DNA of 64,000 bases, from NCBI RefSeq assembly GCF_003073135.1, contig NZ_PGDQ01000003.1, positions 62,001-126,000 of the forward strand. The letters run 5' to 3'. The translations under genes were made by a program, and so were the position numbers. This stretch comes from Euzebya rosea. GTDB lineage: Bacteria > Actinomycetota > Nitriliruptoria > Euzebyales > Euzebyaceae. This document shows positions 1 to 64,000 of this stretch, piece by piece; position 1 is the stretch's first letter, and each line of letters begins with the position of its first letter. A model generated the notes under the pieces. It was not told where the DNA came from. It saw nothing but the letters and a program-made list of their open reading frames with translations, and made no database searches.

Positions 1-648
1 ATCGACCACCACGCGGTCGGTGACGGGTTCGGTGACATCCGGATCGTCGACGACAGCGCCAGCTGCACCGGCGTCCTGGTCCTCCGGCTGATCGATGCGC
101 TGGGGGTCGAGCTGACCCCGGCGATGGCCGACGCGCTGTACCTGGCGCTGCTGACCGACACCGGCCGGTTCTCCTTCTCCGCCACCAGCCCAGCGGACCA
201 CCGCGTGGCCGCGAGGCTGCTGGAGGCAGGGGCAGACCAGGTCGGCGTCACCCGCGCGGTGTACGAGTCGGCGTCACCCGGCTACCTGGGCCTGGTGGCC
301 CGGACCACCGGTCGGGCGCAGGTCACCCCCGAGCTGGTCTGGTCGTGGACGACCCGCGAGGACCTGGACCTCAGCGGCGCCGACCCGCACGAGACCGACG
401 GGCTCATCGAGCTGCTGCGCCGGGTCGACACCGTCGACGTCGCCCTGCTGATGCGCGAGACCGAGAGCGGCCGCTGGCGCTCGTCCCTGCGGTCCCGCGG
501 CAGCACCGATGTCGCGGCGATCGCACAGCGGCTCGGCGGCGGCGGGCACCACCTGGCCGCCGGGTTCACCGCCGACGGCGACCCGTCGGACATCGCCGAC
601 CGCGTGCGCGCCGAGCTGCACACCCACGCTGGAGCAGGATCCCGATGA
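1..648 (+). CDS. DHH-family phosphoesterase (NrnA/oligoribonuclease type), 5' truncated by window edge
   Basis: The reading frame is open from base 1 and begins with I-D-H-H, the DHH metal-binding motif, so only the C-terminal part of the gene is inside the window (215 codons plus stop). The C-terminal DHHA1 domain ends with the glycine-rich G-G-G-G-H-H-L-A-A-G substrate-binding signature near 535-570. Family members hydrolyse nanoRNA and/or 3'-phosphoadenosine 5'-phosphate, or cyclic dinucleotide-derived products, with Mn2+ in the cytosol. Its stop codon overlaps the truB start (ATGA), so the two are translationally coupled; a DHH gene beside truB is usual in actinobacteria and Firmicutes. 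An ATG at 124 is internal, not the true start. Exact substrate cannot be told from this fragment. Confidence 0.88.
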   Translation: MDHHAVGDGFGDIRIVDDSASCTGVLVLRLIDALGVELTPAMADALYLALLTDTGRFSFSATSPADHRVAARLLEAGADQVGVTRAVYESASPGYLGLVARTTGRAQVTPELVWSWTTREDLDLSGADPHETDGLIELLRRVDTVDVALLMRETESGRWRSSLRSRGSTDVAAIAQRLGGGGHHLAAGFTADGDPSDIADRVRAELHTHAGAGSR

Positions 649-1655
649 CGGCCACGTCCCCAGGCACGAGTCCCTCCGACACGGGCCCTTCCGACACGGG
701 CCCTTCCGACACGAGGCGGGCGGCCGACACCGGACCGCTGGCGCCCGACGTCGAGGGTGTCCTGGTGGTCGACAAACCCCTTGGCGTGACCAGCCACGAC
801 GTCGTCGCCAGGGTGCGTCGCATCGTCGGATCCAGGCCCGGACGGCGGGGCAAGCGCAAGGGCCCCAAGGTCGGGCACGCCGGCACGCTGGATCCCGATG
901 CCTCGGGAGTCCTCGTGGTCTGCATCGGCCGGGCAACCAAGCTCGTCCCGTACCTGCAGGCCTCCCAGAAGACCTACGACGCCCGCATGCGCCTCGGCCG
1001 CACCACCGACACCCTGGACAACGACGGGGTGGAGACCAGCCGCACCGACGCCTCCCACATCACCGAGGAGATGGTCTGCGAAGCGCTGCACGCCTTCGTC
1101 GGTGACATCGAGCAGATCCCGCCGATGGTCTCGGCCGTCAAGGTCGACGGCGAGCGCTTGTACGAGAAGGCCCGCCGCGGTGAGGAGGTCGAGCGCAAGT
1201 CCCGACCCGTCACCATCCACGACATCGTCATGGCCGACTTCGAGCCGGGCGAGCAGCCGAGCACGTCCTTCCTGGTGACCTGCACCGCCGGCACCTACGT
1301 GCGCACGCTTGCCGCCGACGTCGGCGATCGCCTGGGCGTCGGTGCGCACCTGACCGGACTCCGCCGGCTGGGATCGGGCCGGTTCTCCATCGAGGACGCC
1401 ACGTCGCTGGACACGCTGCAGGCGATGGCCGAGGAGGGCACGTTCGGCGACGCCGTCATGTCCATGGCCGACGCGATGGCGGACTACCCGGCGGTCGCGC
1501 TGGACGAGGAGCAGGCCGCCCTGGTCAGCAACGGTCGCGGCATCCCGGCGACCGGCCACGACGGCCCGGTCTCGATCCTCGATCCCTCCGGCGCGCTGAT
1601 CGCCGTGATGCGCGATCGCGGTCGGCTCGCCCGCCCCGAGGTGGTGTTCAATTGA
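645..1655 (+). CDS. truB: tRNA pseudouridine(55) synthase TruB
   Basis: 336-residue protein that isomerises U55 to pseudouridine in the T-loop of tRNAs. The catalytic motif G-H-A-G-T-L-D-P-D-A-S-G is present near residue 80, its second Asp (L-D-P) being the usual nucleophile, followed by the conserved K-T-Y region and a C-terminal PUA-like part (G-R-G-I-P near the end). Start chosen at 645 because it overlaps the upstream stop (ATGA); the frame is open further upstream but that stretch belongs to the DHH gene. The first 30 residues form a low-complexity tail with three 15-bp tandem repeats (675-719), encoding S-D-T-G-P repeats that are not part of the family core. Confidence 0.96.
   Translation: MTATSPGTSPSDTGPSDTGPSDTRRAADTGPLAPDVEGVLVVDKPLGVTSHDVVARVRRIVGSRPGRRGKRKGPKVGHAGTLDPDASGVLVVCIGRATKLVPYLQASQKTYDARMRLGRTTDTLDNDGVETSRTDASHITEEMVCEALHAFVGDIEQIPPMVSAVKVDGERLYEKARRGEEVERKSRPVTIHDIVMADFEPGEQPSTSFLVTCTAGTYVRTLAADVGDRLGVGAHLTGLRRLGSGRFSIEDATSLDTLQAMAEEGTFGDAVMSMADAMADYPAVALDEEQAALVSNGRGIPATGHDGPVSILDPSGALIAVMRDRGRLARPEVVFN
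675..719 (+). repeat. 15-bp tandem repeat, three units, in the truB N-terminal codons
   Basis: TCCGACACGGGCCCT occurs at 675-689 and 690-704, and a third diverged unit follows at 705. It keeps the frame and encodes repeated S-D-T-G-P. Confidence 0.85.
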
Positions 1656-1713
1656 GCGCCTGGCCGGACCGGCCCGTGCACGCAGTACCCCGACTGGCAG
1701 GACCTTCCCGCTG

Positions 1714-2646
1714 ATGGACGCAACGATCGCAATCGGACTCGAGGACGTCGAGGCAGCGCCGTCCGTGGTGGCCATCGGCTTCTTCGACGGTGTCCACAGG
1801 GGCCACCAGTCGCTGATCGCCCGCACCCTCAAGATCGCCTCGGAACGCGACGCCCGGGCGGTGGTCGTCACCTTCGACCGCCACCCGATGGAGGTCGTCA
1901 ACCCCGGCGCCCGGCCGCCGCTGCTGATGACGTTGGAGCAGCGCCTGGCGGCGCTCGCCGCCCAGGACGTCGACCTCGTCGTGGCGCTGCCGTTCGACGA
2001 CTCGCTGCGCCACCTGTCCCCGGTCGACTTCGTCGACCACGTCCTCGCCGGCCCGCTGCAGGCCACCCACGTCGTCGTCGGCGCGAACTTCCGGTTCGGC
2101 CACAAGGCGGCGGGGGACGTGACCACGCTGGCCGACCTCGGCCCGGCGTTCGACTTCACCTCCGAGGCGGTGACGCTCCTGGAGATGGACGAGGTCGTCG
2201 TGTCGTCGACGGAGATCCGCGGCGCCATCGAACGCGGCGACGTCGTCCAGGCCGGTCGGTGGCTGGGCCGGCCCTACGTGCTGGAGGGCATCGTGGTGCG
2301 CGGCGACCAGCGCGGTCGCCAGCTGGGGTTCCCGACCGCCAACATGCAGGTCGACCCGCGTGCCGCGGTGCCGTCCAACGGCGTGTACGCCGGGCGATTC
2401 GGGCTGCCCGACGGGACCTGGCAGCCCTGCGCCATCAGCGTCGGCACCAACCCCACGTTCAGCGGGGTCACGAGCCTGCGGGTCGAGGCGTACCTGCTGG
2501 ACTTCGACGGCGACCTGTACGGCATCGAGGCGGGGGTGCAGTTCACCCATCGCCTGCGCGACGAGGTCAGGTTCGACAGCGTCGACGCGCTGGTCGAGCA
2601 GATGCACGCCGACGTCGCCCGCACCCGCGAGCTGCTGGCCGACTGA
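1714..2646 (+). CDS. ribF: Bifunctional riboflavin kinase / FAD synthetase RibF
   Basis: 310 residues. Converts riboflavin to FMN and then FAD. The N-terminal nucleotidyltransferase domain starts with G-F-F-D-G-V-H-R-G-H (the HxGH-like ATP site), and the C-terminal flavokinase domain carries G-R-Q-L-G-F-P-T-A-N near residue 205, where the PTAN motif binds ATP/Mg. It lies 58 nt after truB, the conserved truB-ribF arrangement. Length is normal for the family (about 305-330). The ATG at 1714 places the first beta strand directly after about 15 residues; no better in-frame start is seen upstream. Confidence 0.96.
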   Translation: MDATIAIGLEDVEAAPSVVAIGFFDGVHRGHQSLIARTLKIASERDARAVVVTFDRHPMEVVNPGARPPLLMTLEQRLAALAAQDVDLVVALPFDDSLRHLSPVDFVDHVLAGPLQATHVVVGANFRFGHKAAGDVTTLADLGPAFDFTSEAVTLLEMDEVVVSSTEIRGAIERGDVVQAGRWLGRPYVLEGIVVRGDQRGRQLGFPTANMQVDPRAAVPSNGVYAGRFGLPDGTWQPCAISVGTNPTFSGVTSLRVEAYLLDFDGDLYGIEAGVQFTHRLRDEVRFDSVDALVEQMHADVARTRELLAD

Positions 2647-2696
2647 CGGGACTGGACCGTCACGTCGGGGGCAGACGGTCGTTGAGGGGGGTACAC

Positions 2697-2731
2697 GGCC
2701 GCTCCCGGTGATCACACCGGCAGCGGCCTTT
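2697..2731. terminator. Convergent terminator between ribF and the mrp operon
   Basis: GGCCGCT (2697-2703) pairs with AGCGGCC (2722-2728) and the inner CCGGTG (2705-2710) with CACCGG (2715-2720), separated by a single C opposite C. The loop is ATCA. A short TTTCC follows on the plus strand. It sits exactly between two convergent transcription units, so it could serve both. Confidence 0.7.
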
Positions 2732-2736
2732 CCAAC

Positions 2737-3066
2737 TCACCCGGACCGATCGGCCGCCGGCGCCGGCTCGTCGTCGTCGGACAGCGCCACCGGGCTGACA
2801 CCGCGCACCGACCTGGCCAGCGCGTGTGCCCCGGCGGGTGTGGTCACCACGAGCACCAGCGCGGACAGCACGAGCAGCCCCGACCCGGCGGGGTCCTGCA
2901 GCACCACCGCCGCCCCGACCAGGACCGCGCCGATGCCCATCGTCGCCGCCTTGCCGGCGACGAGCAGGCGCGACAACGTCGATCCCATCCGATGGATGCC
3001 GATCGCGGCCAGCAGCATCCACAGCGCCCCGACGAGCATGACGGCCCAGCCGATCCCGGCGATCAC
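2737..3066 (-). CDS. mrpG: Mrp Na+/H+ antiporter subunit G
   Basis: 109 residues with three predicted membrane helices and the family-typical segment G-I-H-R-M-G-S-T-L-S-R near residue 24. MrpG is a small essential subunit of the multi-subunit monovalent cation/proton antiporter. It is last in the operon and overlaps mrpF by four bases (ATGA). A charged acidic tail (D-D-D-E-P) ends the protein. Confidence 0.92.
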   Translation of the reverse strand: MIAGIGWAVMLVGALWMLLAAIGIHRMGSTLSRLLVAGKAATMGIGAVLVGAAVVLQDPAGSGLLVLSALVLVVTTPAGAHALARSVRGVSPVALSDDDEPAPAADRSG

Positions 3067-3314
3067 GAGCCACCACCGCGAAGGTACGCCGCCACGGTCA
3101 CCGTGGACAGGAAGCCGAGCAGCCCCACCACCATCGGCAGCTCGAGGTGCTCGCCGGACTGGCGACCAGCCGCATCGACGGCCACCAGGGCCACGACCAC
3201 GAGCAGGAGCATGTCCAGCCCGATGACACGGTCGGCGACGTCGCCGTCGCGCAGGACGCGAAGGGCCGACAGCACCGCGGCCAGGGCCAGCATGCCGATC
3301 ACGATCGTGCTCAT
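3063..3314 (-). CDS. mrpF: Mrp antiporter subunit F
   Basis: 83 residues, three hydrophobic helices, with the conserved pattern D-R-V-I-G-L-D near residue 28 that characterises MrpF. The start at 3314 overlaps the mrpE stop (ATGA), which excludes longer versions of the same frame. It forms part of the membrane antiporter complex with MrpE and MrpG. Confidence 0.92.
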   Translation of the reverse strand: MSTIVIGMLALAAVLSALRVLRDGDVADRVIGLDMLLLVVVALVAVDAAGRQSGEHLELPMVVGLLGFLSTVTVAAYLRGGGS

Positions 3315-3907
3315 GTCAACGCCTCCTCGGGCGAGTCGTCGTACTCCTCGCCGGCGGGTTCGGTTCCCGGCGGCAGCGGCTGCACCCGTCCGTCGTCCAC
3401 GCCGAACGCTTCCTGCAGGCGGCGTTCGATCCGGTGCACCGAGGCAGCCGTGTCCTCCACGGTCCCGTCGAGGACGTGCAGGCGGAGCACCGTCGGCCGG
3501 CCCGGACGGCGTTCCAGCCCGACTGCGATCGTCCCGGGCGTCAACGTGACCGCAAGGGCGATCGCGGCGTCGAGGCCAGCCCCGACGGTCCGCAACGACA
3601 CCCGCATGCGGCGTTCGACCGACCGGTCCGGCCCGCGGAACACCGCCCGGGCCATGGCGACGTTGGCCACGCCGACCTCGACCGCCAGGGTCCAGGCCAG
3701 GACGAGGATGCGCACGGGGCGGACCGGGACCGGATGGGCGGCGCCGCCGCGCAGCAGCAGCGCGCCGAGGACGATGCCGGAGACCACGGTCCCGGGGGTC
3801 ACCGACCCCCACAGGACGACCCAGAAGGCCACCAGGACGGCGACCTGGGCGAGGAGCCCGACGACCGAGGTGGCGCCGGTGCGGTGTTCGGGGTCCATCA
3901 TGGTCAT
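3311..3907 (-). CDS. mrpE: Mrp antiporter subunit E
   Basis: 198 residues: two N-terminal membrane helices followed by a cytoplasmic domain with the family signature A-V-T-L-T-P-G-T near residue 125. Start at 3907 overlaps the mrpD stop as ATGA; two more in-frame ATGs follow (3901, 3898). The C-terminal tail is acidic and about 20 residues longer than a minimal MrpE. Confidence 0.92.
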   Translation of the reverse strand: MTMMDPEHRTGATSVVGLLAQVAVLVAFWVVLWGSVTPGTVVSGIVLGALLLRGGAAHPVPVRPVRILVLAWTLAVEVGVANVAMARAVFRGPDRSVERRMRVSLRTVGAGLDAAIALAVTLTPGTIAVGLERRPGRPTVLRLHVLDGTVEDTAASVHRIERRLQEAFGVDDGRVQPLPPGTEPAGEEYDDSPEEALT

Positions 3908-5370
3908 CCGCCCTCCGTCGTCGCGGTCGGGTCGACGAGCTGGTCGGCGGCGCGCGTCGACAGCTCCAGCACGGGCCCGGCGGCGAGCGAGACCACCAGG
4001 GTGCCCGCCACCAGCACACCCGTTCCGGCCACGGCCCGTGGTGACCATCGGGTCGTCGGGGCCGCGGGCGCGGGGTCGGGCTCCTCGCCCCAGAACGCCC
4101 CTGCCCACACCTTGGCCATGGACAGGATCGTCAGGAGCGACACCACGGTGCCGACGGCGACCAGCACCACCGCGTCGGCGTCCAGGCCCGCACGGAGCAC
4201 CGCCACCTTGGCGGTGAAGCCCGACAGGGGAGGGATGCCGGCCAGGCTGAGGGCCGGCACGGCGAAGGCCGCCGCGAGCAGCGGCGTCGACGTCATCAGC
4301 CCGCCGGTCCGCTCCAGCCGTCCGCTCCCGATCCGCTGCTCGACGGTGCCGGCCACGAGGAACAGCGCGGACTTCACCAGGATGTGGTGGACGACGTAGA
4401 AGACGGTGGCCGCAAGTCCCGCGGCGGTCGAGAGGGCCAGCCCGAACAGCATGTAGCCGATCTGGCTGGTGATGTGGAAGCCGAGGATGCGCCGGATGTC
4501 GGTCTGCGCCAGCGCACCGACGACACCCGCGAACATGGTCGTGCCGGCCAGGACGGGCAGCAGCCAGCCCAGCCCCTCGGGCACGAGGCCGAGCAACGAC
4601 TCGCCGCGGACCATCGCGTAGACCCCGAGCTTGGTCAGCAGGCCGGCGAGGAGGGCAGCCACCGGCACCGACGCCCGGGCGTAGGCGTCGGGCAGCCAGC
4701 CGAGGAACGGGAACGCCGCCGCCTTGGTCGCGAAGACCGTCAGCAGCAGCAGGCCGATGGCGTCCCCCGAGGCACCCAGCCCCGGCCACACCTCCGCCAG
4801 GAGGGTCAGGTTGACCGTTCCGGCCGTGGCGTACGTGGCCGCGACCGCGATCAGGAACAGGGTGCTGACCACCACGTTGGCGATGACGTAGGGCCGGGCG
4901 GCACGCAGGGTCGCCCCGGACGCCGGCCCCATCAGCAGCACGTAGCTGGCGACGAGCGAGACCTCGAAGCCCACGAACAGGGTGAACAGGTCACCGGTGA
5001 GCAGGCTGAGCGCCACCCCGGCGGCGAGCACGAGGTGGGCGGTGTGGTAGTGCGGCCAGCGCTGCTCGACCTCCGAGGCCACCATCGCGTGCACGTGGGT
5101 GGCCAGGACGACGAGGGCCGAGACGACCAGGATCAGGCAGGCGAGGAGGTCGGCGACGAGGGTGATGCCGACGGGCAGCCCCCAGCCGCCGACGTCGACG
5201 ACCTGCGGACCGTCCGAGGCGACCAGCGCGAGCAGCGCGACGCTGGCCACCGTCATCCCGAGGGACCCGAGGAGGCCGACCGTGCGGGCCGCCCGCCGGC
5301 GACGGCCGACGGCAAGTGCGAGCCCGGCCAGCAGCAGCGGCCAGACGATCGGAAGGGCAACGATGGTCAC
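3904..5370 (-). CDS. mrpD: Mrp antiporter subunit D (NADH-quinone oxidoreductase N/M-like)
   Basis: 488 residues, about 14 predicted helices. It belongs to the proton-conducting antiporter-like family shared with complex I subunits. The segment A-T-K-A-A-A-F-P-F-L-G-W-L-P-D-A-Y near residue 210 contains the conserved Lys and the proline of the broken helix; the N-terminal V-G-F-E-V-S-L segment supplies the conserved Glu. Overlaps mrpC and mrpE by four bases each. MrpD and MrpA together are thought to carry the proton path. Confidence 0.95.
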   Translation of the reverse strand: MTIVALPIVWPLLLAGLALAVGRRRRAARTVGLLGSLGMTVASVALLALVASDGPQVVDVGGWGLPVGITLVADLLACLILVVSALVVLATHVHAMVASEVEQRWPHYHTAHLVLAAGVALSLLTGDLFTLFVGFEVSLVASYVLLMGPASGATLRAARPYVIANVVVSTLFLIAVAATYATAGTVNLTLLAEVWPGLGASGDAIGLLLLTVFATKAAAFPFLGWLPDAYARASVPVAALLAGLLTKLGVYAMVRGESLLGLVPEGLGWLLPVLAGTTMFAGVVGALAQTDIRRILGFHITSQIGYMLFGLALSTAAGLAATVFYVVHHILVKSALFLVAGTVEQRIGSGRLERTGGLMTSTPLLAAAFAVPALSLAGIPPLSGFTAKVAVLRAGLDADAVVLVAVGTVVSLLTILSMAKVWAGAFWGEEPDPAPAAPTTRWSPRAVAGTGVLVAGTLVVSLAAGPVLELSTRAADQLVDPTATTEGG

Positions 5371-5720
5371 GAACGCTCCTCGGGACCGGCGGTGTCGTCG
5401 GAGGGTGACCCCGGTCCGCCGGTCGGGGTGTCGAACATCTGGTGGGCGAGCGCCAGCACGAGCGTGACGACCGCGAAGGAGATGACGATCGCGGTCAGCG
5501 CGAACGCCTGCGGCAGGGGATCGGCGACGTCAGCGGCGACGACGCCGTCCGTGCCGATCAGCGGTGCGGATCCGGGCAGGCGCGGCGACAGCAGCACGAG
5601 CACGGCCCCGTGTCCGAGCAGCACGGTGCCCAGCGCGATGCGGAACAGGTCGCGGTCCATCACCAGCCAGGCCCCCAGGCCCACGGTGACCGCGATGGCG
5701 AGCAGCAGCGGCAGCGTCAT
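5367..5720 (-). CDS. mrpC: Mrp antiporter subunit C (NuoK-like)
   Basis: 117 residues with three helices and a NuoK-like core (G-H-G-A-V-L-V-L near residue 36; D-P-L-P-Q-A-F-A-L-T-A-I-V-I near residue 72). The same frame is open further upstream, but that stretch lies inside mrpB; the ATG at 5720 overlaps the mrpB stop as ATGA and starts at the first helix. Confidence 0.94.
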   Translation of the reverse strand: MTLPLLLAIAVTVGLGAWLVMDRDLFRIALGTVLLGHGAVLVLLSPRLPGSAPLIGTDGVVAADVADPLPQAFALTAIVISFAVVTLVLALAHQMFDTPTGGPGSPSDDTAGPEERS

Positions 5721-6148
5721 CGCGCAACCTCCCGAACGCGGTCCAGGACCGCCGCGGCGAACCCGACGACGACGAGGAAGACGCCGACGTCGAAGACGAG
5801 CACGGTGGTCAGCTTGGCCTTGCCCAGCCACCCCAGCGGCACGGTGATGCCGCTGGCCGTCAGCAGCGGCGCGCTGGTCAGGGCCGGCCACAACGCCACC
5901 GCGGCGACGAGCAGCAGGCCGATCGCGACCAGCATCTCGCTGGGGGGCAGCCACCGGCGCAGGGCACGACGGGGGTCGGTCTCGTGGGCGATCGCGTCCA
6001 CGGCGAGCGCCCCCGCGACGACGAGGGCTGCGACGAACCCGCCACCCGGCTCGTCGTGACCGACCAGCAGCAGGTGCAGGGCGAACAGCAGGACCAGGGG
6101 GATGACGGTGTCGATGGCCCAGCGCAGGACCGGATCGTCGGAACGCAT
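5717..6148 (-). CDS. mrpB: Mrp antiporter subunit B
   Basis: 143 residues, four helices, with the MnhB hallmark G-H-D-E-P-G-G-G-F near residue 30. It is encoded separately from MrpA, as in Gram-positive mrp operons. Start is 1 nt after the mrpA stop. Confidence 0.94.
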   Translation of the reverse strand: MRSDDPVLRWAIDTVIPLVLLFALHLLLVGHDEPGGGFVAALVVAGALAVDAIAHETDPRRALRRWLPPSEMLVAIGLLLVAAVALWPALTSAPLLTASGITVPLGWLGKAKLTTVLVFDVGVFLVVVGFAAAVLDRVREVAR

Positions 6149-6149
6149 C

Positions 6150-8246
6150 TCAGCGCACCTCCAGGGAACGGTCGGGGGTCAGGAGTCGGTCGGGGGTCAG
6201 CAACCGCAGGACGCCCAGCGCGGCGACGCCGACGACGGTGATCTCGCCGAGGGTGTCGAGGGCGCGCACGTCGGTCAGGACGACGTTGACGATGTTGCGG
6301 CCACCGCCGTCGGGCACGGCCCGGTCGGCGACGCGCTGACCGACGTCGCTGATCCGCTGGCCGCTGCTGACGGCCAGGGACAGGGCTGCGGCGCCGAGGC
6401 CGGAGGCCACGGCGACCGCCCCGCGCAGGGTCAACCCGACGGTGCGCCCGCGATCGCGTCGGCTGGGCGTGGCCGGGGCACGTCGCAACGCCAGGAGGAA
6501 GGCCAGGACGACGACGGTCTCGACGAGGGCCTGGGTCAGGGCCAGGTCGGGGGCACCGATGCGGACGAACCAGCCGACCATGGCGAACCCGACGACCCCG
6601 ACGGAGAGCACTGCGGAGAAGCGTTGCGGGGTCACCACGGCCACGACCGCACCGGCCAGCACGGCCAGCATCGCCGCCCAGACGGCCGGGTCCTCACCGA
6701 GCTCGATCCCGGGCAGGGCGGCGGTGTCGGTGAGGGTGGGGGCCAGCGTGGCGAGGCCGGCGGCGAGCAGCAGGATCCCGACCGTCCGGTCGCTGGCCGT
6801 GGGGCGGAGCACGACCTCCAGCCCGCGGCCGAGGCGGGCGGGCAGCTCCAGCAACGCACCGACGACGTCGACCGGCGGGGTGGTGCCGGGGGCAACCTCC
6901 CGGTCGTCCAGGCGTCCGACGACGGTCGCGAGGGCCACACCCGCCAGCAGGGAGGCCACGGACAGGCCGAGGGCGGGCACGAACCCGGGCCACAGGACCA
7001 GGTGGGCATCGCCGGCGGCCGACGACACCGCCACCGCGGCGGCGTTGGCGACCGCATCACCCAGCGGCCAGATGGTGCCGAGGAGGGCCACCAGGGCGAC
7101 CAGCGCGACGGGACCCGCAACCATGCCCGTCGACACCCGGTCGATGGCCACGGTCGTGGTGGGTCGTGACCAGAGCATCACGGCCACGCGCCAAGCGTAT
7201 GCGGCGCTCAGGGCGGAGCCGGCGACCAGCACCCATGCCCGGACCGGATCACCGGACAGCAGCCCGGCGAGGGCCGCTTCCTTCGCGACGAAGCCGTAGG
7301 TCGGGGCCATCCCGGCCAGGGATGCAACCGCCACCGTGACGGTGACCCCGACGACGGGCCAGCGCCGACCGAGGCCGACCAGGGCGTCCAGTCGTCGGGT
7401 CCCCGTGGCGGCGTCGATCGTGCCGACCGACAGGAACAGGGCGGACTTGGCCAGCGCGTGGGCGACGACGAGCCCGGTGCCGCCGAGCAGCGCCTTGGGG
7501 ACCGGTGCGCTGACGACCAGCACGAGCATGCCGAGCTGGCTGATGGTCGACCAGGCGAACAACGCCTTCAGGTCCTGGGCGCGGAGGGCTCGCCAGCCAC
7601 CGAGCAGCAGGCTGGCCGCCGACACCACGACGATCGCGGTGTCCCACAGGGCCACACCGGCCAGCAGCGGTGCCATGCGCAGGGCCAGGTACACGCCGGC
7701 CTTGACCATGGTCGCGGAGTGGAGGAATGCGCTGACCGGGGCCGGGGCGGCCATGGCGCCGGGCAGCCACCGATGCAGCGGCCACTGGGCGGACTTCGTC
7801 GCGACGGCGAGCAGGACCAGCGCGCCGACAACCGTGGCCTCGGTGCCGGCCACGCCCGCCGCGAGGACGCCGGACAGGGTCTGCTCGCCGGTGTGCTGGA
7901 CCAGGACCAGGATCGCCACCAGCAGGGCCAGGCCGCCGGCACCCGTCACGAACAGGGCCCGGCGGGCCGCCTCGCGCGCGTACGCGGCGGTGTGCGTCGT
8001 GCCGATCAGCAGGAAGGACACGACGCTGGTGACCTCCCACGCGAGGTACAGCAGCAGCAGGTCGTCGGCAGTCACGAGGATCGCCATCGCCGCCGCGAAC
8101 ACCACGAGCAGGCCCTGCACACGGCGACGGTGCAGGGCGGGGACCGATGCCCGGGTGTGGGCGAGCACGGGGATGCCGACGACGACGATCAGCCCCAGCA
8201 TCACCCTCGCGAGGCCGTCGACGGCCAGGTCGAGGCCGATGGTCAT
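6150..8246 (-). CDS. mrpA: Mrp antiporter subunit A (NuoL-like)
   Basis: 698 residues. Contains the NuoL-like antiporter core (L-Y-L-A-W-E-V-T-S-V-V-S near residue 67; A-T-K-S-A-Q-W-P-L-H-R-W-L-P-G-A near 150; H-S-A-T-M-V-K-A-G-V-Y) and the MrpA-specific C-terminal region with V-T-P-Q-R and L-D-T-L-G-E-I-T-V. MrpA forms the main cation/proton pathway. The protein begins almost directly at the D-L-A-V-D-G-L segment, so it lacks roughly two N-terminal helices usual in MrpA. An 18-bp tandem repeat at 6169-6200 duplicates L-L-T-P-D-R at the extreme C terminus. Overlaps its upstream neighbour by four bases. Confidence 0.95.
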   Translation of the reverse strand: MTIGLDLAVDGLARVMLGLIVVVGIPVLAHTRASVPALHRRRVQGLLVVFAAAMAILVTADDLLLLYLAWEVTSVVSFLLIGTTHTAAYAREAARRALFVTGAGGLALLVAILVLVQHTGEQTLSGVLAAGVAGTEATVVGALVLLAVATKSAQWPLHRWLPGAMAAPAPVSAFLHSATMVKAGVYLALRMAPLLAGVALWDTAIVVVSAASLLLGGWRALRAQDLKALFAWSTISQLGMLVLVVSAPVPKALLGGTGLVVAHALAKSALFLSVGTIDAATGTRRLDALVGLGRRWPVVGVTVTVAVASLAGMAPTYGFVAKEAALAGLLSGDPVRAWVLVAGSALSAAYAWRVAVMLWSRPTTTVAIDRVSTGMVAGPVALVALVALLGTIWPLGDAVANAAAVAVSSAAGDAHLVLWPGFVPALGLSVASLLAGVALATVVGRLDDREVAPGTTPPVDVVGALLELPARLGRGLEVVLRPTASDRTVGILLLAAGLATLAPTLTDTAALPGIELGEDPAVWAAMLAVLAGAVVAVVTPQRFSAVLSVGVVGFAMVGWFVRIGAPDLALTQALVETVVVLAFLLALRRAPATPSRRDRGRTVGLTLRGAVAVASGLGAAALSLAVSSGQRISDVGQRVADRAVPDGGGRNIVNVVLTDVRALDTLGEITVVGVAALGVLRLLTPDRLLTPDRSLEVR
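6169..6200 (-). repeat. 18-bp-period tandem duplication at the mrpA 3' end
   Basis: CGGTCGGGGGTCAG is present at 6169-6182 and 6187-6200 (plus-strand sequence). It keeps the frame and doubles six residues just before the stop. Confidence 0.8.
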
Positions 8247-8848
8247 GCGCGGATCTCTCCCGGCTGCTCGATGTCGAGGTCGCCCGGTCGGCGGAGGGAC
8301 GCAGAGAACAGGTCCTCGCGGGTCAGGGCCCGCGGTGGCTCGCTGCCGAGCACGACCCAGGTCTCACCGGCCAGGATCGGTCGCGGCAGCCGGTCGATCG
8401 GCACGTCGGGCGCCACGGCGGCCACGCGGGTGGCCATGGCGGCCACGTCGACCTCGCCGGTGGTCGCCAGGGCGCGCCGGACGACACGTTCGGTGGCGAC
8501 CAGCCGCCAGCCGTCGTCGGCCAGCACCAGCGCGGTGGTCGCGTCGACGGGGGCGAGCCGCCGCAGGACCTCGCGTGCGGTCGCCCGGACGGGCAGCAGC
8601 GGGAGGTCACGGGCGCTGTGGCCCACGGGGACCGCACCGACGCTGGCCAGCTCGCCCAGGCACAGGTGACGGCTGAGCAGCACGAAGGTGGCGATCAGGG
8701 CCAGCAGCATCACGACGATGGCGGCATCGGTGCCCTCGCGCAGCAGGAACAGGCAGGGAAGGACCAGCAGGGCGCTGGCCGCGGCGCCCCAGCCGGCACG
8801 GCTGGCGCGGACCGCTGCAGGGGTCGAGGAGGGGGTGATCCGTCGCAC
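8243..8848 (-). CDS. Small membrane protein with CBS-like cytoplasmic part, first gene of the mrp unit
   Basis: 201 residues, GTG start. Two hydrophobic helices at about residues 20-36 and 41-60 are followed by a soluble domain. The soluble part has the rhythm of a CBS motif (V-R-A-T-A-R-E-V-L, then L-V-L-A-D-D-G-W-R-L-V-A-T-E-R-V-V-R-R-A-L), and a second, weaker repeat can be traced around I-D-R-L-P-R-P-I-L-A. CBS domains bind adenylates and regulate transporters, so a gating or regulatory subunit of the antiporter is possible. It is not one of the seven standard Mrp subunits. Coupled to mrpA by an ATGA overlap. The CBS assignment is by eye and uncertain. Confidence 0.6.
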   Translation of the reverse strand: MRRITPSSTPAAVRASRAGWGAAASALLVLPCLFLLREGTDAAIVVMLLALIATFVLLSRHLCLGELASVGAVPVGHSARDLPLLPVRATAREVLRRLAPVDATTALVLADDGWRLVATERVVRRALATTGEVDVAAMATRVAAVAPDVPIDRLPRPILAGETWVVLGSEPPRALTREDLFSASLRRPGDLDIEQPGEIRA

Positions 8849-8905
8849 TCCACGATGGTCGCGAGGGGGCGCAGTTCCGGCCTACCCTCACTCCGGTAAC
8901 TTCCC

Positions 8906-9592
8906 CTACCTGCCGTCGGGGCCGGGGGGTGGATCGACCAGTCCGAGGCGCAGCCCCAGCGCAACGGCCTCCAGGCGGGACCCCGCGTCGAGGCGGCCCA
9001 TGAGGTTGCGAACGTGGGTCTGCACGGTGGCGGGGGAGAGGACCAGCTCCGCGGCGATGGCCTCGTTGCCCAGTCCGTGGACCAGCAGCTGCAGGATCTC
9101 CAGCTCCCGGGGGGTCAGCCGTTCGGCGAGCAACCGACCCTCCCACCGCTGTTCGCGGTCCTTCGCGAGGGCCTGCAGCCGACGGGAGGTGTCCGCCGCC
9201 GACAGCACGGTCTCGCCGTGTCCGACCCGCCGGATCACATCCAGCACCTCGGGCATCGGCGTGGACTTGTGCAGCACGGCCGATGCGCCGGCCTCGATGG
9301 CTCGTCCCAGCTCGCGGTCGTCGGTCAGGCCGGTCAGGACGACACACGCCGGGGGCTGGCCCGTGGGTTCGTTGACCCGCGCGCGCACCCGGGCGATCAC
9401 GTCGATGCCGTCGCCGCCGGGCAGGTCGAGGTCGACCACCACCACGTCGGCGGGTGGCAGGGCGTCGACCAGCGGGTCGTCGGCCTCGGCGATCTCCGCG
9501 GCCACGACCAGGTCCTCCTGCATGCCGATGACGGCGGCGAGGGCCTGCCGCAGGCTGGTGTGGTCCTCCACGAGGACGATGCGGAGCGTCAC
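8906..9592 (-). CDS. Two-component response regulator, NarL/LuxR type
   Basis: 228 residues. The receiver domain has V-E-D-H near residue 10, the phospho-acceptor Asp in V-V-V-D-L-D-L-P-G near residue 54, and the conserved Lys in V-L-H-K-S. The C-terminal LuxR helix-turn-helix reads L-T-P-R-E-L-E-I-L-Q-L-L then A-T-V-Q-T-H-V-R-N-L. Start is GTG at 9592, overlapping the kinase stop (GTGA). It ends 57 nt before the mrp unit on the same strand, which suggests it acts with the upstream kinase and may control or be cotranscribed with mrp. Confidence 0.93.
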   Translation of the reverse strand: MTLRIVLVEDHTSLRQALAAVIGMQEDLVVAAEIAEADDPLVDALPPADVVVVDLDLPGGDGIDVIARVRARVNEPTGQPPACVVLTGLTDDRELGRAIEAGASAVLHKSTPMPEVLDVIRRVGHGETVLSAADTSRRLQALAKDREQRWEGRLLAERLTPRELEILQLLVHGLGNEAIAAELVLSPATVQTHVRNLMGRLDAGSRLEAVALGLRLGLVDPPPGPDGR

Positions 9593-11094
9593 TGGACCAC
9601 CAGCTCGATGCGGACACGGGCGCCCGGCTGGTCGGGGTCCTCGAAGGCGATCGATCCGTCGTGGGCGGTCATGATGCGGCGGGACAGGTACAGCCCGAGC
9701 CCGGTGCCCTCGCTCGTCGTGGCGTCCGCCCCGCGGACCCACGGCTGGAACAGCTGCTCGGGATCGACGCCCGCCAGCCCCGGCCCGGCGTCGGTCACGA
9801 CGATGACGTACCGCCCTCCGTCACGCCGTCCGCTGATGTGCAGCAGGGATCCCGCTGGGGCGTGGCGTGCGGCGTTGGCCACGACGTTGCGCAGCACCTG
9901 CCCCAGGCGGACCGGGTCGGCCAGGACCCTCGCGGGCGCCGCGTCGACGACGGCGTGCAGCGCCTCGGGCATGCTGCGGGCGAACGACGCCGCCTCGTCC
10001 AGCAGGGGCACGATGGCCACGGGCCGCTGCTGCACGCTGAACTCCGCGTCGTCGAGGCGTCGCAGCTCCTCCATCCTGCGTACCAGCACCGCGAGCCGGG
10101 CTGCTTCGTCCCGGACGGCCATCACGGGATCGTGCAACGACGCCGGGGCCTTCGCCTCCAGCACGTGGGCCTGGGCGTTGATCGCGGCGACGGGCGAGGT
10201 CAGCTCGTGGGTGATCACCGACACGAAGGCGGCCTCGCGTTCCCGTGCGGCACGCACCTCCTGCAGCACTCGTCCGCTGGAGCGCAGGTCCTCGCGGAGC
10301 AGGCCGACTGCGCGGTCCCGCTGCTGCAGGAGGTTGCGGACCTGAAGGCCGACGCCGACCAGCAGCAGGGCCGACAACCCGAGGCTGAGCACGTCCGTGG
10401 ACGTGACCACCGGCCCGAGCGCCGCGGGGAACAGCGCGTCGTGGACCTGGGCGAAGGCACCGACGACGAGGGCGAGGGAGAACCAGCGGTCGAGCGGGTC
10501 ACCGGTCGTGGCGGCGTGGTCGCTCGCCGCCAGGGCCCCCCAGGCGAACAGCCCGGCCGGCACGATCTCCAGCAGGTAGTGCAGGGGCTGCGGGGTGACG
10601 GTCCCGTCGCTGGCGACCTCCAGCGGCACGAACGGGTCGGACAGGCTGATCGCGATCTCCACGACCAGGACCGACACGACGGCCACCAGCACCGCCGGGG
10701 CAACCCTGCCGGGTCGTGCCCGCAGGGCTGCGGCGGTCAGGAGCAGGCCCGCGATGTACCGGCCGACCAGCCACGGGTAGTAGCTGCCGATCAGGTCGGG
10801 GGGCCGGTCCAGCAACGACGGGGCGATGCCGAACACGATGGTCGCCAGGCACTGCACGACGAGGGCCGCGACGAACGCGTCGCGTCCGGTCGGCAGGCCG
10901 GATCGTTCCAGCAGCGCCATGAGCATCGCGGCGCCGGCCATCACCGAGACCATCACGACCTCCAGCGCCAGCCGGACCGACCCGCTCGTGACGGCGATGC
11001 GCAGGTCGGGGATCGCCACCGTCAGCAGCAGGTGCACGGCCAGCGCGGCCGACAGCCACAGCAGCGGTCGGAACGTCTCGCGGCCGATGGTCAC
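9589..11094 (-). CDS. Membrane sensor histidine kinase
   Basis: 501 residues, GTG start 4 nt after the lipoprotein gene. About eight N-terminal helices (residues 10-245) form a membrane sensor. A linker follows, then the H-box V-I-T-H-E-L-T-S-P-V near residue 293 with a good phospho-acceptor His, the N-box N-V-V-A-N-A-A-R-H-A, and G-boxes D-A-G-P-G-L and G-T-G-L-G-L-Y-L. It pairs with the overlapping response regulator. The many-helix sensor has no recognisable extracellular domain, so an intramembrane or ion/pH-type signal is plausible given the mrp genes downstream. Confidence 0.93.
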   Translation of the reverse strand: MTIGRETFRPLLWLSAALAVHLLLTVAIPDLRIAVTSGSVRLALEVVMVSVMAGAAMLMALLERSGLPTGRDAFVAALVVQCLATIVFGIAPSLLDRPPDLIGSYYPWLVGRYIAGLLLTAAALRARPGRVAPAVLVAVVSVLVVEIAISLSDPFVPLEVASDGTVTPQPLHYLLEIVPAGLFAWGALAASDHAATTGDPLDRWFSLALVVGAFAQVHDALFPAALGPVVTSTDVLSLGLSALLLVGVGLQVRNLLQQRDRAVGLLREDLRSSGRVLQEVRAAREREAAFVSVITHELTSPVAAINAQAHVLEAKAPASLHDPVMAVRDEAARLAVLVRRMEELRRLDDAEFSVQQRPVAIVPLLDEAASFARSMPEALHAVVDAAPARVLADPVRLGQVLRNVVANAARHAPAGSLLHISGRRDGGRYVIVVTDAGPGLAGVDPEQLFQPWVRGADATTSEGTGLGLYLSRRIMTAHDGSIAFEDPDQPGARVRIELVVQ

Positions 11095-11098
11095 GCCG

Positions 11099-11923
11099 TC
11101 ATCCGGGGACGTTGACGGTGACGACCCGTACGGGGATGACTCCGGCGCCCAGGGGGGCGATGGCGTTGAACACCGCCGCGGACAGGTCGAAGCGGCGGCC
11201 GGCCCACTCCGCGGGTCCCCAGTCGGTGACGGTTGCCTCCACCGTCAGGCCCGTGGGACCGGTGATCCGCACGACGGTGCCGCAGCGGAGCTCACGGGTC
11301 GCCAGAGTCGGGCCGTTCTGGTCGTAGATGCCCCCGCACGCGGTGGTCAGCCCGTGGAAACCCGGGCCGTACCAGCTGGCCAGCCCGGTCAGCTCGGTGC
11401 CTGCCGGCAGGGCCGGCAGGTTCCTGGGGTTGATGCGCAGCCGGCCGGGGGTGTGCGGCGGCAGGACGTAGCGGGTCGTCACGTCGACCGTGGGTGCTGG
11501 GGTGGCCGTCGGTGACGGGCTGGCCGTCGGGTCGGGCGTGGCCGACGGGGTGGCGGTCGGTGTCGGTGTCGCGGTGGTCTCCGGCGGCTCGCCCAGCCAC
11601 ACCTCGACCGTGCCGCTGGGCGGCGGTGGGTCACCCGGGCCCGGGAACTGGCGGGTGACCGGCTGGGTCCGGTCCAGCGGCACCAGCCGCATGTCGAGCC
11701 CTGCCTCGCCCAGGGCGGCATCGGCTCGCACGGCCGACATGCCGATCACGTCGGGTGTGCGCAGCGCCACGATCCCGGCGTCGTCGGTGTAGCGGGACAG
11801 CACCTCGGCCCGCGTGCGCGCCCCCGCGTCGTCAACGGCGGCCGCGGTCGTGGGAACGGCTCCGGTCGACGCACAGGCGGTCACGGTCAGGGCCATGACG
11901 GCCGTCACGAAGGCTGCGCGCAT
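11099..11923 (-). CDS. Lipoprotein with PASTA-like and RlpA-like (double-psi beta-barrel) domains
   Basis: 274 residues. The signal peptide ends in the lipobox L-T-V-T-A-C (Cys17). A PASTA-like segment (V-I-G-M-S-A-V-R-A-D-A-A-L, residues about 55-112) is followed by a Thr/Pro/Ala-rich linker and a C-terminal RlpA-like barrel with A-S-W-Y-G-P-G-F-H-G, the D-W-G-P loop and F-D-L-S-A-A-V-F. RlpA barrels bind or cut glycan strands; PASTA domains bind peptidoglycan. So it probably acts on or senses the cell wall from the outer membrane face. The ATG at 11923 fits the signal peptide and lies 7 nt after TACCGT; an in-frame ATG eight codons upstream (11947) is less likely. It is first in the kinase/regulator/mrp series. 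Confidence 0.85.
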   Translation of the reverse strand: MRAAFVTAVMALTVTACASTGAVPTTAAAVDDAGARTRAEVLSRYTDDAGIVALRTPDVIGMSAVRADAALGEAGLDMRLVPLDRTQPVTRQFPGPGDPPPPSGTVEVWLGEPPETTATPTPTATPSATPDPTASPSPTATPAPTVDVTTRYVLPPHTPGRLRINPRNLPALPAGTELTGLASWYGPGFHGLTTACGGIYDQNGPTLATRELRCGTVVRITGPTGLTVEATVTDWGPAEWAGRRFDLSAAVFNAIAPLGAGVIPVRVVTVNVPG

Positions 11924-11930
11924 CAGCGCC

Positions 11931-11936
11931 ACGGTA
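11931..11936 (-). promoter_or_regulatory. Candidate -10 element of a leaderless transcript
   Basis: On the minus strand TACCGT ends 7 nt before the ATG at 11923, the spacing at which transcription would begin at the start codon. No clear -35 is seen. Confidence 0.4.
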
Positions 11937-11983
11937 GAGCAGCACACCCGGGATCACCCGAGAACCCCCCACGCAGGACACCC

Positions 11984-12033
11984 GCCAGGCCCACGCGGAA
12001 CACCGCCAAGCCCACGCGGAACACCCGCTTGGC
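11984..12033. repeat. 21-bp tandem repeat plus inverted repeat in the intergenic region before the ECF gene
   Basis: GCCaGGCCCACGCGGAACACC (second copy GCCaAGCCC...) occurs at 11984-12004 and 12005-12025 with one mismatch. GCCAAG at 12005 and CTTGGC at 12028 form an inverted repeat around the second unit. It lies between divergent transcription units, so it could hold an operator or a weak terminator. Confidence 0.6.
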
Positions 12034-12145
12034 TCGTCCCCCGTTAGAACGAGTCATGCGGGTGTTCCCCGCGGCCGTTCGCGCCGGTCGCGGTCGTCGT
12101 CCGGAGAAACCGGTCGTACGAAGGAGGAGTGGCGCGGGGGGTGTG

Positions 12146-12180
12146 TCGAAATACATACGGAGCGAAGTTTTCTTTACCCT
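12146..12180 (+). promoter_or_regulatory. AT-rich putative promoter region of the ECF operon
   Basis: Within otherwise about 70% GC sequence, 12146-12177 is locally AT-rich (TCGAAATACATACGG... TTTTCTTTACCCT). TACCCT at 12175-12180 is a plausible -10. No canonical -35 is clear. It lies about 60 nt before the chosen start. Confidence 0.35.
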
Positions 12181-12238
12181 GCGGGGGGCGTCGGGCCACG
12201 CTGTGCCTCGATCGCCACGATCCAGCGGAAGTCACGTC

Positions 12239-12811
12239 ATGTCCGAGGTCAGACAGCGCCATCACGCCGACGACGGCGACCTGCTCGTCAGGTGCGCGCG
12301 CGGCGACGACATGGCGTGGATCGACCTCCTCGACCGCTACGAGCGGCTGGTCTTCTCCGTCCCGCTGGGCTACGGGTTGTCACGTGACGAGGCGGCCGAC
12401 ATCGCGCAGTCCGTCTTCACCGAGCTGCTGCGCAACATCGACTGGGTCAGTGACCCCAGCGCCCTCGGGAGCTGGCTGGCCACCGTCGCCAGGCGGACGA
12501 CGTGGCGGACGATCGCTCGCCGCAACCCCGCCAGGCTGTCGGTGGACACCGTCGACCCCGACCCCGACGTGGATCCGTGGCACGACTGGATGGACACGTG
12601 GACCGACCGGACGTGGGTCGTCGAGGCCGTGCTCGCCCTCGCCGCACCGTGTCGTGACCTGCTCGTGTCGTTGTACCTGGATCCCGGCCAGCCGACCTAC
12701 GAGGAGGTCGCCCACCGACTGGGCCGACCCATCGGCTCCATCGGCCCCACGCGCGGCCGCTGCCTCGACAAGCTCCGCACCGCCATGATCGACCTGGACG
12801 AACACGCATGA
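12239..12811 (+). CDS. ECF-type RNA polymerase sigma factor
   Basis: 190 residues. Region 2 spans about residues 15-90 (W-I-D-L-L-D-R-Y-E-R-L-V-F, then D-E-A-A-D-I-A-Q-S-V-F-T-E-L-L, and W-L-A-T-V-A-R-R), and region 4 about residues 135-185 (Y-E-E-V-A-H-R-L-G-R-P-I-G-S-I-G-P-T-R-G-R-C). The frame stays open upstream, but sigma homology starts just after the ATG at 12239, which has GGAAG 8 nt before it. The stop overlaps the next gene (ATGA). It probably drives this operon and/or the neighbouring secreted protein; the partner controlling it is most likely the next gene product. Confidence 0.92.
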   Translation: MSEVRQRHHADDGDLLVRCARGDDMAWIDLLDRYERLVFSVPLGYGLSRDEAADIAQSVFTELLRNIDWVSDPSALGSWLATVARRTTWRTIARRNPARLSVDTVDPDPDVDPWHDWMDTWTDRTWVVEAVLALAAPCRDLLVSLYLDPGQPTYEEVAHRLGRPIGSIGPTRGRCLDKLRTAMIDLDEHA

Positions 12812-13380
12812 ACCCCGAACCCTCCACGTCGCGGATCATGGACTTCCTCGAGGGCCGCATGAGCCCGGCCCGGGCCGAGGAGGTCCGCCGGGGCCTCGCC
12901 CGCGAATCGGAGGACGTCCGTGCGCGCCTGCGCTGGCTGCAGTCCTTCCAGGAACAGGCACGGACGGCTCGGCTGGAGTCCCCACCAGCCGAGCTGCGCG
13001 AACGCCTGCTCGCGGAGTTCCGCCGACACCACCGGGTGCACCTCGGCGAGCTGCTGTTCGACAGCCGTCGCGATGCGGTGGAGGTCCGCGCGGTCGGGCT
13101 CGCCGATCGGTGGTCGTGCATCCACACCAGCGACGTCGCCGACACGGCGATCGACTTCGCACGTGCCGGTGACCGGGTGAGCGTCAGCGGACAGGTGCTG
13201 ACCGCCGAGGGCGACCCCGTGGAGCTCGTCGAGCTGCGCGACGGCAGCGAGCTGGTCGCCGAGGCCGACCTGGACCCGTTCGGCCAGTTCTCCTTCGGCG
13301 TCGTGCACCCCGGCACCTACCAGGTCATGGTCTTCCTCGCGGGGGCGACCATGCGGGTCGACCTGGTGGTCGACCCGTGA
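12808..13380 (+). CDS. Candidate anti-sigma/inhibitor protein with carboxypeptidase-regulatory-like C-terminal domain
   Basis: 190 residues, no signal peptide or membrane helix. The N-terminal 60 residues (D-F-L-E-G-R-M-S-P-A-R-A-E-E-V-R-R-G-L) have the helix pattern of anti-sigma N-domains, but the HxxxCxxC zinc ligands are absent. The C-terminal 70 residues are a beta-sandwich of the carboxypeptidase-regulatory type (V-S-G-Q-V... G-D-P-V-E-L-V... D-P-F-G-Q-F-S-F-G... P-G-T-Y-Q-V-M-V). It is coupled by start/stop overlaps to the sigma gene before it and the CHAT gene after it, so it is well placed to be the sigma inhibitor and the CHAT substrate. That role is inference. Confidence 0.7.
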   Translation: MNPEPSTSRIMDFLEGRMSPARAEEVRRGLARESEDVRARLRWLQSFQEQARTARLESPPAELRERLLAEFRRHHRVHLGELLFDSRRDAVEVRAVGLADRWSCIHTSDVADTAIDFARAGDRVSVSGQVLTAEGDPVELVELRDGSELVAEADLDPFGQFSFGVVHPGTYQVMVFLAGATMRVDLVVDP

Positions 13381-15851
13381 TCGAGGCCCTGCGCCAGCTG
13401 ATCGCCACCGACCCCCAGTCGGCTGCACGGCAGGCCATGGCCTCGCTCGAGGCCGCCCGGACCGCCGGGGACCACGGCGAGATCGGCCCGCTGGCCTACG
13501 TCGCAGCGCAGGCGAGGTCCCAGGAGGGCCGCAACGCCGAAGCGCTGGCCCTGATCGGCGAGGCCGAGCGTGCGTTCCTGCGCCTCGGCGACCCGCTCAT
13601 GGCCACTCGAGTCCAGCTCGGCAGGATGCACGTGCTCAACGAGCTCGGCCGCCACGGCGACGCCCTGGAGCTCGGGACCACGGTCGAGGTCCGGCTCGCG
13701 CGGCTCGGGCTCGACGACGACGATCGCTGGCTGCTGCCGACCGTGGTGAAGAACCTCGGCGTCACGCTCGGCCTGCTCGGTCGCCATCGGGAGGCCCTCG
13801 ATGCCTACGAGCGGGCGCTCTCGGGGTATCGCGCGCTCGACATGGACGACGAGGCGCCGCCGCTGCTGCACAACGCTGGCTGCGAGCTCCTGGCGCTCGG
13901 CCGCCCCGAGGAGGCCCTGCGGCGGTTCCGCCGGGCCGCCGCACGGTTCGCGGCCAGCGGCGAGAAGGTCGCCGCCACCCAGAGCCGCCGCGACGGGGCG
14001 ACCGCGCACCTGCAGCTCGGCCGCTTCGAACGGGCGCTGCGGGTCCTCCGAACCGCCAGCCGACGCTTCCACGACCTCGGAATGGACGGGGAGGTTGCCC
14101 GGACGACGCTGGACATCGGACAGGCGCACCTGCTGCTCGGCCAGCTGCAGGAGGCCGAGCAGGCACTGCGTGCGGCCGTCCGGGACTTCGAGCGACTCGC
14201 CCTCCCGCACGACCGTGCCGCTGCGCTGCTGGGACTGGGGCGCGTGCTCCTGCGACGAAGCCGCGATCAGGACGGCCTCGGGGTGCTGGCGACTGCGGCG
14301 GACCTCGCCGACGCGTGTGACGACCAGCCTCTGCACGCGATGGCCATCCTCGAGTCGGGCCTGGCTGCCGGCGCCGACCGGTCCGCCGCCGTCCACGAGG
14401 CCCTCGGGGTGCTGGGCAACGGGACATGGCCCGTCCAGACGGCGCACGTGCACCTGCACGGCGTGGCCCCGGCGCTGGACGCGGGCAGGCTCGACGACGC
14501 CCGGGCCCACCTCGAGGGCGCCGAGGATGCCCTGTCGATGGCCCCTCGCCCCGACCTGCAGCGCCGCGTCGCCCATGCGCGCGGGCTCGTCCGGCTCGCC
14601 GAGGGGTACCCGGCCGCGGCGATCGCCGACCTCGACGAGGCAGTTACCGACCTGCGGACCGACAGCCTCGACCTGACCGACCACCTGGCCCGGCTGCGGT
14701 TCCTCGACGACAGCGCCGACGCGATGAACGACCTCGTGGTCGCGCTGCTCGCCGCCGACCGGACGAGGGAGGCCGCCGAGGCCCTGTCGCACCGCAAGGC
14801 ATGGGTGCTCGAACGACAGCTGCGCAGCAGCACCGCCGTGGACGACCACGCCAGGGCACACACGCCGCCCGCCGACGCGCCGTCGAGGGCGGTCGTGGTC
14901 TCGTGGCAGGCCCACCGCGGTCAGCTCCGGGCCTTCGTGACCACCGGAGACCGCACCACCGTCCACGAGCTGGGGCCGCTGGACCGCATCGAGCTCGTCG
15001 TCGGGCAGGTCGAGGCCCAGTGGGTTCGCCTGCGTGGGGGCGGGCCCGTCGTCGCGCGCTTCGCCGAACGTCTGGCCGACACCGCCGACCACCTGCTGAC
15101 CCTCCTCCGCTCCTGGATCATCGATCCGCTGGACATCCCCGAGGGGGCACCGCTGGTCCTGTCGCCCGACGGGTCCACCAGCCACGTGCCGTTCGCCGCG
15201 CTCGGCGGCCGGGCCAGGCCGCTGATCGCCGACCACCAGATCTCCGTCACCCCGGCCACCGGACTGACCACCCACTTCGACACCTCGCTCCAGCGCGACG
15301 AGGCACCCCTGCTGCTGGCCCCGACCCCCGACGCGCTGCCGGGCACCGTCGAGGAGGTGCGAGCCCTGGCCGACCGGCTGCCCGGCGCCGAGGTGCTGGT
15401 GGGCGCTGCCGCGTCCACCGACGCCCTGTCCGCGGGCCTGCGACCGGGACGGCACGTCCACCTGGCCTGCCACGGCCGGTTCCGCACCGACGCCCCGTTC
15501 GCCTCCGACGTCCAGCTGGCGGACGGCTGGACATCCGCAGCCGAGCTGGCCGCCCTCCCCTGGGCCGACACCACGGTCGTCCTCAGCGCCTGCGCCGTCG
15601 GACGCTCGGCCGCCCTGGGTGGCGAGCGAGCCGGCATGGCCCGGGCGCTGCTGGGCGCTGGCGCACGCGCGGTCGTGGTCGCCAAGTGGGACGTTCCCGA
15701 CGACCGGACCGGCTCCCTGCTGGCTGACGCCTACGACGCCGCGCGCTCGGGCTCCTCCCTGGCCGCGGCACTCCAACGAGCACAACGAACCGCAGCGGCA
15801 ACCGGAGCCCATCCGGTCAGCTGGGCGGCGTTCGAGGTGATGCACCGATGA
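13377..15851 (+). CDS. TPR-CHAT caspase-like protease
   Basis: 824 residues, GTG start overlapping the previous stop. The N-terminal two thirds (to about residue 490) are helical tetratricopeptide-type repeats (for example A-L-D-A-Y-E-R-A-L-S-G-Y-R, A-L-R-R-F-R-R-A-A). The C-terminal CHAT domain, of the caspase/separase clan, carries the dyad His699 in H-L-A-C-H-G-R-F and Cys739 in L-S-A-C-A-V-G. No signal peptide: a cytosolic enzyme. TPR-CHAT proteins are usually partner- or ligand-activated proteases; here it sits between a putative sigma inhibitor and a subtilase. Both catalytic residues are intact. Confidence 0.92.
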   Translation: MIEALRQLIATDPQSAARQAMASLEAARTAGDHGEIGPLAYVAAQARSQEGRNAEALALIGEAERAFLRLGDPLMATRVQLGRMHVLNELGRHGDALELGTTVEVRLARLGLDDDDRWLLPTVVKNLGVTLGLLGRHREALDAYERALSGYRALDMDDEAPPLLHNAGCELLALGRPEEALRRFRRAAARFAASGEKVAATQSRRDGATAHLQLGRFERALRVLRTASRRFHDLGMDGEVARTTLDIGQAHLLLGQLQEAEQALRAAVRDFERLALPHDRAAALLGLGRVLLRRSRDQDGLGVLATAADLADACDDQPLHAMAILESGLAAGADRSAAVHEALGVLGNGTWPVQTAHVHLHGVAPALDAGRLDDARAHLEGAEDALSMAPRPDLQRRVAHARGLVRLAEGYPAAAIADLDEAVTDLRTDSLDLTDHLARLRFLDDSADAMNDLVVALLAADRTREAAEALSHRKAWVLERQLRSSTAVDDHARAHTPPADAPSRAVVVSWQAHRGQLRAFVTTGDRTTVHELGPLDRIELVVGQVEAQWVRLRGGGPVVARFAERLADTADHLLTLLRSWIIDPLDIPEGAPLVLSPDGSTSHVPFAALGGRARPLIADHQISVTPATGLTTHFDTSLQRDEAPLLLAPTPDALPGTVEEVRALADRLPGAEVLVGAAASTDALSAGLRPGRHVHLACHGRFRTDAPFASDVQLADGWTSAAELAALPWADTTVVLSACAVGRSAALGGERAGMARALLGAGARAVVVAKWDVPDDRTGSLLADAYDAARSGSSLAAALQRAQRTAAATGAHPVSWAAFEVMHR

Positions 15852-17056
15852 GAATCGCGAAGCTGCTTTCGGCCGGCCTGACCACGATCCTGCTGGTGCC
15901 CCTGCTGGCCACGGGCGCCAGCGCCGGTGAGCCCGGTGACATCGTCGCCCGCCTCGCGGCAGGGGTCGACCCCGCCGCCATCGCCGCGGCCAGCGGCACC
16001 ACCGTCGTCGAGCCGGTACTCGCGTCCCGCAACGTCTGGCGGTTCAGGTCCGACCACGACGCCCACAAGGCCGCCGACAAGATCAAGGGCCAGCGCGGCG
16101 TGGCCTACGCCGAGGAGGACATCACCGGATCGATCCCCGAGGCCGGCGGACGCATGAGCGGGTGGAACGACGGCGAGGCACGCGCCGTGCCCAGCACCGA
16201 GGAGGACTTCCGCAGCCAGCCGGCCGTCGGACTGCTCGACCTCGCCACGGCGCACGAGCAGACCCACGGCGCGGGCGTTCGGGTTGCGGTGCTGGACACC
16301 GGCGTCGACCCGAGCGCCGTCCCCTTCGTCACCCTGGACGGGGGCTGGGACCTCGTCGACGACGACCCGGACACCAACGAGGTCGCCAACGGCGTGGACG
16401 ACGACGGTGACGGGACGGTCGACGAGGCGCACGGACACGGCACCCACATCACCGCCATCGTCGACCTCACCGCTCCGGATGTCACCGTCGTGCCCTTCCG
16501 CGTCCTCGACGCCGAGGGCATGGGCAGCAGCTTCCTCGCCGCCGAGGCGATCTGGATGGCCCTCGAGCAGGGGGTGGACATCATCAACATCAGCTTCGGT
16601 GCGGGGGAGAAGTCCAAGGTCCTCGAGCGTGCCGTCAAGGACGCCGAGGACCAGGAGGTCGTGATCGTCGCCGCGGCCGGCAACAGCGGCACCGACGAGA
16701 AGCACTACCCGGCGGAGTTCGACGAGGTCATCGCGACCGCGGCGCTTGCAACGGACGGCACCGTCCTCGCCGGGTTCTCCAGCCGCGGGGGCTGGGTGGA
16801 CATCTCCGCCCCGGGTGAACACATCGTCGCTCCCGTCCCGGGCGGCGGGTGGGCGAGCTGGAGCGGGACGTCGATGGCCGCACCGTTCATCAGCGGCCAG
16901 GCCGCGCTGCTGCTGGCCCTCGCCCCCGACATGGACGCCGACGATGTCTGGAAGGCCCTCAAGGAGGACGCGCTCGACGTGGAGGACGGCGGCAAGGGGC
17001 TGGTCCAGCTCGTCGCGTCGATCGGATGGGTCCACGAGCACTACCTCGACGGCTGA
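15848..17056 (+). CDS. Secreted subtilisin-like serine protease (S8)
   Basis: 402 residues, ATGA overlap with the CHAT gene. A signal peptide (cleavage after A-T-G-A-S-A, near residue 26) is followed by a short inhibitor-like propeptide to about residue 95. The catalytic triad is complete: Asp150 (V-L-D-T-G-V-D), His197 (H-G-H-G-T-H) and Ser342 (S-G-T-S-M-A-A-P); the oxyanion Asn lies in A-A-A-G-N-S-G. An acidic D-D-D-G-D-G loop before the His may bind calcium. No C-terminal anchor. It is the only exported product of the four-gene operon, so it could be the effector or the extracellular arm of the response. Confidence 0.93.
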   Translation: MRIAKLLSAGLTTILLVPLLATGASAGEPGDIVARLAAGVDPAAIAAASGTTVVEPVLASRNVWRFRSDHDAHKAADKIKGQRGVAYAEEDITGSIPEAGGRMSGWNDGEARAVPSTEEDFRSQPAVGLLDLATAHEQTHGAGVRVAVLDTGVDPSAVPFVTLDGGWDLVDDDPDTNEVANGVDDDGDGTVDEAHGHGTHITAIVDLTAPDVTVVPFRVLDAEGMGSSFLAAEAIWMALEQGVDIINISFGAGEKSKVLERAVKDAEDQEVVIVAAAGNSGTDEKHYPAEFDEVIATAALATDGTVLAGFSSRGGWVDISAPGEHIVAPVPGGGWASWSGTSMAAPFISGQAALLLALAPDMDADDVWKALKEDALDVEDGGKGLVQLVASIGWVHEHYLDG

Positions 17057-17073
17057 GGGCGGCGGTTCCGTCC

Positions 17074-17095
17074 GCTCGTTAGCGGCTCGTTAGCG
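17074..17095 (+). promoter_or_regulatory. Two adjacent 11-bp direct repeats upstream of the cell-wall-binding gene
   Basis: GCTCGTTAGCG occurs perfectly twice, at 17074-17084 and 17085-17095. The 11-bp period is about one helical turn, as for side-by-side protein sites. It lies 48 nt before the GTG start at 17143. No known factor is recognised. Confidence 0.45.
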
Positions 17096-17142
17096 GGCCT
17101 TCGTACCGTCACCTTCTCGGGGTTGTCGTCGCGAGGAGGCCC

Positions 17143-19200
17143 GTGGTGAAGCGTTCGCTGCTGTTCGTCGTCGTTACCGCTGTGCTGGCGCTGGTCGGCG
17201 TCGTGCCGGTCGTCGCGGGGGAGGACGATCCGTTCCCTCCCGACACCATCGCGGTCGGGTTGGCGGAGTCCTCCACGCCGAACGTCGACGTGACCGTCGA
17301 GCTGTCGAGGGCGACGTTCCCCGACGGCGGGGCACGGACGGTGCTGATCGGCCGCGAGGACGTGTTCGCCGACTCCCTGGCCTCCGGGGTGCTGCAGGAC
17401 GAGGGGCCGTTGCTGCTGGTGCCGACCGACGGGCCGGTGCCGGCCCGGACGATGGCGGAGATCCGTCGGGTCGGGGCGACTGATGCGGTGGTGCTGGGTG
17501 GTGAGTCGGCGGTCTCCTCGGCGGTGGCCGACGAGCTGGCTGCCGAGGGTCTGACGGTCCAGCGGCTGTCCGGGCCGACGCGGATCGAGACGGCCATCGA
17601 TGTGGCCCGCCAGCGGCCGTCGGCGACGACGGCCATCCTGGCCCGTGCCGGTGGGGTGGAGGGCAACCCGAGCAGCGGGTTCGCCGACACCCTGGCGGCC
17701 GGTGGCTGGGCAGCCGCGGAGGGCTGGCCGGTGCTGCTGACCCAGACCGACCAGCTGACGACGTCGACGCGGGAGTACCTGGCGTCCTCGGCGATCACGA
17801 CGGTCAACATCGTCGGGGGGACCGCGGCGATCGGGCAGGCGGTGGAGGACGCGCTGCGGGGGATGGGGTTGTCGGTGACCCGCGTCTCGGGCGCCGACCG
17901 TGCCGCCACGGCGCTGGCGATCGCCGACGCGCGAGGGCTGGGTCAGGCGGCCGATGTCGAGCGGATCATCCTGGTCGACGGCTTCTCCGAGGACGCGTGG
18001 GCGGCCGGCTTCGGTGCCGCGGCCCAGTCCGCCGGCGGTGCGGTGGACGCCGACTCGGGTGACCGCGAGGGTGCGCCGGCGCCGCTGGTGCTGGGCAACG
18101 TCGACTCGTTGCCGCCGGCCACGGTGGAGTACCTGCAGCCCGGTCCCGCGGCGATGACGTGTGCGGTCACGCTGCAGGTGTGTGACGCCGGCCGTGTGGA
18201 GGTCGGCTTCGATCCGGTCATCGTGGTCGAGGTCCCCGTCGGGGCGCTGGTCTACGGCACCGCCGTCGGCGACGCCGGCCAGGTGCGGGCCGCGTCCTTC
18301 GACGGCACCGACCTCGGCTTCGTGTACACCTGCCCGCAGGGGGAGTGCGGCGAGATGGACTGGTTCCGCGAGGGCGACTTGATGGCCCTCCACGAGACCG
18401 GCACGGCCGTGTCCTACTTCGTCGTCGACGCCGGCCGGCCGATCCTCGCCGACCGCCGCCAGAACGATCAGGTCAGGGACGTCGTGGAGCTGTCCAGCGC
18501 CACGGACCGTCGTGTCATCTACCACCAGCGGTCGACGCAGTGCACGGGCACACCGCTGCAGGCCGGCGGTGGCTGCAACGGCGGGGTCAACGCCCTCGAC
18601 CGGGTGATCTCCACGCTGCAGGCCGCGGGCCCGCATGCCGGGGCCCCGGACGCCGCCGAGCGGTCAACCGCCCTCTACCGCACCGCCGACGGTCGGATGG
18701 TGCTGCTGACCATCCGCAGCTTCGACGGCTTCGACAACGCCGACGCCCAGGTGCAGATCCGGCCGGGGGCCGCGCTGATCGGTGCGGCGCTCGATCCCGC
18801 TGGCAGCGGCGACATCGCCATCGTCGACGCCGTCGCCGGCGTCGGGGTCCTCCGGATCGCGCCGTGGCCCGACGGCGAGGTCGTCCAGCCCGAGCTGGTG
18901 GCCGTCTCCGACCCCCACTGGTTGCCCGACGGCGAGACCGTCGTCCTGGTCGCCGAGGACGGTGGGACCACCCGGCTCGTCGCGGTCGCCGCCGCCACGG
19001 GTGAGGTGGAGGTGCTGGTCGACGATGCCGGGCCCGACGTCGCCGAGCGCGTCGAGGCCGACGCCTCCGGGACGCTGATCGCCTGGCGGACCGGCAACAC
19101 CATCCGCGTGCTGAACACCACGACCGGCGACGTGGCCACCGTGACCCCGCCGGCCGGACAGACGATCACCGGCGGCCCGTCCTTCCGCCCCTCGCGCTGA
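17143..19200 (+). CDS. Secreted protein with type-2 cell-wall-binding repeats and a C-terminal propeller-like region
   Basis: 685 residues; tandem GTG codons at 17143 and 17146 follow GAGGAGG. The signal peptide ends near V-P-V-V-A-G. Residues about 35-310 contain three CW_binding_2-type units (V-L-I-G-R-E-D-V-F-A-D-S-L-A-S-G; G-G-E-S-A-V-S; R-L-S-G-P-T-R-I-E-T-A; then F-A-D-T-L-A-A-G and V-S-G-A-D-R-A-A-T-A). The C-terminal half lacks a catalytic motif I recognise; late segments (G-D-I-A-I-V-D-A-V-A; L-I-A-W-R-T-G-N) suggest beta-propeller blades. It lies 86 nt after the subtilase, same strand, with its own ribosome site and possibly its own operator. Confidence 0.82.
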   Translation: MVKRSLLFVVVTAVLALVGVVPVVAGEDDPFPPDTIAVGLAESSTPNVDVTVELSRATFPDGGARTVLIGREDVFADSLASGVLQDEGPLLLVPTDGPVPARTMAEIRRVGATDAVVLGGESAVSSAVADELAAEGLTVQRLSGPTRIETAIDVARQRPSATTAILARAGGVEGNPSSGFADTLAAGGWAAAEGWPVLLTQTDQLTTSTREYLASSAITTVNIVGGTAAIGQAVEDALRGMGLSVTRVSGADRAATALAIADARGLGQAADVERIILVDGFSEDAWAAGFGAAAQSAGGAVDADSGDREGAPAPLVLGNVDSLPPATVEYLQPGPAAMTCAVTLQVCDAGRVEVGFDPVIVVEVPVGALVYGTAVGDAGQVRAASFDGTDLGFVYTCPQGECGEMDWFREGDLMALHETGTAVSYFVVDAGRPILADRRQNDQVRDVVELSSATDRRVIYHQRSTQCTGTPLQAGGGCNGGVNALDRVISTLQAAGPHAGAPDAAERSTALYRTADGRMVLLTIRSFDGFDNADAQVQIRPGAALIGAALDPAGSGDIAIVDAVAGVGVLRIAPWPDGEVVQPELVAVSDPHWLPDGETVVLVAEDGGTTRLVAVAAATGEVEVLVDDAGPDVAERVEADASGTLIAWRTGNTIRVLNTTTGDVATVTPPAGQTITGGPSFRPSR

Positions 19201-19257
19201 CCCGCCGGCGCCGGCCATCCGCGCAGGCGGACGGGTGGCCAGCGCAGGAGTGGTCGC

Positions 19258-19263
19258 TATACT
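19258..19263 (+). promoter_or_regulatory. -10 element of the rpsO promoter
   Basis: TATACT at 19258-19263 is the best -10 match in this intergenic region; the -35 is weak. It would give an rpsO leader of about 175 nt. The leader (19270-19440) holds a small CACC-ATTC-GGTG hairpin near 19277. S15 leaders are often autoregulatory, but no known S15 motif is identified. Confidence 0.45.
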
Positions 19264-19443
19264 CCGTCGCTAGTCACCATTCGGTGGCGATCATCTCGTG
19301 CCCGTTCGGTGTTTCTCACCGGCACGGCGGGTGATCCCAGGAGGGCCAGGACGGCGTCGGCTCCGACGCTCGGCCAGGTACCCCGGACTGCGAGCAGCGC
19401 AGCCCACCCGGCGGGACACGACCACGACGAGGAGCAATCACAG

Positions 19444-19716
19444 ATGCCCAAGGCACCCCTGCCCAACAAGGAAGAGATCCTCAAGGAGTACGCCACCCAC
19501 GAGGGTGACACCGGCTCCCCCGAGGTGCAGATCGCGTTGCTGACCGGTCGGATCAACCACCTGACCGAACACCTCAAGACCCACGCGAAGGACCACCACT
19601 CCCGGCGCGGCCTGCTGATGCTGGTCGGCCAGCGGAGGAACCTCCTCGGCTACCTCCAGCGCAAGGACATCGAGCGCTACCGCTCGCTGATCCAGCGGCT
19701 CGGACTGCGCCGCTAG
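19444..19716 (+). CDS. rpsO: 30S ribosomal protein S15
   Basis: 90 residues, the standard length. Shows the family core [17 protein letters not shown] near residue 22 and [14 protein letters not shown] near residue 51. It binds 16S rRNA early in small-subunit assembly. ATG at 19444 is preceded by GAGGAG; the frame is open upstream but without homology. It precedes pnp, the classical rpsO-pnp pair. Confidence 0.97.
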
Positions 19717-19725
19717 CACGCCTCG

Positions 19726-19771
19726 ACGGCGCCGGAACCCCTCGGGGCCGGCGCCGTTCGTCGATTTTCTT
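19726..19771 (+). terminator. Strong intrinsic terminator after rpsO
   Basis: ACGGCGCCGG (19726-19735) pairs perfectly with CCGGCGCCGT (19748-19757), with an inner CCCC/GGGG pairing, then a T-rich stretch TCGTCGATTTTCTT. A second small inverted repeat CGGCACGG-A-CCGTGCCG follows at 19772-19788. It separates rpsO from pnp, perhaps partially. Confidence 0.8.
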
Positions 19772-19825
19772 CGGCACGGACCGTGCCGCAGGACCCGACG
19801 GCATCGCACCCACGGGTGCACATCG

Positions 19826-19857
19826 ACAACTGCATACGAACCCACAACTGCATACGA
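19826..19857 (+). repeat. 14-bp direct repeat in the pnp leader region
   Basis: ACAACTGCATACGA at 19826-19839 and 19844-19857 (18-bp period). Conspicuously less GC-rich than its surroundings. It could contain the pnp promoter (TGCATACGA resembles an extended -10) or paired sites. Confidence 0.5.
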
Positions 19858-19900
19858 CCTACGAGACGATCGCCCCCACTTCGGGCACCGAAGCGCTCTC

Positions 19901-19960
19901 GGTTGTCAGTGGCCACCCGCCAGCACGCCCCCAGGACGCTGGCGTGTGACCACTGAGAAC
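19901..19960 (+). ncRNA. Long hairpin in the pnp 5' leader, candidate PNPase autoregulatory element
   Basis: GGTT-g-TCAGTGG (19901-19912) pairs with CCACTGA-g-AACC (19950-19960) and the inner GCCAGC (19919-19924) with GCTGGC (19938-19943), giving a long, partly interrupted stem about 115 nt before the pnp start. Leader hairpins of this kind are cut by RNase III and allow PNPase autocontrol in other bacteria; the position here is equivalent. The remaining 19961-20076 holds only the ribosome binding region. Confidence 0.55.
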
Positions 19961-20076
19961 CGGGGCTGGAGATCCGCCCCCTGACAGGGCAGTCGTCTCG
20001 TGCTTCACCAACCACCCCGCGGCGCACCGATAGGCGTGCGTAGAAGGACAACACGCGGGACGAAAGGCAACACCAC

Positions 20077-22518
20077 ATGACGAAGCTCGGTACCTACTCC
20101 GCGTCTGCCACTGTCGGCGGCGTCGAGATCACCATGGAGTCCGGCAAGCTTGCCGGCCAGGCCGGCGGCTCTGTCGTCTGCCACCTCGGCGAGACGATCC
20201 TGCTGGTCACCTCGACCGGCAGCCGTGCGCCGAAGGAACACCTCGACTTCTTCCCCCTGACGGTGGACTTCGAGGAGAAGATGTACGCCGCGGGACGCAT
20301 CCCCGGCTCGTTCTTCAAGCGCGAGGGTCGCCCCTCGGAGAACGCGATCCTGACCTGCCGCCTCGTCGACCGCCCGATGCGGCCGACCTTCCACGACGGG
20401 CTGCGCAACGAGGTCCAGATCCTCATCACCACCCTGTCCGCCGACCAGTCCAACCCGCCGGACGTCCTGGCCATCAACGGCGCCTCGGCTGCCACGATGC
20501 TGGCCGGCATCCCCTTCGACGGCCCGGTCGCCGGTGTTCGCATGGGCATGGACCGCGACGGCAACTGGACGGTCTTCCCGACCTTCGAGTGGATGGACGA
20601 GGAGGGCGTGTTCGACCTCGTCGTCGCCGGTCGCCTGAACCCCGACTCCGGTGAGGTCGACGTCCTCATGGTCGAGGCCGAGGCCACCGAGGACGCCGTC
20701 ACCAAGATCGAGATGGGTGCGGTCAAGCCGACCGAGGAAGTCCTCGGCAAGGCGCTCGAGGAAGCCAAGGGCTACCTCAAGCAGCTGTGCGACCTGCAGC
20801 TGGAGTTCGCGTCCAAGTCCCCCGAGAAGGAGACCCGCGACTTCCCGCTGTTCGCCGCCTACGACTCCCGCGTCTACGACGCCGTGGAGAAGTCGGCCGC
20901 CAAGGAGCTCGGCCGCATCCTGGTCGACGACCGGATGGACAAGAAGCAGCGGACCGACGCCATCGCGGAGCTCCGCGACCAGGCGATCGACTACGTCTTC
21001 GCCAACGCCGGTGACGTCGACGTCGCCGACGACGAGCTGGAGAAGCAGGCCAAGAACGCCTTCCGCTCGCTGGAGAAGACCCTCATCCGTCGCCGCGTCG
21101 TCAACGACGGCGTCCGCATCGACGGTCGTGGTCCGGCCGACCTGCGCGCCCTGTCCGCCGAGGTCGGCGTGCTGCCCCGCGCACACGGTTCCGGTGTCTT
21201 CACCCGCGGTGAGACCCAGGTCCTCAACATCCTGACGCTCGGCATGATGCGTGACGCCCAGCGCCTGGACACGATCGACCCGAACACCGAGAAGCGGTAC
21301 ATCCACCACTACAACTTCCCGCCGTTCTCCGTCGGCGAGACCGGCTTCATGCGCGGTCCCAAGCGTCGTGAGATCGGCCACGGTGCGCTGGCCGAGCGGG
21401 CGCTGCTGCCCGTCGTGCCCTCCACCGAGGTGCTGCCCTACGCCATGCGCCTGGTCAGCGAGGTCGTGTCCTCCAACGGCTCGACCTCCATGGCCTCGGT
21501 CTGCGCCTCGACCCTGTCCCTGATGGACGCCGGTATCCCGATCCACGCCCCCGTGGCCGGTATCGCGATGGGCCTCATCTCCGAGGACGGCAAGTACACG
21601 ACCCTGACCGACATCCAGGGAGCCGAGGACGCCTTCGGTGACATGGACTTCAAGGTCGCCGGTACCGCCGAGTTCGTGACCGCCCTGCAGCTCGACACCA
21701 AGCTGTCCGGCATCCCCGCCCAGGTCCTCGCCGACGCGCTGAACCAGGCCAAGGACGCCCGGATGGACATCCTGGACGTCATCACGGACTGCATCTCCGA
21801 GCCCCGCAAGGAGATGAACAAGTACGCGCCGAAGGTGCACGTCGAGTACATCCCGCAGGACAAGATCGGCGAGGTCATCGGCCCGAAGGGCAAGATCATC
21901 CGCGAGATCACCGAGGAGACCGGCGCCAACATCGACGTCGAGGACGACGCCGGTCGCGGTGTGGTGCGCATCTACGCCGCCGACGGTCCCTCGGCCGACA
22001 TGGCCCTGGCCCGCATCCGTGCGATCGCCAACCCCGTCGTCCCGCAGGAGGGAGAGCGCTACTACGGCACGGTCGTCAAGACCGTCGACTTCGGCGCCTT
22101 CGTCAACCTGACCCCGGGTGCGGACGGCCTGCTGCACATCTCCCAGCTGGGCGGCAACAAGCGCCTGGACCACGCGGACGAAGCCGTCAGCGTCGGTGAC
22201 AAGCTGTGGGTCGAGGTCCGCGAGGTGAAGAACGGCAACAAGTTCTCCCTGGCGATCATCGAGGAGCCGACGGCCGGTGCCGCCGACGACGACGATGACG
22301 AGCCCGAGGCCGCAGCGGAGACCCAGCCGGAGACCCGCGCCGCGGAGACCCGCACGGAGGACAAGCCCGCCGAGCCCCGCGCCGAGCGCGGTGACCGTGG
22401 TCGCAGCCGCGAGCGTGGTGGCGACAGCGACGGTGGTCGGGAGCGCACGCGCACCCGCAGCCGTGACGGTGGGTCCGAGGACGGCGAAGGCCGTCGTCGC
22501 CGTCGTCGTCGCTCCTAG
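20077..22518 (+). CDS. pnp: Polyribonucleotide nucleotidyltransferase (PNPase)
   Basis: 813 residues. Two RNase PH domains, a KH domain with the G-x-x-G loop I-G-P-K-G-K-I-I near residue 605, and an S1 domain (G-E-R-Y-Y-G-T-V-V-K-T-V-D-F-G-A-F) near 660-730. It phosphorolytically degrades RNA 3'-5' and can add tails. The last 85 residues are an acidic patch followed by a disordered Arg/Gly/Glu-rich tail ending in a run of Arg, longer than the usual 700-750 residue enzyme. ATG at 20077 has CGAAAGG just before it. Confidence 0.97.
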   Translation: MTKLGTYSASATVGGVEITMESGKLAGQAGGSVVCHLGETILLVTSTGSRAPKEHLDFFPLTVDFEEKMYAAGRIPGSFFKREGRPSENAILTCRLVDRPMRPTFHDGLRNEVQILITTLSADQSNPPDVLAINGASAATMLAGIPFDGPVAGVRMGMDRDGNWTVFPTFEWMDEEGVFDLVVAGRLNPDSGEVDVLMVEAEATEDAVTKIEMGAVKPTEEVLGKALEEAKGYLKQLCDLQLEFASKSPEKETRDFPLFAAYDSRVYDAVEKSAAKELGRILVDDRMDKKQRTDAIAELRDQAIDYVFANAGDVDVADDELEKQAKNAFRSLEKTLIRRRVVNDGVRIDGRGPADLRALSAEVGVLPRAHGSGVFTRGETQVLNILTLGMMRDAQRLDTIDPNTEKRYIHHYNFPPFSVGETGFMRGPKRREIGHGALAERALLPVVPSTEVLPYAMRLVSEVVSSNGSTSMASVCASTLSLMDAGIPIHAPVAGIAMGLISEDGKYTTLTDIQGAEDAFGDMDFKVAGTAEFVTALQLDTKLSGIPAQVLADALNQAKDARMDILDVITDCISEPRKEMNKYAPKVHVEYIPQDKIGEVIGPKGKIIREITEETGANIDVEDDAGRGVVRIYAADGPSADMALARIRAIANPVVPQEGERYYGTVVKTVDFGAFVNLTPGADGLLHISQLGGNKRLDHADEAVSVGDKLWVEVREVKNGNKFSLAIIEEPTAGAADDDDDEPEAAAETQPETRAAETRTEDKPAEPRAERGDRGRSRERGGDSDGGRERTRTRSRDGGSEDGEGRRRRRRRS

Positions 22519-22538
22519 CACGACAGGGATCCGACATC

Positions 22539-23819
22539 GTGGCTGAAGGCGTCAGGATCCCCGACGGTGTTCGCCTGACCACCCTCCCCAACGGGATCAG
22601 GGTGGTCAGCGAACACATGCCGGGGGTGCGCAGCATCAGCGTCGGTTTCTGGGTGGGGGTCGGCTCGCGACACGAGCAGCCCCCTCTGGAAGGCGCCACC
22701 CATTTCCTCGAGCACCTGCTGTTCAAGGGGACGGGACGGCGTTCGGCGCTGGAGATCGCGCAGGTCCTCGACGCGGTCGGGGGCGACATGAACGCCTTCA
22801 CCACGAAGGAGTACACCGCCTACTACGCCCGCTGCCTGGACCGTGACCTAGTCCGGGCGGTGGACGTGCTCGGCGACATGCTCACCTCCTCGGTCATCGA
22901 ACCGCACGAGGTGGAGAACGAACGCGACGTGGTGCTGGAGGAGATCCGCATGCACCTCGACGCACCCGACGACCTGGTGCACTCCGAGTTCGCCCAGGCG
23001 TTCTACGGCGACCATCCGCTGGGCAAGGAGATCCTCGGTTCCGAGGCCTCCATGACCGCGATGTCCCGTGACGAGGTCGCGGGCTGGTGGTCGGCGCGGT
23101 ACACCACCGACGTCATCACCGTGGCCGTGGCCGGCAACGTCGTCCACGACGACCTGGTCAAGCTGGTCGACGAGGCGCTGGGCGCCTACGAACCGGGCTT
23201 CCAGAGCGAGGTCGAGACGATCCAGCCGACCGCGTCTCCCACCGAACCGCTGCGGGTGCACCGCCGGCCGACCGAGCAGGCCCACCTGGTCCTCGGCGGG
23301 TCCGGGCTGCCGCGTGGCGACGACCGTCGCTGGGCCATGAGCGTGCTGAACCAGGCGCTCGGGGGAGGGATGGCCAGCCGGCTGTTCCAGGAGGTCCGCG
23401 AACGCCGTGGGCTGGCCTACAGCGTCTACAGCTACCCGGCCATGTACGCCGACAGCGGCACCTACGCGGTGTACGTCGGCACCGCTCCCGGCAAGGCCGC
23501 GGAGACCGTCGAGGTCGTCCGGGCGGAGCTGGAGAAGATGCGCACCGGCGGCATGTCCGCCGAGGAGCTCGTCCAGGCCAAGGGGTACCTGACCGGCTCG
23601 ACCATCCTCGCGTTGGAGGACACCTCCAGCCGGATGACCCGGATGGGTCGCGCCATGACGACGGGGACACCCCTGCTGGGCCTCGACGAGATCATGGCCG
23701 CCATCGAGGCCGTCACGGCCGACGAGGTGGCCGAGGTCGCCGACGTCCTGCTCGGCGGACCCCAGACGATCGCTGCCGTCGGCCCCCTCGACGCCGACGA
23801 CCTGGCCGCCGTCGCCTGA
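22539..23819 (+). CDS. M16 family zinc metallopeptidase (pepR/YmxG type)
   Basis: 426 residues, GTG start 20 nt after pnp. The inverted zinc motif H-F-L-E-H is at residues 55-59 with the distal Glu in E-N-E-R-D-V-V-L-E-E near 128. The C-terminal half carries the R-E-R-R-G-L-A-Y-S-V segment typical of M16B peptidases. It is the conserved gene after pnp in actinobacteria. Cytosolic; substrate unknown. Confidence 0.94.
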   Translation: MAEGVRIPDGVRLTTLPNGIRVVSEHMPGVRSISVGFWVGVGSRHEQPPLEGATHFLEHLLFKGTGRRSALEIAQVLDAVGGDMNAFTTKEYTAYYARCLDRDLVRAVDVLGDMLTSSVIEPHEVENERDVVLEEIRMHLDAPDDLVHSEFAQAFYGDHPLGKEILGSEASMTAMSRDEVAGWWSARYTTDVITVAVAGNVVHDDLVKLVDEALGAYEPGFQSEVETIQPTASPTEPLRVHRRPTEQAHLVLGGSGLPRGDDRRWAMSVLNQALGGGMASRLFQEVRERRGLAYSVYSYPAMYADSGTYAVYVGTAPGKAAETVEVVRAELEKMRTGGMSAEELVQAKGYLTGSTILALEDTSSRMTRMGRAMTTGTPLLGLDEIMAAIEAVTADEVAEVADVLLGGPQTIAAVGPLDADDLAAVA

Positions 23820-23825
23820 CCCAGG

Positions 23826-23945
23826 TGTCCGGCCGGCGTGTGCGGCCTGACCGGCCGGCGTGTGGCCTGACCGGCCGGCGTGTGTGGCCTGACCGGCCGG
23901 CGTGTGTGGCCTGATCAGCCGGCGTGTGTGGCCCGACCGGCGTGT
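23826..23945. repeat. Tandem array of about 22-bp GC-rich units
   Basis: Six copies of CCGGCGTGTG, most within the 22-bp unit CCGGCGTGTGTGGCCTGACC. Unit lengths vary (18-22 bp). The array begins right behind the M16 stop codon. No spacers of CRISPR type, and no conserved ORF. Confidence 0.8.
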
Positions 23946-23964
23946 GCGTTGCGCCGCCCCACGG

Positions 23965-24060
23965 GGTGGCGATGCCACACGGGGTTGGCCAGCGTGTGCC
24001 ATGGGCCACCCCCTGGGGCGGTGATGCCGCACGCCGCCGAGGGGTGTGTGCGATGGCCAC
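23965..24060. repeat. Dispersed intergenic repeat, copy C (related to 54.5-54.9 kb)
   Basis: CGATGCCACACGGGGTTGGC...CGTGTGCCATGG and TGCCGCACGCCGCCGAGGGG..TGTGTGCGATGGCCA align by eye with 54787-54876 (CGATCGCACGCGGGGTTGGG..., TGCCACACCCCGGCCGAGGG...). Both contain self-complementary CACAC/GTGTG arms. The rest of 24061-24193 has TACCAT at 24140-24145 as a possible cysS promoter -10, and no gene. Confidence 0.6.
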
Positions 24061-24193
24061 CCCGTCCGGGCTGGGATGCCACACGCGGAGGCGGTGCGCT
24101 CCATGCGTCGACGGGTGTGGGGACCCGCGTGACGGGCCGTACCATTGCCCGGCCACGTCCGACGACCGCGACCGACCCACGGGGCCAGACCCG

Positions 24194-25654
24194 ATGCTCA
24201 AGCTCTTCAACACGTTGACCCGCACGCTGGAGGAGTTCACACCGCTCCAGCCCGGCACGGTCGGCATGTACACGTGTGGGCCGACGGTCTACGCGTACGC
24301 CCACATCGGCAACATGCGTGCCTACGTGTTCTCCGACACGCTGCGACGGGCCCTGCTGTGGCACGGCTACGACGTCACCCAGGTCGTCAACATCACCGAC
24401 GTGGGCCACCTGACGAGCGACGCCGACGCGGGCGAGGACAAGCTCGAGGTCGCCGCTGCGCGGGAGGAGCGGTCGATCTGGGAGATCGCCGCCCACTACA
24501 CCGACGCGTTCTTCACCGACATCGAGCGGCTCGGGGTCCTCGCCCCGAGCGTCGCGCCGCGGGCCACCGACCACATCGAGCAGATGATCAAGTTCGGGGA
24601 GAAGCTGCAGGCCGACGGGCACACCTACGCCGCGCCGAGCGGCCTGTACTTCGACTCCACCACCGTCACCGACTACGGCGAGCTGGCCGGGCTCGACATC
24701 GAGGGCCTGCGCGAGGGGGCACGGGTCGAGGCGGTCGAGGGCAAGCGCAACCCGACCGACTTCGCCGTGTGGCGGTCCAGCCCCGAGGACGTCACCCGCC
24801 AGATGGAGTGGGACTCGCCGTGGGGCGTGGGTGCCCCCGGCTGGCACCTCGAGTGCTCGGTCATGAGCATGGAGTACCTGGGCAACCAGTTCGACATCCA
24901 CACCGGCGGCGTCGACCACATCCCCGTGCACCACACCAACGAGATCGCCCAGAGCAAGGCGTTCCTCGGTACCGAGGACGCCACGGACTGGGTCCCGACG
25001 TGGATGCACAACGAGTTCGTGCTGTTCGGCGACGAGAAGATGTCCAAGTCCGCCGGCCGGACCCTGCTGGTGGAGGACCTGATCCAGCAGGGGTACCACC
25101 CGCGGGTCTACCGCTACCTGCTCCTCGGCTCGACCTACCGCCAGCAGCTCGGCTTCGGTGACGAGGCGATGGACGCCGCCCGCACGGCCCTGATCCGGCT
25201 GCTCGGCCGCATGCCCGACGGCATCCCCACCGACCTTCTCACCCACGAGCGGGCCGCCGAGGCGCTCACCACCGAGGAGGGGAGGGGCTACCTGGCGCGC
25301 ATCCACGACGCGATCTCCAACGACCTCAACACCCCGAAGGTGCTGGCCGAGCTCCATGCGGTCGTCCGTGACGACGACCTGGACGACGCCGACCGGCGTG
25401 TGCTCCTGCAGGCCGTCGAGAGCCTGCTCGGCCTCGGCCTGACCTCCCTCACCGCGGAGGAGGTCCAGCGGCCCACCGGAGACGCCGACGACGACCTCGA
25501 CACCGACGCCGTCGATGCGCTGGTCGCCGAACGCGACCGGGCCCGGGCCGACCGGGACTGGGGACGGGCCGACGAGATCCGTGACCAGCTCGCCGAGCTC
25601 GGGGTCGAGGTGCTCGACGGCGCCGACGGGTCCACGTGGCGTCGGCGGCAGTGA
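24194..25654 (+). CDS. cysS: Cysteinyl-tRNA synthetase
   Basis: 486 residues. Class I aminoacyl-tRNA synthetase with M-Y-T-C-G-P-T-V-Y near residue 25 (zinc ligand Cys), the HIGH-type A-H-I-G-N-M, the zinc-site W-H-L-E-C-S near residue 218 and K-M-S-K-S near residue 282. Charges tRNA-Cys. An open frame precedes the ATG but consists of repeat DNA. The D-A-D-A-G-E-D-K-L insert near residue 78 is typical of CysS, not of the MshC ligase. Confidence 0.96.
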   Translation: MLKLFNTLTRTLEEFTPLQPGTVGMYTCGPTVYAYAHIGNMRAYVFSDTLRRALLWHGYDVTQVVNITDVGHLTSDADAGEDKLEVAAAREERSIWEIAAHYTDAFFTDIERLGVLAPSVAPRATDHIEQMIKFGEKLQADGHTYAAPSGLYFDSTTVTDYGELAGLDIEGLREGARVEAVEGKRNPTDFAVWRSSPEDVTRQMEWDSPWGVGAPGWHLECSVMSMEYLGNQFDIHTGGVDHIPVHHTNEIAQSKAFLGTEDATDWVPTWMHNEFVLFGDEKMSKSAGRTLLVEDLIQQGYHPRVYRYLLLGSTYRQQLGFGDEAMDAARTALIRLLGRMPDGIPTDLLTHERAAEALTTEEGRGYLARIHDAISNDLNTPKVLAELHAVVRDDDLDDADRRVLLQAVESLLGLGLTSLTAEEVQRPTGDADDDLDTDAVDALVAERDRARADRDWGRADEIRDQLAELGVEVLDGADGSTWRRRQ

Positions 25655-25663
25655 GGCGGCCTC

Positions 25664-25669
25664 TATGGT
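25664..25669 (+). promoter_or_regulatory. Candidate -10 of a leaderless dapB transcript
   Basis: TATGGT ends 7 nt before the ATG at 25677. No good -35 is seen. Confidence 0.35.
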
Positions 25670-25676
25670 TGACCAC

Positions 25677-26399
25677 ATGTTGCGCGTAGCGGTCCTCGGA
25701 GCCCTCGGTCGGATGGGGGCCACGGTGTGCGATGCGGTGCGGGAGGACCCGGAGGTCGAGCTCGTCGCCGCGCTCGACGCCGACGACAGCCGCGAGGCGA
25801 TCATCGACGCCGGCGCCGACGTCTGCGTGGACTTCACCCACCCCGACTCGGTGCGGACCAACACCGCCTGGCTGCTCAAGGCCGGCGTGCACGCCGTCGT
25901 GGGCACCACCGGCCTGACCGACGACGACCTCGAGGACCTCCGCGCCCTCACCGGCCCCGCCAACGCCGTCGTCGCCCCCAACTTCGCCATCGGTGCGGTG
26001 CTGATGATGGAGCTGTCCCGCCAGGTCGCCGCCCACATGCCGCACGTTGAGATCATCGAGTCCCACCACGACCGCAAGGTCGACGCGCCCAGCGGCACCG
26101 CCCTGCGCACCGCCAAGCTCATCGCCGAGGGGCGACAGCAGTCCATCGACGTCCCCGGTCCCGACGGACATCCCGCGCGGGGGCAGGTCACCGACGACAT
26201 CCCGGTGCACTCCGTCCGGCTGCCGGGCCTCGTCGCCCACCAGGAGGTCGTCTTCGGTGGCCTGGGGCAGACGCTGACCATCCGGCACGACTCCATCGAC
26301 CGCACGTCCTTCATGCCCGGAGTGCTGCTGGCGGTCAAGGAAGTGCCGCGCCGCCCCGGGCTCACCGTCGGCCTGGAACACCTCCTGTTCGACAGCTGA
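25677..26399 (+). CDS. dapB: 4-hydroxy-tetrahydrodipicolinate reductase
   Basis: 240 residues. Reduces the dihydrodipicolinate precursor in lysine/diaminopimelate synthesis. N-terminal dinucleotide motif V-L-G-A-L-G-R-M-G and the substrate/catalytic segment E-S-H-H-D-R-K-V-D-A-P-S-G-T-A near residue 125. I chose the second ATG (25677) because it starts at the first beta strand and lies 7 nt after TATGGT, suggesting a leaderless mRNA; ATG at 25665 would add four residues. It lies 22 nt after cysS, away from dapA, as in other actinobacteria. Confidence 0.94.
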   Translation: MLRVAVLGALGRMGATVCDAVREDPEVELVAALDADDSREAIIDAGADVCVDFTHPDSVRTNTAWLLKAGVHAVVGTTGLTDDDLEDLRALTGPANAVVAPNFAIGAVLMMELSRQVAAHMPHVEIIESHHDRKVDAPSGTALRTAKLIAEGRQQSIDVPGPDGHPARGQVTDDIPVHSVRLPGLVAHQEVVFGGLGQTLTIRHDSIDRTSFMPGVLLAVKEVPRRPGLTVGLEHLLFDS

Positions 26400-26438
26400 G
26401 CCCACGTCCCACGTCCCCCGCCCGAGCGAGACACCGCT

Positions 26439-26444
26439 TAGGCT
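26439..26444 (+). promoter_or_regulatory. Candidate -10 of a leaderless transcript for the CGNR gene
   Basis: TAGGCT ends 6 nt before the GTG at 26451. Confidence 0.45.
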
Positions 26445-26450
26445 GGTTAC

Positions 26451-27050
26451 GTGGCCCCCGTCGGCAGCAGCGACGTCCCGCGCGACTTCGACGCGGGCAC
26501 CCTCTGCCTGCAGTACCTCGACGCACCGGAGGACCCCGACGGGCTGTCGGACTGGGCGCGGACGCACCTGCGCGTCCGCGACCTCCTCCCGCTGACCGAA
26601 CGCGAGCGGCGCGACGCCCGGACCCTGCACGACGCGGTCAGCCGCATCGCCGCCGTCCTGGTCGTCGGTGGCCCGCCGGCCATCGGCGACATCGCCCGGC
26701 TGAACCGGCTGGCGGGGCAGCCGGACCTGGCCCCCCAGGTCGGGGCCGGAGGAGCTCGTGGCTGGCCGATCGAGGTCAGCCACGGACAGGTCCTCGCGAC
26801 CGTCGCCCGCGACGCGGTCCTGCTGGTCACCGACGCCGACCACGACCGGGTCCGGCGCTGCGCCGCAGAGGACTGCGACCTGGTGTTCCTGGACACGTCC
26901 AGGCCGGGTCGACGGCGGTGGTGCAGCATGTCGCGCTGCGGCAACCGCGCGAAGGTCCGTGCCCATCGGGCCCGTGCCGATCCGGTCCGCGCCGCAGATC
27001 CGGTCCACGACGCAGATCCGGTCCACGACGTCGAGGACGGACCGTCGTAG
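26451..27050 (+). CDS. CGNR zinc-finger, ABATE-domain protein (putative transcription regulator)
   Basis: 199 residues, GTG start. The C-terminal zinc finger reads C-A-A-E-D-C, then W-C-S-M-S-R-C-G-N-R-A-K-V-R-A-H-R, with four cysteines and the CGNR signature. The N-terminal helical ABATE-like region begins D-A-G-T-L-C-L-Q-Y-L. Members are presumed stress-linked DNA-binding regulators; the ligand is unknown. The last 25 residues contain three A-D-P-V-x repeats encoded by an 18-bp tandem repeat (26979-27024). Its stop codon TAG is part of a possible -10 for the next gene. Confidence 0.85.
   Translation: MAPVGSSDVPRDFDAGTLCLQYLDAPEDPDGLSDWARTHLRVRDLLPLTERERRDARTLHDAVSRIAAVLVVGGPPAIGDIARLNRLAGQPDLAPQVGAGGARGWPIEVSHGQVLATVARDAVLLVTDADHDRVRRCAAEDCDLVFLDTSRPGRRRWCSMSRCGNRAKVRAHRARADPVRAADPVHDADPVHDVEDGPS
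26979..27024 (+). repeat. 18-bp-period tandem repeat at the 3' end of the CGNR gene
   Basis: GATCCGGTCC recurs at 26979, 26997 and 27015, in frame. Confidence 0.8.
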
Positions 27051-27053
27051 GCT
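27048..27053 (+). promoter_or_regulatory. Candidate -10 of a leaderless transcript for the GAF gene
   Basis: TAGGCT ends 7 nt before the ATG at 27061 and overlaps the stop codon of the CGNR gene. Confidence 0.45.
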
Positions 27054-27060
27054 CACCGCC

Positions 27061-27618
27061 ATGCCACGCACCAGGGTCGATCCCGTCCTGACCGCGATCG
27101 TGGAGGCCGCGACCCGGGGGACCGGCGCCTCGCACGGCCTGCTGCTGCGCATCGAGGGGCGGGTCATGCGGGTGGCTGCCAGCGCCGGTGCCCTCGGCTG
27201 GGACGTCGTCGGCGAACCCATCTCCGCGGGCGAGGGCGTCGCCGGCTACGTCGCCGCCTCGGGGCAGCCGCTCGTCCTGTCGGCGGAGTCCGCCGACCCG
27301 AGGCTGGGGGAGGGGACCGCCAGCCTGCTGGGGCACAACCCCTCCTCCGTCCTGGCCGTGCCCGTCGACGGGGACAGCCGGATCGTCGGCGTGCTCGAGC
27401 TGATCGACCCCGACGACGGCCTGTTCGACGTCGCCGACACCGAGCAGGCGATGCTGCACGCGGCCGTCGCCTCCGCCGCGCTGACCGACGACCGCCTGGG
27501 TGCGCTGGCCGACGTGCCCGAACCCGCGGAGCTCGCCGCCGAGCTCCGGCGCCTGGCCGACGCCGACCCCGGCCGTTACGCCACCGTCGCCACGATCATC
27601 GAGGCGCTGGTCCGCTGA
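27061..27618 (+). CDS. GAF-domain protein
   Basis: 185 residues, soluble, built of a single GAF domain (residues about 8-145: G-A-S-H-G-L-L-L-R-I, P-I-S-A-G-E-G-V-A-G-Y-V-A-A-S-G, S-S-V-L-A-V-P-V, I-V-G-V-L-E-L-I-D-P) plus a short helical tail. No output domain. GAF domains bind small ligands or mediate protein contacts. Its stop overlaps the next start by one base, so it is co-produced with the cytoplasmic subtilase and could be its sensor or adaptor. Confidence 0.82.
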   Translation: MPRTRVDPVLTAIVEAATRGTGASHGLLLRIEGRVMRVAASAGALGWDVVGEPISAGEGVAGYVAASGQPLVLSAESADPRLGEGTASLLGHNPSSVLAVPVDGDSRIVGVLELIDPDDGLFDVADTEQAMLHAAVASAALTDDRLGALADVPEPAELAAELRRLADADPGRYATVATIIEALVR

Positions 27619-28553
27619 TGCCCCGTTCCGACATCCCGGCATGGGCCAAGGACTCCTCGGTCATGCGGTTGCCCGACGCCATCCGCCTGGGCCAGATCAC
27701 CCCCGAGTGGGCGTGGGAGGGCGCCGACGGCTCGGGGGTGCGGGTGGCGATCGTGGACAGCGGCGTCGACGCCGACCACCCGGCGCTCGACGGCTGTGTC
27801 GACGTCGCCGAGGGTGTGGCCCTGCGGCTCGGCCCCGACGGCGAGGTCGAGGAGGTCCGGGGAGCCCACCGCGACGCGTTCGGCCACGGCACCGCCTGCG
27901 CCGGCATCGTGCACGACCTCGCACCCGGTGCACGGATCACCAGCGTCAAGGTGCTCGGCGAGGGCCTCGCCGGCAAGGCGGCGGTCTTCCTGCGCGGACT
28001 CGCGTGGTGCGTCGAGCAGGGCTACGACGTCATCAACCTGTCGCTGGGCACCACACGCGAGGACTGGGCCCTGCCGTTCCACGAGGTGTGCGACCGCGCG
28101 TACTTCGCCGGTTCCCTGGTCGTGACCGCCGCCAACAACGTCCAGCGCCCGTCGTGGCCGTCGTTGCTGTCCAGCGTGGTCAGCGTGGCCTGCAACACCA
28201 CCGACGACCCCGAACGCTTCCACTTCAACCCCGACCCGCCGACGGAGTTCCTCGCCCGCGGCGTCGACGTCGACGTCGCCTGGCGCGGCGGTCAGCGGAT
28301 CACCGGGACCGGCAACTCCTACGCCGCCCCGCACATCGCCGGCATGGCGGCCCGCATCCTCTCCAAGCACCCCGGCCTGCGACCCTTCCAGGTCAAGACG
28401 ATCCTGTGGGCCACCGCGGCCAACGTGCAGGAGGCGCCCAGCCGTCCGGGGTCGATGCGCCCGCGGGCCTCGCTGTCCGCACGGGCCTCCGGGGTGTTCG
28501 ACCTGGAGCAGGTGCGTGCGGGAGAGCCCCGAGGGGCCAGCCGGCCCGCGTGA
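27618..28553 (+). CDS. Cytoplasmic subtilisin-like protease (S8)
   Basis: 311 residues without signal peptide, propeptide or membrane segment. Triad complete: Asp47 (A-I-V-D-S-G-V-D), His90 (F-G-H-G-T-A-C-A-G), Ser234 (G-N-S-Y-A-A-P-H); oxyanion Asn in T-A-A-N-N. The usual G-T-S-M-A-A-P is replaced by G-N-S-Y-A-A-P. About 50 C-terminal residues beyond the catalytic fold are Arg/Ala/Pro-rich. Coupled to the GAF gene by TGATG. An intracellular regulatory protease is most likely; the substrate is unknown. Confidence 0.88.
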   Translation: MPRSDIPAWAKDSSVMRLPDAIRLGQITPEWAWEGADGSGVRVAIVDSGVDADHPALDGCVDVAEGVALRLGPDGEVEEVRGAHRDAFGHGTACAGIVHDLAPGARITSVKVLGEGLAGKAAVFLRGLAWCVEQGYDVINLSLGTTREDWALPFHEVCDRAYFAGSLVVTAANNVQRPSWPSLLSSVVSVACNTTDDPERFHFNPDPPTEFLARGVDVDVAWRGGQRITGTGNSYAAPHIAGMAARILSKHPGLRPFQVKTILWATAANVQEAPSRPGSMRPRASLSARASGVFDLEQVRAGEPRGASRPA

Positions 28554-28818
28554 CCCGGTGACAGCGTCGCGGAGGGCGCCCCGGGGTGGGACGGTCCCGG
28601 CCCTTCGAGATGTGTACCTCTGCCGCCCCCATGGCCGACCTGCACAGTCCCGCCGCCCAGATGTGCAGTTCGGCCGGTCGGCCGGTCGAGCTGCGCAGTT
28701 CCGGGTGGGGCCGTCGGTGACCCGCTGGGTCGGACCTCGTCGACCCGGGCGATGTCGGCGTCGGGGGGTACGGTGAACACCCTCCGCCAGACCGATCAGA
28801 CCCGAGGTGACCGGCGCC
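28554..28818. other. Intergenic region with degenerate TGCAC/TGTGCAG motifs
   Basis: No gene seen. A short motif of the form R-TGYRCAGTT recurs (near 28609, 28639, 28661, 28692) in a palindromic GGCCGG-rich context, possibly paired regulator sites. TACGGT at 28769-28774 may be the -10 of the following gene. Confidence 0.4.
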
Positions 28819-29679
28819 GTGACCGACCTGCAGCAGCCCCAGACCGGGGCCGACCCCGACGACTCGTCCCCGACCGTGCCGTCGGCCACCGTCATCGCCG
28901 ACAGCATCTCGCCCGACGGGGTCCGCGTGACCACGATCGAGGTCACGCTGCACCGGTTCGTGCTGGCCGAGCTGAACACCCACCGCGTGTTCTCCCGCAA
29001 CTCCGCGTCCTCGCGTGCCATCCCCATCGGCAAGCAGATCGCCCGGGTCGAGGACGACCCCGCCATGCCGGTGGAGTTCGGCGCCAACCAGCGGGGCATG
29101 CAGGCCGGCGCACCCCTGGAGGGGGAGGAGGCACGGGCCGCCACCGACGCGTGGCTGCGGGCCCGTGACGCCGCGGTCGAGGCCGTGCGCGTCCTCGACG
29201 ACCTCGGGGTGCACAAGCAGGTCGCCAACCGGATCCTCGAGCCGTTCATGTGGCACACCGTGATCGTGACGGCCACGGACTGGGACGGCTTCTGGCACCA
29301 GCGCTGCAGCCCCTTGGCCCAGCCCGAGATCCGCGTGGCCGCCGAGGCGATGCGCGAGGCGTTCGACGCGTCCACGCCCGTCGAGGTCCCCGTGGGCGGC
29401 TGGCACACCCCCTACATCCGGCCCGACGAGCAGGACCTCGACGAGCGGACCAAGCGGCGCATCTCCGCGGCCCGCTGCGCCCGCGTCAGCTACCTCACCC
29501 ACGACGGCCGCCGGGACCTCTCCGCCGACGAGGAGCTGTACCAGCGGCTGGTCACCGCCGACCCGCCGCACTGGTCGCCGCTCGAGCACGTCGCCACACC
29601 AGCAGCTGGGGACGAGGACGTGCTCGGCAACCTCCGCGGATGGCACCAGCTGCGGCACCGGCTGGACAGCGCCGGCTGA
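28819..29679 (+). CDS. thyX: FAD-dependent thymidylate synthase-like protein (ThyX family, variant motif)
   Basis: 286 residues. ThyX methylates dUMP using methylene-tetrahydrofolate and FAD. The signature RHRx7S appears as T-H-R-V-F-S-R-N-S-A-S-S-R (first Arg is Thr) near residue 54, and the C-terminal segments E-P-F-M-W-H-T-V and A-R-C-A-R-V-S-Y are conserved in the longer phage/actinobacterial subgroup. Longer than classical ThyX (about 220-250). Its place before dapA-rnj matches thyX-dapA-rnj in mycobacteria. Start: GTG 28819, about 9 nt after GAGGTG; GTG 28807 in the same frame is possible. Confidence 0.75.
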   Translation: MTDLQQPQTGADPDDSSPTVPSATVIADSISPDGVRVTTIEVTLHRFVLAELNTHRVFSRNSASSRAIPIGKQIARVEDDPAMPVEFGANQRGMQAGAPLEGEEARAATDAWLRARDAAVEAVRVLDDLGVHKQVANRILEPFMWHTVIVTATDWDGFWHQRCSPLAQPEIRVAAEAMREAFDASTPVEVPVGGWHTPYIRPDEQDLDERTKRRISAARCARVSYLTHDGRRDLSADEELYQRLVTADPPHWSPLEHVATPAAGDEDVLGNLRGWHQLRHRLDSAG

Positions 29680-29759
29680 CGCCCCGGGCGGGCCCGCGAC
29701 CGCCGCGGTCGTGGCCGGCTGACCGGGGCCGCAACGGGCCCGCTGACACACCCGCCGCG

Positions 29760-29765
29760 TAGGCT
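29760..29765 (+). promoter_or_regulatory. Candidate -10 of a leaderless transcript for the kinase-like gene
   Basis: TAGGCT ends 7 nt before the GTG at 29773. Confidence 0.45.
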
Positions 29766-29772
29766 GCAGGCC

Positions 29773-31092
29773 GTGAGCCAGATCGCAGAGCGGGCGGAGT
29801 CCAGCGTCTACACCCCCGACGAAGTCCTCCTTCGTCGGTTCGGCATCGTGCGCGCAGTGGGGGGCGGGGCCTACATCATCGCCTGCGTCATCATCGGGCT
29901 GATCTACGGCACCACGGCATGGCCGGTGCTGCTGGGCATCCCGGTCCTCGCGGTCGTCACGACCATCTACTTCCGGACCTCGCTGACCGTCCCCAGGACC
30001 TCCGTGGCCCTGTCGCTGGTCGCCGACGCGATCGTGCTCGGTGGGGCCGCGGCGTTCGTCGGCGGGACCGGATCGGGCACCGGCGCGCTGTACGTCATCC
30101 CGATCGTGTCGGCCGGCATCATCCTCGGACCGACCGCGGCGACCAGCTTCACCACCCTCTCCGTGGCGCTGGCCTGGCTGCAGCTGGCGAGCGAGGAGTG
30201 GCTGTACACCCCCGTCGCGCTGCACCGCCCCGACCTCGGCGACCGCGTCGTGGTCCTCATGATCATCACGGCCGTGCTGATCAGCGTCGGCTACCTGACC
30301 GGTACCTACGCCTCCAGCCTGCAGGACAACATCGCCGAGGCCGGACAGTCCGCCTCGGAGGTCGCCAAGCGGACCCGCCGACGCCGATCGTTCGTGCGGC
30401 AGGCAAGCATCGACGTCCGTGGACCCCTCGGCGCGGTCGAGCGGGTCGCCGACCGGCTGGACTCCGCCGACGCCCTCGACGCCGACACCCGCCGTGCCCT
30501 CGCCGCCCAGCTGCGCATGCGGACCGCCCAGCTCGAGGGCGGCATCGAGCAGCTCGCCGACGTCGGCGCGCTCGACGAGGCCCGCGACGCCAAGCCCCAG
30601 GCCGTGCAGCTCGGACGCGTCGTCGCCGACTGCCTCCACGCCCTCGGGCCGCGCCTCGGTGACCACGAGGTCCACGTCGACGTCCCGCCCATCCGGGTCG
30701 TGGGGGACCGGCGAGCCGCCCGGCGCATCGCCTACAACCTCCTCGAGAACGTCGCCGAGCACACCCCCGCCGGCACCACCGTCTGGGTCGAGGCGCGGTC
30801 CACCGGCGGCCAGGGCGTCCTCGTCGTGACCGACGACGGTCCCGGCGTACCATCGGGCATCGCCCATCGGTTGTTCGACGCCCCCGACGAGGGTGGCGGG
30901 CCGCGGGTCGGCATGCCGCTCGTGAAGGAGCTCGTCGACGCCATGGGAGCGGAGATCACCTACGAACCCCGCGCGGCCGGTGGCTCCATCTTCCTCGTCG
31001 GCTTCCGGCTCGCCCCACGCGACGCCCCGTCGGCCGACGACGCCGACGACGGACCGGGTGCACACTCGACGGCAGACATCGCACAGGCCTGA
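29773..31092 (+). CDS. Histidine-kinase-like membrane protein lacking the phospho-acceptor His
   Basis: 439 residues. About six helices (residues 25-180) form a membrane sensor. The dimerisation helix carries Q-A-S-I-D-V-R-G-P-L-G-A-V where kinases have S-H-E-L-R-T-P-L; Ile213 replaces the His. The ATPase domain looks intact: N-box N-L-L-E-N-V-A-E-H-T, D-D-G-P-G-V-P-S-G, and a G2 box G-G-P-R-V-G-M-P-L. It probably cannot autophosphorylate on the normal site and may act as a pseudokinase, heterodimer partner or ATP-driven switch. No response regulator is adjacent. C-terminal tail acidic. Confidence 0.85.
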   Translation: MSQIAERAESSVYTPDEVLLRRFGIVRAVGGGAYIIACVIIGLIYGTTAWPVLLGIPVLAVVTTIYFRTSLTVPRTSVALSLVADAIVLGGAAAFVGGTGSGTGALYVIPIVSAGIILGPTAATSFTTLSVALAWLQLASEEWLYTPVALHRPDLGDRVVVLMIITAVLISVGYLTGTYASSLQDNIAEAGQSASEVAKRTRRRRSFVRQASIDVRGPLGAVERVADRLDSADALDADTRRALAAQLRMRTAQLEGGIEQLADVGALDEARDAKPQAVQLGRVVADCLHALGPRLGDHEVHVDVPPIRVVGDRRAARRIAYNLLENVAEHTPAGTTVWVEARSTGGQGVLVVTDDGPGVPSGIAHRLFDAPDEGGGPRVGMPLVKELVDAMGAEITYEPRAAGGSIFLVGFRLAPRDAPSADDADDGPGAHSTADIAQA

Positions 31093-31241
31093 CCCCCCGG
31101 GCCTGTCACACCAGCCACACGGGCCACACGAGCAACAGGGCCCTCAGCAAACACACCAGCAACACTGGGCACGCCAGTACACTGCACCAACGCGGTGTGC
31201 GTGCCGACGATGGTGCGCGAACACGAGGTCAACACCCACAA

Positions 31242-32150
31242 ATGTCCACTCCAGACGCTTTCCCTCCGCTGATGACCGCCATGGCGACGCCGTTCGACGC
31301 CGATGGTGCGCTCGACCTGCCCGCGGCCCAGAAGCTGGCGCGCCACCTCGCGGCGCATGGCAACGGTGGCATCGTCGTGGCCGGGACCACCGGTGAGTCG
31401 CCGACCCTGAGCCACGGCGAGACCCTCGAGCTGCTCGCCGCGGTCGTCGAGGCCGTCGGCGAGGACACCGCGGTGATCGCCGGGACCGGTAAGAACGACA
31501 CCGCCGAGACCGTCCGCATGACCGCCGAGGCCACCGAGGTCGGGGTCGACGGGATCATGCTGGTCTCGCCGTACTACAACCGGCCCAACCAGCGCGGCCT
31601 GGACCAGCACTTCCGTGCCGCCGCCGCGGCCACCGACCTTCCGGTCCTCCTCTACAACATCCCCGGCCGCACGGCCTGCGAGATCGCCCCCGAGACGATG
31701 CTGACGCTGGCCACCGAGGTCGCCAACATCAACGGGGTCAAGGACGCCGTCGGCGACATGGCCAAGGCCGGCTGGTTGATCTCCCGTGCCCCCGACGACT
31801 TCGGCGTGTGGTCGGGCGACGACAAGAACTGCCTGCCCCTGCTGGCCGTCGGTGGCGCCGGCCTGGTCAGCGTGGCCGCCCACCTCGTCGGTGACGAGCT
31901 GGCCGACATGATCGCCCTCGTCGACGCCGACCTGTACGCCGCCCGGCGCATCCACCTGCGCCTCCTCCCCCTTTTCGAGGCCCTGTTCCTCGAGCCCAGC
32001 CCCGCGCCGCTCAAGGCGGCCATGGAGTGGCTGGGCCTGCCCGGCGGCGCGCTGCGCCTGCCGATGGTCCCGATCGCCGACGACACCGCCGCCCGCCTGC
32101 GCGACGCGATGGTGGCCGCCGGCCTCCCAGTGGAACGGCAAGTGACATGA
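31242..32150 (+). CDS. dapA: 4-hydroxy-tetrahydrodipicolinate synthase
   Basis: 302 residues, TIM barrel. Condenses pyruvate with aspartate semialdehyde. Shows A-G-T-T-G-E-S-P-T-L near residue 46, Y-N-I-P-G-R-T near residue 137 and the Schiff-base Lys167 in G-V-K-D-A-V-G-D. Its ATG at 31242 follows a 150-nt intergenic stretch with CACACC-type repeats and TACACT near 31180 as possible -10. Stop overlaps the RNase J start. Confidence 0.96.
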   Translation: MSTPDAFPPLMTAMATPFDADGALDLPAAQKLARHLAAHGNGGIVVAGTTGESPTLSHGETLELLAAVVEAVGEDTAVIAGTGKNDTAETVRMTAEATEVGVDGIMLVSPYYNRPNQRGLDQHFRAAAAATDLPVLLYNIPGRTACEIAPETMLTLATEVANINGVKDAVGDMAKAGWLISRAPDDFGVWSGDDKNCLPLLAVGGAGLVSVAAHLVGDELADMIALVDADLYAARRIHLRLLPLFEALFLEPSPAPLKAAMEWLGLPGGALRLPMVPIADDTAARLRDAMVAAGLPVERQVT

Positions 32151-33798
32151 GCATTCCCAACGACGCAGCAGTCGTCTCCTTCTACGGCGGTCTCGGTGAG
32201 ATCGGCGCGAACATGTGCGCCATCGAGGTGGACGGCAAGGCGGTCCTCGTCGACGTCGGCCTGACCTTCCCCGACGCCGAGCACCACGGCATCGACCTGA
32301 TCCTCCCGGACTGGAAGGACCTGATCCAGCGCGGCCCCGAGATCGTGGGTGTCGTCATCACCCACGGCCACGAGGACCACATGGGGGCGCTGCCGTTCTT
32401 CCTGCGCGACTTCCCCGGTGTGAAGGTCTACTCCGCCAAGCTGACCCTCGGGCTGCTCGAGGCCAAGCTGGCCGAGCACCCCGACGCCCGGGTCGAGCTC
32501 GTCGAGGTCGAACCCGGCGAGAAGGTCACCATCGACGACTTCGAGCTGGAGTTCATCCAGGTCACCCACTCCATCCCCGACGGGATGGCCGTGGCGGTCC
32601 ACACCCCGCACGGCACGATCCTGCACACGGGCGACTTCCGCCTGGACCAGACGCCGATCGACGGCCGCGTCACCGACCTGCCGCACCTGGCGCAGCTGGG
32701 TGACCAGGGCATCTCCCTGCTGCTGTGCGACTCCACCAACGCCGACGTGCCCGGCCACGTGCCCAGCGAGCGCACCGTGGGCAACACGCTGCGGACGGTC
32801 TTCGAGTCCGCTCGCGGACGCGTGGTCATGACGACGTTCGCCAGCCACGTGCACCGCGTGCAGCAGGCCATCGACGCCGCGACGGCGATGGGCCGCAAGG
32901 TCTGCTTCGTCGGCCGGTCGATGGTCCGCAACATGCCGATCGCCCGCGAGCTCGGCTACCTGCGCTACGACGACGCCGACATCATCGACATCGCCGACTG
33001 CGACCGGTACGACCCGGCCCGCATCCTGATCATCTGCACCGGATCCCAGGGCGAGCCCTACGCGGCGCTCTCGCTGATGGCCGCCGGCCAGCACAAGCAC
33101 GTAAAGCTCACCGAGGGCGACACCGTCGTGATGGCGTCCTCCCAGATCCCGGGCAACGAAGCCGCGATCAGCCGTGCCCTCAACGGCCTCATGCGCCAGG
33201 GCGCCGAGGTCGTGCACCGTCGCGAGCACGGCGTGCACGTCTCGGGGCACGCCGCCGCCGAGGAGCTGAAGTTCTTCCACAACATCGTGCGGCCCTCGGC
33301 CGTCGTGCCCGTGCACGGCGAGTTCCGCCACCTGATCGCCCACGCCCAGCTGGCCGTGGCAACCGGGACCCCGGCCGACCAGGTGTTCGTGTGCACCGAC
33401 GGCGACCGCGTCGTCCTGCGCGACGGCCGCGTCGAGCGCGGCGACGGCTTCAACAGCGGCCGCGTGTTCGTCGACGGCCTCGGTGTCGGTGACGTCGGCA
33501 ACGCCGTGCTCCGCGACCGCGAACGCCTCTCCTCCGAAGGGGTCTGCGTCGCGGTGCTGCGCCTCGACAGTCGGTTCCGCCTCGACGGCGAACCCGAGAT
33601 CATGCAGCAGGGCCTGATCTACGAGGCCGAGAACGCCCACCTGCTCGACCAGGCCGCCAAGGTCCTGGGCGACGACGTCCGTTCCCTCGGCAGCAGCAAC
33701 GAGGATGTCGTCCGGCGCAAGGTGTACGAGTCCCTCAGCCGGTTCTGGCGCGAACAGCTGGGCCGCAAGCCCGTCGTCGTGCCGGTCCTCATGGAGGT

Positions 33799-33802
<4 letters not shown>
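32147..33802 (+). CDS. rnj: Ribonuclease J
   Basis: 551 residues. Metallo-beta-lactamase/beta-CASP ribonuclease with H73-G-H75-E-D77-H78 zinc motif, the second His in H-T-G-D-F-R near residue 165, beta-CASP segment T-G-S-Q-G-E-P near residue 302 and S-G-H-A near residue 370. Endonuclease and 5'-3' exonuclease in RNA turnover and rRNA maturation. ATGA overlap with dapA, a conserved actinobacterial pair. Confidence 0.96.
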
Positions 33803-36429
<2,627 letters not shown>

Positions 36430-36473
36430 GTCCCGGGTCTGCGCCGGGCGTCGCGCTGTCCCTGACGCGGCGC

Positions 36474-36848
36474 TCAGGCGTCGTGCAGGACGAGTCCCGG
36501 GACACGCAAGAAATGTCGCCGGTTGCCGGTGGCCAGGGCGAACCCGTGGTGCAGGCACAGCCCGGCGATCATGGTGTCCGCCGCCCCGATGGGGGTCCCT
36601 GCCGCCCGGAGTTCGCGACCGACCGTCCCGGCCGAGACGGCGGCCCCGACCCCGAAGGGCACCACGCGCCCGGCCGAGAACGCGTCGACGGCTGCGGTGT
36701 CCGCGTCGGTTCGCGCGCCCGAGGTCAGCTCGAACAGGGTGATGGAGGACAGCAGCAGGCGGCCGCCACGCAACAGGTCGCGAACGACCCCCACGCCCGT
36801 GCCGTGCCCGCGAAGGAAGTCGATGACCACATCGGTGTCGGCGATCAC
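36474..36848 (-). CDS. vapC: PIN-domain toxin VapC
   Basis: 124 residues, GTG start overlapping the antitoxin stop (GTGA). Acidic active-site residues are visible: Asp4/Asp6 (A-D-T-D-V-V-I-D-F-L), Glu in L-F-E-L-T-S-G, Asp in I-G-A-A-D-T-M-I-A, and the terminal N-R-R-H-F segment. VapC toxins are RNases cutting tRNA or rRNA. Convergent with ftsK, 44 nt away. Confidence 0.9.
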   Translation of the reverse strand: MIADTDVVIDFLRGHGTGVGVVRDLLRGGRLLLSSITLFELTSGARTDADTAAVDAFSAGRVVPFGVGAAVSAGTVGRELRAAGTPIGAADTMIAGLCLHHGFALATGNRRHFLRVPGLVLHDA

Positions 36849-37087
36849 GCCGTCGTGCGCCACTGACCCCTGCTTTCCTCCATCGCGGCGGTCATGGACG
36901 CGGCCGATTCCTCGCTGATCGAGCCCTCGAGTCCCAGGACCGCCTCGACCTCCTCCGCGCTCAGCGAGGCCAGGTACAGGTCGACCGCGGTCTGGACGAT
37001 CTCCGACAGGCCGCGACTGCCGCGGCGACGGGCCAGGTTGCTGATGGCCTCGTGGGACGCGTCGGTCAGCTCGACTGTCGTGCGCAT
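36845..37087 (-). CDS. vapB: Ribbon-helix-helix antitoxin VapB
   Basis: 80 residues. Residues 1-40 (M-R-T-T-V-E-L-T-D, L-A-R-R-R-G-S-R-G-L-S-E-I-V-Q-T-A-V-D) form a ribbon-helix-helix DNA-binding unit; the acidic C-terminal part would wrap the toxin. Likely autorepressor of the pair through the palindrome covering its own start codon. Confidence 0.85.
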   Translation of the reverse strand: MRTTVELTDASHEAISNLARRRGSRGLSEIVQTAVDLYLASLSAEEVEAVLGLEGSISEESAASMTAAMEESRGQWRTTA

Positions 37088-37104
37088 GCATGCATGCTAG
37101 CACG
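37079..37104. promoter_or_regulatory. vapBC operator/promoter palindrome
   Basis: CGTGC (37079-37083) and GCACG (37100-37104) flank the self-complementary core CATGCATGCATG (37085-37096). The core includes the vapB start codon. On the minus strand TAGCAT (37094-37099) lies 6 nt before that start, so binding here would block both the -10 and the start of a leaderless mRNA. Confidence 0.6.
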
Positions 37105-37149
37105 GGGATGCCGGGGGTCCTCCCGAGCGGAGGCGAGGCCGGCAAGTGA

Positions 37150-37179
37150 AGACCCCCGTGGCACGGGCCACGGGGGTCT
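37150..37179 (-). terminator. Terminator of the YcnI-type gene
   Basis: Perfect 13-bp stem AGACCCCCGTGGC / GCCACGGGGGTCT with loop ACGG, 15 nt after the stop at 37195 on the minus strand. The following tract is only weakly T-rich. It isolates vapBC from upstream copper genes. Confidence 0.75.
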
Positions 37180-37194
37180 GCATCTCCGCATGGG

Positions 37195-38013
37195 CTACGC
37201 CTTGCGGCGACCCATCACCAAGGCGCCCACCCCGGCCACCAGGGCAGCCGCGCCGCCGATGATCCAAGGGGTCGAGGACCCGCCGTCGGTACCGCCGGCA
37301 CCGGTCGCGACGGCACCCTCGGGGGTGGCCTCGTCGTCGGCGTCCTCGGTCACCTCCTCCATGGCCTCCTCGGTGGCGGCCATGTCGTCCATGGCCATCT
37401 CCTCGCCCTCGGTGGCGTCCATGGCCATCTCCTCGCCCTCGGTGGCGTCCATGGCCATCTCCTCGCCCTCGGCCATCTCGTCCATGTCGTGCTCGTCGCC
37501 CTCGGCGTCGTCGCCGTGGCCGTGGCCCGCCTCGGGGTCACCGCCGACGGTTACCACGGGGGCCGGAGTGGCCGCGTCGTGGTCGCCGGTCCAGCGGTAG
37601 GACAGCTCGTCGTTGCACTCCTGGTAGACGTTGAAGGGCACCTCGGTGCCGTCCTCGCCGTCGACGGTGGCGGTGAAGAACAGCTGGCCCGGGTCCTCGT
37701 TGACGAGGGTGCCCGTCCAGGTGATCGCCTCGTCGGTCTGCTCGATCTCGAAGCCCTCGACGTCGGCGACGCTGTCGATGGTGACGCCCTCGGGGATCTC
37801 GAGGGAGATCAAGCGGGTGTCGACGACCTCGCTCCCGGGAGGGGGCGGCGGCTCGCCCTCGCTGCAGCCGTGGGGGATCAGCAGCTGGAACTCGGTGGCC
37901 TCGCCGGCCGGGGCGGCCGCGGGCTGGAGCACGGCGTGGGCGAAGGCTGCGGTGGACCACAGCAGGGGCAGGGTCAGACCGGCCAGCAGCGCGGTCAGGC
38001 GTCGAAGGGTCAT
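37195..38013 (-). CDS. YcnI-type (DUF1775) copper-associated membrane-anchored protein
   Basis: 272 residues. Signal peptide ending A-A-F-A, so the mature protein starts at His (H-A-V-L-Q-P), the N-terminal His typical of this copper-binding family. The beta domain runs to about residue 145. Next comes a His/Asp/Met/Glu-rich linker (G-H-G-H-G-D-D; three E-G-E-E-M-A-M-D units encoded by 30-bp repeats at 37383-37470), then a C-terminal helix with R-R-K. YcnI proteins bind Cu(II). The Met/acid linker may add metal binding. It lies downstream of the CopC-CopD gene on the same strand. Confidence 0.88.
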   Translation of the reverse strand: MTLRRLTALLAGLTLPLLWSTAAFAHAVLQPAAAPAGEATEFQLLIPHGCSEGEPPPPPGSEVVDTRLISLEIPEGVTIDSVADVEGFEIEQTDEAITWTGTLVNEDPGQLFFTATVDGEDGTEVPFNVYQECNDELSYRWTGDHDAATPAPVVTVGGDPEAGHGHGDDAEGDEHDMDEMAEGEEMAMDATEGEEMAMDATEGEEMAMDDMAATEEAMEEVTEDADDEATPEGAVATGAGGTDGGSSTPWIIGGAAALVAGVGALVMGRRKA

Positions 38014-38086
38014 CGGAGGGTTCCTCTCGAAGGGACGGGTGGCGCAGGGACGCGCCGGATCCTCGGATCGTGGATGGACGGACTGC

Positions 38087-39850
38087 TTAGGGGTTGACGG
38101 TGATCTCCGTCACCGTCGAGACCACGTCGAAGCGGCTGGTCGCCACCTCGGTGGTGATCTCCCACCGGCCGGGCACGCTGAGCTCGGGGCCCTGGAGGAC
38201 GAAGTGCCCCCGACCCGACAACGTCGGGGTGCGGACGAGCGGGCCGATGTCGAGCTCGGGTTGCGACAGCGTCATCGTGACGCCGTCGTCGATGTCGAGC
38301 GGACGCCCCACGTCGCTCAGCAGGTAGATGTGGATCTCGTTGGCGCCGGCCCGGTTCGGGTCGACGGTGATCGACAGCTGCCCCAGCCCTTCGAACTGCT
38401 GGTTGGTGGAGAACGCCCCGGTGATACCGGCGGCCTCCGCGGCGGGCTGGAGGGCGACGAGGACCGAGGTGGCAGCAAGGACCAGGACGACGACGAGCGC
38501 CTCGATGCGGACCGTCCGGGCCAGCGTCGACCAGGCGGCATCGCGTGTGGCGGCGCGGTCGGCCACCTCGTCGGACCCACCGGCGATCACCGGCTGGCCC
38601 GAGCCGCCACGGGCGCTGCGGCGGCGACGGGCGGTCAGCGCGGGGACCAGCTTGCGGTTGTTCCAGGTGCCGAGGGCCAGCAGCGGCAGCACGGCGACCA
38701 CCTTGGCGATCAGCGCCCACCCGTAGCCCGTCGACGTCAGTGCGCGCAGGGCCCGAACCTCCGCCCACGACAGCGCCGTCCCGGCCAGCACGACCGCGAC
38801 GACGCTGAGGGTGAACAGGGAGGAGAAGCGGGCGACCAGCCGGCCGGCGCCGACCGGGTCGTCGGAACGGCGACGACGACGCAGCTCCATGGCCATGACG
38901 ACCAGGCCGCCGAACCACAGCGCAGCGGCGGCGATGTGCACCACGGAGGCACCCCAGACCACGGCGACCGGCCCGGTGGTGAGGGTGTGGCCCTCCAGCA
39001 ACAACGACGACAGCATGACGAGGCCGCCGAGCAGCGCGACGGGGCCGCCGAGCGTGCGACGGATCCCGACGAGCAGCAGCGCGGCGCCGAGCGCTCGGAC
39101 GATGGCGGAGATGCCCACGAAGCTGGTGATGGTGGACTGCAGCCCGCTGGCGTCGACGAGGGACGACAGCCCGTCACCGCTGACCAGGACGTTCTGCAGC
39201 AGCACGCCGAGGAACGCGGTGGCGAGCACGGCCAGCCCGGCCCGGCGGACCACACGCGCCACCGGGGCGTCGTCGCCGTCGAGGTGCTCGCGCAGCCATG
39301 CCACCGTGGCCACCGCGCCGGCGGCGAGCAGCACGCCGGCGTAGGTCACCCACCGGACGAGCGCCGCGAGGATCGCCCACGGTCGATCGGCCCCGGAGGA
39401 GAACACCTGGCCGAGCAGCTGGTCACCGGACCCGGACTCCGCGCCGACGCTGAAGACGAACGCCCCGTTGACGGGATGGCCGTCCGCCGAGGTCACCCGG
39501 TAGGTGACGGCGTAGGTGCCGTCGGACAGGTCCGGCTGCAGGGCGACCCGCACGATGTCGGGGGCGTCGTCGGTCTGGAACGTGCCGCCCTCGTCGACCC
39601 GTTCCCCGTCGGCACCGAAAACCCGCAGCCCACCCCGCGGGGACACGACGGTTTCGTTGAAGTCGAGGAACAGCTCCTCGGGGGCGTCGTCGAGGACCTG
39701 CCCGTCGAACACCGACCCGCCCTCCAGCACCGCGTGGGCGCTGGCCGGGGCGGCCAGCAGGACCACCAGCAGCAGGGTCGACAGGGCGAGGATGCCAGCC
39801 AACCCACGGGGGGTCAGCTGGCGATGACGGGGACAGGACTGCGCGGGCAC
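38087..39850 (-). CDS. CopC-CopD fusion copper protein with C-terminal YtkA/FixH-like domain
   Basis: 587 residues, GTG start. Signal peptide ends A-P-A-S-A with mature H-A-V-L; the CopC domain (to about residue 125) has T-S-A-D-G-H-P-V-N-G-A-F with the second His of the copper site. About eight helices of CopD follow (residues 150-450). The C-terminal 110 residues are an extracellular beta domain (L-S-I-T-V-D-P-N-R-A-G-A-N-E-I-H-I-Y) of the YtkA/FixH type. Likely copper uptake or periplasmic copper handling with the YcnI protein 73 nt downstream. Confidence 0.9.
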   Translation of the reverse strand: MPAQSCPRHRQLTPRGLAGILALSTLLLVVLLAAPASAHAVLEGGSVFDGQVLDDAPEELFLDFNETVVSPRGGLRVFGADGERVDEGGTFQTDDAPDIVRVALQPDLSDGTYAVTYRVTSADGHPVNGAFVFSVGAESGSGDQLLGQVFSSGADRPWAILAALVRWVTYAGVLLAAGAVATVAWLREHLDGDDAPVARVVRRAGLAVLATAFLGVLLQNVLVSGDGLSSLVDASGLQSTITSFVGISAIVRALGAALLLVGIRRTLGGPVALLGGLVMLSSLLLEGHTLTTGPVAVVWGASVVHIAAAALWFGGLVVMAMELRRRRRSDDPVGAGRLVARFSSLFTLSVVAVVLAGTALSWAEVRALRALTSTGYGWALIAKVVAVLPLLALGTWNNRKLVPALTARRRRSARGGSGQPVIAGGSDEVADRAATRDAAWSTLARTVRIEALVVVLVLAATSVLVALQPAAEAAGITGAFSTNQQFEGLGQLSITVDPNRAGANEIHIYLLSDVGRPLDIDDGVTMTLSQPELDIGPLVRTPTLSGRGHFVLQGPELSVPGRWEITTEVATSRFDVVSTVTEITVNP

Positions 39851-40012
39851 ACCTCAAGGGTGGCACCTCGGTGCCCGGAAGTTCCACGCCGGGTCGAAAA
39901 CCTCTGACCAGGCCCTCGGATCGTGCCGGTACCCACGGTGGGGTGGGTGGGTCCCCGATCGCGCCGGTTCCCACCGGACCGGCTACCGGCTGGGGGCAGC
40001 GCCGGGGGAGGC

Positions 40013-40049
40013 GTCAGCGGTCGATGGACGGGTCAGCGGTCGACGGACG
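40013..40049. repeat. 19-bp-period duplication spanning the receiver-gene stop codon
   Basis: GTCAGCGGTCGAyGGACG occurs at 40013-40030 and 40032-40049. The second copy contains the stop codon at 40033-40035. The rest of 39851-40012 holds no recognised feature. Confidence 0.75.
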
Positions 40050-40422
40050 CGGGTGCCGCGCGGCGAAGCGCGTCGGCCAACGGCCCCACGTCGCCGGACT
40101 TCAGGACCAGCTCGACGCCGATCCGCTTCATCTCCGTGCGGACGAAGTCGCCGGCCACCGCGGTGTAGGCCACGATGCCCACCGTCGGGGCCTGCTCGGC
40201 CAGCATCGCGATGGCCTCGAACCCGCTGGTGCCCGGCATCAGCAGGTCCATCACGACGACCTGCGCCGCGGTGCTCAGGACCTGGTCGACCGCCTGGCTG
40301 CCGTCGGCGGCCTCGCCGACCACGTCGAAGTCCTGGTGGCGGTCCAGCTGCATCCGCAGCAGGAGCCGGAGGTCGGGTTCGTCGTCGGCGATGACGACGC
40401 GAAGGGGGGCACTGCTGGTCAT
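40033..40422 (-). CDS. Single-domain response regulator
   Basis: 129 residues: a receiver domain only (I-A-D-D-E-P-D near residue 12, phospho-acceptor Asp in V-V-V-M-D-L-L-M-P-G, Thr in V-A-Y-T-A, Lys in L-V-L-K-S-G-D). No DNA-binding or enzymatic output. Start overlaps the kinase stop (ATGA). It may signal by protein contact or as a phosphorelay intermediate. Confidence 0.9.
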   Translation of the reverse strand: MTSSAPLRVVIADDEPDLRLLLRMQLDRHQDFDVVGEAADGSQAVDQVLSTAAQVVVMDLLMPGTSGFEAIAMLAEQAPTVGIVAYTAVAGDFVRTEMKRIGVELVLKSGDVGPLADALRRAAPASVDR

Positions 40423-41135
40423 GTAATGGGCGCTCTCGGCAACACGATGCTCGTAATAGTCCCTCCCGCGGTCGCCTCGAACGATAGCGTGCCCCCTGCA
40501 CCCTCGGCGACAGCCTTGGCGATGGACAGGCCCATCCCGAGACCTGCGCGGCTGGTGACCGCTCGTTCGCCCCGGAAGAACGGCTCCGTGGCCAGGCGGA
40601 CCTCCTCGGGATGGATGTCGGGGCCGGGGGAGAAGACCCGGACGGTGACGCGGCCGTCCTCCTCGCTGATGGTGACCTCGGGTTCGCTGGTCCCGTAGGC
40701 CGCGGCGTTCTCCAGGACCGCCCGCAACGCCCGTCGGATCCCGGTGAGGGGACCCGTCACCGTCGCCGGTTGTCCCTCCAGCTGGAGCATGCTGCTGCGC
40801 AGGTCGCCCCAGATCGCCCGGACCTCGTCGTTCAGCTCGAGCTGGCCGGGGGCATCGACCGGGATGGCGGTGTCGATGCCGGCTGCGACGAGGAGGTCGT
40901 CGAGCAGCACGGTGAGCCGCGCGGCGTTGCGCAGGAGCGCCGGTCCGATGACGTCGCGGACCGTGTCGAGGTCCTGCGCCTGGCCCAGCTCGCCGGCCAG
41001 GCCGTGGATGGTGGTGACGGGGGTACGCAGCTCGTGGCCGACCACGTTGATCACCCGCCGCCGGATCGCCTCGAGCTCCGCGGCGAGGGATTCGACGTCG
41101 GCCTCGTCGACCTTCGGCGTGTCGGTACCGCTCAT
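40419..41135 (-). CDS. Soluble histidine kinase
   Basis: 238 residues without membrane helices or a recognisable sensor domain. Phospho-acceptor His34 in V-V-G-H-E-L-R-T-P-V, N-box L-E-N-A-A-A-Y, G-boxes S-P-G-P-D-I and G-L-G-M-G-L-S-I-A-K. ATG at 41135 follows AGGAGGAG. Works with the overlapping receiver. Divergent from the Mce operon, so it may influence it. Confidence 0.92.
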   Translation of the reverse strand: MSGTDTPKVDEADVESLAAELEAIRRRVINVVGHELRTPVTTIHGLAGELGQAQDLDTVRDVIGPALLRNAARLTVLLDDLLVAAGIDTAIPVDAPGQLELNDEVRAIWGDLRSSMLQLEGQPATVTGPLTGIRRALRAVLENAAAYGTSEPEVTISEEDGRVTVRVFSPGPDIHPEEVRLATEPFFRGERAVTSRAGLGMGLSIAKAVAEGAGGTLSFEATAGGTITSIVLPRAPIT

Positions 41136-41521
41136 GGCTCCTCCTGTGTGGTGATGCCGGCTGGGGTGGGGGACGCACCGGTGACCCGGGGCTGTGCACC
41201 TTATGTCGGCAGCGCCAGCCGATGGGCGAGGACTGGAGAGGAACTGTCACTCTCCGGGGCCCGTCGATGACACCGTGGCGACGCTGCTGTTCACGTCTGG
41301 GGCCGCGAGACCCTATGCTCTGCTCCTACCGACGGGATCGGGCAACCCTCGACCACTGACCAGCATCGGTCGCCGGTACACATCCAGCAGTCAACGTGCG
41401 TAGCGACCCCGCACGGCCGGAACCACATACTCACGTCGCTCACACGAGCCGAGCGACCCCCGAGCCATACCCATGTCGGCGGGATTCGACACAGGGAACC
41501 GAAAGGAGTGGGCCGACAGCA
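41136..41521. promoter_or_regulatory. Divergent intergenic region with the putative mce promoter
   Basis: TTCACG (41290-41295) and TATGCT (41314-41319) with an 18-bp spacer make the best promoter match on the plus strand. A ribosome site GAAAGGAG lies before the permease start. The leader would be about 195 nt. No gene or strong hairpin is seen. Confidence 0.45.
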
Positions 41522-42289
41522 ATGGACAAGATCCGCAACGTCCTCGGACAGCTCGGCGGCATCTCCGCCATCGCGCTCGACGGCATGCTGTCGCTGCGCC
41601 GGCGCCCCCTGCAGCTCGACGAGTTCCGCCGGCAGGCCTGGTTCATCACCAAGGTCTCGGCGATCCCCCTGGTCCTGATCAGCGTGCCCTTCGGCATGAT
41701 CATCGCGCTGCACGTGGGGTCGTTCTTCCGCCAGCTCGGCGCCGAGGCCCAGATCGGGTCGGCCCTGTTCCTGGCCACCGTGCGCGAGCAGGCGCCGATC
41801 GCGACCGCGCTGCTGATCTCCGGGGCCGGCGGCAGCGCCATGACCGCCGACATCGGGTCGCGGCGCATCCGCGACGAGATCGACGCCATGGAGGTCATGG
41901 GCGTGGACCCCATGCACCGGCTGATCGGGCCACGCCTCGTCGCGGCGACCGTCTGCTCGGTGCTGTTCTGCTCGATCGTGGCCGTCGCCGGAATCCTCGG
42001 TGGCTGGTACTTCGCCGTGCCCGTCCAGGGCGGCACATCGGGTGCCTACTTCGACTCCCTGTCGGCGCTCTCGCAGCTGCCGGACTTCCTGATGATGATC
42101 ACCAAGGCGCTGTTCTTCGGCTTCACCGCCGGCGCGGTCGCCTGCTACAAGGGGTTCACGGTCAAGGGCGGGCCGAAGGGCGTCGGGGACGCGGTGCAGG
42201 CCAGCGTCGTCATCACGTTCATCCTGCTGTTCTTCCAGAACTTCCTGCTGACCGCCATGTACTTCAACCTGATCCCGCAGAAGCTCTGA
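41522..42289 (+). CDS. yrbEA: YrbE-type (MlaE) permease, first of the Mce operon
   Basis: 255 residues, five to six helices. MlaE-family features: R-R-Q-A-W-F-I-T-K near residue 37, A-P-I-A-T-A-L-L-I-S-G-A-G-G-S-A-M-T-A-D, and the E-I-D-A-M-E-V-M-G-V-D-P coupling helix near residue 122. Forms the membrane channel of a lipid/sterol importer energised by the ATPase at 51986. The frame is open to 41396, but ATG 41522 with its GAAAGGAG fits the family length. Confidence 0.92.
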   Translation: MDKIRNVLGQLGGISAIALDGMLSLRRRPLQLDEFRRQAWFITKVSAIPLVLISVPFGMIIALHVGSFFRQLGAEAQIGSALFLATVREQAPIATALLISGAGGSAMTADIGSRRIRDEIDAMEVMGVDPMHRLIGPRLVAATVCSVLFCSIVAVAGILGGWYFAVPVQGGTSGAYFDSLSALSQLPDFLMMITKALFFGFTAGAVACYKGFTVKGGPKGVGDAVQASVVITFILLFFQNFLLTAMYFNLIPQKL

Positions 42290-42296
42290 GCCGCAC

Positions 42297-43130
42297 ATGA
42301 GCGCCATCCCCGCACCGCTGTCCCGCTTCGGCCGCCGCCTCGGCGGTCCGTTCGAGAACGTCTACGACCAGTTCGCCTTCTACGGCGAGGCCCTCCGCGG
42401 CATGCCCCGCGCGTTCAAGTACGGCGGGGTCATCCTCACGCTCATCACCGACGTGGCGATCGGTGCCGGTGCCCTGGTGCTCGGCGGCGGCATGTTCTTC
42501 GTTATCGGGGCCCTGGCGTTCTTCACCGGCACGGCGGTCGGCCTGGAGGGCTACGTCGCCCTCGACCAGATCGGCGCCGAGGCCTACGTCGGGCTCGTCG
42601 CGTCCTTCGCCAACACGCGTGAGATCACCCCGCTGATCGCCGGGGTGGCCCTCGCCGCACAGATCGGGGCCGGGTTCACCGCCGAGATCGGCGCCATGCG
42701 GATCTCCGAGGAGATCGACGCGCTGGAGGTCATGAGCGTCCCGTCGCTGGTCTACCTCGTGTCGACGCGGATCTGGGCAGCGCTGATCCTTGCGATCCCG
42801 CTGTACCTCCTCGCCCTCTTCGCGTCGTACTCGGCGTCGGAGCTGATCGTGACGCAGTACTACACGGTGTCCTCCGGCGCCTACGAGCAGTACTTCGACC
42901 TGTTCCTGCCCACCATCGACGTGCTGTACAGCCTGACCAAGGCCGTGGTCTTCACGATCTTCGTCGTCCTCGTGCACTGCTACTACGGCTACAACGCCTC
43001 CGGTGGCCCTGCGGGCGTGGGCATCGCGGTGGGCAACGCGATCCGCGTCTCGCTGGTGGGCGTGGTCCTCCTCAACCTGCTGCTCTCGGTGATCTTCTAC
43101 GGCGGCGGCAACACGGTGCGGATCGCCTGA
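42297..43130 (+). CDS. yrbEB: YrbE-type (MlaE) permease, second of the Mce operon
   Basis: 277 residues. Same family as its neighbour: G-E-A-L-R-G-M-P near residue 27, E-I-T-P-L-I-A-G-V-A-L-A-A-Q-I-G-A-G-F-T-A-E, and coupling helix E-I-D-A-L-E-V-M-S-V. Starts 7 nt after the first permease; stop and mceA start share a base. The two form a YrbE heterodimer. Confidence 0.93.
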   Translation: MSAIPAPLSRFGRRLGGPFENVYDQFAFYGEALRGMPRAFKYGGVILTLITDVAIGAGALVLGGGMFFVIGALAFFTGTAVGLEGYVALDQIGAEAYVGLVASFANTREITPLIAGVALAAQIGAGFTAEIGAMRISEEIDALEVMSVPSLVYLVSTRIWAALILAIPLYLLALFASYSASELIVTQYYTVSSGAYEQYFDLFLPTIDVLYSLTKAVVFTIFVVLVHCYYGYNASGGPAGVGIAVGNAIRVSLVGVVLLNLLLSVIFYGGGNTVRIA

Positions 43131-44338
43131 TGGGCCGTTCGACCGCTGCCCGGGCGTTCCTCGGACTGCTGATCATCGTCGTGGTGGGTGCCGTCGGCTG
43201 GTTCGGCACGCGCGCCGCACAGGGCGCCTTCGCCGAGGACTACCGCTTCACCGTCGTCATGGGCGAGACGGGCCAGGGCCTCGTCAACGGCTCCGACGTC
43301 GTGGCCCGGGGAGTCCTGATCGGCAAGGTCGGCGCCATCGAGCTCAACGACGACCTCGAGGCCGAGGTCGAGCTGATCCTCGAGCCGCAGTACCGCATCC
43401 CCGAGGACGCCCAGTTCGCCATCGTCGGCAAGACGTTGTTCGGCGAGAAGCAGCTGGAGGTGCGCTTCGACGGGCCACGCGAGCTGGCCGCCGCGTTCAT
43501 CCCCGACGAGGGACGCGTCTCCGACGTCAACCAGATCGTCGAGGTGCAGGACGTCCTGCAGGACCTCGACGGGCTGCTCGGCGCCATCGATCCCGAGGAC
43601 CTGGCTGTCGTCGTCAACGACGGCATGGGGGCCTTCGTCGGCCAGGAGGACTCCATCGCCCGCGCCATCGACCAGGGTGCCCGGGCGACCAACGTGCTGT
43701 CCCGCAGCCTCGACGACCAGGTGCCGACCCTCCGCGACCTGTCGCTCGTGGCAGAGGCGCTCGGTCCCGTGGGCGACGAGTTCAACCGCATCGCCAGCAC
43801 CATCGACGGTGGCGCCCTGGACACCATCACGGCCAACCAGGACCGCCTGCGGTTCATGCTCGCAGAGCTCAACGCCTTCTCCGACCAGCTCGACATCGTG
43901 CTGGAGCTGACCCGTCCCGACCTCGACCGGCTGATCGTCGAGGGCGACAACGTCACCCGCGTGCTGTTCGCCTACCGGCCGGAGCTCGCCGACATGGTCG
44001 AGGGCATCAACGACTACGCCGACATCATCGGCAACGGCGGGCAGACCGACCCCGGGTGGAGCGGTTTCGCGGCCGGCTTCCAGATCCTCATCGAGGAACC
44101 GATCACCGGCGAGCTGTGCGCCGACGTGCCACCGGAGCTCGCGGCCGTCCTGCCGATCTGCAGCGGGACCGCACCCCCACCGGGCGGCGGTGACGGCGGC
44201 CCGCCGCAGCTGCCGGTGCTCGCCATCCCCGACGTCGTGGTCGCCGCCCCGCAGGCGCCCGTCGGCGACGGCGCGATCACCGACGTGTTCACGCAGGTCC
44301 TCGGTGACCTCGACCTGCTCCTCGGAGGCGGCCAGTGA
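43130..44338 (+). CDS. mceA: Mce family protein A
   Basis: 402 residues. One N-terminal anchor helix (residues 8-26), then the Mce/MlaD beta-barrel domain (about 38-115: G-S-D-V-V-A-R-G-V-L-I-G-K-V), a long helical region, and a Gly/Pro-rich C-terminal part. Extracytoplasmic substrate-binding/needle subunit for lipid or sterol uptake. Confidence 0.9.
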   Translation: MGRSTAARAFLGLLIIVVVGAVGWFGTRAAQGAFAEDYRFTVVMGETGQGLVNGSDVVARGVLIGKVGAIELNDDLEAEVELILEPQYRIPEDAQFAIVGKTLFGEKQLEVRFDGPRELAAAFIPDEGRVSDVNQIVEVQDVLQDLDGLLGAIDPEDLAVVVNDGMGAFVGQEDSIARAIDQGARATNVLSRSLDDQVPTLRDLSLVAEALGPVGDEFNRIASTIDGGALDTITANQDRLRFMLAELNAFSDQLDIVLELTRPDLDRLIVEGDNVTRVLFAYRPELADMVEGINDYADIIGNGGQTDPGWSGFAAGFQILIEEPITGELCADVPPELAAVLPICSGTAPPPGGGDGGPPQLPVLAIPDVVVAAPQAPVGDGAITDVFTQVLGDLDLLLGGGQ

Positions 44339-45567
44339 CCGACCGCCTGCCAGGCACCAAGTTCGTCCTGTTCGCGATCGTCTGCACGATCGCGGCCGGA
44401 TGGGTCACCTCGATCTCCGGCAACATCGCGCTGGACCGGATCATCCCGACCGTCCTGCCCTTCCTCGACGATGCCAAGGTCTTCGAGGCCGAGCTCGAGG
44501 AGGCCGCCGGCCTGCTGGTCGGTGACGACGTGCGCGTCGCGGGGGTCGACGTGGGCCGGGTCAACAGCATCCGCCTCGAGCGGGGCCTCGCGGTGGTGGA
44601 GTTCGAGGTGTCCGACGACATCGAACCGACCACCACCTGGGGGGTCGGTGCGCGTTGGCGCAACGTCATCGGCCAGCGGTTCCTCTACCTCTATCCCGCG
44701 CCCGGCGGCGTGCCGCTGCCGGAGGGGGAACGCATCGACATCAGCAAGGCCGTCGCCGTCGCCGACCTCGCGGCGTTCGTCGACCAGATCACCCCGCTGC
44801 TGGAGGCCATCGACCCCGTCAGCCAGAACAAGCTGACCCAGGCGCTCAACGACACCCTGATCGGACGTGAGGACGACATCCAGAACCTGGTCGTCAACCT
44901 GTCGGATCTGGCGGACACCGTGTCGTCGCAGGAGCCGGAGATCCGCGCGGTCATCGCAAACGCCAACCTGCTGCTGGGCGAGTTCAACACCAGGGAGGCC
45001 GAGCTGGTGGGCTTCATCGACCAGCTCCGGCTGGTCTCCAGCACGCTGGCCAGCCGCAACGGCGAGCTGCTGGACGCCGCGGTCGACCTGACGCGTGTGC
45101 AAGCCGAGCTCGGACGGCTCATCGCCGCCAACGACGACGGGCTGGTGTCCTCCCTGGACAACATCGAGCAGGTGACCGACCGGATCGGCGAGCAGCGGGG
45201 GTCCTTCGAGGACACCCTGGCCTCGCTCCGACAGGGCCTGGCGTCCTACATGCTGTCCACCCGCGGCGGCCAGTGGTTCAACGTCCGTGCGGTCGCCGTG
45301 CAGGTCCAGGCCGGCGGGACGGTCGTGTCCTGCGTCACCGAGAGCGCGACGGCCTGCTCCATCCCCAACAGCCCCAACCACCCCAGCGCCGGCACGACCC
45401 CCACGTCGGGCACGTCCGGGCCGGCCGCACCGCCCGAGCTGTCCTACGCCCCGGAACGGCTGGACGCCATCGAGGTCGTCACCGGCATGCCCCTGCTGAC
45501 CGCCCAGGACGTTGCCCTCGGGACCTCCGCGCCCCGGGGCGCCGGGACCGGGGAGGAGGGTCGCTGA
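44335..45567 (+). CDS. mceB: Mce family protein B
   Basis: 410 residues, GTG start overlapping mceA. Anchor helix near residues 7-25, Mce domain (D-D-V-R-V-A-G-V-D-V-G-R-V, residues about 60-130) and long helices to residue 300. Ser/Thr/Pro-rich stretch before the C terminus. Part of the MceA-F hexamer. Confidence 0.9.
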   Translation: MTDRLPGTKFVLFAIVCTIAAGWVTSISGNIALDRIIPTVLPFLDDAKVFEAELEEAAGLLVGDDVRVAGVDVGRVNSIRLERGLAVVEFEVSDDIEPTTTWGVGARWRNVIGQRFLYLYPAPGGVPLPEGERIDISKAVAVADLAAFVDQITPLLEAIDPVSQNKLTQALNDTLIGREDDIQNLVVNLSDLADTVSSQEPEIRAVIANANLLLGEFNTREAELVGFIDQLRLVSSTLASRNGELLDAAVDLTRVQAELGRLIAANDDGLVSSLDNIEQVTDRIGEQRGSFEDTLASLRQGLASYMLSTRGGQWFNVRAVAVQVQAGGTVVSCVTESATACSIPNSPNHPSAGTTPTSGTSGPAAPPELSYAPERLDAIEVVTGMPLLTAQDVALGTSAPRGAGTGEEGR

Positions 45568-46823
45568 TGGGCAAGCAGTTCATCGAGCGCAGTCCCGTCA
45601 TCATCGGGATCATCGCCGCGGCCCTCATCGCCGGCACGCTGTTCGTGTCGCTGGCCGTGACCCGTGAGGACCTGACCGGCGGGTACACGCTGACGATGGA
45701 GTTCGCCGACGCCAACGGCCTCGCGGCTGGGGACATCGCCATCGTCGCCGGGATCCAGGCCGGCCGCGTGCTGGAGGTCGACATCGTCGAGGACCACGTC
45801 GAGGCCATCGTGCAGATGGACGGCGGGGTCGAGCTGCCCGAGAACACCCGCGCATCCATCACCGTGCGGACCCTCGTCGGCAAGAAGGCCATCGACCTCG
45901 ACACCGGCATCAGCGAGGCGGCCTTCAACGGGCCGCTGCTGCAGGACGGCGACCGCATCGGCATCGAGAACACCCGCGTGACCATCGACGTCCCGCAGCT
46001 GGCGGAGAGCGCCGAGGACCTGCTGACCGAGATCGACTCCGACGCCCTCAACACGCTGCTCGTCGCCGTGGCCGACGTCACCCGCGACCAGCGCGACGAG
46101 GTCTCGCGGCTCGTGGACTCCGGTACCGACCTGACCGAGCTGGTCAACTCCCAGGAGCAGCAGATCCGGCTGCTGCTGCGCAACCTGTCGACGCTCAGCC
46201 AGACGCTGGAGTCCCGCGACGAGGAGCTGGTCGGCATCATCGACGACCTCGACGTCGCCATGGGCAACATCGCGGCCCGCCGGGCGGACCTGCAGAACCT
46301 GCTCCGCGAGACCCAGACGACCGGGGCGGTCACCGCCGACTTCCTCGCCCGCGTGCGTGGCGACCTCGACGCGGTGCTCGACGAGCTGCACCTCGACCTC
46401 GAGATCGTCCGCCGCCACCAGGTGGACCTCGCCGAGGGCCTGGCCTACGCCGGGGACGCCCTCAACGGGTACGCCTCCATCGGGTTCGCTGGCGACCAGC
46501 CGGTGCCGTGGGGCCACGTGTTCGTCACCTCCGCCGGCCCCGTGGGCGTCGACGTCCTCGTCGGGTGCGGCGGCCTCGTCGACCAGCAGCTCGACGCCAT
46601 CCTCGGCCCGGACCCCCGGACCTGCGAGGAGCAGGGCGTCACGAGCACACCCGACACCCAGGACCCGCCACCACCGGAGGGTGAGGACAGCGGAGCGCTG
46701 ATCCCGGTCCTGCCCGACCTGCTGGGCGGCGGCGGCGCCGTGATCGTCCGGGCCCCCCAGGAGCTCGGCATCGACGTCGGCCCCCGTTCGCTGATGCGGA
46801 TGCTGGAAGGGGCGTCCCAGTGA
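45567..46823 (+). CDS. mceC: Mce family protein C
   Basis: 418 residues; ATG shares a base with the mceB stop. Anchor helix residues 11-29, Mce domain (I-V-A-G-I-Q-A-G-R-V-L-E-V), helical region with heptad-like spacing, then a Pro-rich linker and Leu-rich tail. Confidence 0.9.
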   Translation: MGKQFIERSPVIIGIIAAALIAGTLFVSLAVTREDLTGGYTLTMEFADANGLAAGDIAIVAGIQAGRVLEVDIVEDHVEAIVQMDGGVELPENTRASITVRTLVGKKAIDLDTGISEAAFNGPLLQDGDRIGIENTRVTIDVPQLAESAEDLLTEIDSDALNTLLVAVADVTRDQRDEVSRLVDSGTDLTELVNSQEQQIRLLLRNLSTLSQTLESRDEELVGIIDDLDVAMGNIAARRADLQNLLRETQTTGAVTADFLARVRGDLDAVLDELHLDLEIVRRHQVDLAEGLAYAGDALNGYASIGFAGDQPVPWGHVFVTSAGPVGVDVLVGCGGLVDQQLDAILGPDPRTCEEQGVTSTPDTQDPPPPEGEDSGALIPVLPDLLGGGGAVIVRAPQELGIDVGPRSLMRMLEGASQ

Positions 46824-48181
46824 CCCGCGCTCGCCTCGCCCTCGTCGCCACGCTGATGGCCCTCGCCGTCGTCGCGTCGGCCTGTGTGTCGCTGACCGGC
46901 AGCGACGACGCCCCCGAGGACATCGTCGTCACCGCCACGGTGCTGCGGACCGCCAACCTGTTCGTCGGGTCCGAGGTCCGCGTGCTCGGCGTACCCGTCG
47001 GTGAGGTGTCCGCCATCGAGCCCAAGGGCGACGTCGTCGACATCGAGCTGACCCTCGACGGCAGCCGCGACTACCCGGCCGACGTCAACGTCCGGCTGAC
47101 TCCCCAGTCCCTGCTCGGCGAGCGGTTCGCCGCACTCGACCCGCCCTACATCGAGGGGCCGACCCTCCAGACCGGTGCCCACGTGCCCATGGAGCGGACC
47201 GGCATCCCCGCCGAGGTCGACGAGGTCCTGCGGTCCTTCGAGGAGTTCCTCGCCGCGCTGGACGGCGACGCGCTGGCCGACCTGATCGACGTGCTGGCCG
47301 ACACCCTCGACGGCAACGGCCAGGGCCTCAACGACCTCATCGCCTCCGGTGCCGACACCGTCCGGGTGCTGTCGGACAGCTCGGTGGACCTCAACCAGGT
47401 GGTCCGTGACCTCGCCGACCTCAACGAGACCCTCGCCACCCGCGAGGAGCGCATCGGATCGACGCTGCGCAACACCTCCACGGTCCTGCGCAACCTGCAG
47501 GACGACCGCGACCTGCTGATCGGGGCGCTCAACGAGCTCCAGCGTGCCGTCGGGGAGCTGCAGCCGATCGTCGTCGAGCACGGCGACCCGCTGGTGCGTG
47601 ACCTCGACACCCTGGCCACGACCCTGTCCACGGTCGACCGCAACCTGGAGCGCATCGGCGACTCGCTCGTCGGCAGCCGGTCGCTGTTCGAGACCGCCGG
47701 CCGCGTCATCGACTGGGAGAACGCACGACTGCCGCTGGACAACGAGGCCGGCTACCTGACCGGTGCGCTGTCGGATCGGCTCGAGGACCGCATCCTCGGG
47801 CTGTGCCTCCGGCTGGACCTGGCCGACTGCAGCGTCGTCGAGGACATCCTGGCCGAGATCCCCGACCTGTGCCTTCCCGGCCTGTGCGTGGCCCCCGAGG
47901 GTGGCGGCACGACCCTCACCGAAGCCCTCGGCATCGCGCTGTCCTCACTCCCGCTGGAGGCCCGGACGGCCATCGCCGACGACATCGCCGCCAGGCAGGC
48001 CGAGGCGATCGCATCACCACCGGCGACGCCACCCGCCCCGGCGCCGCTGCCCGGTGCCGACCCGCGACTGTCGGGCCGTGGGTCCGTGCCCGTGCCGGAA
48101 GCCGACGGCGGCGGCAACGGCGGGCTGTTGCCCGACCTGGGCCTGCTCGGTGGTAGCGACGACGAGGAGGACGGCCGATGA
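46820..48181 (+). CDS. mceD: Mce family protein D, predicted lipoprotein
   Basis: 453 residues, GTG start overlapping mceC. The signal peptide ends V-V-A-S-A-C, a plausible lipobox, so the protein would be lipid-anchored in place of an anchor helix. Mce domain follows (V-R-V-L-G-V-P-V-G-E-V). Helical to about residue 280; C-terminal Pro/Gly-rich. In mycobacterial operons normally MceE is the lipoprotein, so two here is notable. Confidence 0.87.
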   Translation: MTRARLALVATLMALAVVASACVSLTGSDDAPEDIVVTATVLRTANLFVGSEVRVLGVPVGEVSAIEPKGDVVDIELTLDGSRDYPADVNVRLTPQSLLGERFAALDPPYIEGPTLQTGAHVPMERTGIPAEVDEVLRSFEEFLAALDGDALADLIDVLADTLDGNGQGLNDLIASGADTVRVLSDSSVDLNQVVRDLADLNETLATREERIGSTLRNTSTVLRNLQDDRDLLIGALNELQRAVGELQPIVVEHGDPLVRDLDTLATTLSTVDRNLERIGDSLVGSRSLFETAGRVIDWENARLPLDNEAGYLTGALSDRLEDRILGLCLRLDLADCSVVEDILAEIPDLCLPGLCVAPEGGGTTLTEALGIALSSLPLEARTAIADDIAARQAEAIASPPATPPAPAPLPGADPRLSGRGSVPVPEADGGGNGGLLPDLGLLGGSDDEEDGR

Positions 48182-49185
48182 CCCGCTGGTTGACCGCGGT
48201 CCTCGCGACGCTCGCCCTGCTCGCCGGCGGCTGCACGGGCAGCGACGCCACCGTCGTGCTGGCCACCTTCGAGGACGTCGCCGACCTGACGACCAACGCC
48301 TCGGTCCGCCTGGCCGACGTCCCGATCGGCACCGTCGCCGACATCGAGCTCGACAGCGAGCTGCAGGCGATGGTCACGATGGAGATCGACCCCGACGTCG
48401 CCCTGCCCGGCCGGCTGCGGGCCCGCCTGCGCAAGACGTCGGTCCTCGGCGAGCGCTTCATCGACCTCGTTCCCGTCGGCGAGGGTGGCGAGTGGATCTC
48501 GGGCAACGAGGTCGAGGACACCGAGGTCGTACCCGAGCTCGAGGAGGTCATCCAGACCTCCACCGACCTGCTCATCGCCGTCAGCACCGACACGCTGGCC
48601 GGCGCCATCCGCTCCGGCGCCGAGGGCCTCGACGGCCGCGGCGCCACCCTCGGACAGATCATCGACGACCTCAACGCCGTGTCGACGACCTACAACGCCA
48701 ACTCCGCGGACCTCGTCCGGTTGCTCGACGGGCTGGACCAGTTCCTCGACACCGTCGGCCCGCAGGCGGAGATGCACGGCCGGGCCCTGGCGGAGATCCA
48801 GCAGTTCACCCGGGTGCTGGCGGAGGAGGACGACAACCTCGTGGACACGCTGGTGAACCTCCAGGACCTGGCCGAGACCGGGACCGACATCATGGTCACC
48901 CACCAGCAGCGCATCGACGACTTCGTCCGGAGGCTGGACGGCATCACCGAGGAGCTGACCCGCGAGTCGACGCTCACCGCCCTCGACCGGCTGTTCGTCA
49001 ACCTGGCCCAGCACAACTTCTCCACCATCCGCGGCATCAACAACGAGCACGCGCAGGTGGTGCTCGACATGATCGTCTGCGGCATCAACGACATCCCGGG
49101 GGACCCGGTCCGTGGGTGCACCGACCCGCCGCAGGGGCGCGAGATCCCGACCCCCCGTCCGACACAGGTGGACTACGACCAGTGA
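48178..49185 (+). CDS. mceE: Mce family protein E, lipoprotein
   Basis: 335 residues, ATGA overlap. Lipobox L-L-A-G-G-C (Cys19), Mce domain (V-R-L-A-D-V-P-I-G-T-V) and helical region. Shortest of the six; it ends soon after the helices. Confidence 0.9.
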   Translation: MTRWLTAVLATLALLAGGCTGSDATVVLATFEDVADLTTNASVRLADVPIGTVADIELDSELQAMVTMEIDPDVALPGRLRARLRKTSVLGERFIDLVPVGEGGEWISGNEVEDTEVVPELEEVIQTSTDLLIAVSTDTLAGAIRSGAEGLDGRGATLGQIIDDLNAVSTTYNANSADLVRLLDGLDQFLDTVGPQAEMHGRALAEIQQFTRVLAEEDDNLVDTLVNLQDLAETGTDIMVTHQQRIDDFVRRLDGITEELTRESTLTALDRLFVNLAQHNFSTIRGINNEHAQVVLDMIVCGINDIPGDPVRGCTDPPQGREIPTPRPTQVDYDQ

Positions 49186-50423
49186 AGAAGCGGACGTTCA
49201 TCAACCTGGTCACCGTGGTGCTGGCCTCCTCGGTGCTGGCCCTCTACGCCCTCACACAGCTCGTCGCCGGCGCCGTGTTCGGACAGGGGTATCCCGTCTA
49301 CGTCGACCTGCCGGAGGCCGGGGGCCTGACGGAGAACAAGCAGGTCACCTACCGCGGCGTGGGCATCGGCAGCATCGCCAGCGCCGACCTGCACGAGGAC
49401 GGGGTGCGCCTGGAGCTGGAGATCGACCAGGACGCCCGGATCCCCGAGGACGTCGACCTCGTCGTCCTGCGCCAGTCCGCGGTCGGTGAGCAGGCCGTCG
49501 ACTTCCGCCCGCGTGTGCCGGAGTCCGCCACGACGCAGTACTACGAGGAGGGCGACGTGATCGTGCCCCTCTCCATCGTGCTGCCCACCAAGCCCGAGGA
49601 CCTGCTCGAGGTCGCCAACCGCGTGTTCGGCAACGTCGACAACGACCAGGCCGCCAGGCTGATCAGCGAGCTGGCCGACACCGTCCGTGGACGGTCGGAG
49701 GACCTGCAGTCGATCATGACCGACTCCGCGGCGCTGTCGGAGTCCGTGGCCGACAACGGTGCGGAGTACGACCGCCTGTTCGCCGCCAGCCGCATCGTCA
49801 ACGCCTCCCTCGCGGAGAACCGGGACGTCCTGGCCGACCTGCTGACCGACTTCGCCGACAGCGCCCAGCTGATCGGGGAGATCAGGGCCGACGTCGACGG
49901 GCTGCTCGACACGGTCCCGCCGACCCTCGCGCTCACCACCTCGGTGCTGCAGCGCGGCGACGCGAACCTCGCCTGCTCGATCCGCGACCTCGCCAACCTC
50001 AACGAGTACGTCAGCGACGCGCCCAACCTGGAGAACCTCGGCGAGACGATCCGCCAGCAGGCCTACTTCTTCGACGCCTTCCGGATCATCGGGCCGACGA
50101 GCGCCCAGGGCGAGCCGTGGCTGCGCGTCAACTTCCTGCTCGAGCCCGAACCGCCAGCCGAACGCTACGTTCCGCGGCGGCCCATCCCCGACACCCTGCC
50201 CGGTGGGGCGTGCGAGTCGGTCTTCGGACCCGGCGCCACCTCGGCGTTCCAGCTGAACCACCAGCTGGCAGTCCCGGAGGGAGAGGTCGTGCGCCCGGAG
50301 AACGACCGCGGCAACCCCGAGGCACGGGTCTCGACGTCGGCTGGTCTGTCCCGCCTGCTGCGCCTGCCCGACCTCTCGGTGCCCGTCGCCCCCGGCGGCT
50401 CGGAGGTGGGCAGCGGTGGCTGA
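49182..50423 (+). CDS. mceF: Mce family protein F
   Basis: 413 residues, GTG at 49182 overlapping the mceE stop; the frame is open far upstream but that is the shadow of mceD/E. Anchor helix residues 8-30, Mce domain (V-T-Y-R-G-V-G-I-G-S-I), helical region, C-terminal Pro/Arg-rich part with two Cys. Confidence 0.9.
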   Translation: MKKRTFINLVTVVLASSVLALYALTQLVAGAVFGQGYPVYVDLPEAGGLTENKQVTYRGVGIGSIASADLHEDGVRLELEIDQDARIPEDVDLVVLRQSAVGEQAVDFRPRVPESATTQYYEEGDVIVPLSIVLPTKPEDLLEVANRVFGNVDNDQAARLISELADTVRGRSEDLQSIMTDSAALSESVADNGAEYDRLFAASRIVNASLAENRDVLADLLTDFADSAQLIGEIRADVDGLLDTVPPTLALTTSVLQRGDANLACSIRDLANLNEYVSDAPNLENLGETIRQQAYFFDAFRIIGPTSAQGEPWLRVNFLLEPEPPAERYVPRRPIPDTLPGGACESVFGPGATSAFQLNHQLAVPEGEVVRPENDRGNPEARVSTSAGLSRLLRLPDLSVPVAPGGSEVGSGG

Positions 50424-51096
50424 CCGTGCCACGGTGCCCCACGACATCGGTGGGGACGACCTCGACGCGGACGCCCTCGCCGGTGACCGGGCCACCACGG
50501 TGCGGCCGGCCGACGGCCTGCCCGACACCGTCGCGGTCCCGGTGCGCAGCCTGCTGTGGCGCGCCCGGATCGGCGTCGCCGTGGGTGCGCTCGGCCTGAT
50601 CCTCGCCGCCGTGTTCTTCCTCGGTGCGCAGGACCTCCGTCGCGAGGCTGCCGTCCGCGAGGACGTCCGCGAGGCCGGTGAGCTGGTGGCCCTGCGGGTC
50701 ACCACCTTCGAGGGCAGCGACATCGACGACTGGGTCACCGACACCCAGAGCCTGTCCACCGGCGACTACGCCCGAGAGGTCGCCGAACGGTTCGACCCCG
50801 CCATCAGGCAGGGCCTGGCCGACGCGCAGGTCCAGTCGGTGGGCACGGTGCTGAGCGCCTTCGTGCAGGACGTGCGGGACGAGACCGCGACCGTCTTCGC
50901 GGTCATGCGCCAGACCTACACCTCTGCGCTGCAACCCCAGCAGGTCTCCGACGAGCTTCGCATGGAGATCGAGCTGACCCTCGTCGAGGGGGAGTGGCTG
51001 GCCAGCGACGTCGCCGTCCTCGGACCCTCGACCATCACCCCGATCGACCAGGACGCCGCGGGGCCGTCCGGCGATCCCGAGCCCGAGGAGGGCTAG
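50416..51096 (+). CDS. Mce-associated membrane protein
   Basis: 226 residues, GTG start overlapping mceF by 8 bases. Cytosolic N-tail, one helix (residues about 50-70), then an extracytoplasmic alpha/beta domain of the Mce-associated (Mas/Mam) type (R-E-A-G-E-L-V-A-L-R-V-T-T-F-E near residue 90). Thought to stabilise the Mce complex. One such gene here; mycobacterial operons usually have two or more. Confidence 0.78.
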   Translation: MADRATVPHDIGGDDLDADALAGDRATTVRPADGLPDTVAVPVRSLLWRARIGVAVGALGLILAAVFFLGAQDLRREAAVREDVREAGELVALRVTTFEGSDIDDWVTDTQSLSTGDYAREVAERFDPAIRQGLADAQVQSVGTVLSAFVQDVRDETATVFAVMRQTYTSALQPQQVSDELRMEIELTLVEGEWLASDVAVLGPSTITPIDQDAAGPSGDPEPEEG

Positions 51097-51933
51097 ATGT
51101 CCGTCTACAGTTCCGTGATCGTCGGCACCGACGGGTCGGTGACCGCCGGCCGCGCGGTCCGCCGGGCCGCCACCGTTGCCGCCGGCATCGGCATCCCGCT
51201 GATCGTCGCGACCGCGTACACGCGCGTCCGGCCCGAGGAGCTCGGCCCCCGGTCGGTGCAGGCAGAGCTTCCCGAGAACATCGGGGCGTTCGGCTACATC
51301 GGCGCGCAGGAGACCGCCCGCGACGGCGTGTCGATCGCACTGAAGGCCTTCCCCGACCTGGACGTCGACGTGGCCACCCCGCAGGGCGACCCCGCGGATG
51401 CGCTGCTGGAGTTCACCGAGACCCGCGGCAACGCGCTGCTGGTCATCGGTGGCCAGGGCCTCGGGGCGACCGGGCTGTTCCTGCTCGGCAACGTCCCCAA
51501 CAAGATCACCCACCACGCCGTCGGCGACGTCATGGTCGTCCGCACCGGCCGTGAGCGCGAGGACGAGGCCCCTCGCCGGGTCCTGATCGGCACGGACGGG
51601 TCCAGGACCGCCACCAAGGCGCTGGACCGCGGCATCGCCGTGGCCAGCTCGCTCGGCGCAGGCGTGACGGTGCTGACCGTCGGCCGGTCCAGCTGGGCCG
51701 CCGACGTGCTGGCCGAGGCGTCGGCCCGGGTCGAGGCCGCGGGTGTGCCGGTCGAGACCGAGCAGCACGACGGCGACGCCGCCGCGGTGCTGGTCGAGCG
51801 TGCCGCGGACTACGATCTGCTGGTGCTGGGCAACCGTGGCATGACCGGCGCCCGCCGGTTCCTGCTCGGCAGCGTCCCCAACAAGGTGTCGCACCACGTG
51901 GGCGCGGACCTGCTGATCGTCAAGACCACGTGA
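51097..51933 (+). CDS. Tandem universal stress protein
   Basis: 278 residues with two Usp domains. First: I-V-G-T-D-G-S near residue 8 and G-L-F-L-L-G-N-V-P-N-K-I near residue 127; second: I-G-T-D-G-S near 163 and G-N-R-G-M-T-G-A-R-R-F-L-L-G-S-V-P near 245. The second shows the ATP-binding G-2x-G-9x-G(S/T) pattern better than the first. Starts directly at the stop of the Mce-associated gene and precedes the ATPase, so it is embedded in the Mce operon, perhaps as a nucleotide-sensing regulator. Confidence 0.9.
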   Translation: MSVYSSVIVGTDGSVTAGRAVRRAATVAAGIGIPLIVATAYTRVRPEELGPRSVQAELPENIGAFGYIGAQETARDGVSIALKAFPDLDVDVATPQGDPADALLEFTETRGNALLVIGGQGLGATGLFLLGNVPNKITHHAVGDVMVVRTGREREDEAPRRVLIGTDGSRTATKALDRGIAVASSLGAGVTVLTVGRSSWAADVLAEASARVEAAGVPVETEQHDGDAAAVLVERAADYDLLVLGNRGMTGARRFLLGSVPNKVSHHVGADLLIVKTT

Positions 51934-51985
51934 TCGCTGCACCACGCCGGGAGACCGCCGGATCCATACAGAAGCGAGGCCACCG

Positions 51986-53302
51986 ATGACCGACCACGAT
52001 CATGAGCTGCCGAAGCCGCCGCGTGCGGCGTCCGCCGTGCCGCCGCCCGTCGTGCCCGGGCCGCCGGCCACCGGGCCGTCGGGCGTGGGTGCCGGGTCGA
52101 CCATCGAGTACGACCTGCACCCGTCGGGGTCCACCTCGGTCCGTCCGGGGTCGGCCTCGCCCACCCCGCCGGCACCGGCGCCACCCGCGCCCCAGCCGCC
52201 CCCGTTCCCGGCGTCCTCCCCCCCGCAGACGCAGGAGACCGTGCACCAGTACGACCACCAGCCGCAGTCCAGCTCCGTCGCGGTGCTCAACGAGCCGATC
52301 CCCACCGGGTTCGGCGGCCAGCTCGAGCTGGACGAGTACGGCAACCCGGTCCCGCCCCCCGAGGGATTCGAGCTGCCCGACGGGTGGGCCCCCTGCCCAG
52401 ACGGGGCCGACCGGCGCGAGTGGGTCCTCGACCCGACCCAGCCCGAACCGAAGATCCGGATCCGCCACCTCACCAAGGCGTTCGGGTCCCGGGTCATCTG
52501 GGAGGACCTGACCTTCGACATCCCCAAGGGCAAGGTCACCGTGGTCCTGGGGCCGTCCGGTACCGGCAAGTCGGTGCTGCTGCGCCACCTGATCGGCTTG
52601 CTGCGCCCCACAGAGGGCCAGCTGTGGGTCGACGACAAGAACGTGCCGACCCTGCGCAACCGGCCGCTGCTGGAAGTGCGCAAGAAGTACGGCGTGCTGT
52701 TCCAGGACGGTGCCCTGTTCGGCTCGATGACGATCTACGACAACGTCGCCTTCCCGCTCCGCGAGCACACGCGCAAGAACGAGAAGGAGATCAAGGAGAT
52801 CGTCGAGTACAACCTCGAGATCGTCGGCCTGTCGGATGCCGCCAAGCTGTTCCCCGGTGAGATCTCCGGCGGCATGCGCAAGCGTGCGGGCCTGGCCCGC
52901 GGGCTGGTCCTGGACCCCGAGATCCTGCTGTTCGACGAGCCGGACTCGGGCCTGGACCCCGTCCGCACGGCGTTCCTGAACGAGCTGATCCTGGACCTCA
53001 AGGAGAAGCTCGACTCGACGTTCGTGATCGTGACCCACCACATCCCGACGGCCAAGAACGTCAGCGACAACCTGGCGCTGCTGTACCGCCGTCAGCTGAT
53101 GCTGGCCGGCCCGAAGGAGCGCCTGCTCAACTCCGACATGGCCGTGGTCCGCCAGTTCCTGCGCGGTTCGACGATGGGCCCGATCGGGATGAGCGAGGAG
53201 AAGGACTCCGGCGACGTCACCGCCAAGTACGACGAGTCGGCGGACCAGTTCTCGCTGGAGGACATGCGCGACGACGCCGAGCTCCCCGGCGCCGAGCGGT
53301 AG
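51986..53302 (+). CDS. mkl: Mce system ABC ATPase (MlaF/Mkl type)
   Basis: 438 residues. An unusual Pro-rich, disordered N-terminal extension of about 150 residues precedes the ABC domain: Walker A G189-P-S-G-T-G-K195-S, signature I-S-G-G-M-R-K-R-A-G near 292, Walker B L-L-F-D-E-P near 314, switch His in V-T-H-H. Energises the YrbE permeases. C-terminal tail acidic. Last transport gene of the operon. Confidence 0.93.
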   Translation: MTDHDHELPKPPRAASAVPPPVVPGPPATGPSGVGAGSTIEYDLHPSGSTSVRPGSASPTPPAPAPPAPQPPPFPASSPPQTQETVHQYDHQPQSSSVAVLNEPIPTGFGGQLELDEYGNPVPPPEGFELPDGWAPCPDGADRREWVLDPTQPEPKIRIRHLTKAFGSRVIWEDLTFDIPKGKVTVVLGPSGTGKSVLLRHLIGLLRPTEGQLWVDDKNVPTLRNRPLLEVRKKYGVLFQDGALFGSMTIYDNVAFPLREHTRKNEKEIKEIVEYNLEIVGLSDAAKLFPGEISGGMRKRAGLARGLVLDPEILLFDEPDSGLDPVRTAFLNELILDLKEKLDSTFVIVTHHIPTAKNVSDNLALLYRRQLMLAGPKERLLNSDMAVVRQFLRGSTMGPIGMSEEKDSGDVTAKYDESADQFSLEDMRDDAELPGAER

Positions 53303-53398
53303 GTCGGATCCGGCCGGGTTGTCGAGCGACACGCGGCTGGCAGGGTTGCCTCGGTGCCCGACGGGCGCCCATCGACTGACGACGCGAGGCTGCAGGTC

Positions 53399-54352
53399 AT
53401 GGCCGAGATCTCCCTGGACAGACACGAGGCCCCCGGTGTGGGGCAGCTCGACACGATCCTTCCGCGGATCGCCGACGAGGTGGCGGAGCTGACCGGGCAG
53501 GGCCGGGTGGCCGACTACATCCCGGCCCTCGCCCGCGTGCCCGCCGAGCGGTTCGCCCTCTCGGTCAACCCGCTGCGTGGCGAGCCGGTGCACGTCGGGG
53601 ACCACGACACGACGTTCTCCATCCAGTCGATCTCCAAGGTGTTCACGCTGACCCTTGCGCTCCAGCGGTTCGAGGGCGACCTGTGGACGCGGATCGGGCG
53701 GGAACCCTCCGGTGACCCGTTCAACTCCCTGGTGCAGCTCGAGCACGAGAACGGCATCCCGCGGAACCCGTTCATCAACGCCGGGGCGATCGTGGTGGCC
53801 GACCTGCTGCTGACCTGCCTGGAGGACCCGCTGCACGAGCTGGTCACCATGGTCAGCGAGCTGGCCGGCTCCAAGATCGTCGTCGATGGCGAGGTGGCGC
53901 TCAGCGAGGCCGAGACGGGCTATCGCAACCGGTCGCTCGCCCACCTCATGAAGGGGTTCGGCAACATCATCCACGACCCCGAGGACGTGCTGGACGTCTA
54001 CTTCGCCCAGTGCTCCCTGGCGATGACCAGCGACCAGCTGGCCCGGTCGCTGGCCTACCTGGCCAACGATGGGGTCGACCCGGTCTCGGGCGACCGCGTG
54101 CTGGAGGTCAGCCAGGCCCGGCGCGTCAACGCCCTGATGTTGACCTGCGGGACCTACGACGCGGCCGGCGAGTTCGCCTTCCGCGTCGGCATCCCCTGCA
54201 AGTCCGGCGTCGGCGGGGGAGTGGTCGGCATCGTCCCCCACCACATGACCGCCTGCGCCTGGTCCCCGGGCCTGGACCACACCGGCAACTCCGTGAAGGG
54301 CCGCGCCGCCCTCGAACACCTCGTCACCCAGACCGGCCTCTCCGTGTTCTGA
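53399..54352 (+). CDS. glsA: Glutaminase (GlsA family)
   Basis: 317 residues. Serine-dependent beta-lactamase-like glutaminase: Q-S77-I-S-K80-V-F catalytic motif, R-N-P-F-I-N-A-G-A-I near residue 122, and G-I-P-C-K-S-G-V-G-G-G near 263. Hydrolyses glutamine to glutamate and ammonia. ATG 53399 fits the family start; a GTG at 53354 would add 15 residues. Follows the Mce ATPase by about 100 nt, same strand, without an obvious functional link. Confidence 0.93.
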   Translation: MAEISLDRHEAPGVGQLDTILPRIADEVAELTGQGRVADYIPALARVPAERFALSVNPLRGEPVHVGDHDTTFSIQSISKVFTLTLALQRFEGDLWTRIGREPSGDPFNSLVQLEHENGIPRNPFINAGAIVVADLLLTCLEDPLHELVTMVSELAGSKIVVDGEVALSEAETGYRNRSLAHLMKGFGNIIHDPEDVLDVYFAQCSLAMTSDQLARSLAYLANDGVDPVSGDRVLEVSQARRVNALMLTCGTYDAAGEFAFRVGIPCKSGVGGGVVGIVPHHMTACAWSPGLDHTGNSVKGRAALEHLVTQTGLSVF

Positions 54353-54520
54353 GTTTGTTGGTCCTCGCTCTGCTGGCTGGTCCTCACTCCGTTCGGACGG
54401 TCCTCGGGCTCGTGACCGACGATCCGCTCCGCCGATTCTCGCCTCTCGCAAGCTCGTGGCTGCGAGTCTTGCTCACGGAGCGTCGGCGCCCTGCGGCGGT
54501 CTGTGGTCGGTTCGGTCGCC

Positions 54521-54690
54521 GTGGTCGGGCTGGCGTGTGGCTTGGGCGTCTCTGAGGGTGGCCGATCGCACGCGGGGTGGGGCCTCGTGTGCGATCCACG
54601 CCCTCCGGCGGCGTGGGTGCCACACACCGGCCGAGGGTGTGCGCGATGGACAGCCCAAGGGGAGGGTGAACGCACACACCAGTTGTGTGC
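54521..54690. repeat. 170-bp direct repeat, copy A
   Basis: Aligns without gaps to copy B at an offset of 226 bp, with scattered mismatches. Contains hairpin-forming arms, for example GCACACA-CCAGT-TGTGTGC at 54672-54690. Confidence 0.85.
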
Positions 54691-54746
54691 CGGGGCCGCC
54701 GAGGTGCCGACGCGGCGCCGCCGCCCGGCGTGGCGCCCGGCCGCCC

Positions 54747-54916
54747 GTGGTCGGGCTGGGGTGTGGCCTGGGCGCCGCTGAGGGTGGCCGATCGCACGCG
54801 GGGTTGGGCCGCGTGTGCGATGGATGCCTTCCAGCAGCGTGGGTGCCACACCCCGGCCGAGGGTGTGCGCGATGGACAGCCCAAGGGGAGGGTGAACGCA
54901 CACACCAGTCGTGTGC
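54747..54916. repeat. 170-bp direct repeat, copy B
   Basis: Second copy. Holds CACACCC-CGGCCGA-GGGTGTG (perfect stem, near 54847-54867) and an imperfect stem around CGATCGCACGCGG/CCGCGTGTGCGATGG near 54789-54823. Related to copy C at 24.0 kb. Confidence 0.85.
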
Positions 54917-55158
54917 GGTGCCCACCGTGGTCCCCACGCACCGCCGCAGGGCGCCGACGACTCCGTGGTGGAGCACCGCAGTGTCCGATGCGAAGCGAGG
55001 ACCGAGGAGCTCGCGCCGCGGATCGTCGGTTGCGAGCCCGAGGACCGTCCGAGCGCAGCGAGGCAGTGTGAAGGGACCAACCAACAACCCGAGGACCAAG
55101 GACGACCACCCCGCCCACATGGTCCGGTGGGGGAGGGTTCTCGGGTCGATCCCGCCGC

Positions 55159-55164
55159 TACCCT
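55159..55164 (+). promoter_or_regulatory. Candidate -10 of a leaderless transcript for the RodZ-like gene
   Basis: TACCCT ends 8 nt before the ATG at 55173. Confidence 0.4.
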
Positions 55165-55172
55165 CGACCTGC

Positions 55173-56000
55173 ATGGCCGGAATCGGAGAGACGCTGCGGG
55201 CAGAGCGTCGGCGGCAGGGGCGCACCCTGGCCGACGCTGCCGCTGAGACGCGTGTACGTGAGTCCTACCTCGCCGCGATCGAGGAGGACGACTTCGCCGT
55301 GCTCGGCGGGGACGTCTATGCCCGCGGCTTCATCCGCCTCTACGGGCGATACCTCGACCTCGACGCCGAGGCGCTGGTCGAGGCCTACCGGGCCAACCAC
55401 GACACCGGTGAGGAGGTCGCGGCCTTCCCCGGCTCCAGCATCGACGACATCCTCCCGCCAGACGGTGGCACCCGACTGCCGTTCAACCCCGCGATCCTCG
55501 GGGCCGTCGGGCTGGTGGCCCTCCTCGTCATCGCCTTCTTCGCCTTCCGCGGTGGCGGCGAGGCCGAGGGCGAGGCCACCGAGGACCCCAACGCCCCCGG
55601 TCCCTCGCCGGCGGAAGTCGCCGAGGTCCCCGACGAGGCCCCCACGGAGGACGACGGGCAGGCGCTGGCCAACACCCCCGCCGACCCCCTCGTCGACGCC
55701 TCCACACCTGCCCAGCTCGACGGCCCGGCGCTCACCGAGGTGGTCATCGAGGTCTCGGTCCTGCAGCCCGTCCGGCTCAACGTCGTCGAGGGCCAGCCGC
55801 CCGTGAGCAACGCCCAGCTGGACGTCGGTGACTCCCGCACCCTGACCGGTGATCCGGCCGTGGTGTTCAGGGTCAGCGATGCCGCCGCCGTCGACATCAC
55901 CGTCAACGGCCTACCATTGGTCGGCCTCGGCGGACCCGGACAAGCCGTCGAGGTGTCCTGCGCCATCGGCGAGCAGGCCTGCCAAGTTCGCGTGATCTGA
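55173..56000 (+). CDS. RodZ-like helix-turn-helix membrane protein (DUF4115)
   Basis: 275 residues. N-terminal Xre-type helix-turn-helix (G-E-T-L-R-A-E-R-R-R-Q-G-R-T-L-A-D-A-A, residues 5-70, including G-D-V-Y-A-R-G-F-I-R-L-Y-G-R-Y), a membrane helix at about residues 110-128, an acidic/Pro linker and a C-terminal beta domain (residues about 190-275). RodZ links MreB to the envelope; actinobacterial homologues precede rimO-pgsA as here. It ends 8 nt before rimO. Confidence 0.88.
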   Translation: MAGIGETLRAERRRQGRTLADAAAETRVRESYLAAIEEDDFAVLGGDVYARGFIRLYGRYLDLDAEALVEAYRANHDTGEEVAAFPGSSIDDILPPDGGTRLPFNPAILGAVGLVALLVIAFFAFRGGGEAEGEATEDPNAPGPSPAEVAEVPDEAPTEDDGQALANTPADPLVDASTPAQLDGPALTEVVIEVSVLQPVRLNVVEGQPPVSNAQLDVGDSRTLTGDPAVVFRVSDAAAVDITVNGLPLVGLGGPGQAVEVSCAIGEQACQVRVI

Positions 56001-56008
56001 GCCCCATC

Positions 56009-57409
56009 GTGACCGACTCCACCCTCACCCCTCCCGCCAGCGACCGTCGTCGCGTGGCCATCGTCACGCTGGGCTGCGGCCGCAACGAGGTGGACTCCGA
56101 CAACGTCGGCGGCCTGCTCGGCAGCGGCGGCTTCGACATCGTCGACGACCCCGACGGCGCGGACTGCGTGATCGTCAACACCTGCACGTTCATCGGCCCG
56201 GCGCGCGAGGAGTCCATCGAGACCGTCCTCGACGCCGTCGACGGGGACCGGCCGGTCGTCGTCATGGGCTGCATGGCCGAGCGGTACGGCGACGAGCTCG
56301 CCGAAGCCGTCCCCGAAGCTGCCGCCGTCGTCGGGTTCGGCCAGTACACCCAGCTCGCCGACATCGTCGGCCGGGCCATCGACGGGTCCCCGGCCGTCGC
56401 ACCAGCCACCATCGCGCCGGCGTCCACCGGACGCCGTGGCCTGCCGGTCCTCGGCGCCGGCCCCGCCGGACCCGACGCGCCGCCCAACGTCTCCTTCCCG
56501 GTCCGCACCGTCCCCAAGGGGCCGTGGGCCTACCTCAAGATCGCCGGCGGCTGCGACCGCGTCTGCACCTTCTGCTCCATCCCCTCCTTCCGTGGGCGCT
56601 TCGTGTCCCGGCCGCTGGAGGAGCTCGAGGCCGAGGTGCGCTGGCTGGCCTCCACCGGCGTGCGCGAGCTGGTCTGCGTCAGCGAGAACACCACTTCCTG
56701 GGGCAAGGACCTCGACAGCGGCCGCCACGGCCAGGTCGACCTCGTCGAGATGTTCGACCGGGTCGAAGGGCTGGAGATGGTCCGCCTGATGTACCTGCAG
56801 CCGGCCGAGATCATCCCCGAGCTGCTCGACGCGATGGCCGCCTCCGACACCGTCGTGCCCTACTACGACCTGTCGTTGCAGCACGCCAGCGAGTCCGTCC
56901 TCGACCGCATGGCCCGCTCGGGGTCGCCCGAGCGCTTCCTCGACCTGATGGAGGGCATCCGCCGGCGGGATCCCGACGCGGTCTTCCGCTCCTCCTTCAT
57001 CACGGGTTTCCCCGGTGAGACCGAGGCCGACGTCGAGACGTTGATGGACTTCGTCGGCGACGCCGGGATCGACTGGTCGGGTGTGTTCACCTACTCACCC
57101 GAGGACGGCACCCCCGCCGCCACCATGGACGACCAGGTCCCCACCGACGAGGCCCGTGCCCGCGCCGACGCCGTCACCGAGGTGATCGAGGCCGTCGCGC
57201 AGGAACGCACCGACGCCTTCGTCGGCCGGACCCTGGAGATGCTGGTGGAGTCCCACGAGGGCGACACCGCCATCGGCCGCAGCTACCGCGAGGCCCCAGA
57301 GACCGACGGCGAGATCCGCGCCGAGGGCGTGCAGACCCCGGTCGGGCGCATGGCGCCGGTCACCATCGTCGCCAGCGACGGCGTCGACCTCGTCGCCCGG
57401 CCGGCGTAG
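56009..57409 (+). CDS. rimO: Ribosomal protein S12 methylthiotransferase RimO
   Basis: 466 residues, GTG start. N-terminal UPF0004 domain with three Cys (L-G-C-G-R-N, N-T-C-T-F-I, M-G-C-M-A-E-R), radical-SAM cluster C182-D-R-V-C186-T-F-C189, followed by I-P-S-F-R-G-R-F, which separates RimO from MiaB. C-terminal TRAM domain (residues about 395-462). Methylthiolates an Asp of S12. The stretch at residues 125-155 before the SAM domain is Pro/Ala-rich and longer than usual. Confidence 0.93.
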   Translation: MTDSTLTPPASDRRRVAIVTLGCGRNEVDSDNVGGLLGSGGFDIVDDPDGADCVIVNTCTFIGPAREESIETVLDAVDGDRPVVVMGCMAERYGDELAEAVPEAAAVVGFGQYTQLADIVGRAIDGSPAVAPATIAPASTGRRGLPVLGAGPAGPDAPPNVSFPVRTVPKGPWAYLKIAGGCDRVCTFCSIPSFRGRFVSRPLEELEAEVRWLASTGVRELVCVSENTTSWGKDLDSGRHGQVDLVEMFDRVEGLEMVRLMYLQPAEIIPELLDAMAASDTVVPYYDLSLQHASESVLDRMARSGSPERFLDLMEGIRRRDPDAVFRSSFITGFPGETEADVETLMDFVGDAGIDWSGVFTYSPEDGTPAATMDDQVPTDEARARADAVTEVIEAVAQERTDAFVGRTLEMLVESHEGDTAIGRSYREAPETDGEIRAEGVQTPVGRMAPVTIVASDGVDLVARPA

Positions 57410-57420
57410 CGGACAGGGAC

Positions 57421-58056
57421 GTGGCCGACACCGACCACCCCCACGGCGACCACCCCACCGGCGGCGCCGCGGCGGCGACGGCGGAACCCTCCCCCCTCAA
57501 CCTGGCGAACGCCTTCACGTTCCTGCGGGTCCTCCTGGTGCCCGTCATCGGGGTCCTGCTCGCCCGCAGCAGCGGCGACGCCGGCACCGCCACCCGCTGG
57601 TGGGCGTTCGGCATCTTCGTCTTCGCGGCCCTGACGGACTCCATCGACGGCTGGGTTGCCCGGCGGCTGGTCGGCGTGACCCGCTGGGGACAGCTGGCCG
57701 ACCCCCTGGCGGACAAGCTGCTGATCATCGGGTCGCTGGCGATCCTCGCGGCGCTGGGGGAGCTCCCATGGTGGGCCGTCGTCGTCATCATCGCCCGCGA
57801 GGTGTTCGTCACCTGGCAACGGGGCGCGCTGCTGCGGGACCACGACGTCGTCATGCCCGCCAGCGTGTGGGGCAAGGTCAAGACCGTCACGCAGGTCATC
57901 GCCGTGACCCTGTACCTGTACCCCGGGGTGGCCGACGTGGCGTTCGTGGTGCTGCTGCTCGCCGTCGCGGCGACGGTCGGCAGCGGACTGGAGTACCTCG
58001 CCCGCGTCCAGCGGCTTCGCCAGCAGGCCATCGCCGCCGCCAACGGAGGATCATGA
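57421..58056 (+). CDS. pgsA: CDP-diacylglycerol-glycerol-3-phosphate 3-phosphatidyltransferase
   Basis: 211 residues, GTG start. CDP-alcohol phosphotransferase motif D-S-I-D-G-W-V-A-R-R then G-Q-L-A-D-P-L-A-D-K at about residues 70-100, preceded by N-L-A-N-A-F-T-F-L-R. Five to six helices. Makes phosphatidylglycerophosphate. In the conserved rimO-pgsA-cinA-recA order; stop overlaps cinA. Confidence 0.94.
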   Translation: MADTDHPHGDHPTGGAAAATAEPSPLNLANAFTFLRVLLVPVIGVLLARSSGDAGTATRWWAFGIFVFAALTDSIDGWVARRLVGVTRWGQLADPLADKLLIIGSLAILAALGELPWWAVVVIIAREVFVTWQRGALLRDHDVVMPASVWGKVKTVTQVIAVTLYLYPGVADVAFVVLLLAVAATVGSGLEYLARVQRLRQQAIAAANGGS

Positions 58057-59312
58057 CCGTGGGGACGACCGCAGAGATCATCGCGATCGGCGCCGAGCTG
58101 CTGCTTGGCGACAACACCGACACCAACTCCACGTGGTTGTCGCAGCGGCTCGTCGAGCTCGGCGTGACCGTGGTCCGCCACACCTCCGTCGGTGATGGGA
58201 TCGACGACATGGCCACCGCGCTGGAGGAGGCGCTCGGGCGTGCGGACGTGGTGCTGACCACCGGCGGGCTCGGTCCGACCCAGGACGACCTCACCCGGGT
58301 CGCCCTCGCCCGGGTGGCTGGCGCGCCGCTGGTCCGCGACGAGGCGACCCTGGCCGATATCCAGGCGTACTTCGAGTCGCGAGGCCGCGTCATGTCGCCG
58401 TCCAACGCCCAGCAGGCCGACATCCCCGAGGGTGGCCGCTGGTTGACGCGCGTCGGCTCCGCACCCGGCCTGGCGCTGGAGGTCGACGGCGGCCTCGTCG
58501 TCTGCATGCCGGGTGTCCCGAGCGAGATGCACGTCATGTTCGAGCAGGACGTCGTCGCGATGCTCGTCGAGCGTGGCGGCCTGTCCACGACCGTCACCCG
58601 TACCGTGCGCACCGCGGGGCTCAGCGAGAGCGGCATCGCCGACACGCTCGCCGAGCTGGTCGCCCGGGTCGAGCGCGACGGCGGCCCGACGATCGCCTTC
58701 CTTGCCTCCAGGGGCGAGACGCGGGTCAAGGTGACCGCGACTGCCCCCGACCGGCCCACCGCGCTGGCCGCCATCGACCCGGTGGTGGAGGAGGTCGTGG
58801 CCCTGCTCGGCACCGGGGTCATGGGCCTTGACGACGAGGGGGTCGAGCACGCCATCGGACGCCTGCTGGGGGCCCACGGCTGGACGCTCGCCGTGGCCGA
58901 GTCCATGACCGGAGGAGGAGTGGGGGCACGCCTCGTGACGGTCCCCGGTGCGTCCGCGTGGTTCCGCGGTGGCCTGATCACCTACGCGACCGAGGTCAAG
59001 GCGTTGCTGGCCGGCCTGGACCCTGCGGGCCTGGCCGGGACCGGCCCCGTCGAGGGGGCGACCGCGGAGGCCCTGGCCCGCGCTGCCGCGGAGCGCTGCA
59101 GCGCCGACGTCGGGCTCGGCATCGTCGGCGTGGCCGGCCCCGAGCCGGTCGGTGACGCCCCGGTCGGCACGGTTCGGGTCGCGGTCGTGGTGGCCGGCAC
59201 CACGGCCGTGGTCGAGGAGATGCGGATGCCCGGCCGATCCCGCGTCGACATCCAGTCCTTCGGGGCGTCCGGCGCCCTGTCGGTGCTGCACGCGGTCCTG
59301 CGGACCGCCTGA
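58053..59312 (+). CDS. cinA: CinA-like protein (competence/damage-inducible; NMN deamidase-type C-domain)
   Basis: 419 residues, ATG at 58053 overlapping pgsA (ATGA). N-terminal MoCF-like domain (I-G-A-E-L-L-L-G-D, T-T-G-G-L-G-P-T-Q-D-D) and C-terminal CinA domain (A-V-A-E-S-M-T-G-G near residue 283, G-V-A-G-P near 360). Family members have ADP-ribose pyrophosphatase and nicotinamide-nucleotide amidase activities. Shares a base with thpR. Confidence 0.94.
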   Translation: MTVGTTAEIIAIGAELLLGDNTDTNSTWLSQRLVELGVTVVRHTSVGDGIDDMATALEEALGRADVVLTTGGLGPTQDDLTRVALARVAGAPLVRDEATLADIQAYFESRGRVMSPSNAQQADIPEGGRWLTRVGSAPGLALEVDGGLVVCMPGVPSEMHVMFEQDVVAMLVERGGLSTTVTRTVRTAGLSESGIADTLAELVARVERDGGPTIAFLASRGETRVKVTATAPDRPTALAAIDPVVEEVVALLGTGVMGLDDEGVEHAIGRLLGAHGWTLAVAESMTGGGVGARLVTVPGASAWFRGGLITYATEVKALLAGLDPAGLAGTGPVEGATAEALARAAAERCSADVGLGIVGVAGPEPVGDAPVGTVRVAVVVAGTTAVVEEMRMPGRSRVDIQSFGASGALSVLHAVLRTA

Positions 59313-59869
59313 TGCGCAGCTTCGTCGCGCTTCCCGTCCCAACGGCGGTCGCGACGATGATCCAGCCGGCAGTCGGCGTCCTGCGGGACCGCTGGCCGGG
59401 GCTGCGCTGGACCGATCCGCTGGGCTGGCACCTGACCCTCGCGTTCCTGGGCGAGGTCGACGATGCGACGGCGACCGCGGTGTGCGACGCGGTCCGGTCC
59501 GCTGTCGCGGATGTGCCGTCGGTGGCGGTTCGCCTGCCGGGGTCTGCCGACACCGCACCCGGGTCACGGGGGATCGTGTGGCTTCCTGTGACATCACCGC
59601 CGCTGCCCGCGCTGGCAGAAGGAGTCCGGGACGCCTGCGACGCCGCCGGGGCCCCGCCGGACCGCGACCGGGCGTTCCGAGGACACCTGACCCTCTGCCG
59701 GGTCCCGCGCCGATCGACGGACGATCCCGCCGCACTCGCCCGGACGGTCGCGGCCGCCTACGACGGTCCGCCGCTGTCGTGGACCGCCGACCGGGTCGAG
59801 GTCCTCCGCAGCGACCGCACCGCCACCGGCGCACGGTACGTGGAGCTGGCGAGCATCCCGCTCACCTGA
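59312..59869 (+). CDS. thpR: RNA 2',3'-cyclic phosphodiesterase (2H family)
   Basis: 185 residues. Two HxTL motifs, H40-L-T-L43 and H125-L-T-L, define the 2H phosphoesterase fold; opens with M-R-S-F-V-A-L-P, as usual. Acts on cyclic phosphate RNA ends. The stop codon lies in the first unit of a 15-bp tandem repeat. Confidence 0.92.
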   Translation: MRSFVALPVPTAVATMIQPAVGVLRDRWPGLRWTDPLGWHLTLAFLGEVDDATATAVCDAVRSAVADVPSVAVRLPGSADTAPGSRGIVWLPVTSPPLPALAEGVRDACDAAGAPPDRDRAFRGHLTLCRVPRRSTDDPAALARTVAAAYDGPPLSWTADRVEVLRSDRTATGARYVELASIPLT

Positions 59870-59898
59870 CCCCCGCTCACCTGCCCCCCGCTCACCTG
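59858..59898 (+). repeat. 15-bp tandem repeat spanning the thpR stop codon
   Basis: CCGCTCACCTG at 59858, 59873 and 59888. The first copy encodes the last codons of thpR. The remaining sequence to 60060 shows no gene. Confidence 0.85.
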
Positions 59899-60060
59899 AC
59901 TGACCCCGCACCGAACGCGGGCCGGTCAGGGGGACAGTGGAGGATCAGGGGTCGATGTCACACCGCGGGCGTACGCTTCGGGCATCGGAATCACGGGTGT
60001 GTGATTACCGACCGGTCGTGGGGATGCGACCGGGTGACACGGGAAGGCAGGCGCAGAAGG

Positions 60061-60498
60061 ATGCACGACGCCCAGGGGAACGCGGTCACCATCGACCTGA
60101 CCGACGACACGACCGCCAGGCGGTTCGGCGCGACCACGCTGCCGGTGGGCCGTCGGGCCCAGCTGCTGGCGCTCCGGCAGCAGCTGGAGTGGTGCGAGCA
60201 GGCCGTGATGGCCGCCCAGCGCGACGCCGACCGGGCGATGCGCAGCAGCGACCTGAGCGACGACGAACGCTGGCGGGCCGTCCAGAAGCTCAGGGCGCTG
60301 TCGTGGAAGGTCTGCCGCGAGGTGCTGCCGCTGATCAGCCGCGTCCCCCCGGGACTGCGTGATCACGAGGCCTACAGGGGCGTGGAGGAGGCGGGCCACT
60401 CGCTGCGACGGCGGACCGAGGACGCCATGCGCGACAACGCCAACTACGCCGTCGACCTGGTGAACGCCGCCAACGACCGGGTCACGGCCCGCTGGTGA
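60061..60498 (+). CDS. Hypothetical protein, helical, charged
   Basis: 145 residues, not recognised. No signal peptide or membrane helix. Mostly helical with many Arg/Asp/Glu; Q-Q-L-E-W-C-E-Q-A-V-M-A-A-Q-R-D-A-D-R-A and W-K-V-C-R-E-V-L-P-L-I are the most distinctive parts. ATG 60061 follows CAGAAGG closely. Lies between thpR and recA. Codon use (GC-rich third positions) supports a real gene. Confidence 0.65.
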   Translation: MHDAQGNAVTIDLTDDTTARRFGATTLPVGRRAQLLALRQQLEWCEQAVMAAQRDADRAMRSSDLSDDERWRAVQKLRALSWKVCREVLPLISRVPPGLRDHEAYRGVEEAGHSLRRRTEDAMRDNANYAVDLVNAANDRVTARW

Positions 60499-60561
60499 CG
60501 CCCGCCGGCTGACGACGGGCCGGCGCCAGGCATGCCGTCCACGGACGTCCCCTCGACATGC

Positions 60562-60590
60562 TTGGCACTCGAACGATTGTTCGATACCGT
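60562..60590 (+). promoter_or_regulatory. recA promoter with LexA (SOS) box
   Basis: Perfect actinobacterial LexA site TCGAAC-GATT-GTTCGA at 60569-60584. TTGGCA (60562-60567) and TACCGT (60585-60590) are 17 bp apart, so the operator fills the spacer. LexA would repress recA-recX until DNA damage. Leader of roughly 120 nt to the recA ATG with AGGAGG ahead of it. Confidence 0.85.
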
Positions 60591-60716
60591 GGGGGGAGGT
60601 GCAGTTGTCCACAGCCGCGTCGGATCATCCGGCCTCGATGTCACACCCCCGACGTACCGTCGACCAGACAGACCCACACAGACCCACACCGGCCGCGAGG
60701 CCGGCAGGAGGACACC

Positions 60717-61769
60717 ATGGCCAAGACCGACCGTGAGAAGGCGCTCGAGCTGGCGCTCGGTTCGATCGAGAAGCAGTTCGGCAAGGGCGCGATCATGCGC
60801 ATGGACGAGGGTGCCCAGCAGAAGGTCGCCACGATCCCCACGGGCGCGATCGGCCTGGACGTCGCGCTGGGTGTGGGCGGGTTCCCCCGTGGACGGGTCT
60901 GCGAGATCTACGGCCCCGAGTCCAGCGGCAAGACGACCGTGGCCCTGCACGCCATCGCCGAGGCGCAGAAGGCCGGCGGGATCGCCGCGTTCATCGACGC
61001 CGAGCACGCGCTGGACCCCACCTACGCCCGGGCGCTCGGGGTCGACGTCGACGCCCTCCTGGTGTCCCAGCCCGACACCGGTGAGCAGGCCCTGGAGATC
61101 ACCGACACGCTCGTCCGCTCCGGCGCCGTCGACCTGCTCGTCGTCGACTCCGTGGCTGCCCTGACGCCCCGTGCCGAGATCGAGGGCGAGATGGGCGACT
61201 CCCACGTCGGCCTGCAGGCCCGCCTGATGAGCCAGGCGCTGCGCAAGCTCGCCGGTCACCTGAACAAGTCCCGGACCTGCTGCATCTTCATCAACCAGCT
61301 GCGCGAGAAGATCGGCGTGATGTTCGGCTCGCCCGAGACCACCCCCGGCGGTCGTGCCCTGAAGTTCTACTCCTCCGTGCGGTTGGACATCCGTCGCATC
61401 GAGTCGCTGAAGGACGGCCAGGACTTCGTCGGGAACCGGGTTCGTGTCAAGGTCGTGAAGAACAAGCTGGCCCCGCCCTTCCGCAAGGCCGAGTTCGACA
61501 TCATGTTCGGCGAGGGCATCTCCAAGGAGGGCTCGTTGATCGACATGGGGGTCGAGCACGGGATCATCCGCAAGGCGGGTGCCTGGTACACCTACGACGG
61601 CGAACAGCTCGGCCAGGGCCGCGAGAACGCCCGCAGCTTCCTCAAGGAGCACGGCGACGTCGCGGACGAGATCTACAAGCGGACCATCGAGATGCTGGGC
61701 CTCGTGCCGACCGACGTCACCGGCGACGACAGCCTCGAGATCGACGAGGCGCTGGCCCTCGACGCGTGA
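60717..61769 (+). CDS. recA: Recombinase RecA
   Basis: 350 residues. Walker A G66-P-E-S-S-G-K-T73, the M-R-M-D region, [16 protein letters not shown] (L2 loop start), K-N-K-L-A-P-P-F. Strand exchange and LexA co-protease. ATG at 60717 after GGAGGACACC. No intein. Confidence 0.98.
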
Positions 61770-62389
61770 GCGACCCGGAGGTCATCGCCCGCCTCCGTGC
61801 CGCGATGGAGGCGGCCGGGGTCGACAGGACTGCCCCGGGCGCCGCTGCGCCCGACGCTGCTCCCGACGATGTCCCCGGTGGCTTGGCGGGCGTGCCGGAC
61901 GACGTGGACGCAGCGGCACTGTCCAAGGCGATCGCCTACCTGACCCGCAGCGCGTCACGTCATCCGCTGACGGTCGCGGAGGCGCGCGACAAGCTCATCG
62001 CACGCGAGTACGACGACGCTGTCGCCGACGCGGCGGTCGCCCGCGCCGTCGCGACGCGGATGCTCGACGACGAGGGGTTCGCCCGCGCATGGGTGGATGA
62101 CCGCGGGGTCAAGCGGGGCTACGGCCGGCGTCGGCTGCACCGCGAGCTCACGAAGCGAAAGGTCCCCGAACCGGTCATCGACGCAGCGCTGGCCCAGCTC
62201 GACGAGGTCGACGAGACGGCCCAGGCGCTGGACTTCGCACGCCAGCGCGCCCAGCGGATGCCGGCCGACCTGCCGCCGGCGCGGGTGGCCCAGCGGCTGG
62301 TCGGCATGCTCGTCCGCCGCGGGTTCGACTCGGGTACGGCGCACCAGGCCGCTCGCGAGGCCACCGCCCTCGACCGCGACTGGGACTGA
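61766..62389 (+). CDS. recX: Regulatory protein RecX
   Basis: 207 residues, GTG start overlapping the recA stop. Three-helix repeats with [14 protein letters not shown] near residue 70 and [14 protein letters not shown], typical of RecX, which modulates RecA filaments. The N-terminal 50 residues are low-complexity. Confidence 0.93.
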
Positions 62390-62417
62390 ACTGGATTCAT
62401 TCCCCCGGACGAACCGC

Positions 62418-62445
62418 GGACCCCGCCGGGTGATCGACGGGGTCC
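62418..62445 (+). terminator. Candidate terminator after recX
   Basis: GGACCCCG (62418-62425) pairs with CGGGGTCC (62438-62445), 12-nt loop. No T-run follows, so efficiency is uncertain. Confidence 0.5.
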
Positions 62446-62483
62446 GAGGCCCTAGGAGGCTGGTGTCTCTGGAGGTGAATGGC

Positions 62484-62575
62484 CCACACGGCCTGGCGGC
62501 CTGCACGGCCTGGCGGCCTGCACGGCCTGGCGGCCCATACGGCCTGGAGGCCCATACGGCCTGGCGGCCTACACG
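62484..62575. repeat. 17-bp tandem repeat array, five units
   Basis: CACGGCCTGGCGGCCTG-type units (CACGG/TACGG CCTGGCGGCC) repeat about five times and run into the stop codon (62569-62571) of the minus-strand gene. Contains internal GGCC palindromes. Confidence 0.85.
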
Positions 62576-63402
62576 TCCAGGGTGGTGACCGTCAGGCGGT
62601 CGGCGCGGCGGCGCATGCCGTACCCGGCAGCGCCGAGCAGGCCGAGGCCGGTCGCGGTGATCCAGGCGGCCGACCCGTCGGTGTAGGGGACCATCGCGGC
62701 GCCGGTGAACCGCAGGGCGTCGGCGGCGGCCTGCTGGATCGGTGCGGCCGTGGTGGTGGGGGGCGCGATCATCGGGGTCTCGTACTCCATCGGGACCGAG
62801 ACCATGGGCGCTTCGTAGGGCTGCAGCGTCAGGCCGTTCTGGCTGCGGACGCCGTCGATGTTGGCGCCGAGGTTGGCCGGCTGGATGGTCGGGGTGCCGG
62901 CGACGCGACCGTCGGCGGCGGGGGCCTGGGGCTCGACGACCTCGGTGGGGGCCTTGCCGGCCGCCGTCACCTTGGTGGGCTCCGCCTCGGCGCCGTCGTC
63001 GGTGGTCACGGTGCCGCCCTGCGAGCCGGACTGGGGTGCGGGCGCCGCCGGGGGAGCGGGGACACCCTGGTTGTCGTCCGCGGGAGCGTCGTCCCCGAGC
63101 AGTCCGGCGGGGACCTCCTCCACCAGGGGGGCGACCGCGTCCAGGGGCAGGGCGTCGGTCACGGGGGCGACGGCCTCCACGACCGGGGCGACCGTCTCGA
63201 CGACGTCGTCGACGACACCGCAGGCCGCATCCACGATCGGGTCGGCGCTGGACTCGGCGGCGCAGGCCGGCAGGGTCTCCTGGGGGGTGTCCAGCAGCTG
63301 GGCCGTCACCGGGACGACCGGCAGCAGCATCGCCGCACCGGCCAGGCTGGTGAACGCGATGGCACGGGGGGTGCGACGACGGGGGGAAGTGGGGTGGGCC
63401 AC
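62569..63402 (-). CDS. Secreted protein with LRFTG sorting-like C terminus, function unknown
   Basis: 277 residues, GTG start at 63402 with GGAG 9 nt upstream; longer in-frame starts exist but spoil the signal peptide. A signal peptide (R-R-R-T-P-R-A-I-A-F..., cleavage near T-A-Q) leads into a Val/Pro/Ala-rich, acidic, probably disordered region without a catalytic motif. The C-terminal L-R-F-T-G, a helix (residues about 248-264) and R-R-R-A-D-R form an arrangement like a sortase signal, but with LRFTG rather than LPxTG. No sortase gene in the window. Likely surface-exposed. Confidence 0.7.
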   Translation of the reverse strand: MAHPTSPRRRTPRAIAFTSLAGAAMLLPVVPVTAQLLDTPQETLPACAAESSADPIVDAACGVVDDVVETVAPVVEAVAPVTDALPLDAVAPLVEEVPAGLLGDDAPADDNQGVPAPPAAPAPQSGSQGGTVTTDDGAEAEPTKVTAAGKAPTEVVEPQAPAADGRVAGTPTIQPANLGANIDGVRSQNGLTLQPYEAPMVSVPMEYETPMIAPPTTTAAPIQQAAADALRFTGAAMVPYTDGSAAWITATGLGLLGAAGYGMRRRADRLTVTTLDV

Positions 63403-63640
63403 TGGGGGATCTCCTGCGGTTCGGTGCGGCTCTTCGCGGAACCCAACGACGCCCGCTGCGTCGTGTGACGGTTCTTCAGTGGAGTTTTCGCCCTTCGACA
63501 CCGGATCTCCTGCTGTCGGTCGGACAGTGGAGGTATCGGGTGACCGCGGCCGGACCTGTAGGACGTTGTCCTGTGACGCCGCGGTCATGGATGGACCAGC
63601 GGCGCCCGGGGGGCGGCTGGGCAGTCTCGACCACAACCCG

Positions 63641-63646
63641 TAGGCT
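63641..63646 (+). promoter_or_regulatory. Candidate -10 for the small membrane protein gene
   Basis: TAGGCT, 37 nt before the GTG at 63684; here a normal leader with GAGGAGAA is present. Confidence 0.35.
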
Positions 63647-63683
63647 GGTCAACCGCCCCGCTATCGGATGAGGAGAACCGCAC

Positions 63684-63977
63684 GTGAACGTGCTGCAGGT
63701 CTGGATGTTGATCGGTGTCCCCGCGCTGGCGCTCGCCGGTGCGCTCTTCGTGCGCCGTTCGCCCTGGCGGTCCGTCGTCGGCTACGCCGTCCTGTTCGCC
63801 GGCTTCGGTGGCATGGCGGTCTACGACCGGGCCAACGCCGCCGTCTTCGGTGGCCTCATCGCGTTGCTGTACGCCGCTGGCCGTGGCGGCAGCCTGGAGC
63901 GGATCGACACCCGAGCCGACGAGCTGGCCGTCCCCGACGCGTCGCTGCACCCCAAGCGTCGCGCGGCGCAGGGCTGA
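63684..63977 (+). CDS. Small membrane protein, unknown function
   Basis: 97 residues, GTG start with GAGGAGAA 8 nt before it. Three hydrophobic segments (about residues 5-22, 30-47, 52-67), then a charged tail (L-E-R-I-D-T-R-A-D-E-L). No family recognised. The next gene may begin at GTG 63989, of which only four codons are inside the window. Confidence 0.7.
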   Translation: MNVLQVWMLIGVPALALAGALFVRRSPWRSVVGYAVLFAGFGGMAVYDRANAAVFGGLIALLYAAGRGGSLERIDTRADELAVPDASLHPKRRAAQG

Positions 63978-64000
63978 TCGAGGATTCCGTGAGCGCACGT

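Follow-up and report, generated by a model that had tools for sequence, protein, structure and literature searches.

The gene pair at the locus

The locus lies in a 64,000-nucleotide stretch of Euzebya rosea DNA that was analysed as a whole and is referred to here as the window. The following features were located, in window coordinates.

26451–27050: CGNR gene (CGNR/ABATE; PF11706 8.6e-22, PF07336 7.4e-13), upstream of the pair
27061–27618, plus strand: GAF-domain gene, ATG at 27061 and TGA at 27616–27618, 185 aa (Pfam GAF 2.8e-12)
27616–27620, plus strand: TGATG stop/start overlap of the GAF and S8 genes, one base (A) common to both
27618–28553, plus strand: S8 protease gene, ATG at 27618 and TGA at 28551–28553, 311 aa (Pfam Peptidase_S8 2.2e-28)
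27633–27644, plus strand: IPAW segment, protease residues 6–9, a candidate inhibitory N-terminal segment like that of intracellular subtilisins (ISPs)
28308–28331, plus strand: TGNSYAAP active-site stretch, protease residues 231–238, with Asn replacing Thr before the catalytic Ser

The first-pass annotation, made from the letters of the sequence, had described a GAF gene joined to an S8 protease gene at a TGATG junction and preceded by a CGNR gene. Both reading frames are present and overlap by a single base, and Pfam assigns the upstream gene to CGNR/ABATE. The two genes are adjacent in all four congeners (G000–G003), across three different neighbourhoods, with identities to the window's proteins of 72–95% for the S8 protein and 70–93% for the GAF protein in three congeners. 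G000 and G003 match the context of the window (cysS, dapB, CGNR, the pair, thyX, kinase, dapA, rnj). In G002, dapB and dapA-rnj are close by, but the genes ahead of the pair are different and CGNR is missing; in G001 the pair sits at an unrelated location. Because the pair persists across these differing contexts, we regard it as the unit and the CGNR gene as a local neighbour. The earlier suggestion that the CGNR protein is a target or regulator was therefore dropped, and the gene was rejected as a third member, since it is gone from beside the pair in two of the four congeners (G001 and G002).

A membrane histidine-kinase-like gene (29773–31092 of the window; HATPase_c, PilS-like transmembrane region) lies downstream and is found near the pair in three of the four congeners. 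It was also rejected as a third member: it adjoins the protease gene in G002, lies past thyX in G000 and G003, and is not by the pair in G001. The window holds a second subtilase-like stretch at 16235–16984 (open frame of 442 aa), 29% identical to the pair's protease. Assignment to a defence system was discarded, as PADLOC returned its generic subtilase model only (71.4 bits) together with weak IetS matches, and none for the GAF or CGNR proteins. Phage origin was discarded as well, with no matches in phages at E 1e-40; subtilases on three viral contigs are only 26–27% identical.

Protease fold, active site and N-terminal segment

The S8 protein of the window scores 99.9 bits against PF00082 (gathering cut-off 21.8). 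Asp47, His90, Ser234 and the oxyanion Asn174 are invariant in an alignment of 15 family members. The AlphaFold model is a plain subtilisin domain spanning about residues 18–271 (mean pLDDT 76.8), of which residues 29–272 superpose on solved subtilisins with Z of about 26 over some 215 residues. The structure search gave no new fold; only one intracellular serine protease was among the 60 matches listed, which excludes no reading. We take the protein to be probably an active endopeptidase with a subtilisin fold, belonging to a family of its own.

A hydrophobic N-terminal stretch is absent from the protein, the best 17-residue Kyte–Doolittle mean being 0.52 for starts within residues 1–40. Because of this, and because the modelled fold is that of a mature subtilisin domain, the earlier view of a cytoplasmic protease lacking a signal peptide fits well. 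The companion claim that the enzyme has no propeptide holds only in part: the modelled domain is the mature one, but a conserved N-terminal segment lies ahead of it. The annotation had also pointed to GNSYAAP as a departure from GTSMAAP. That is correct, and it is a family trait. GNS before and at the catalytic Ser is present in 54 of 57 members (42 GNSF, 11 GNSY and 1 GNSC), whereas among 30 control subtilases drawn from the same loci set 26 have GTS, none has GNS and four gave no match.

The N-terminal segment contains P-[AE]-[WYF], positioned 40–45 residues ahead of the catalytic Asp in 49 of the 57 members and in 0 of the 30 control subtilases. When the four congeners and 11 loci picked by sequence pattern are set aside, 36 of 42 members have it. 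Residues 1–17 of the window's protease, including IPAW, have pLDDT values below 50 and no defined place in the AlphaFold model. ISPs, according to PMC6220982, are likewise cytoplasmic without a signal peptide, and their short N-terminal segment contains a Pro some 41 residues ahead of the catalytic Asp. In the Planococcus enzyme of that paper, the inhibitory LIPY occupies residues 6–9 and the catalytic Asp is Asp49; in the window's protease IPAW occupies residues 6–9 and the catalytic Asp is Asp47. By analogy, this LIPY-like position suggests that the PA[WYF] segment does the same inhibitory job. The xPA[WYF] segment would cover the active site inside the cell, as LIPY does in ISPs.

The GAF partner

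The model of the GAF protein (pLDDT 88.0) comprises a GAF fold at about residues 7–141 and a C-terminal helical extension at about residues 144–185, with helices at 155–168 and 170–184. The protein had been taken for a single-domain GAF protein; the GAF domain stands, but the helical part reaches beyond the GAF fold. The nearest solved folds are PDE2A GAF-B (Z 17.6, rmsd 3.0, 141 aligned), PDE10A (Z 17.1) and PtsP (16.9), which are tied; DevS/DosS and a cyanobacterial adenylyl cyclase (16.4) come next. These matches are a mix of cyclic-nucleotide and other GAFs, and their Z values are close together. The GAFs that bind cyclic nucleotides (cNMPs), namely PDE2A, PDE10A, the cyanobacterial adenylyl cyclase and Lcd1, resemble the window's GAF in fold (Z 15.1–17.6), and the D-K...F...D.E positions of the pair GAFs recall the NKFDE motif of that group, but the N is D in most members. 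In the 53 alignable partners (of 56), these positions hold D in 51, K/R in 42, F in 43, D in 49 and E in 37. The window's GAF reads D-P...F...D.E and does not match NKFDE. Since the basic residue is lost (P for K/R), cyclic-nucleotide binding is less likely for this protein; a cyclic nucleotide is a candidate ligand in the relatives and a weaker candidate in the window's GAF.

We find it plausible that a ligand of the GAF protein gates the protease. The partner would bind a small ligand, a cyclic nucleotide being the first candidate in relatives, and this would release or position the protease. Alternatively, the GAF protein could be a structural partner, chaperone, protease inhibitor or precursor-binding adaptor that senses no ligand, a role to which its obligate pairing, its C-terminal helical extension and the basic residue missing from the window's copy would all be suited. 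Most members, however, keep the GAF fold with the D-[KR]-Xn-F-X3-D-x-E stretch, and cyclase and cNMP-binding genes lie close by (see below). The adaptor version also has to contend with leaders that vary among loci while the pair stays constant, which speaks against leader binding. We regard a non-sensing partner as possible, if on balance doubtful.

Conservation of the pair beyond the genus

Contigs of GTDB were scanned with a four-member profile together with the patterns IPAWAK and TPEWAW. The scan returned 11 loci, which are biased towards that N-terminal stretch because the patterns were used to pick them; all 11 have a GAF gene next to the protease gene. Their labels are Acidimicrobiaceae, Acidimicrobiia, Pseudonocardia, Thermoleophilia, Thermomicrobiales, Mycobacterium, Proteobacteria, Actinobacteria, Streptomyces, Bacillota and Thermoactinospora. 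A 15-member profile matched 10 of 396 Actinomycetota genomes below 1e-100, and after a gap the matches resume at 9e-53 with ordinary subtilases; in Chloroflexota, the phylum of G411, 33 of 301 genomes matched at 6e-98 or better.

The GAF gene is adjacent to the S8 gene in 56 of 57 loci (53 genomes from Actinomycetota, Chloroflexota and others), and at the single locus without it the contig stops 193 bases upstream. Gene order is GAF-first in 44 pairs, S8-first in 11 and divergent in one. The 55 same-strand pairs overlap by four bases in 26 cases, by one base in five and otherwise in eight, and the other 16 have gaps of at most 41 bases. On the Miltoncostaea oceani plasmid NZ_CP064357.1 the two genes are annotated in succession as 'S8 family serine peptidase' and 'GAF domain-containing protein'. 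The first-pass annotation had proposed looking for co-occurrence elsewhere and had held that separation of the genes in relatives would count against the coupling; with adjacency in 56 of 57 loci, that objection falls away. The GAF and S8 genes are a real, widespread and conserved unit. We infer that their products form a physical complex. The 57 loci hold no fused GAF–S8 protein, and this counts against the reading of a two-protein protease.

Genes neighbouring the pair in relatives

Neighbouring genes were identified with seeds drawn from the 57 loci themselves, by homology, and counted within about 10 kb of each protease gene. The loci contain cNMP-binding domains in 31 cases, class III cyclase domains in 18, ABC exporters in 17, LanC/kinase-type proteins in 10 (weak in G532), radical SAM proteins in six and ATP-grasp proteins in two. 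In 83 control loci (273 kb, short and mostly from other taxa; duplicates and loci chosen for LanC, SPASM or ABC were left out), no matches were obtained with the seeds for cyclases, cNMP-binding domains, radical SAM proteins and LanC. Pfam and NCBIfam models identified LanL in L098 (680.8 bits, cut-off 650) and LanKC in L095 (724.9 bits, cut-off 575), radical SAM proteins in L100, L107 and L096, and Guanylate_cyc in L102 and L106. A cNMP domain forms the C-terminal part of exporters in L098 (5.9e-25) and, more weakly, L100, and is also carried by an MFS protein in L105. The ATP-grasp label is a reading only, because model support is weak (0.00038 in L107, none in L106).

Several transporters thus carry fused regulatory domains. 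In the ABC exporters at L098:8655-11717 and L100:7274-10543 these are FHA and/or cNMP domains, and in the MFS protein at L105:5725-7416 a cNMP domain. In L096 a haem-oxygenase-like iron-containing redox enzyme (5302–5994; PF14518) sits between the radical SAM and class III cyclase genes and belongs to the run of genes that includes the pair.

Of the 301 Chloroflexota genomes, 17 gave a match when searched for LanL. Thirteen long matches (above 430 bits) occur in 11 genomes, and the remaining six genomes have matches of LanC-only lengths. Seven of the 13 long matches lie at most 1.1 kb from the protease gene of a pair. The pair is present in six of the 11 LanL-carrying genomes versus 27 of the 290 others (Fisher p 3.5e-4). 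The neighbourhoods of relatives point to the maturation of small ribosomal peptides rather than to the role first envisaged, that of a regulatory protease with a transcription factor as its target. Because the pair often adjoins genes for such peptides, the protease probably cuts small modified peptides under the control of its partner.

Candidate precursors and a junction motif

Candidate precursors carry a motif, [DE]-V-[ESV]-[GA]-[YFHQ], at the leader/core junction. They are found in eight of eight loci with both LanL and the pair, as small ORFs of which most have NHLP-like leaders, and several match NHLP-clan RiPP models below their cut-offs. Junctions at these loci read GDVEGY, SSEVSGY (two loci), GEVSAY, PEVSGY, GDVVGF, GEVSGY (four copies) and AEVVGH. 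Like junctions occur in other cluster types, in L035 (DVEGYAAICWYY), L107 (DVEGQGNLINSLC), L031 (EVEAF, twice) and L032 (EVSGF). In six LanL loci without the pair, a profile of the pair-linked precursors found no motif-bearing precursor (best E 0.98), which means that no like precursor is there and does not prove a different one.

At many loci of Chloroflexota, and at some elsewhere, the neighbouring peptide consists instead of repeats, for example DDTEGHRAKLPGAA-type units in L164 and DDVEGH units in L157. The repeat form of the motif is D-[VT]-E-G-H, and peptides built of such units (or DDTEGQ) lie by the pair at the following positions.

L164:10857-11138
L157:11185-11439
L170:5382-5618
L156:7951-8487
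L094:10761-11171

No Pfam or NCBIfam model matches these repeat peptides, which by sequence look like multi-core precursors. NHLP-leader-like small proteins without a core were also seen by the pair at L222:10587-10853 (Miltoncostaea, Thermoleophilia) and L093:10502-10759 (G200), with a sigma factor gene close.

The motif is present in 58 of 5910 small ORFs from the 57 loci and in six of 2848 from 101 control loci (shorter and from other taxa), ORFs with masked letters being left out. At least two copies are found in 16 small ORFs and in none of the controls; the reversed motif gave 10. These counts are descriptive and no blind test, because the motif was drawn from the same loci. In relatives with readable context, the S8 protein is predicted to cut precursors at [DE]-V-[ESV]-[GA]-[YFHQ], cleaving lanthipeptide-like and other modified peptides once, between leader and core, and the multi-core D-[VT]-E-G-H repeat peptides many times over.

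Another protease might cut the neighbouring precursors at a variant double-glycine-like site (EVSG-Y), leaving the pair with a different job. EVSG is, we assume, similar to double-glycine-type leaders, and some loci lack a captured exporter. A C39 peptidase domain is nevertheless absent from all five exporters examined, and LanL loci without the pair have no recognisable motif-bearing precursors. We consider this explanation distinctly improbable and retain the pair's own protease as the enzyme that would cut at the motif.

The pair in the window's genus

Precursor and modifying-enzyme genes stand beside the pair in many relatives and not in the window's genome. The neighbour types counted above are missing near the pair throughout the genus, save for ABC ATPases in G001, and no small ORF of the window contains the junction motif. 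Searches of the genus found no L101-type precursor, and for an exporter orthologue gave generic ABC matches only, none spanning the N-terminal part. LANC_like and SPASM proteins were found only in G002; neither turned up in the genome of the window or in the other two of three congeners. There are no D-x-E-G-H repeat peptides in the genus; the four genomes hold 125 scattered motif matches (35 in G000, 37 in G001, 22 in G002 and 31 in G003; 2–6 for the control pattern). The motif falls within a predicted gene in 10 of 30 fetched genus loci, with products of 237–821 aa in every case. A motif-based precursor in the genus was rejected on account of this scatter and of the size of those proteins.

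The window's pair lies among housekeeping genes (dapB, dapA, rnj). This setting, with no peptide genes, together with the ISP-like size and N-terminal layout of the protease, favours a ligand-gated regulatory or housekeeping protease that degrades cell proteins; peptide clusters of certain lineages would then have borrowed the protease, with the older general role persisting in the copy of the window. In the tree, however, the genus groups with G407, G408 and G409 (support 100/99). The pairs of these three adjoin or follow an ABC exporter, and that of G408 also lies with a radical SAM gene and two Cys-rich precursor-like peptides. The specific junction motif in adjoining peptides likewise argues against general protein degradation, and we judge this account unlikely. 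The pair is kept apart from peptide genes in the genus; a gene at another place may encode its substrate, or its role may have changed.

Discussion

Our preferred reading, to which we give a probability of about 0.6, is that the pair specifies a cytoplasmic protease made of two proteins, coupled in translation, that matures small ribosomal peptides and is restrained by its N-terminal segment and its GAF partner. A more specific version is rather unlikely as a whole. It envisages a second-messenger-gated protease whose GAF partner senses a ligand that the neighbouring class III cyclases produce and lifts the PAW segment off the active site, so that the S8 protein frees cores at [DE]V[ESV][GA][YFHQ], including those of an undescribed multi-core D-[VT]-E-G-H repeat class spread in Chloroflexota.

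The best NCBIfam match of the window's protease is the QhpE model NF049966 (5.9e-36; 123.9 bits, below the equivalog cut-off of 165), and all 15 members scanned match it. QhpE, which acts in quinohemoprotein amine dehydrogenase biogenesis, is a subtilisin-like leader-type protease of the cytoplasm whose substrate is a crosslinked peptide. The pair's protease differs from it in the family-specific N-terminal motif and GNS, and we know of no GAF partner for QhpE or, equally, for ISPs. It differs from ISPs in having PA[WYF] rather than LIPY/F and in its peptide-gene context, where ISPs serve protein recycling. The PatA/PatG model TIGR03895 (26.6 bits, cut-off 421.05) and the T7SS mycosin model TIGR03921 (100 bits, cut-off 278.75) score below their cut-offs.

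Other S8/subtilisin-family proteases of peptide maturation are ElxP, which is cytoplasmic, and PatA/PatG (PMC10885120, available part); their cutting sites differ from the motif predicted for the pair. The AmyP-type S8 proteases of class III lanthipeptides have a recognition sequence, (T/S/A)EVE, that resembles the E-V-[SE] seen here; the available part of PMC10885120 makes no mention of a GAF partner for them, whereas one is present here. According to the same part of that source, the leader proteases of many lanthipeptides and other RiPPs are unknown or encoded outside their clusters.

Neither the GAF–S8 pair nor VEGH peptides are described in titles and abstracts of the literature searched, which is mostly without subscription journals, and within it the pair is apparently undescribed. 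The pair and its predicted cutting motif offer a direct candidate protease for the class IV lanthipeptides of Chloroflexota and for repeat peptides. If our reading is true, this protease would be the first of its kind, within the literature searched, to come with a sensor-type partner of its own, and it would offer an answer to how a cytoplasmic subtilisin stays harmless without an exported propeptide.

Follow-up and report, generated by a model that had tools for sequence, protein, structure and literature searches.

Pneumococcal BOX elements and other modular intergenic repeats are mosaics of separate modules in varying combinations, and three-site recombination or regulatory sites, such as resolvase res sites, comprise three dyads for three dimers within ~120–140 bp. 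In Bacillus, tandem repeats of constant length and variable sequence have been described in 52-nt (±1) and 20–21-nt types, both unexplained, the former shared with other Firmicutes (Subirana and Messeguer, PMC8161180). According to the same study, the 52-nt type occurs only in Firmicutes, in arrays of 4–37 repeats (four being the search threshold), and is transcribed in Bacillus coagulans; its authors proposed a protein that requires a constant repeat size in order to polymerize (PMC8161180).

A 52-bp period also governs an intergenic element of Euzebya rosea, which was followed up here from the window, a 64,000-nt stretch of the 5.5-Mb draft genome (G000). The element and the two genes on either side of it are arranged as follows (window coordinates):

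53399–54352, + strand: upstream gene (glutaminase-like), outside the element
54358–54506, + strand: left arm, type A, made up of a short GTTGGTCCTCGC...GGACGGTCCTCGGGCTCGTGACCGACGA unit, a long stem-loop and a small CGCCCTGCGGCG hairpin
54535–54677, + strand: module U1, triple dyad (dyads 54535–54573, 54587–54625 and 54639–54677, with 13-bp linkers)
54761–54903, + strand: module U2, triple dyad (dyads 54761–54799, 54813–54851 and 54865–54903)
54930–55086, − strand: right arm, type C, in the opposite orientation to the left arm
55074–55100, − strand: the outermost GGACCAACCAACAAC/GAGGACCAA unit in further copies
55173–56000, + strand: downstream gene (RodZ-like helix-turn-helix protein), outside the element

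The window element is a combination of two repeat families, inner dyad modules and separate arm hairpins. The first-pass annotation had described inverted arms around two direct repeats, with GTGTG/CACAC dyads between the arms and no coding signal, and this anatomy was borne out over 54358–55100. Three pairs of arm segments are complementary in inverted orientation, namely 54382–54432 with 55013–55063 (51 nt, 86% complementary), 54481–54506 with 54934–54959 (26 nt, 92%) and 54358–54383 with 55074–55099 (26 nt, 81%); the dyads are present, and a codon-usage gene caller found no gene between the end of the glutaminase-like gene at 54352 and the start of the RodZ-like gene at 55173. Both direct repeats are there too, although each measures 212 nt (54519–54730 and 54745–54956, 87% identity, 226 bp apart) and not the 170 bp first given. 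U1 corresponds to a covariance-model match at C3:116532–116680 (E 5e-29), and U2, which is 92% identical to U1, is its tandem duplicate.

The same annotation had placed the element at the point where an accessory block gives way to core genes. Synteny with Euzebya pacifica (G003) continues unbroken on both sides, at window positions 46997–54355 and 54747–63431 (87–89%), so the site is not an accessory–core junction, and the glutaminase/RodZ neighborhood is also the same in the other two Euzebya genomes (G001 and G002). At this site E. pacifica has a single U module and a right arm only, of type B where E. rosea has type C, and no counterpart of the left arm. Using the glutaminase as a query against genome contigs returned distant relatives only. 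Elsewhere in the window, another 143-bp triple-dyad module lies at 23942–24084, preceded by several tandem GGCGTGTGTGGCCTGACCGGCC units (~23837–23940); it is kept in the E. pacifica ortholog, where an additional gene is inserted alongside.

Searching the E. rosea genome with the window element (blastn) gave 49 matching stretches, and the element is thus not a chance occurrence; E. pacifica gave 44. A covariance-type module model yielded ~50 modules in E. rosea and ~30 in E. pacifica, as counted from the listed matches, and these counts rest on searches plus the stretches retrieved. Several E. rosea contigs end near modules (C11:89, C22:86 and C23:65183), suggesting that assembly was broken at the repeats and that the counts for this genome are minimum values. 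Comparison of loci showed that the arms and the U part are separable, occurring together or each alone. Of the first 23 E. rosea loci, 16 have an E. pacifica counterpart at the corresponding position, where the flanks are 82–96% identical; additional loci were later matched to E. pacifica places, and the majority of sites are occupied in the two species alike. Occupancy was species-specific at C8:45 kb, which holds a U triple, and at C9:103.6 kb, which holds an arm; the aligned E. pacifica positions have no counterpart of either.

Across 66 genomes of the class, the module model (R2) found modules in these two genomes and none in the other two Euzebya genomes; matches in three other genomes of the class, at E 0.002–0.008, were borderline and judged to be noise. 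The distribution is that of an element with many copies which distant relatives lack, and not that of a lone sequence held in place across distant relatives. A plasmid or phage origin was rejected, as similar DNA is absent from PLSDB and INPHARED. The 571,580-bp E. pacifica plasmid (NZ_CP031166) carries none of the ~30 modules, but because only ~3 would be expected from chromosomal density, this absence is not significant. One E. pacifica U module, orthologous to that at C10:114 kb in E. rosea, contains an insertion sequence (L180:7300–8700, corresponding to ~4.391–4.393 Mb of G003 C1) with an ORF that by its appearance resembles an rve-type transposase (putative).

The module itself consists of three 39-bp dyads (GTGTGCGAT...ATCGCACAC) whose starts are exactly 52 bp apart, for a total of 143 bp. 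A position matrix for one 39-bp dyad, containing no spacing information, was scanned over the retrieved loci of both species: neighboring dyads were spaced at exactly 52 bp in 133 of 138 cases, and 58 of the 71 runs with more than one dyad had exactly three. Pairwise identity among 58 triples with exact 52/52 spacing ranged from 49 to 98% (mean 62%), with conservation fading a few bases beyond the outer half-sites, and a MAFFT alignment of 55 copies filled 151 columns with zero gaps. A sequence-agnostic self-similarity scan peaked in each species at lag 52 alone, with 17 windows apiece, as compared with at most 3 windows for other lags not divisible by 3.

Each module holds six GTGTGCGAT half-sites of alternating orientation. 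The half-site reads GTGTGCG(A/T)T and hardly varies at positions 1, 3, 5, and 9. GGGTG is favored at half-sites 2 and 5, making the entire 143 bp two-fold symmetric, and the correlation of the module with its own reverse complement is 0.85, vs. 0.04–0.06 at shifts of 1, 3, and 10 bp. At 10.5 bp per turn, 52 bp amounts to 4.95 turns, and the six half-sites are calculated to lie within ~90 degrees of one helix face.

In seven orthologous pairs of arm-free modules, identity was 96% over the 36 recurring positions, against 64% over the remaining 107. The 96% figure is somewhat circular, since the 36 positions were partly picked because they are conserved in the consensus; the contrast inside orthologous pairs and the gapless length are free of that circularity, with orthologous sites of the two species counting as non-independent samples. 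Module-to-gene distances differ between orthologs, and module length stays at 143 bp. We found no Watson–Crick covariation in the module dyads, for which 65.0% of cells were paired vs. 66.5% in shuffles and the covariation score was 0.102 vs. 0.115. Natural dyads also folded worse than two-dyad chimeras (−18.9 vs. −21.9 kcal/mol), and long perfect hairpins are perhaps avoided in the modules. Paired positions lacking covariation fit recognition of double-stranded DNA by a protein better than they fit an RNA hairpin. A single-dyad model with RNA structure was dropped when RNAalifold gave no consensus pair.

Modules are intergenic, lie at gene 3′ ends and almost never occur between divergent genes. 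In E. rosea, 16 were between convergent, 14 between tandem, and 1 between divergent genes, as compared with 2, 11, and 13 for module-free regions (≥150 bp) from the same loci; the corresponding figures in E. pacifica were 11, 10, and 1 for modules and 4, 34, and 26 for module-free regions. Gene calls for this comparison came from a codon-usage script, and with many sites common to both species, depletion of divergent pairs (Fisher p = 7.8e-5 in E. rosea and 1.2e-3 in E. pacifica) and enrichment of convergent pairs (p = 4.6e-4 and 2.2e-5) were found in each. Within tandem gene pairs, modules had no strand bias (10 same, 13 opposite).

The arms, ~140 bp in length, combine a long covarying stem with an almost invariant small hairpin, and fall into three loop types. 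The covariation score of the stem (0.172) was reached by none of 500 shuffles, but sliding the partner by one column still scored 0.159, so that support for arm-stem covariation is moderate. The right arms at five orthologous sites differ in type, E. rosea having C and E. pacifica B. Modules with arms resemble those at other sites of the same genome (0.81) more closely than they do their orthologs (0.69), and have therefore been homogenized within each genome or copied anew, whether through gene conversion or by transposition; arm-free modules give 0.69 between sites of the same genome and 0.70 to the ortholog. Composites of arm, U, and arm recur at several sites in both species, with the arms inverted around U at several of them, but arms on their own, like U modules without arms, are common. 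A search for the Y1/RAYT transposase (PF01797) was negative in all four Euzebya genomes, with positive controls. No target-site duplication was recognized at the inspected sites, whose empty counterparts are strongly diverged. The CGTC found in the arms lies inside the stem and is not a tag.

The other two Euzebya genomes carry different repeats with spacings of their own. In the same glutaminase–RodZ gap, G001 has an unrelated 45-bp dyad, GGTCTGTC...GACAGACC, which forms 23 intergenic clusters in that genome (16 pairs and 7 singles; loci L324–L353). Spacing was exactly 73 bp in all 16 pairs (e.g., L324:1517 and 1590), equivalent to 6.95 turns, and the G001 dyads show the same pairing shortfall as the triple-dyad modules (0.70 vs. 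0.75 expected). G002 has arrays of a 20–21-bp unit with a constant GGTTCCCCA and a variable remainder (L282:18922, L291:4108, L295:710, L295:2383, and L278:3473); these resemble the 20–21-nt constant-length repeats reported in many bacteria. Expressed in helical turns, the three spacings (20–21, 52, and 73 bp) come to about 2, 5, and 7. Shared sites of the 73-bp pairs and the 52-bp triples were also considered, and two coincide, the window site included, which is about the chance expectation.

We give about even chances to the reading that the module is a platform for a putative protein assembling on one face of the DNA. The six half-sites, as three two-fold symmetric dyads 52 bp (~five helical turns) apart, would each offer half of a binding site to this sequence-specific protein, which may bind every dyad as a dimer, so that three dimers would sit side by side along one helix face. 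An assembly of this kind would demand a fixed spacing while tolerating free drift between the contacts. Since modules lie behind genes, above all between convergent ones, the complex would probably act as a boundary, either as a transcription roadblock or terminator or as a supercoiling or nucleoid anchor, although REP-type repeats that have no boundary function typically lie at 3′ ends as well. At the window site, the two modules may have arisen by tandem duplication of ~226 bp and been enclosed by two REP-like hairpin repeats, the arms, which would be copied or gene-converted between sites.

The first-pass annotation had proposed a non-autonomous mobile or structural element. Its structural half suits the inner part, a fixed-length 143-bp triple dyad conserved in place, and its mobile half stands in part. 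If the element were a MITE-, BOX-, or REP-like composite, the arms would be its terminal inverted repeats, and a transposase supplied from outside would move the whole arm–U–arm unit, which is consistent with dispersed copies, with composites that recur at several sites in both species, with sites filled in one species only, and with the homogenization of arm-bearing, though not arm-free, modules. Yet the genus lacks Y1/RAYT, so that REP driven by RAYT was rejected, and a clean target duplication was not seen; most modules have no arms, and most sites are common to both species. Decay to 62% identity should also have brought indels, of which 55 modules carry none. We consider a mobile element rather unlikely, and this reading fits the arms at most. 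Hairpins that act in the transcript, by terminating transcription, shielding mRNA 3′ ends or serving as a small RNA, would likewise account for modules behind genes and between convergent genes, and the covarying arm stems and the transcription of the B. coagulans 52-nt repeats (PMC8161180) agree with such a role. An RNA-level element is nevertheless unlikely given modules that do not covary and fold worse than chimeras, the lack of a terminator-like site at modules in a search for intrinsic terminators and of any Rfam match, and an exact spacing of 52 or 73 nt for which RNA offers no obvious role.

That the modules are functionless neutral debris of old repeats is highly improbable: fast sequence drift between modules is what such debris would show, but exact length, an exact count of three, and the 96 vs. 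64% conservation in orthologous modules are not. A further candidate function derives from the topology of convergent genes. Gyrase wraps close to ~140 bp of DNA, and positive supercoils gather at convergent 3′ ends, as proposed for the BIMEs of Escherichia coli. A site at which DNA gyrase or a comparable topoisomerase wraps the DNA would accordingly suit the 143-bp length, the helical phasing, and the convergent 3′-end placement of the modules. Gyrase is conserved, however, whereas the half-site is not shared by G001 and G002, where it is entirely different, or by the remaining genomes of the class, which lack it, and we regard a gyrase site as decidedly unlikely.

The reading of the module as a platform for a putative assembling protein might extend beyond this element. 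As a tentative suggestion, which we hold to be possible but doubtful, the modules may belong to a general, unrecognized class of bacterial chromosomal sites: species-specific dyad arrays with spacing locked to whole helical turns (~2, 5, and 7, for 20/21, 52, and 73 bp), each for a dedicated, fast co-evolving DNA-binding protein that would assemble at gene 3′ ends and set transcriptional or topological boundaries. Euzebya would then contain three versions.

Several known systems share part of this architecture. REP/BIME repeats are likewise ~40-bp intergenic palindromes that alternate in arrangement and lie at gene 3′ ends, but the Euzebya modules have a rigid 52-bp period and no hairpin covariation, occur in a genus without RAYT/Y1, and lack the GTAG/CGTC tag in the module and linker consensus. 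The mosaic of arms and U resembles BOX elements, except that U is invariant in length and rarely loses or gains single dyads. Compared with resolvase res sites, the modules are dispersed by the dozens and equally spaced, and no linked recombinase gene was noticed. The closest likeness is to the Firmicutes 52-nt repeats, and it extends to the 52-bp period, variable sequence, non-coding nature, many occurrences per genome, partial conservation between strains, and a short species-specific motif that occurs with its reverse in one repeat (here GTGTGCGAT...ATCGCACAC). Euzebya is an actinobacterium, however, and its modules nearly always have three repeats, where the minimum of four in Firmicutes is a search threshold and not necessarily biology; they also have an explicit 39-bp dyad and whole-module symmetry, and are often joined to a second hairpin repeat, while other Euzebya species use 73-bp pairs or 20/21-bp arrays. 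What is new is a 52 period outside Firmicutes, in a distant phylum, condensed into a single compact unit of 143 bp whose half-sites can be seen. The Euzebya case adds strong selection on length and a comparison of sister species, with other phased spacings substituted in other genomes of the genus, and its module makes the question of “why 52?” open to a small and direct experiment.
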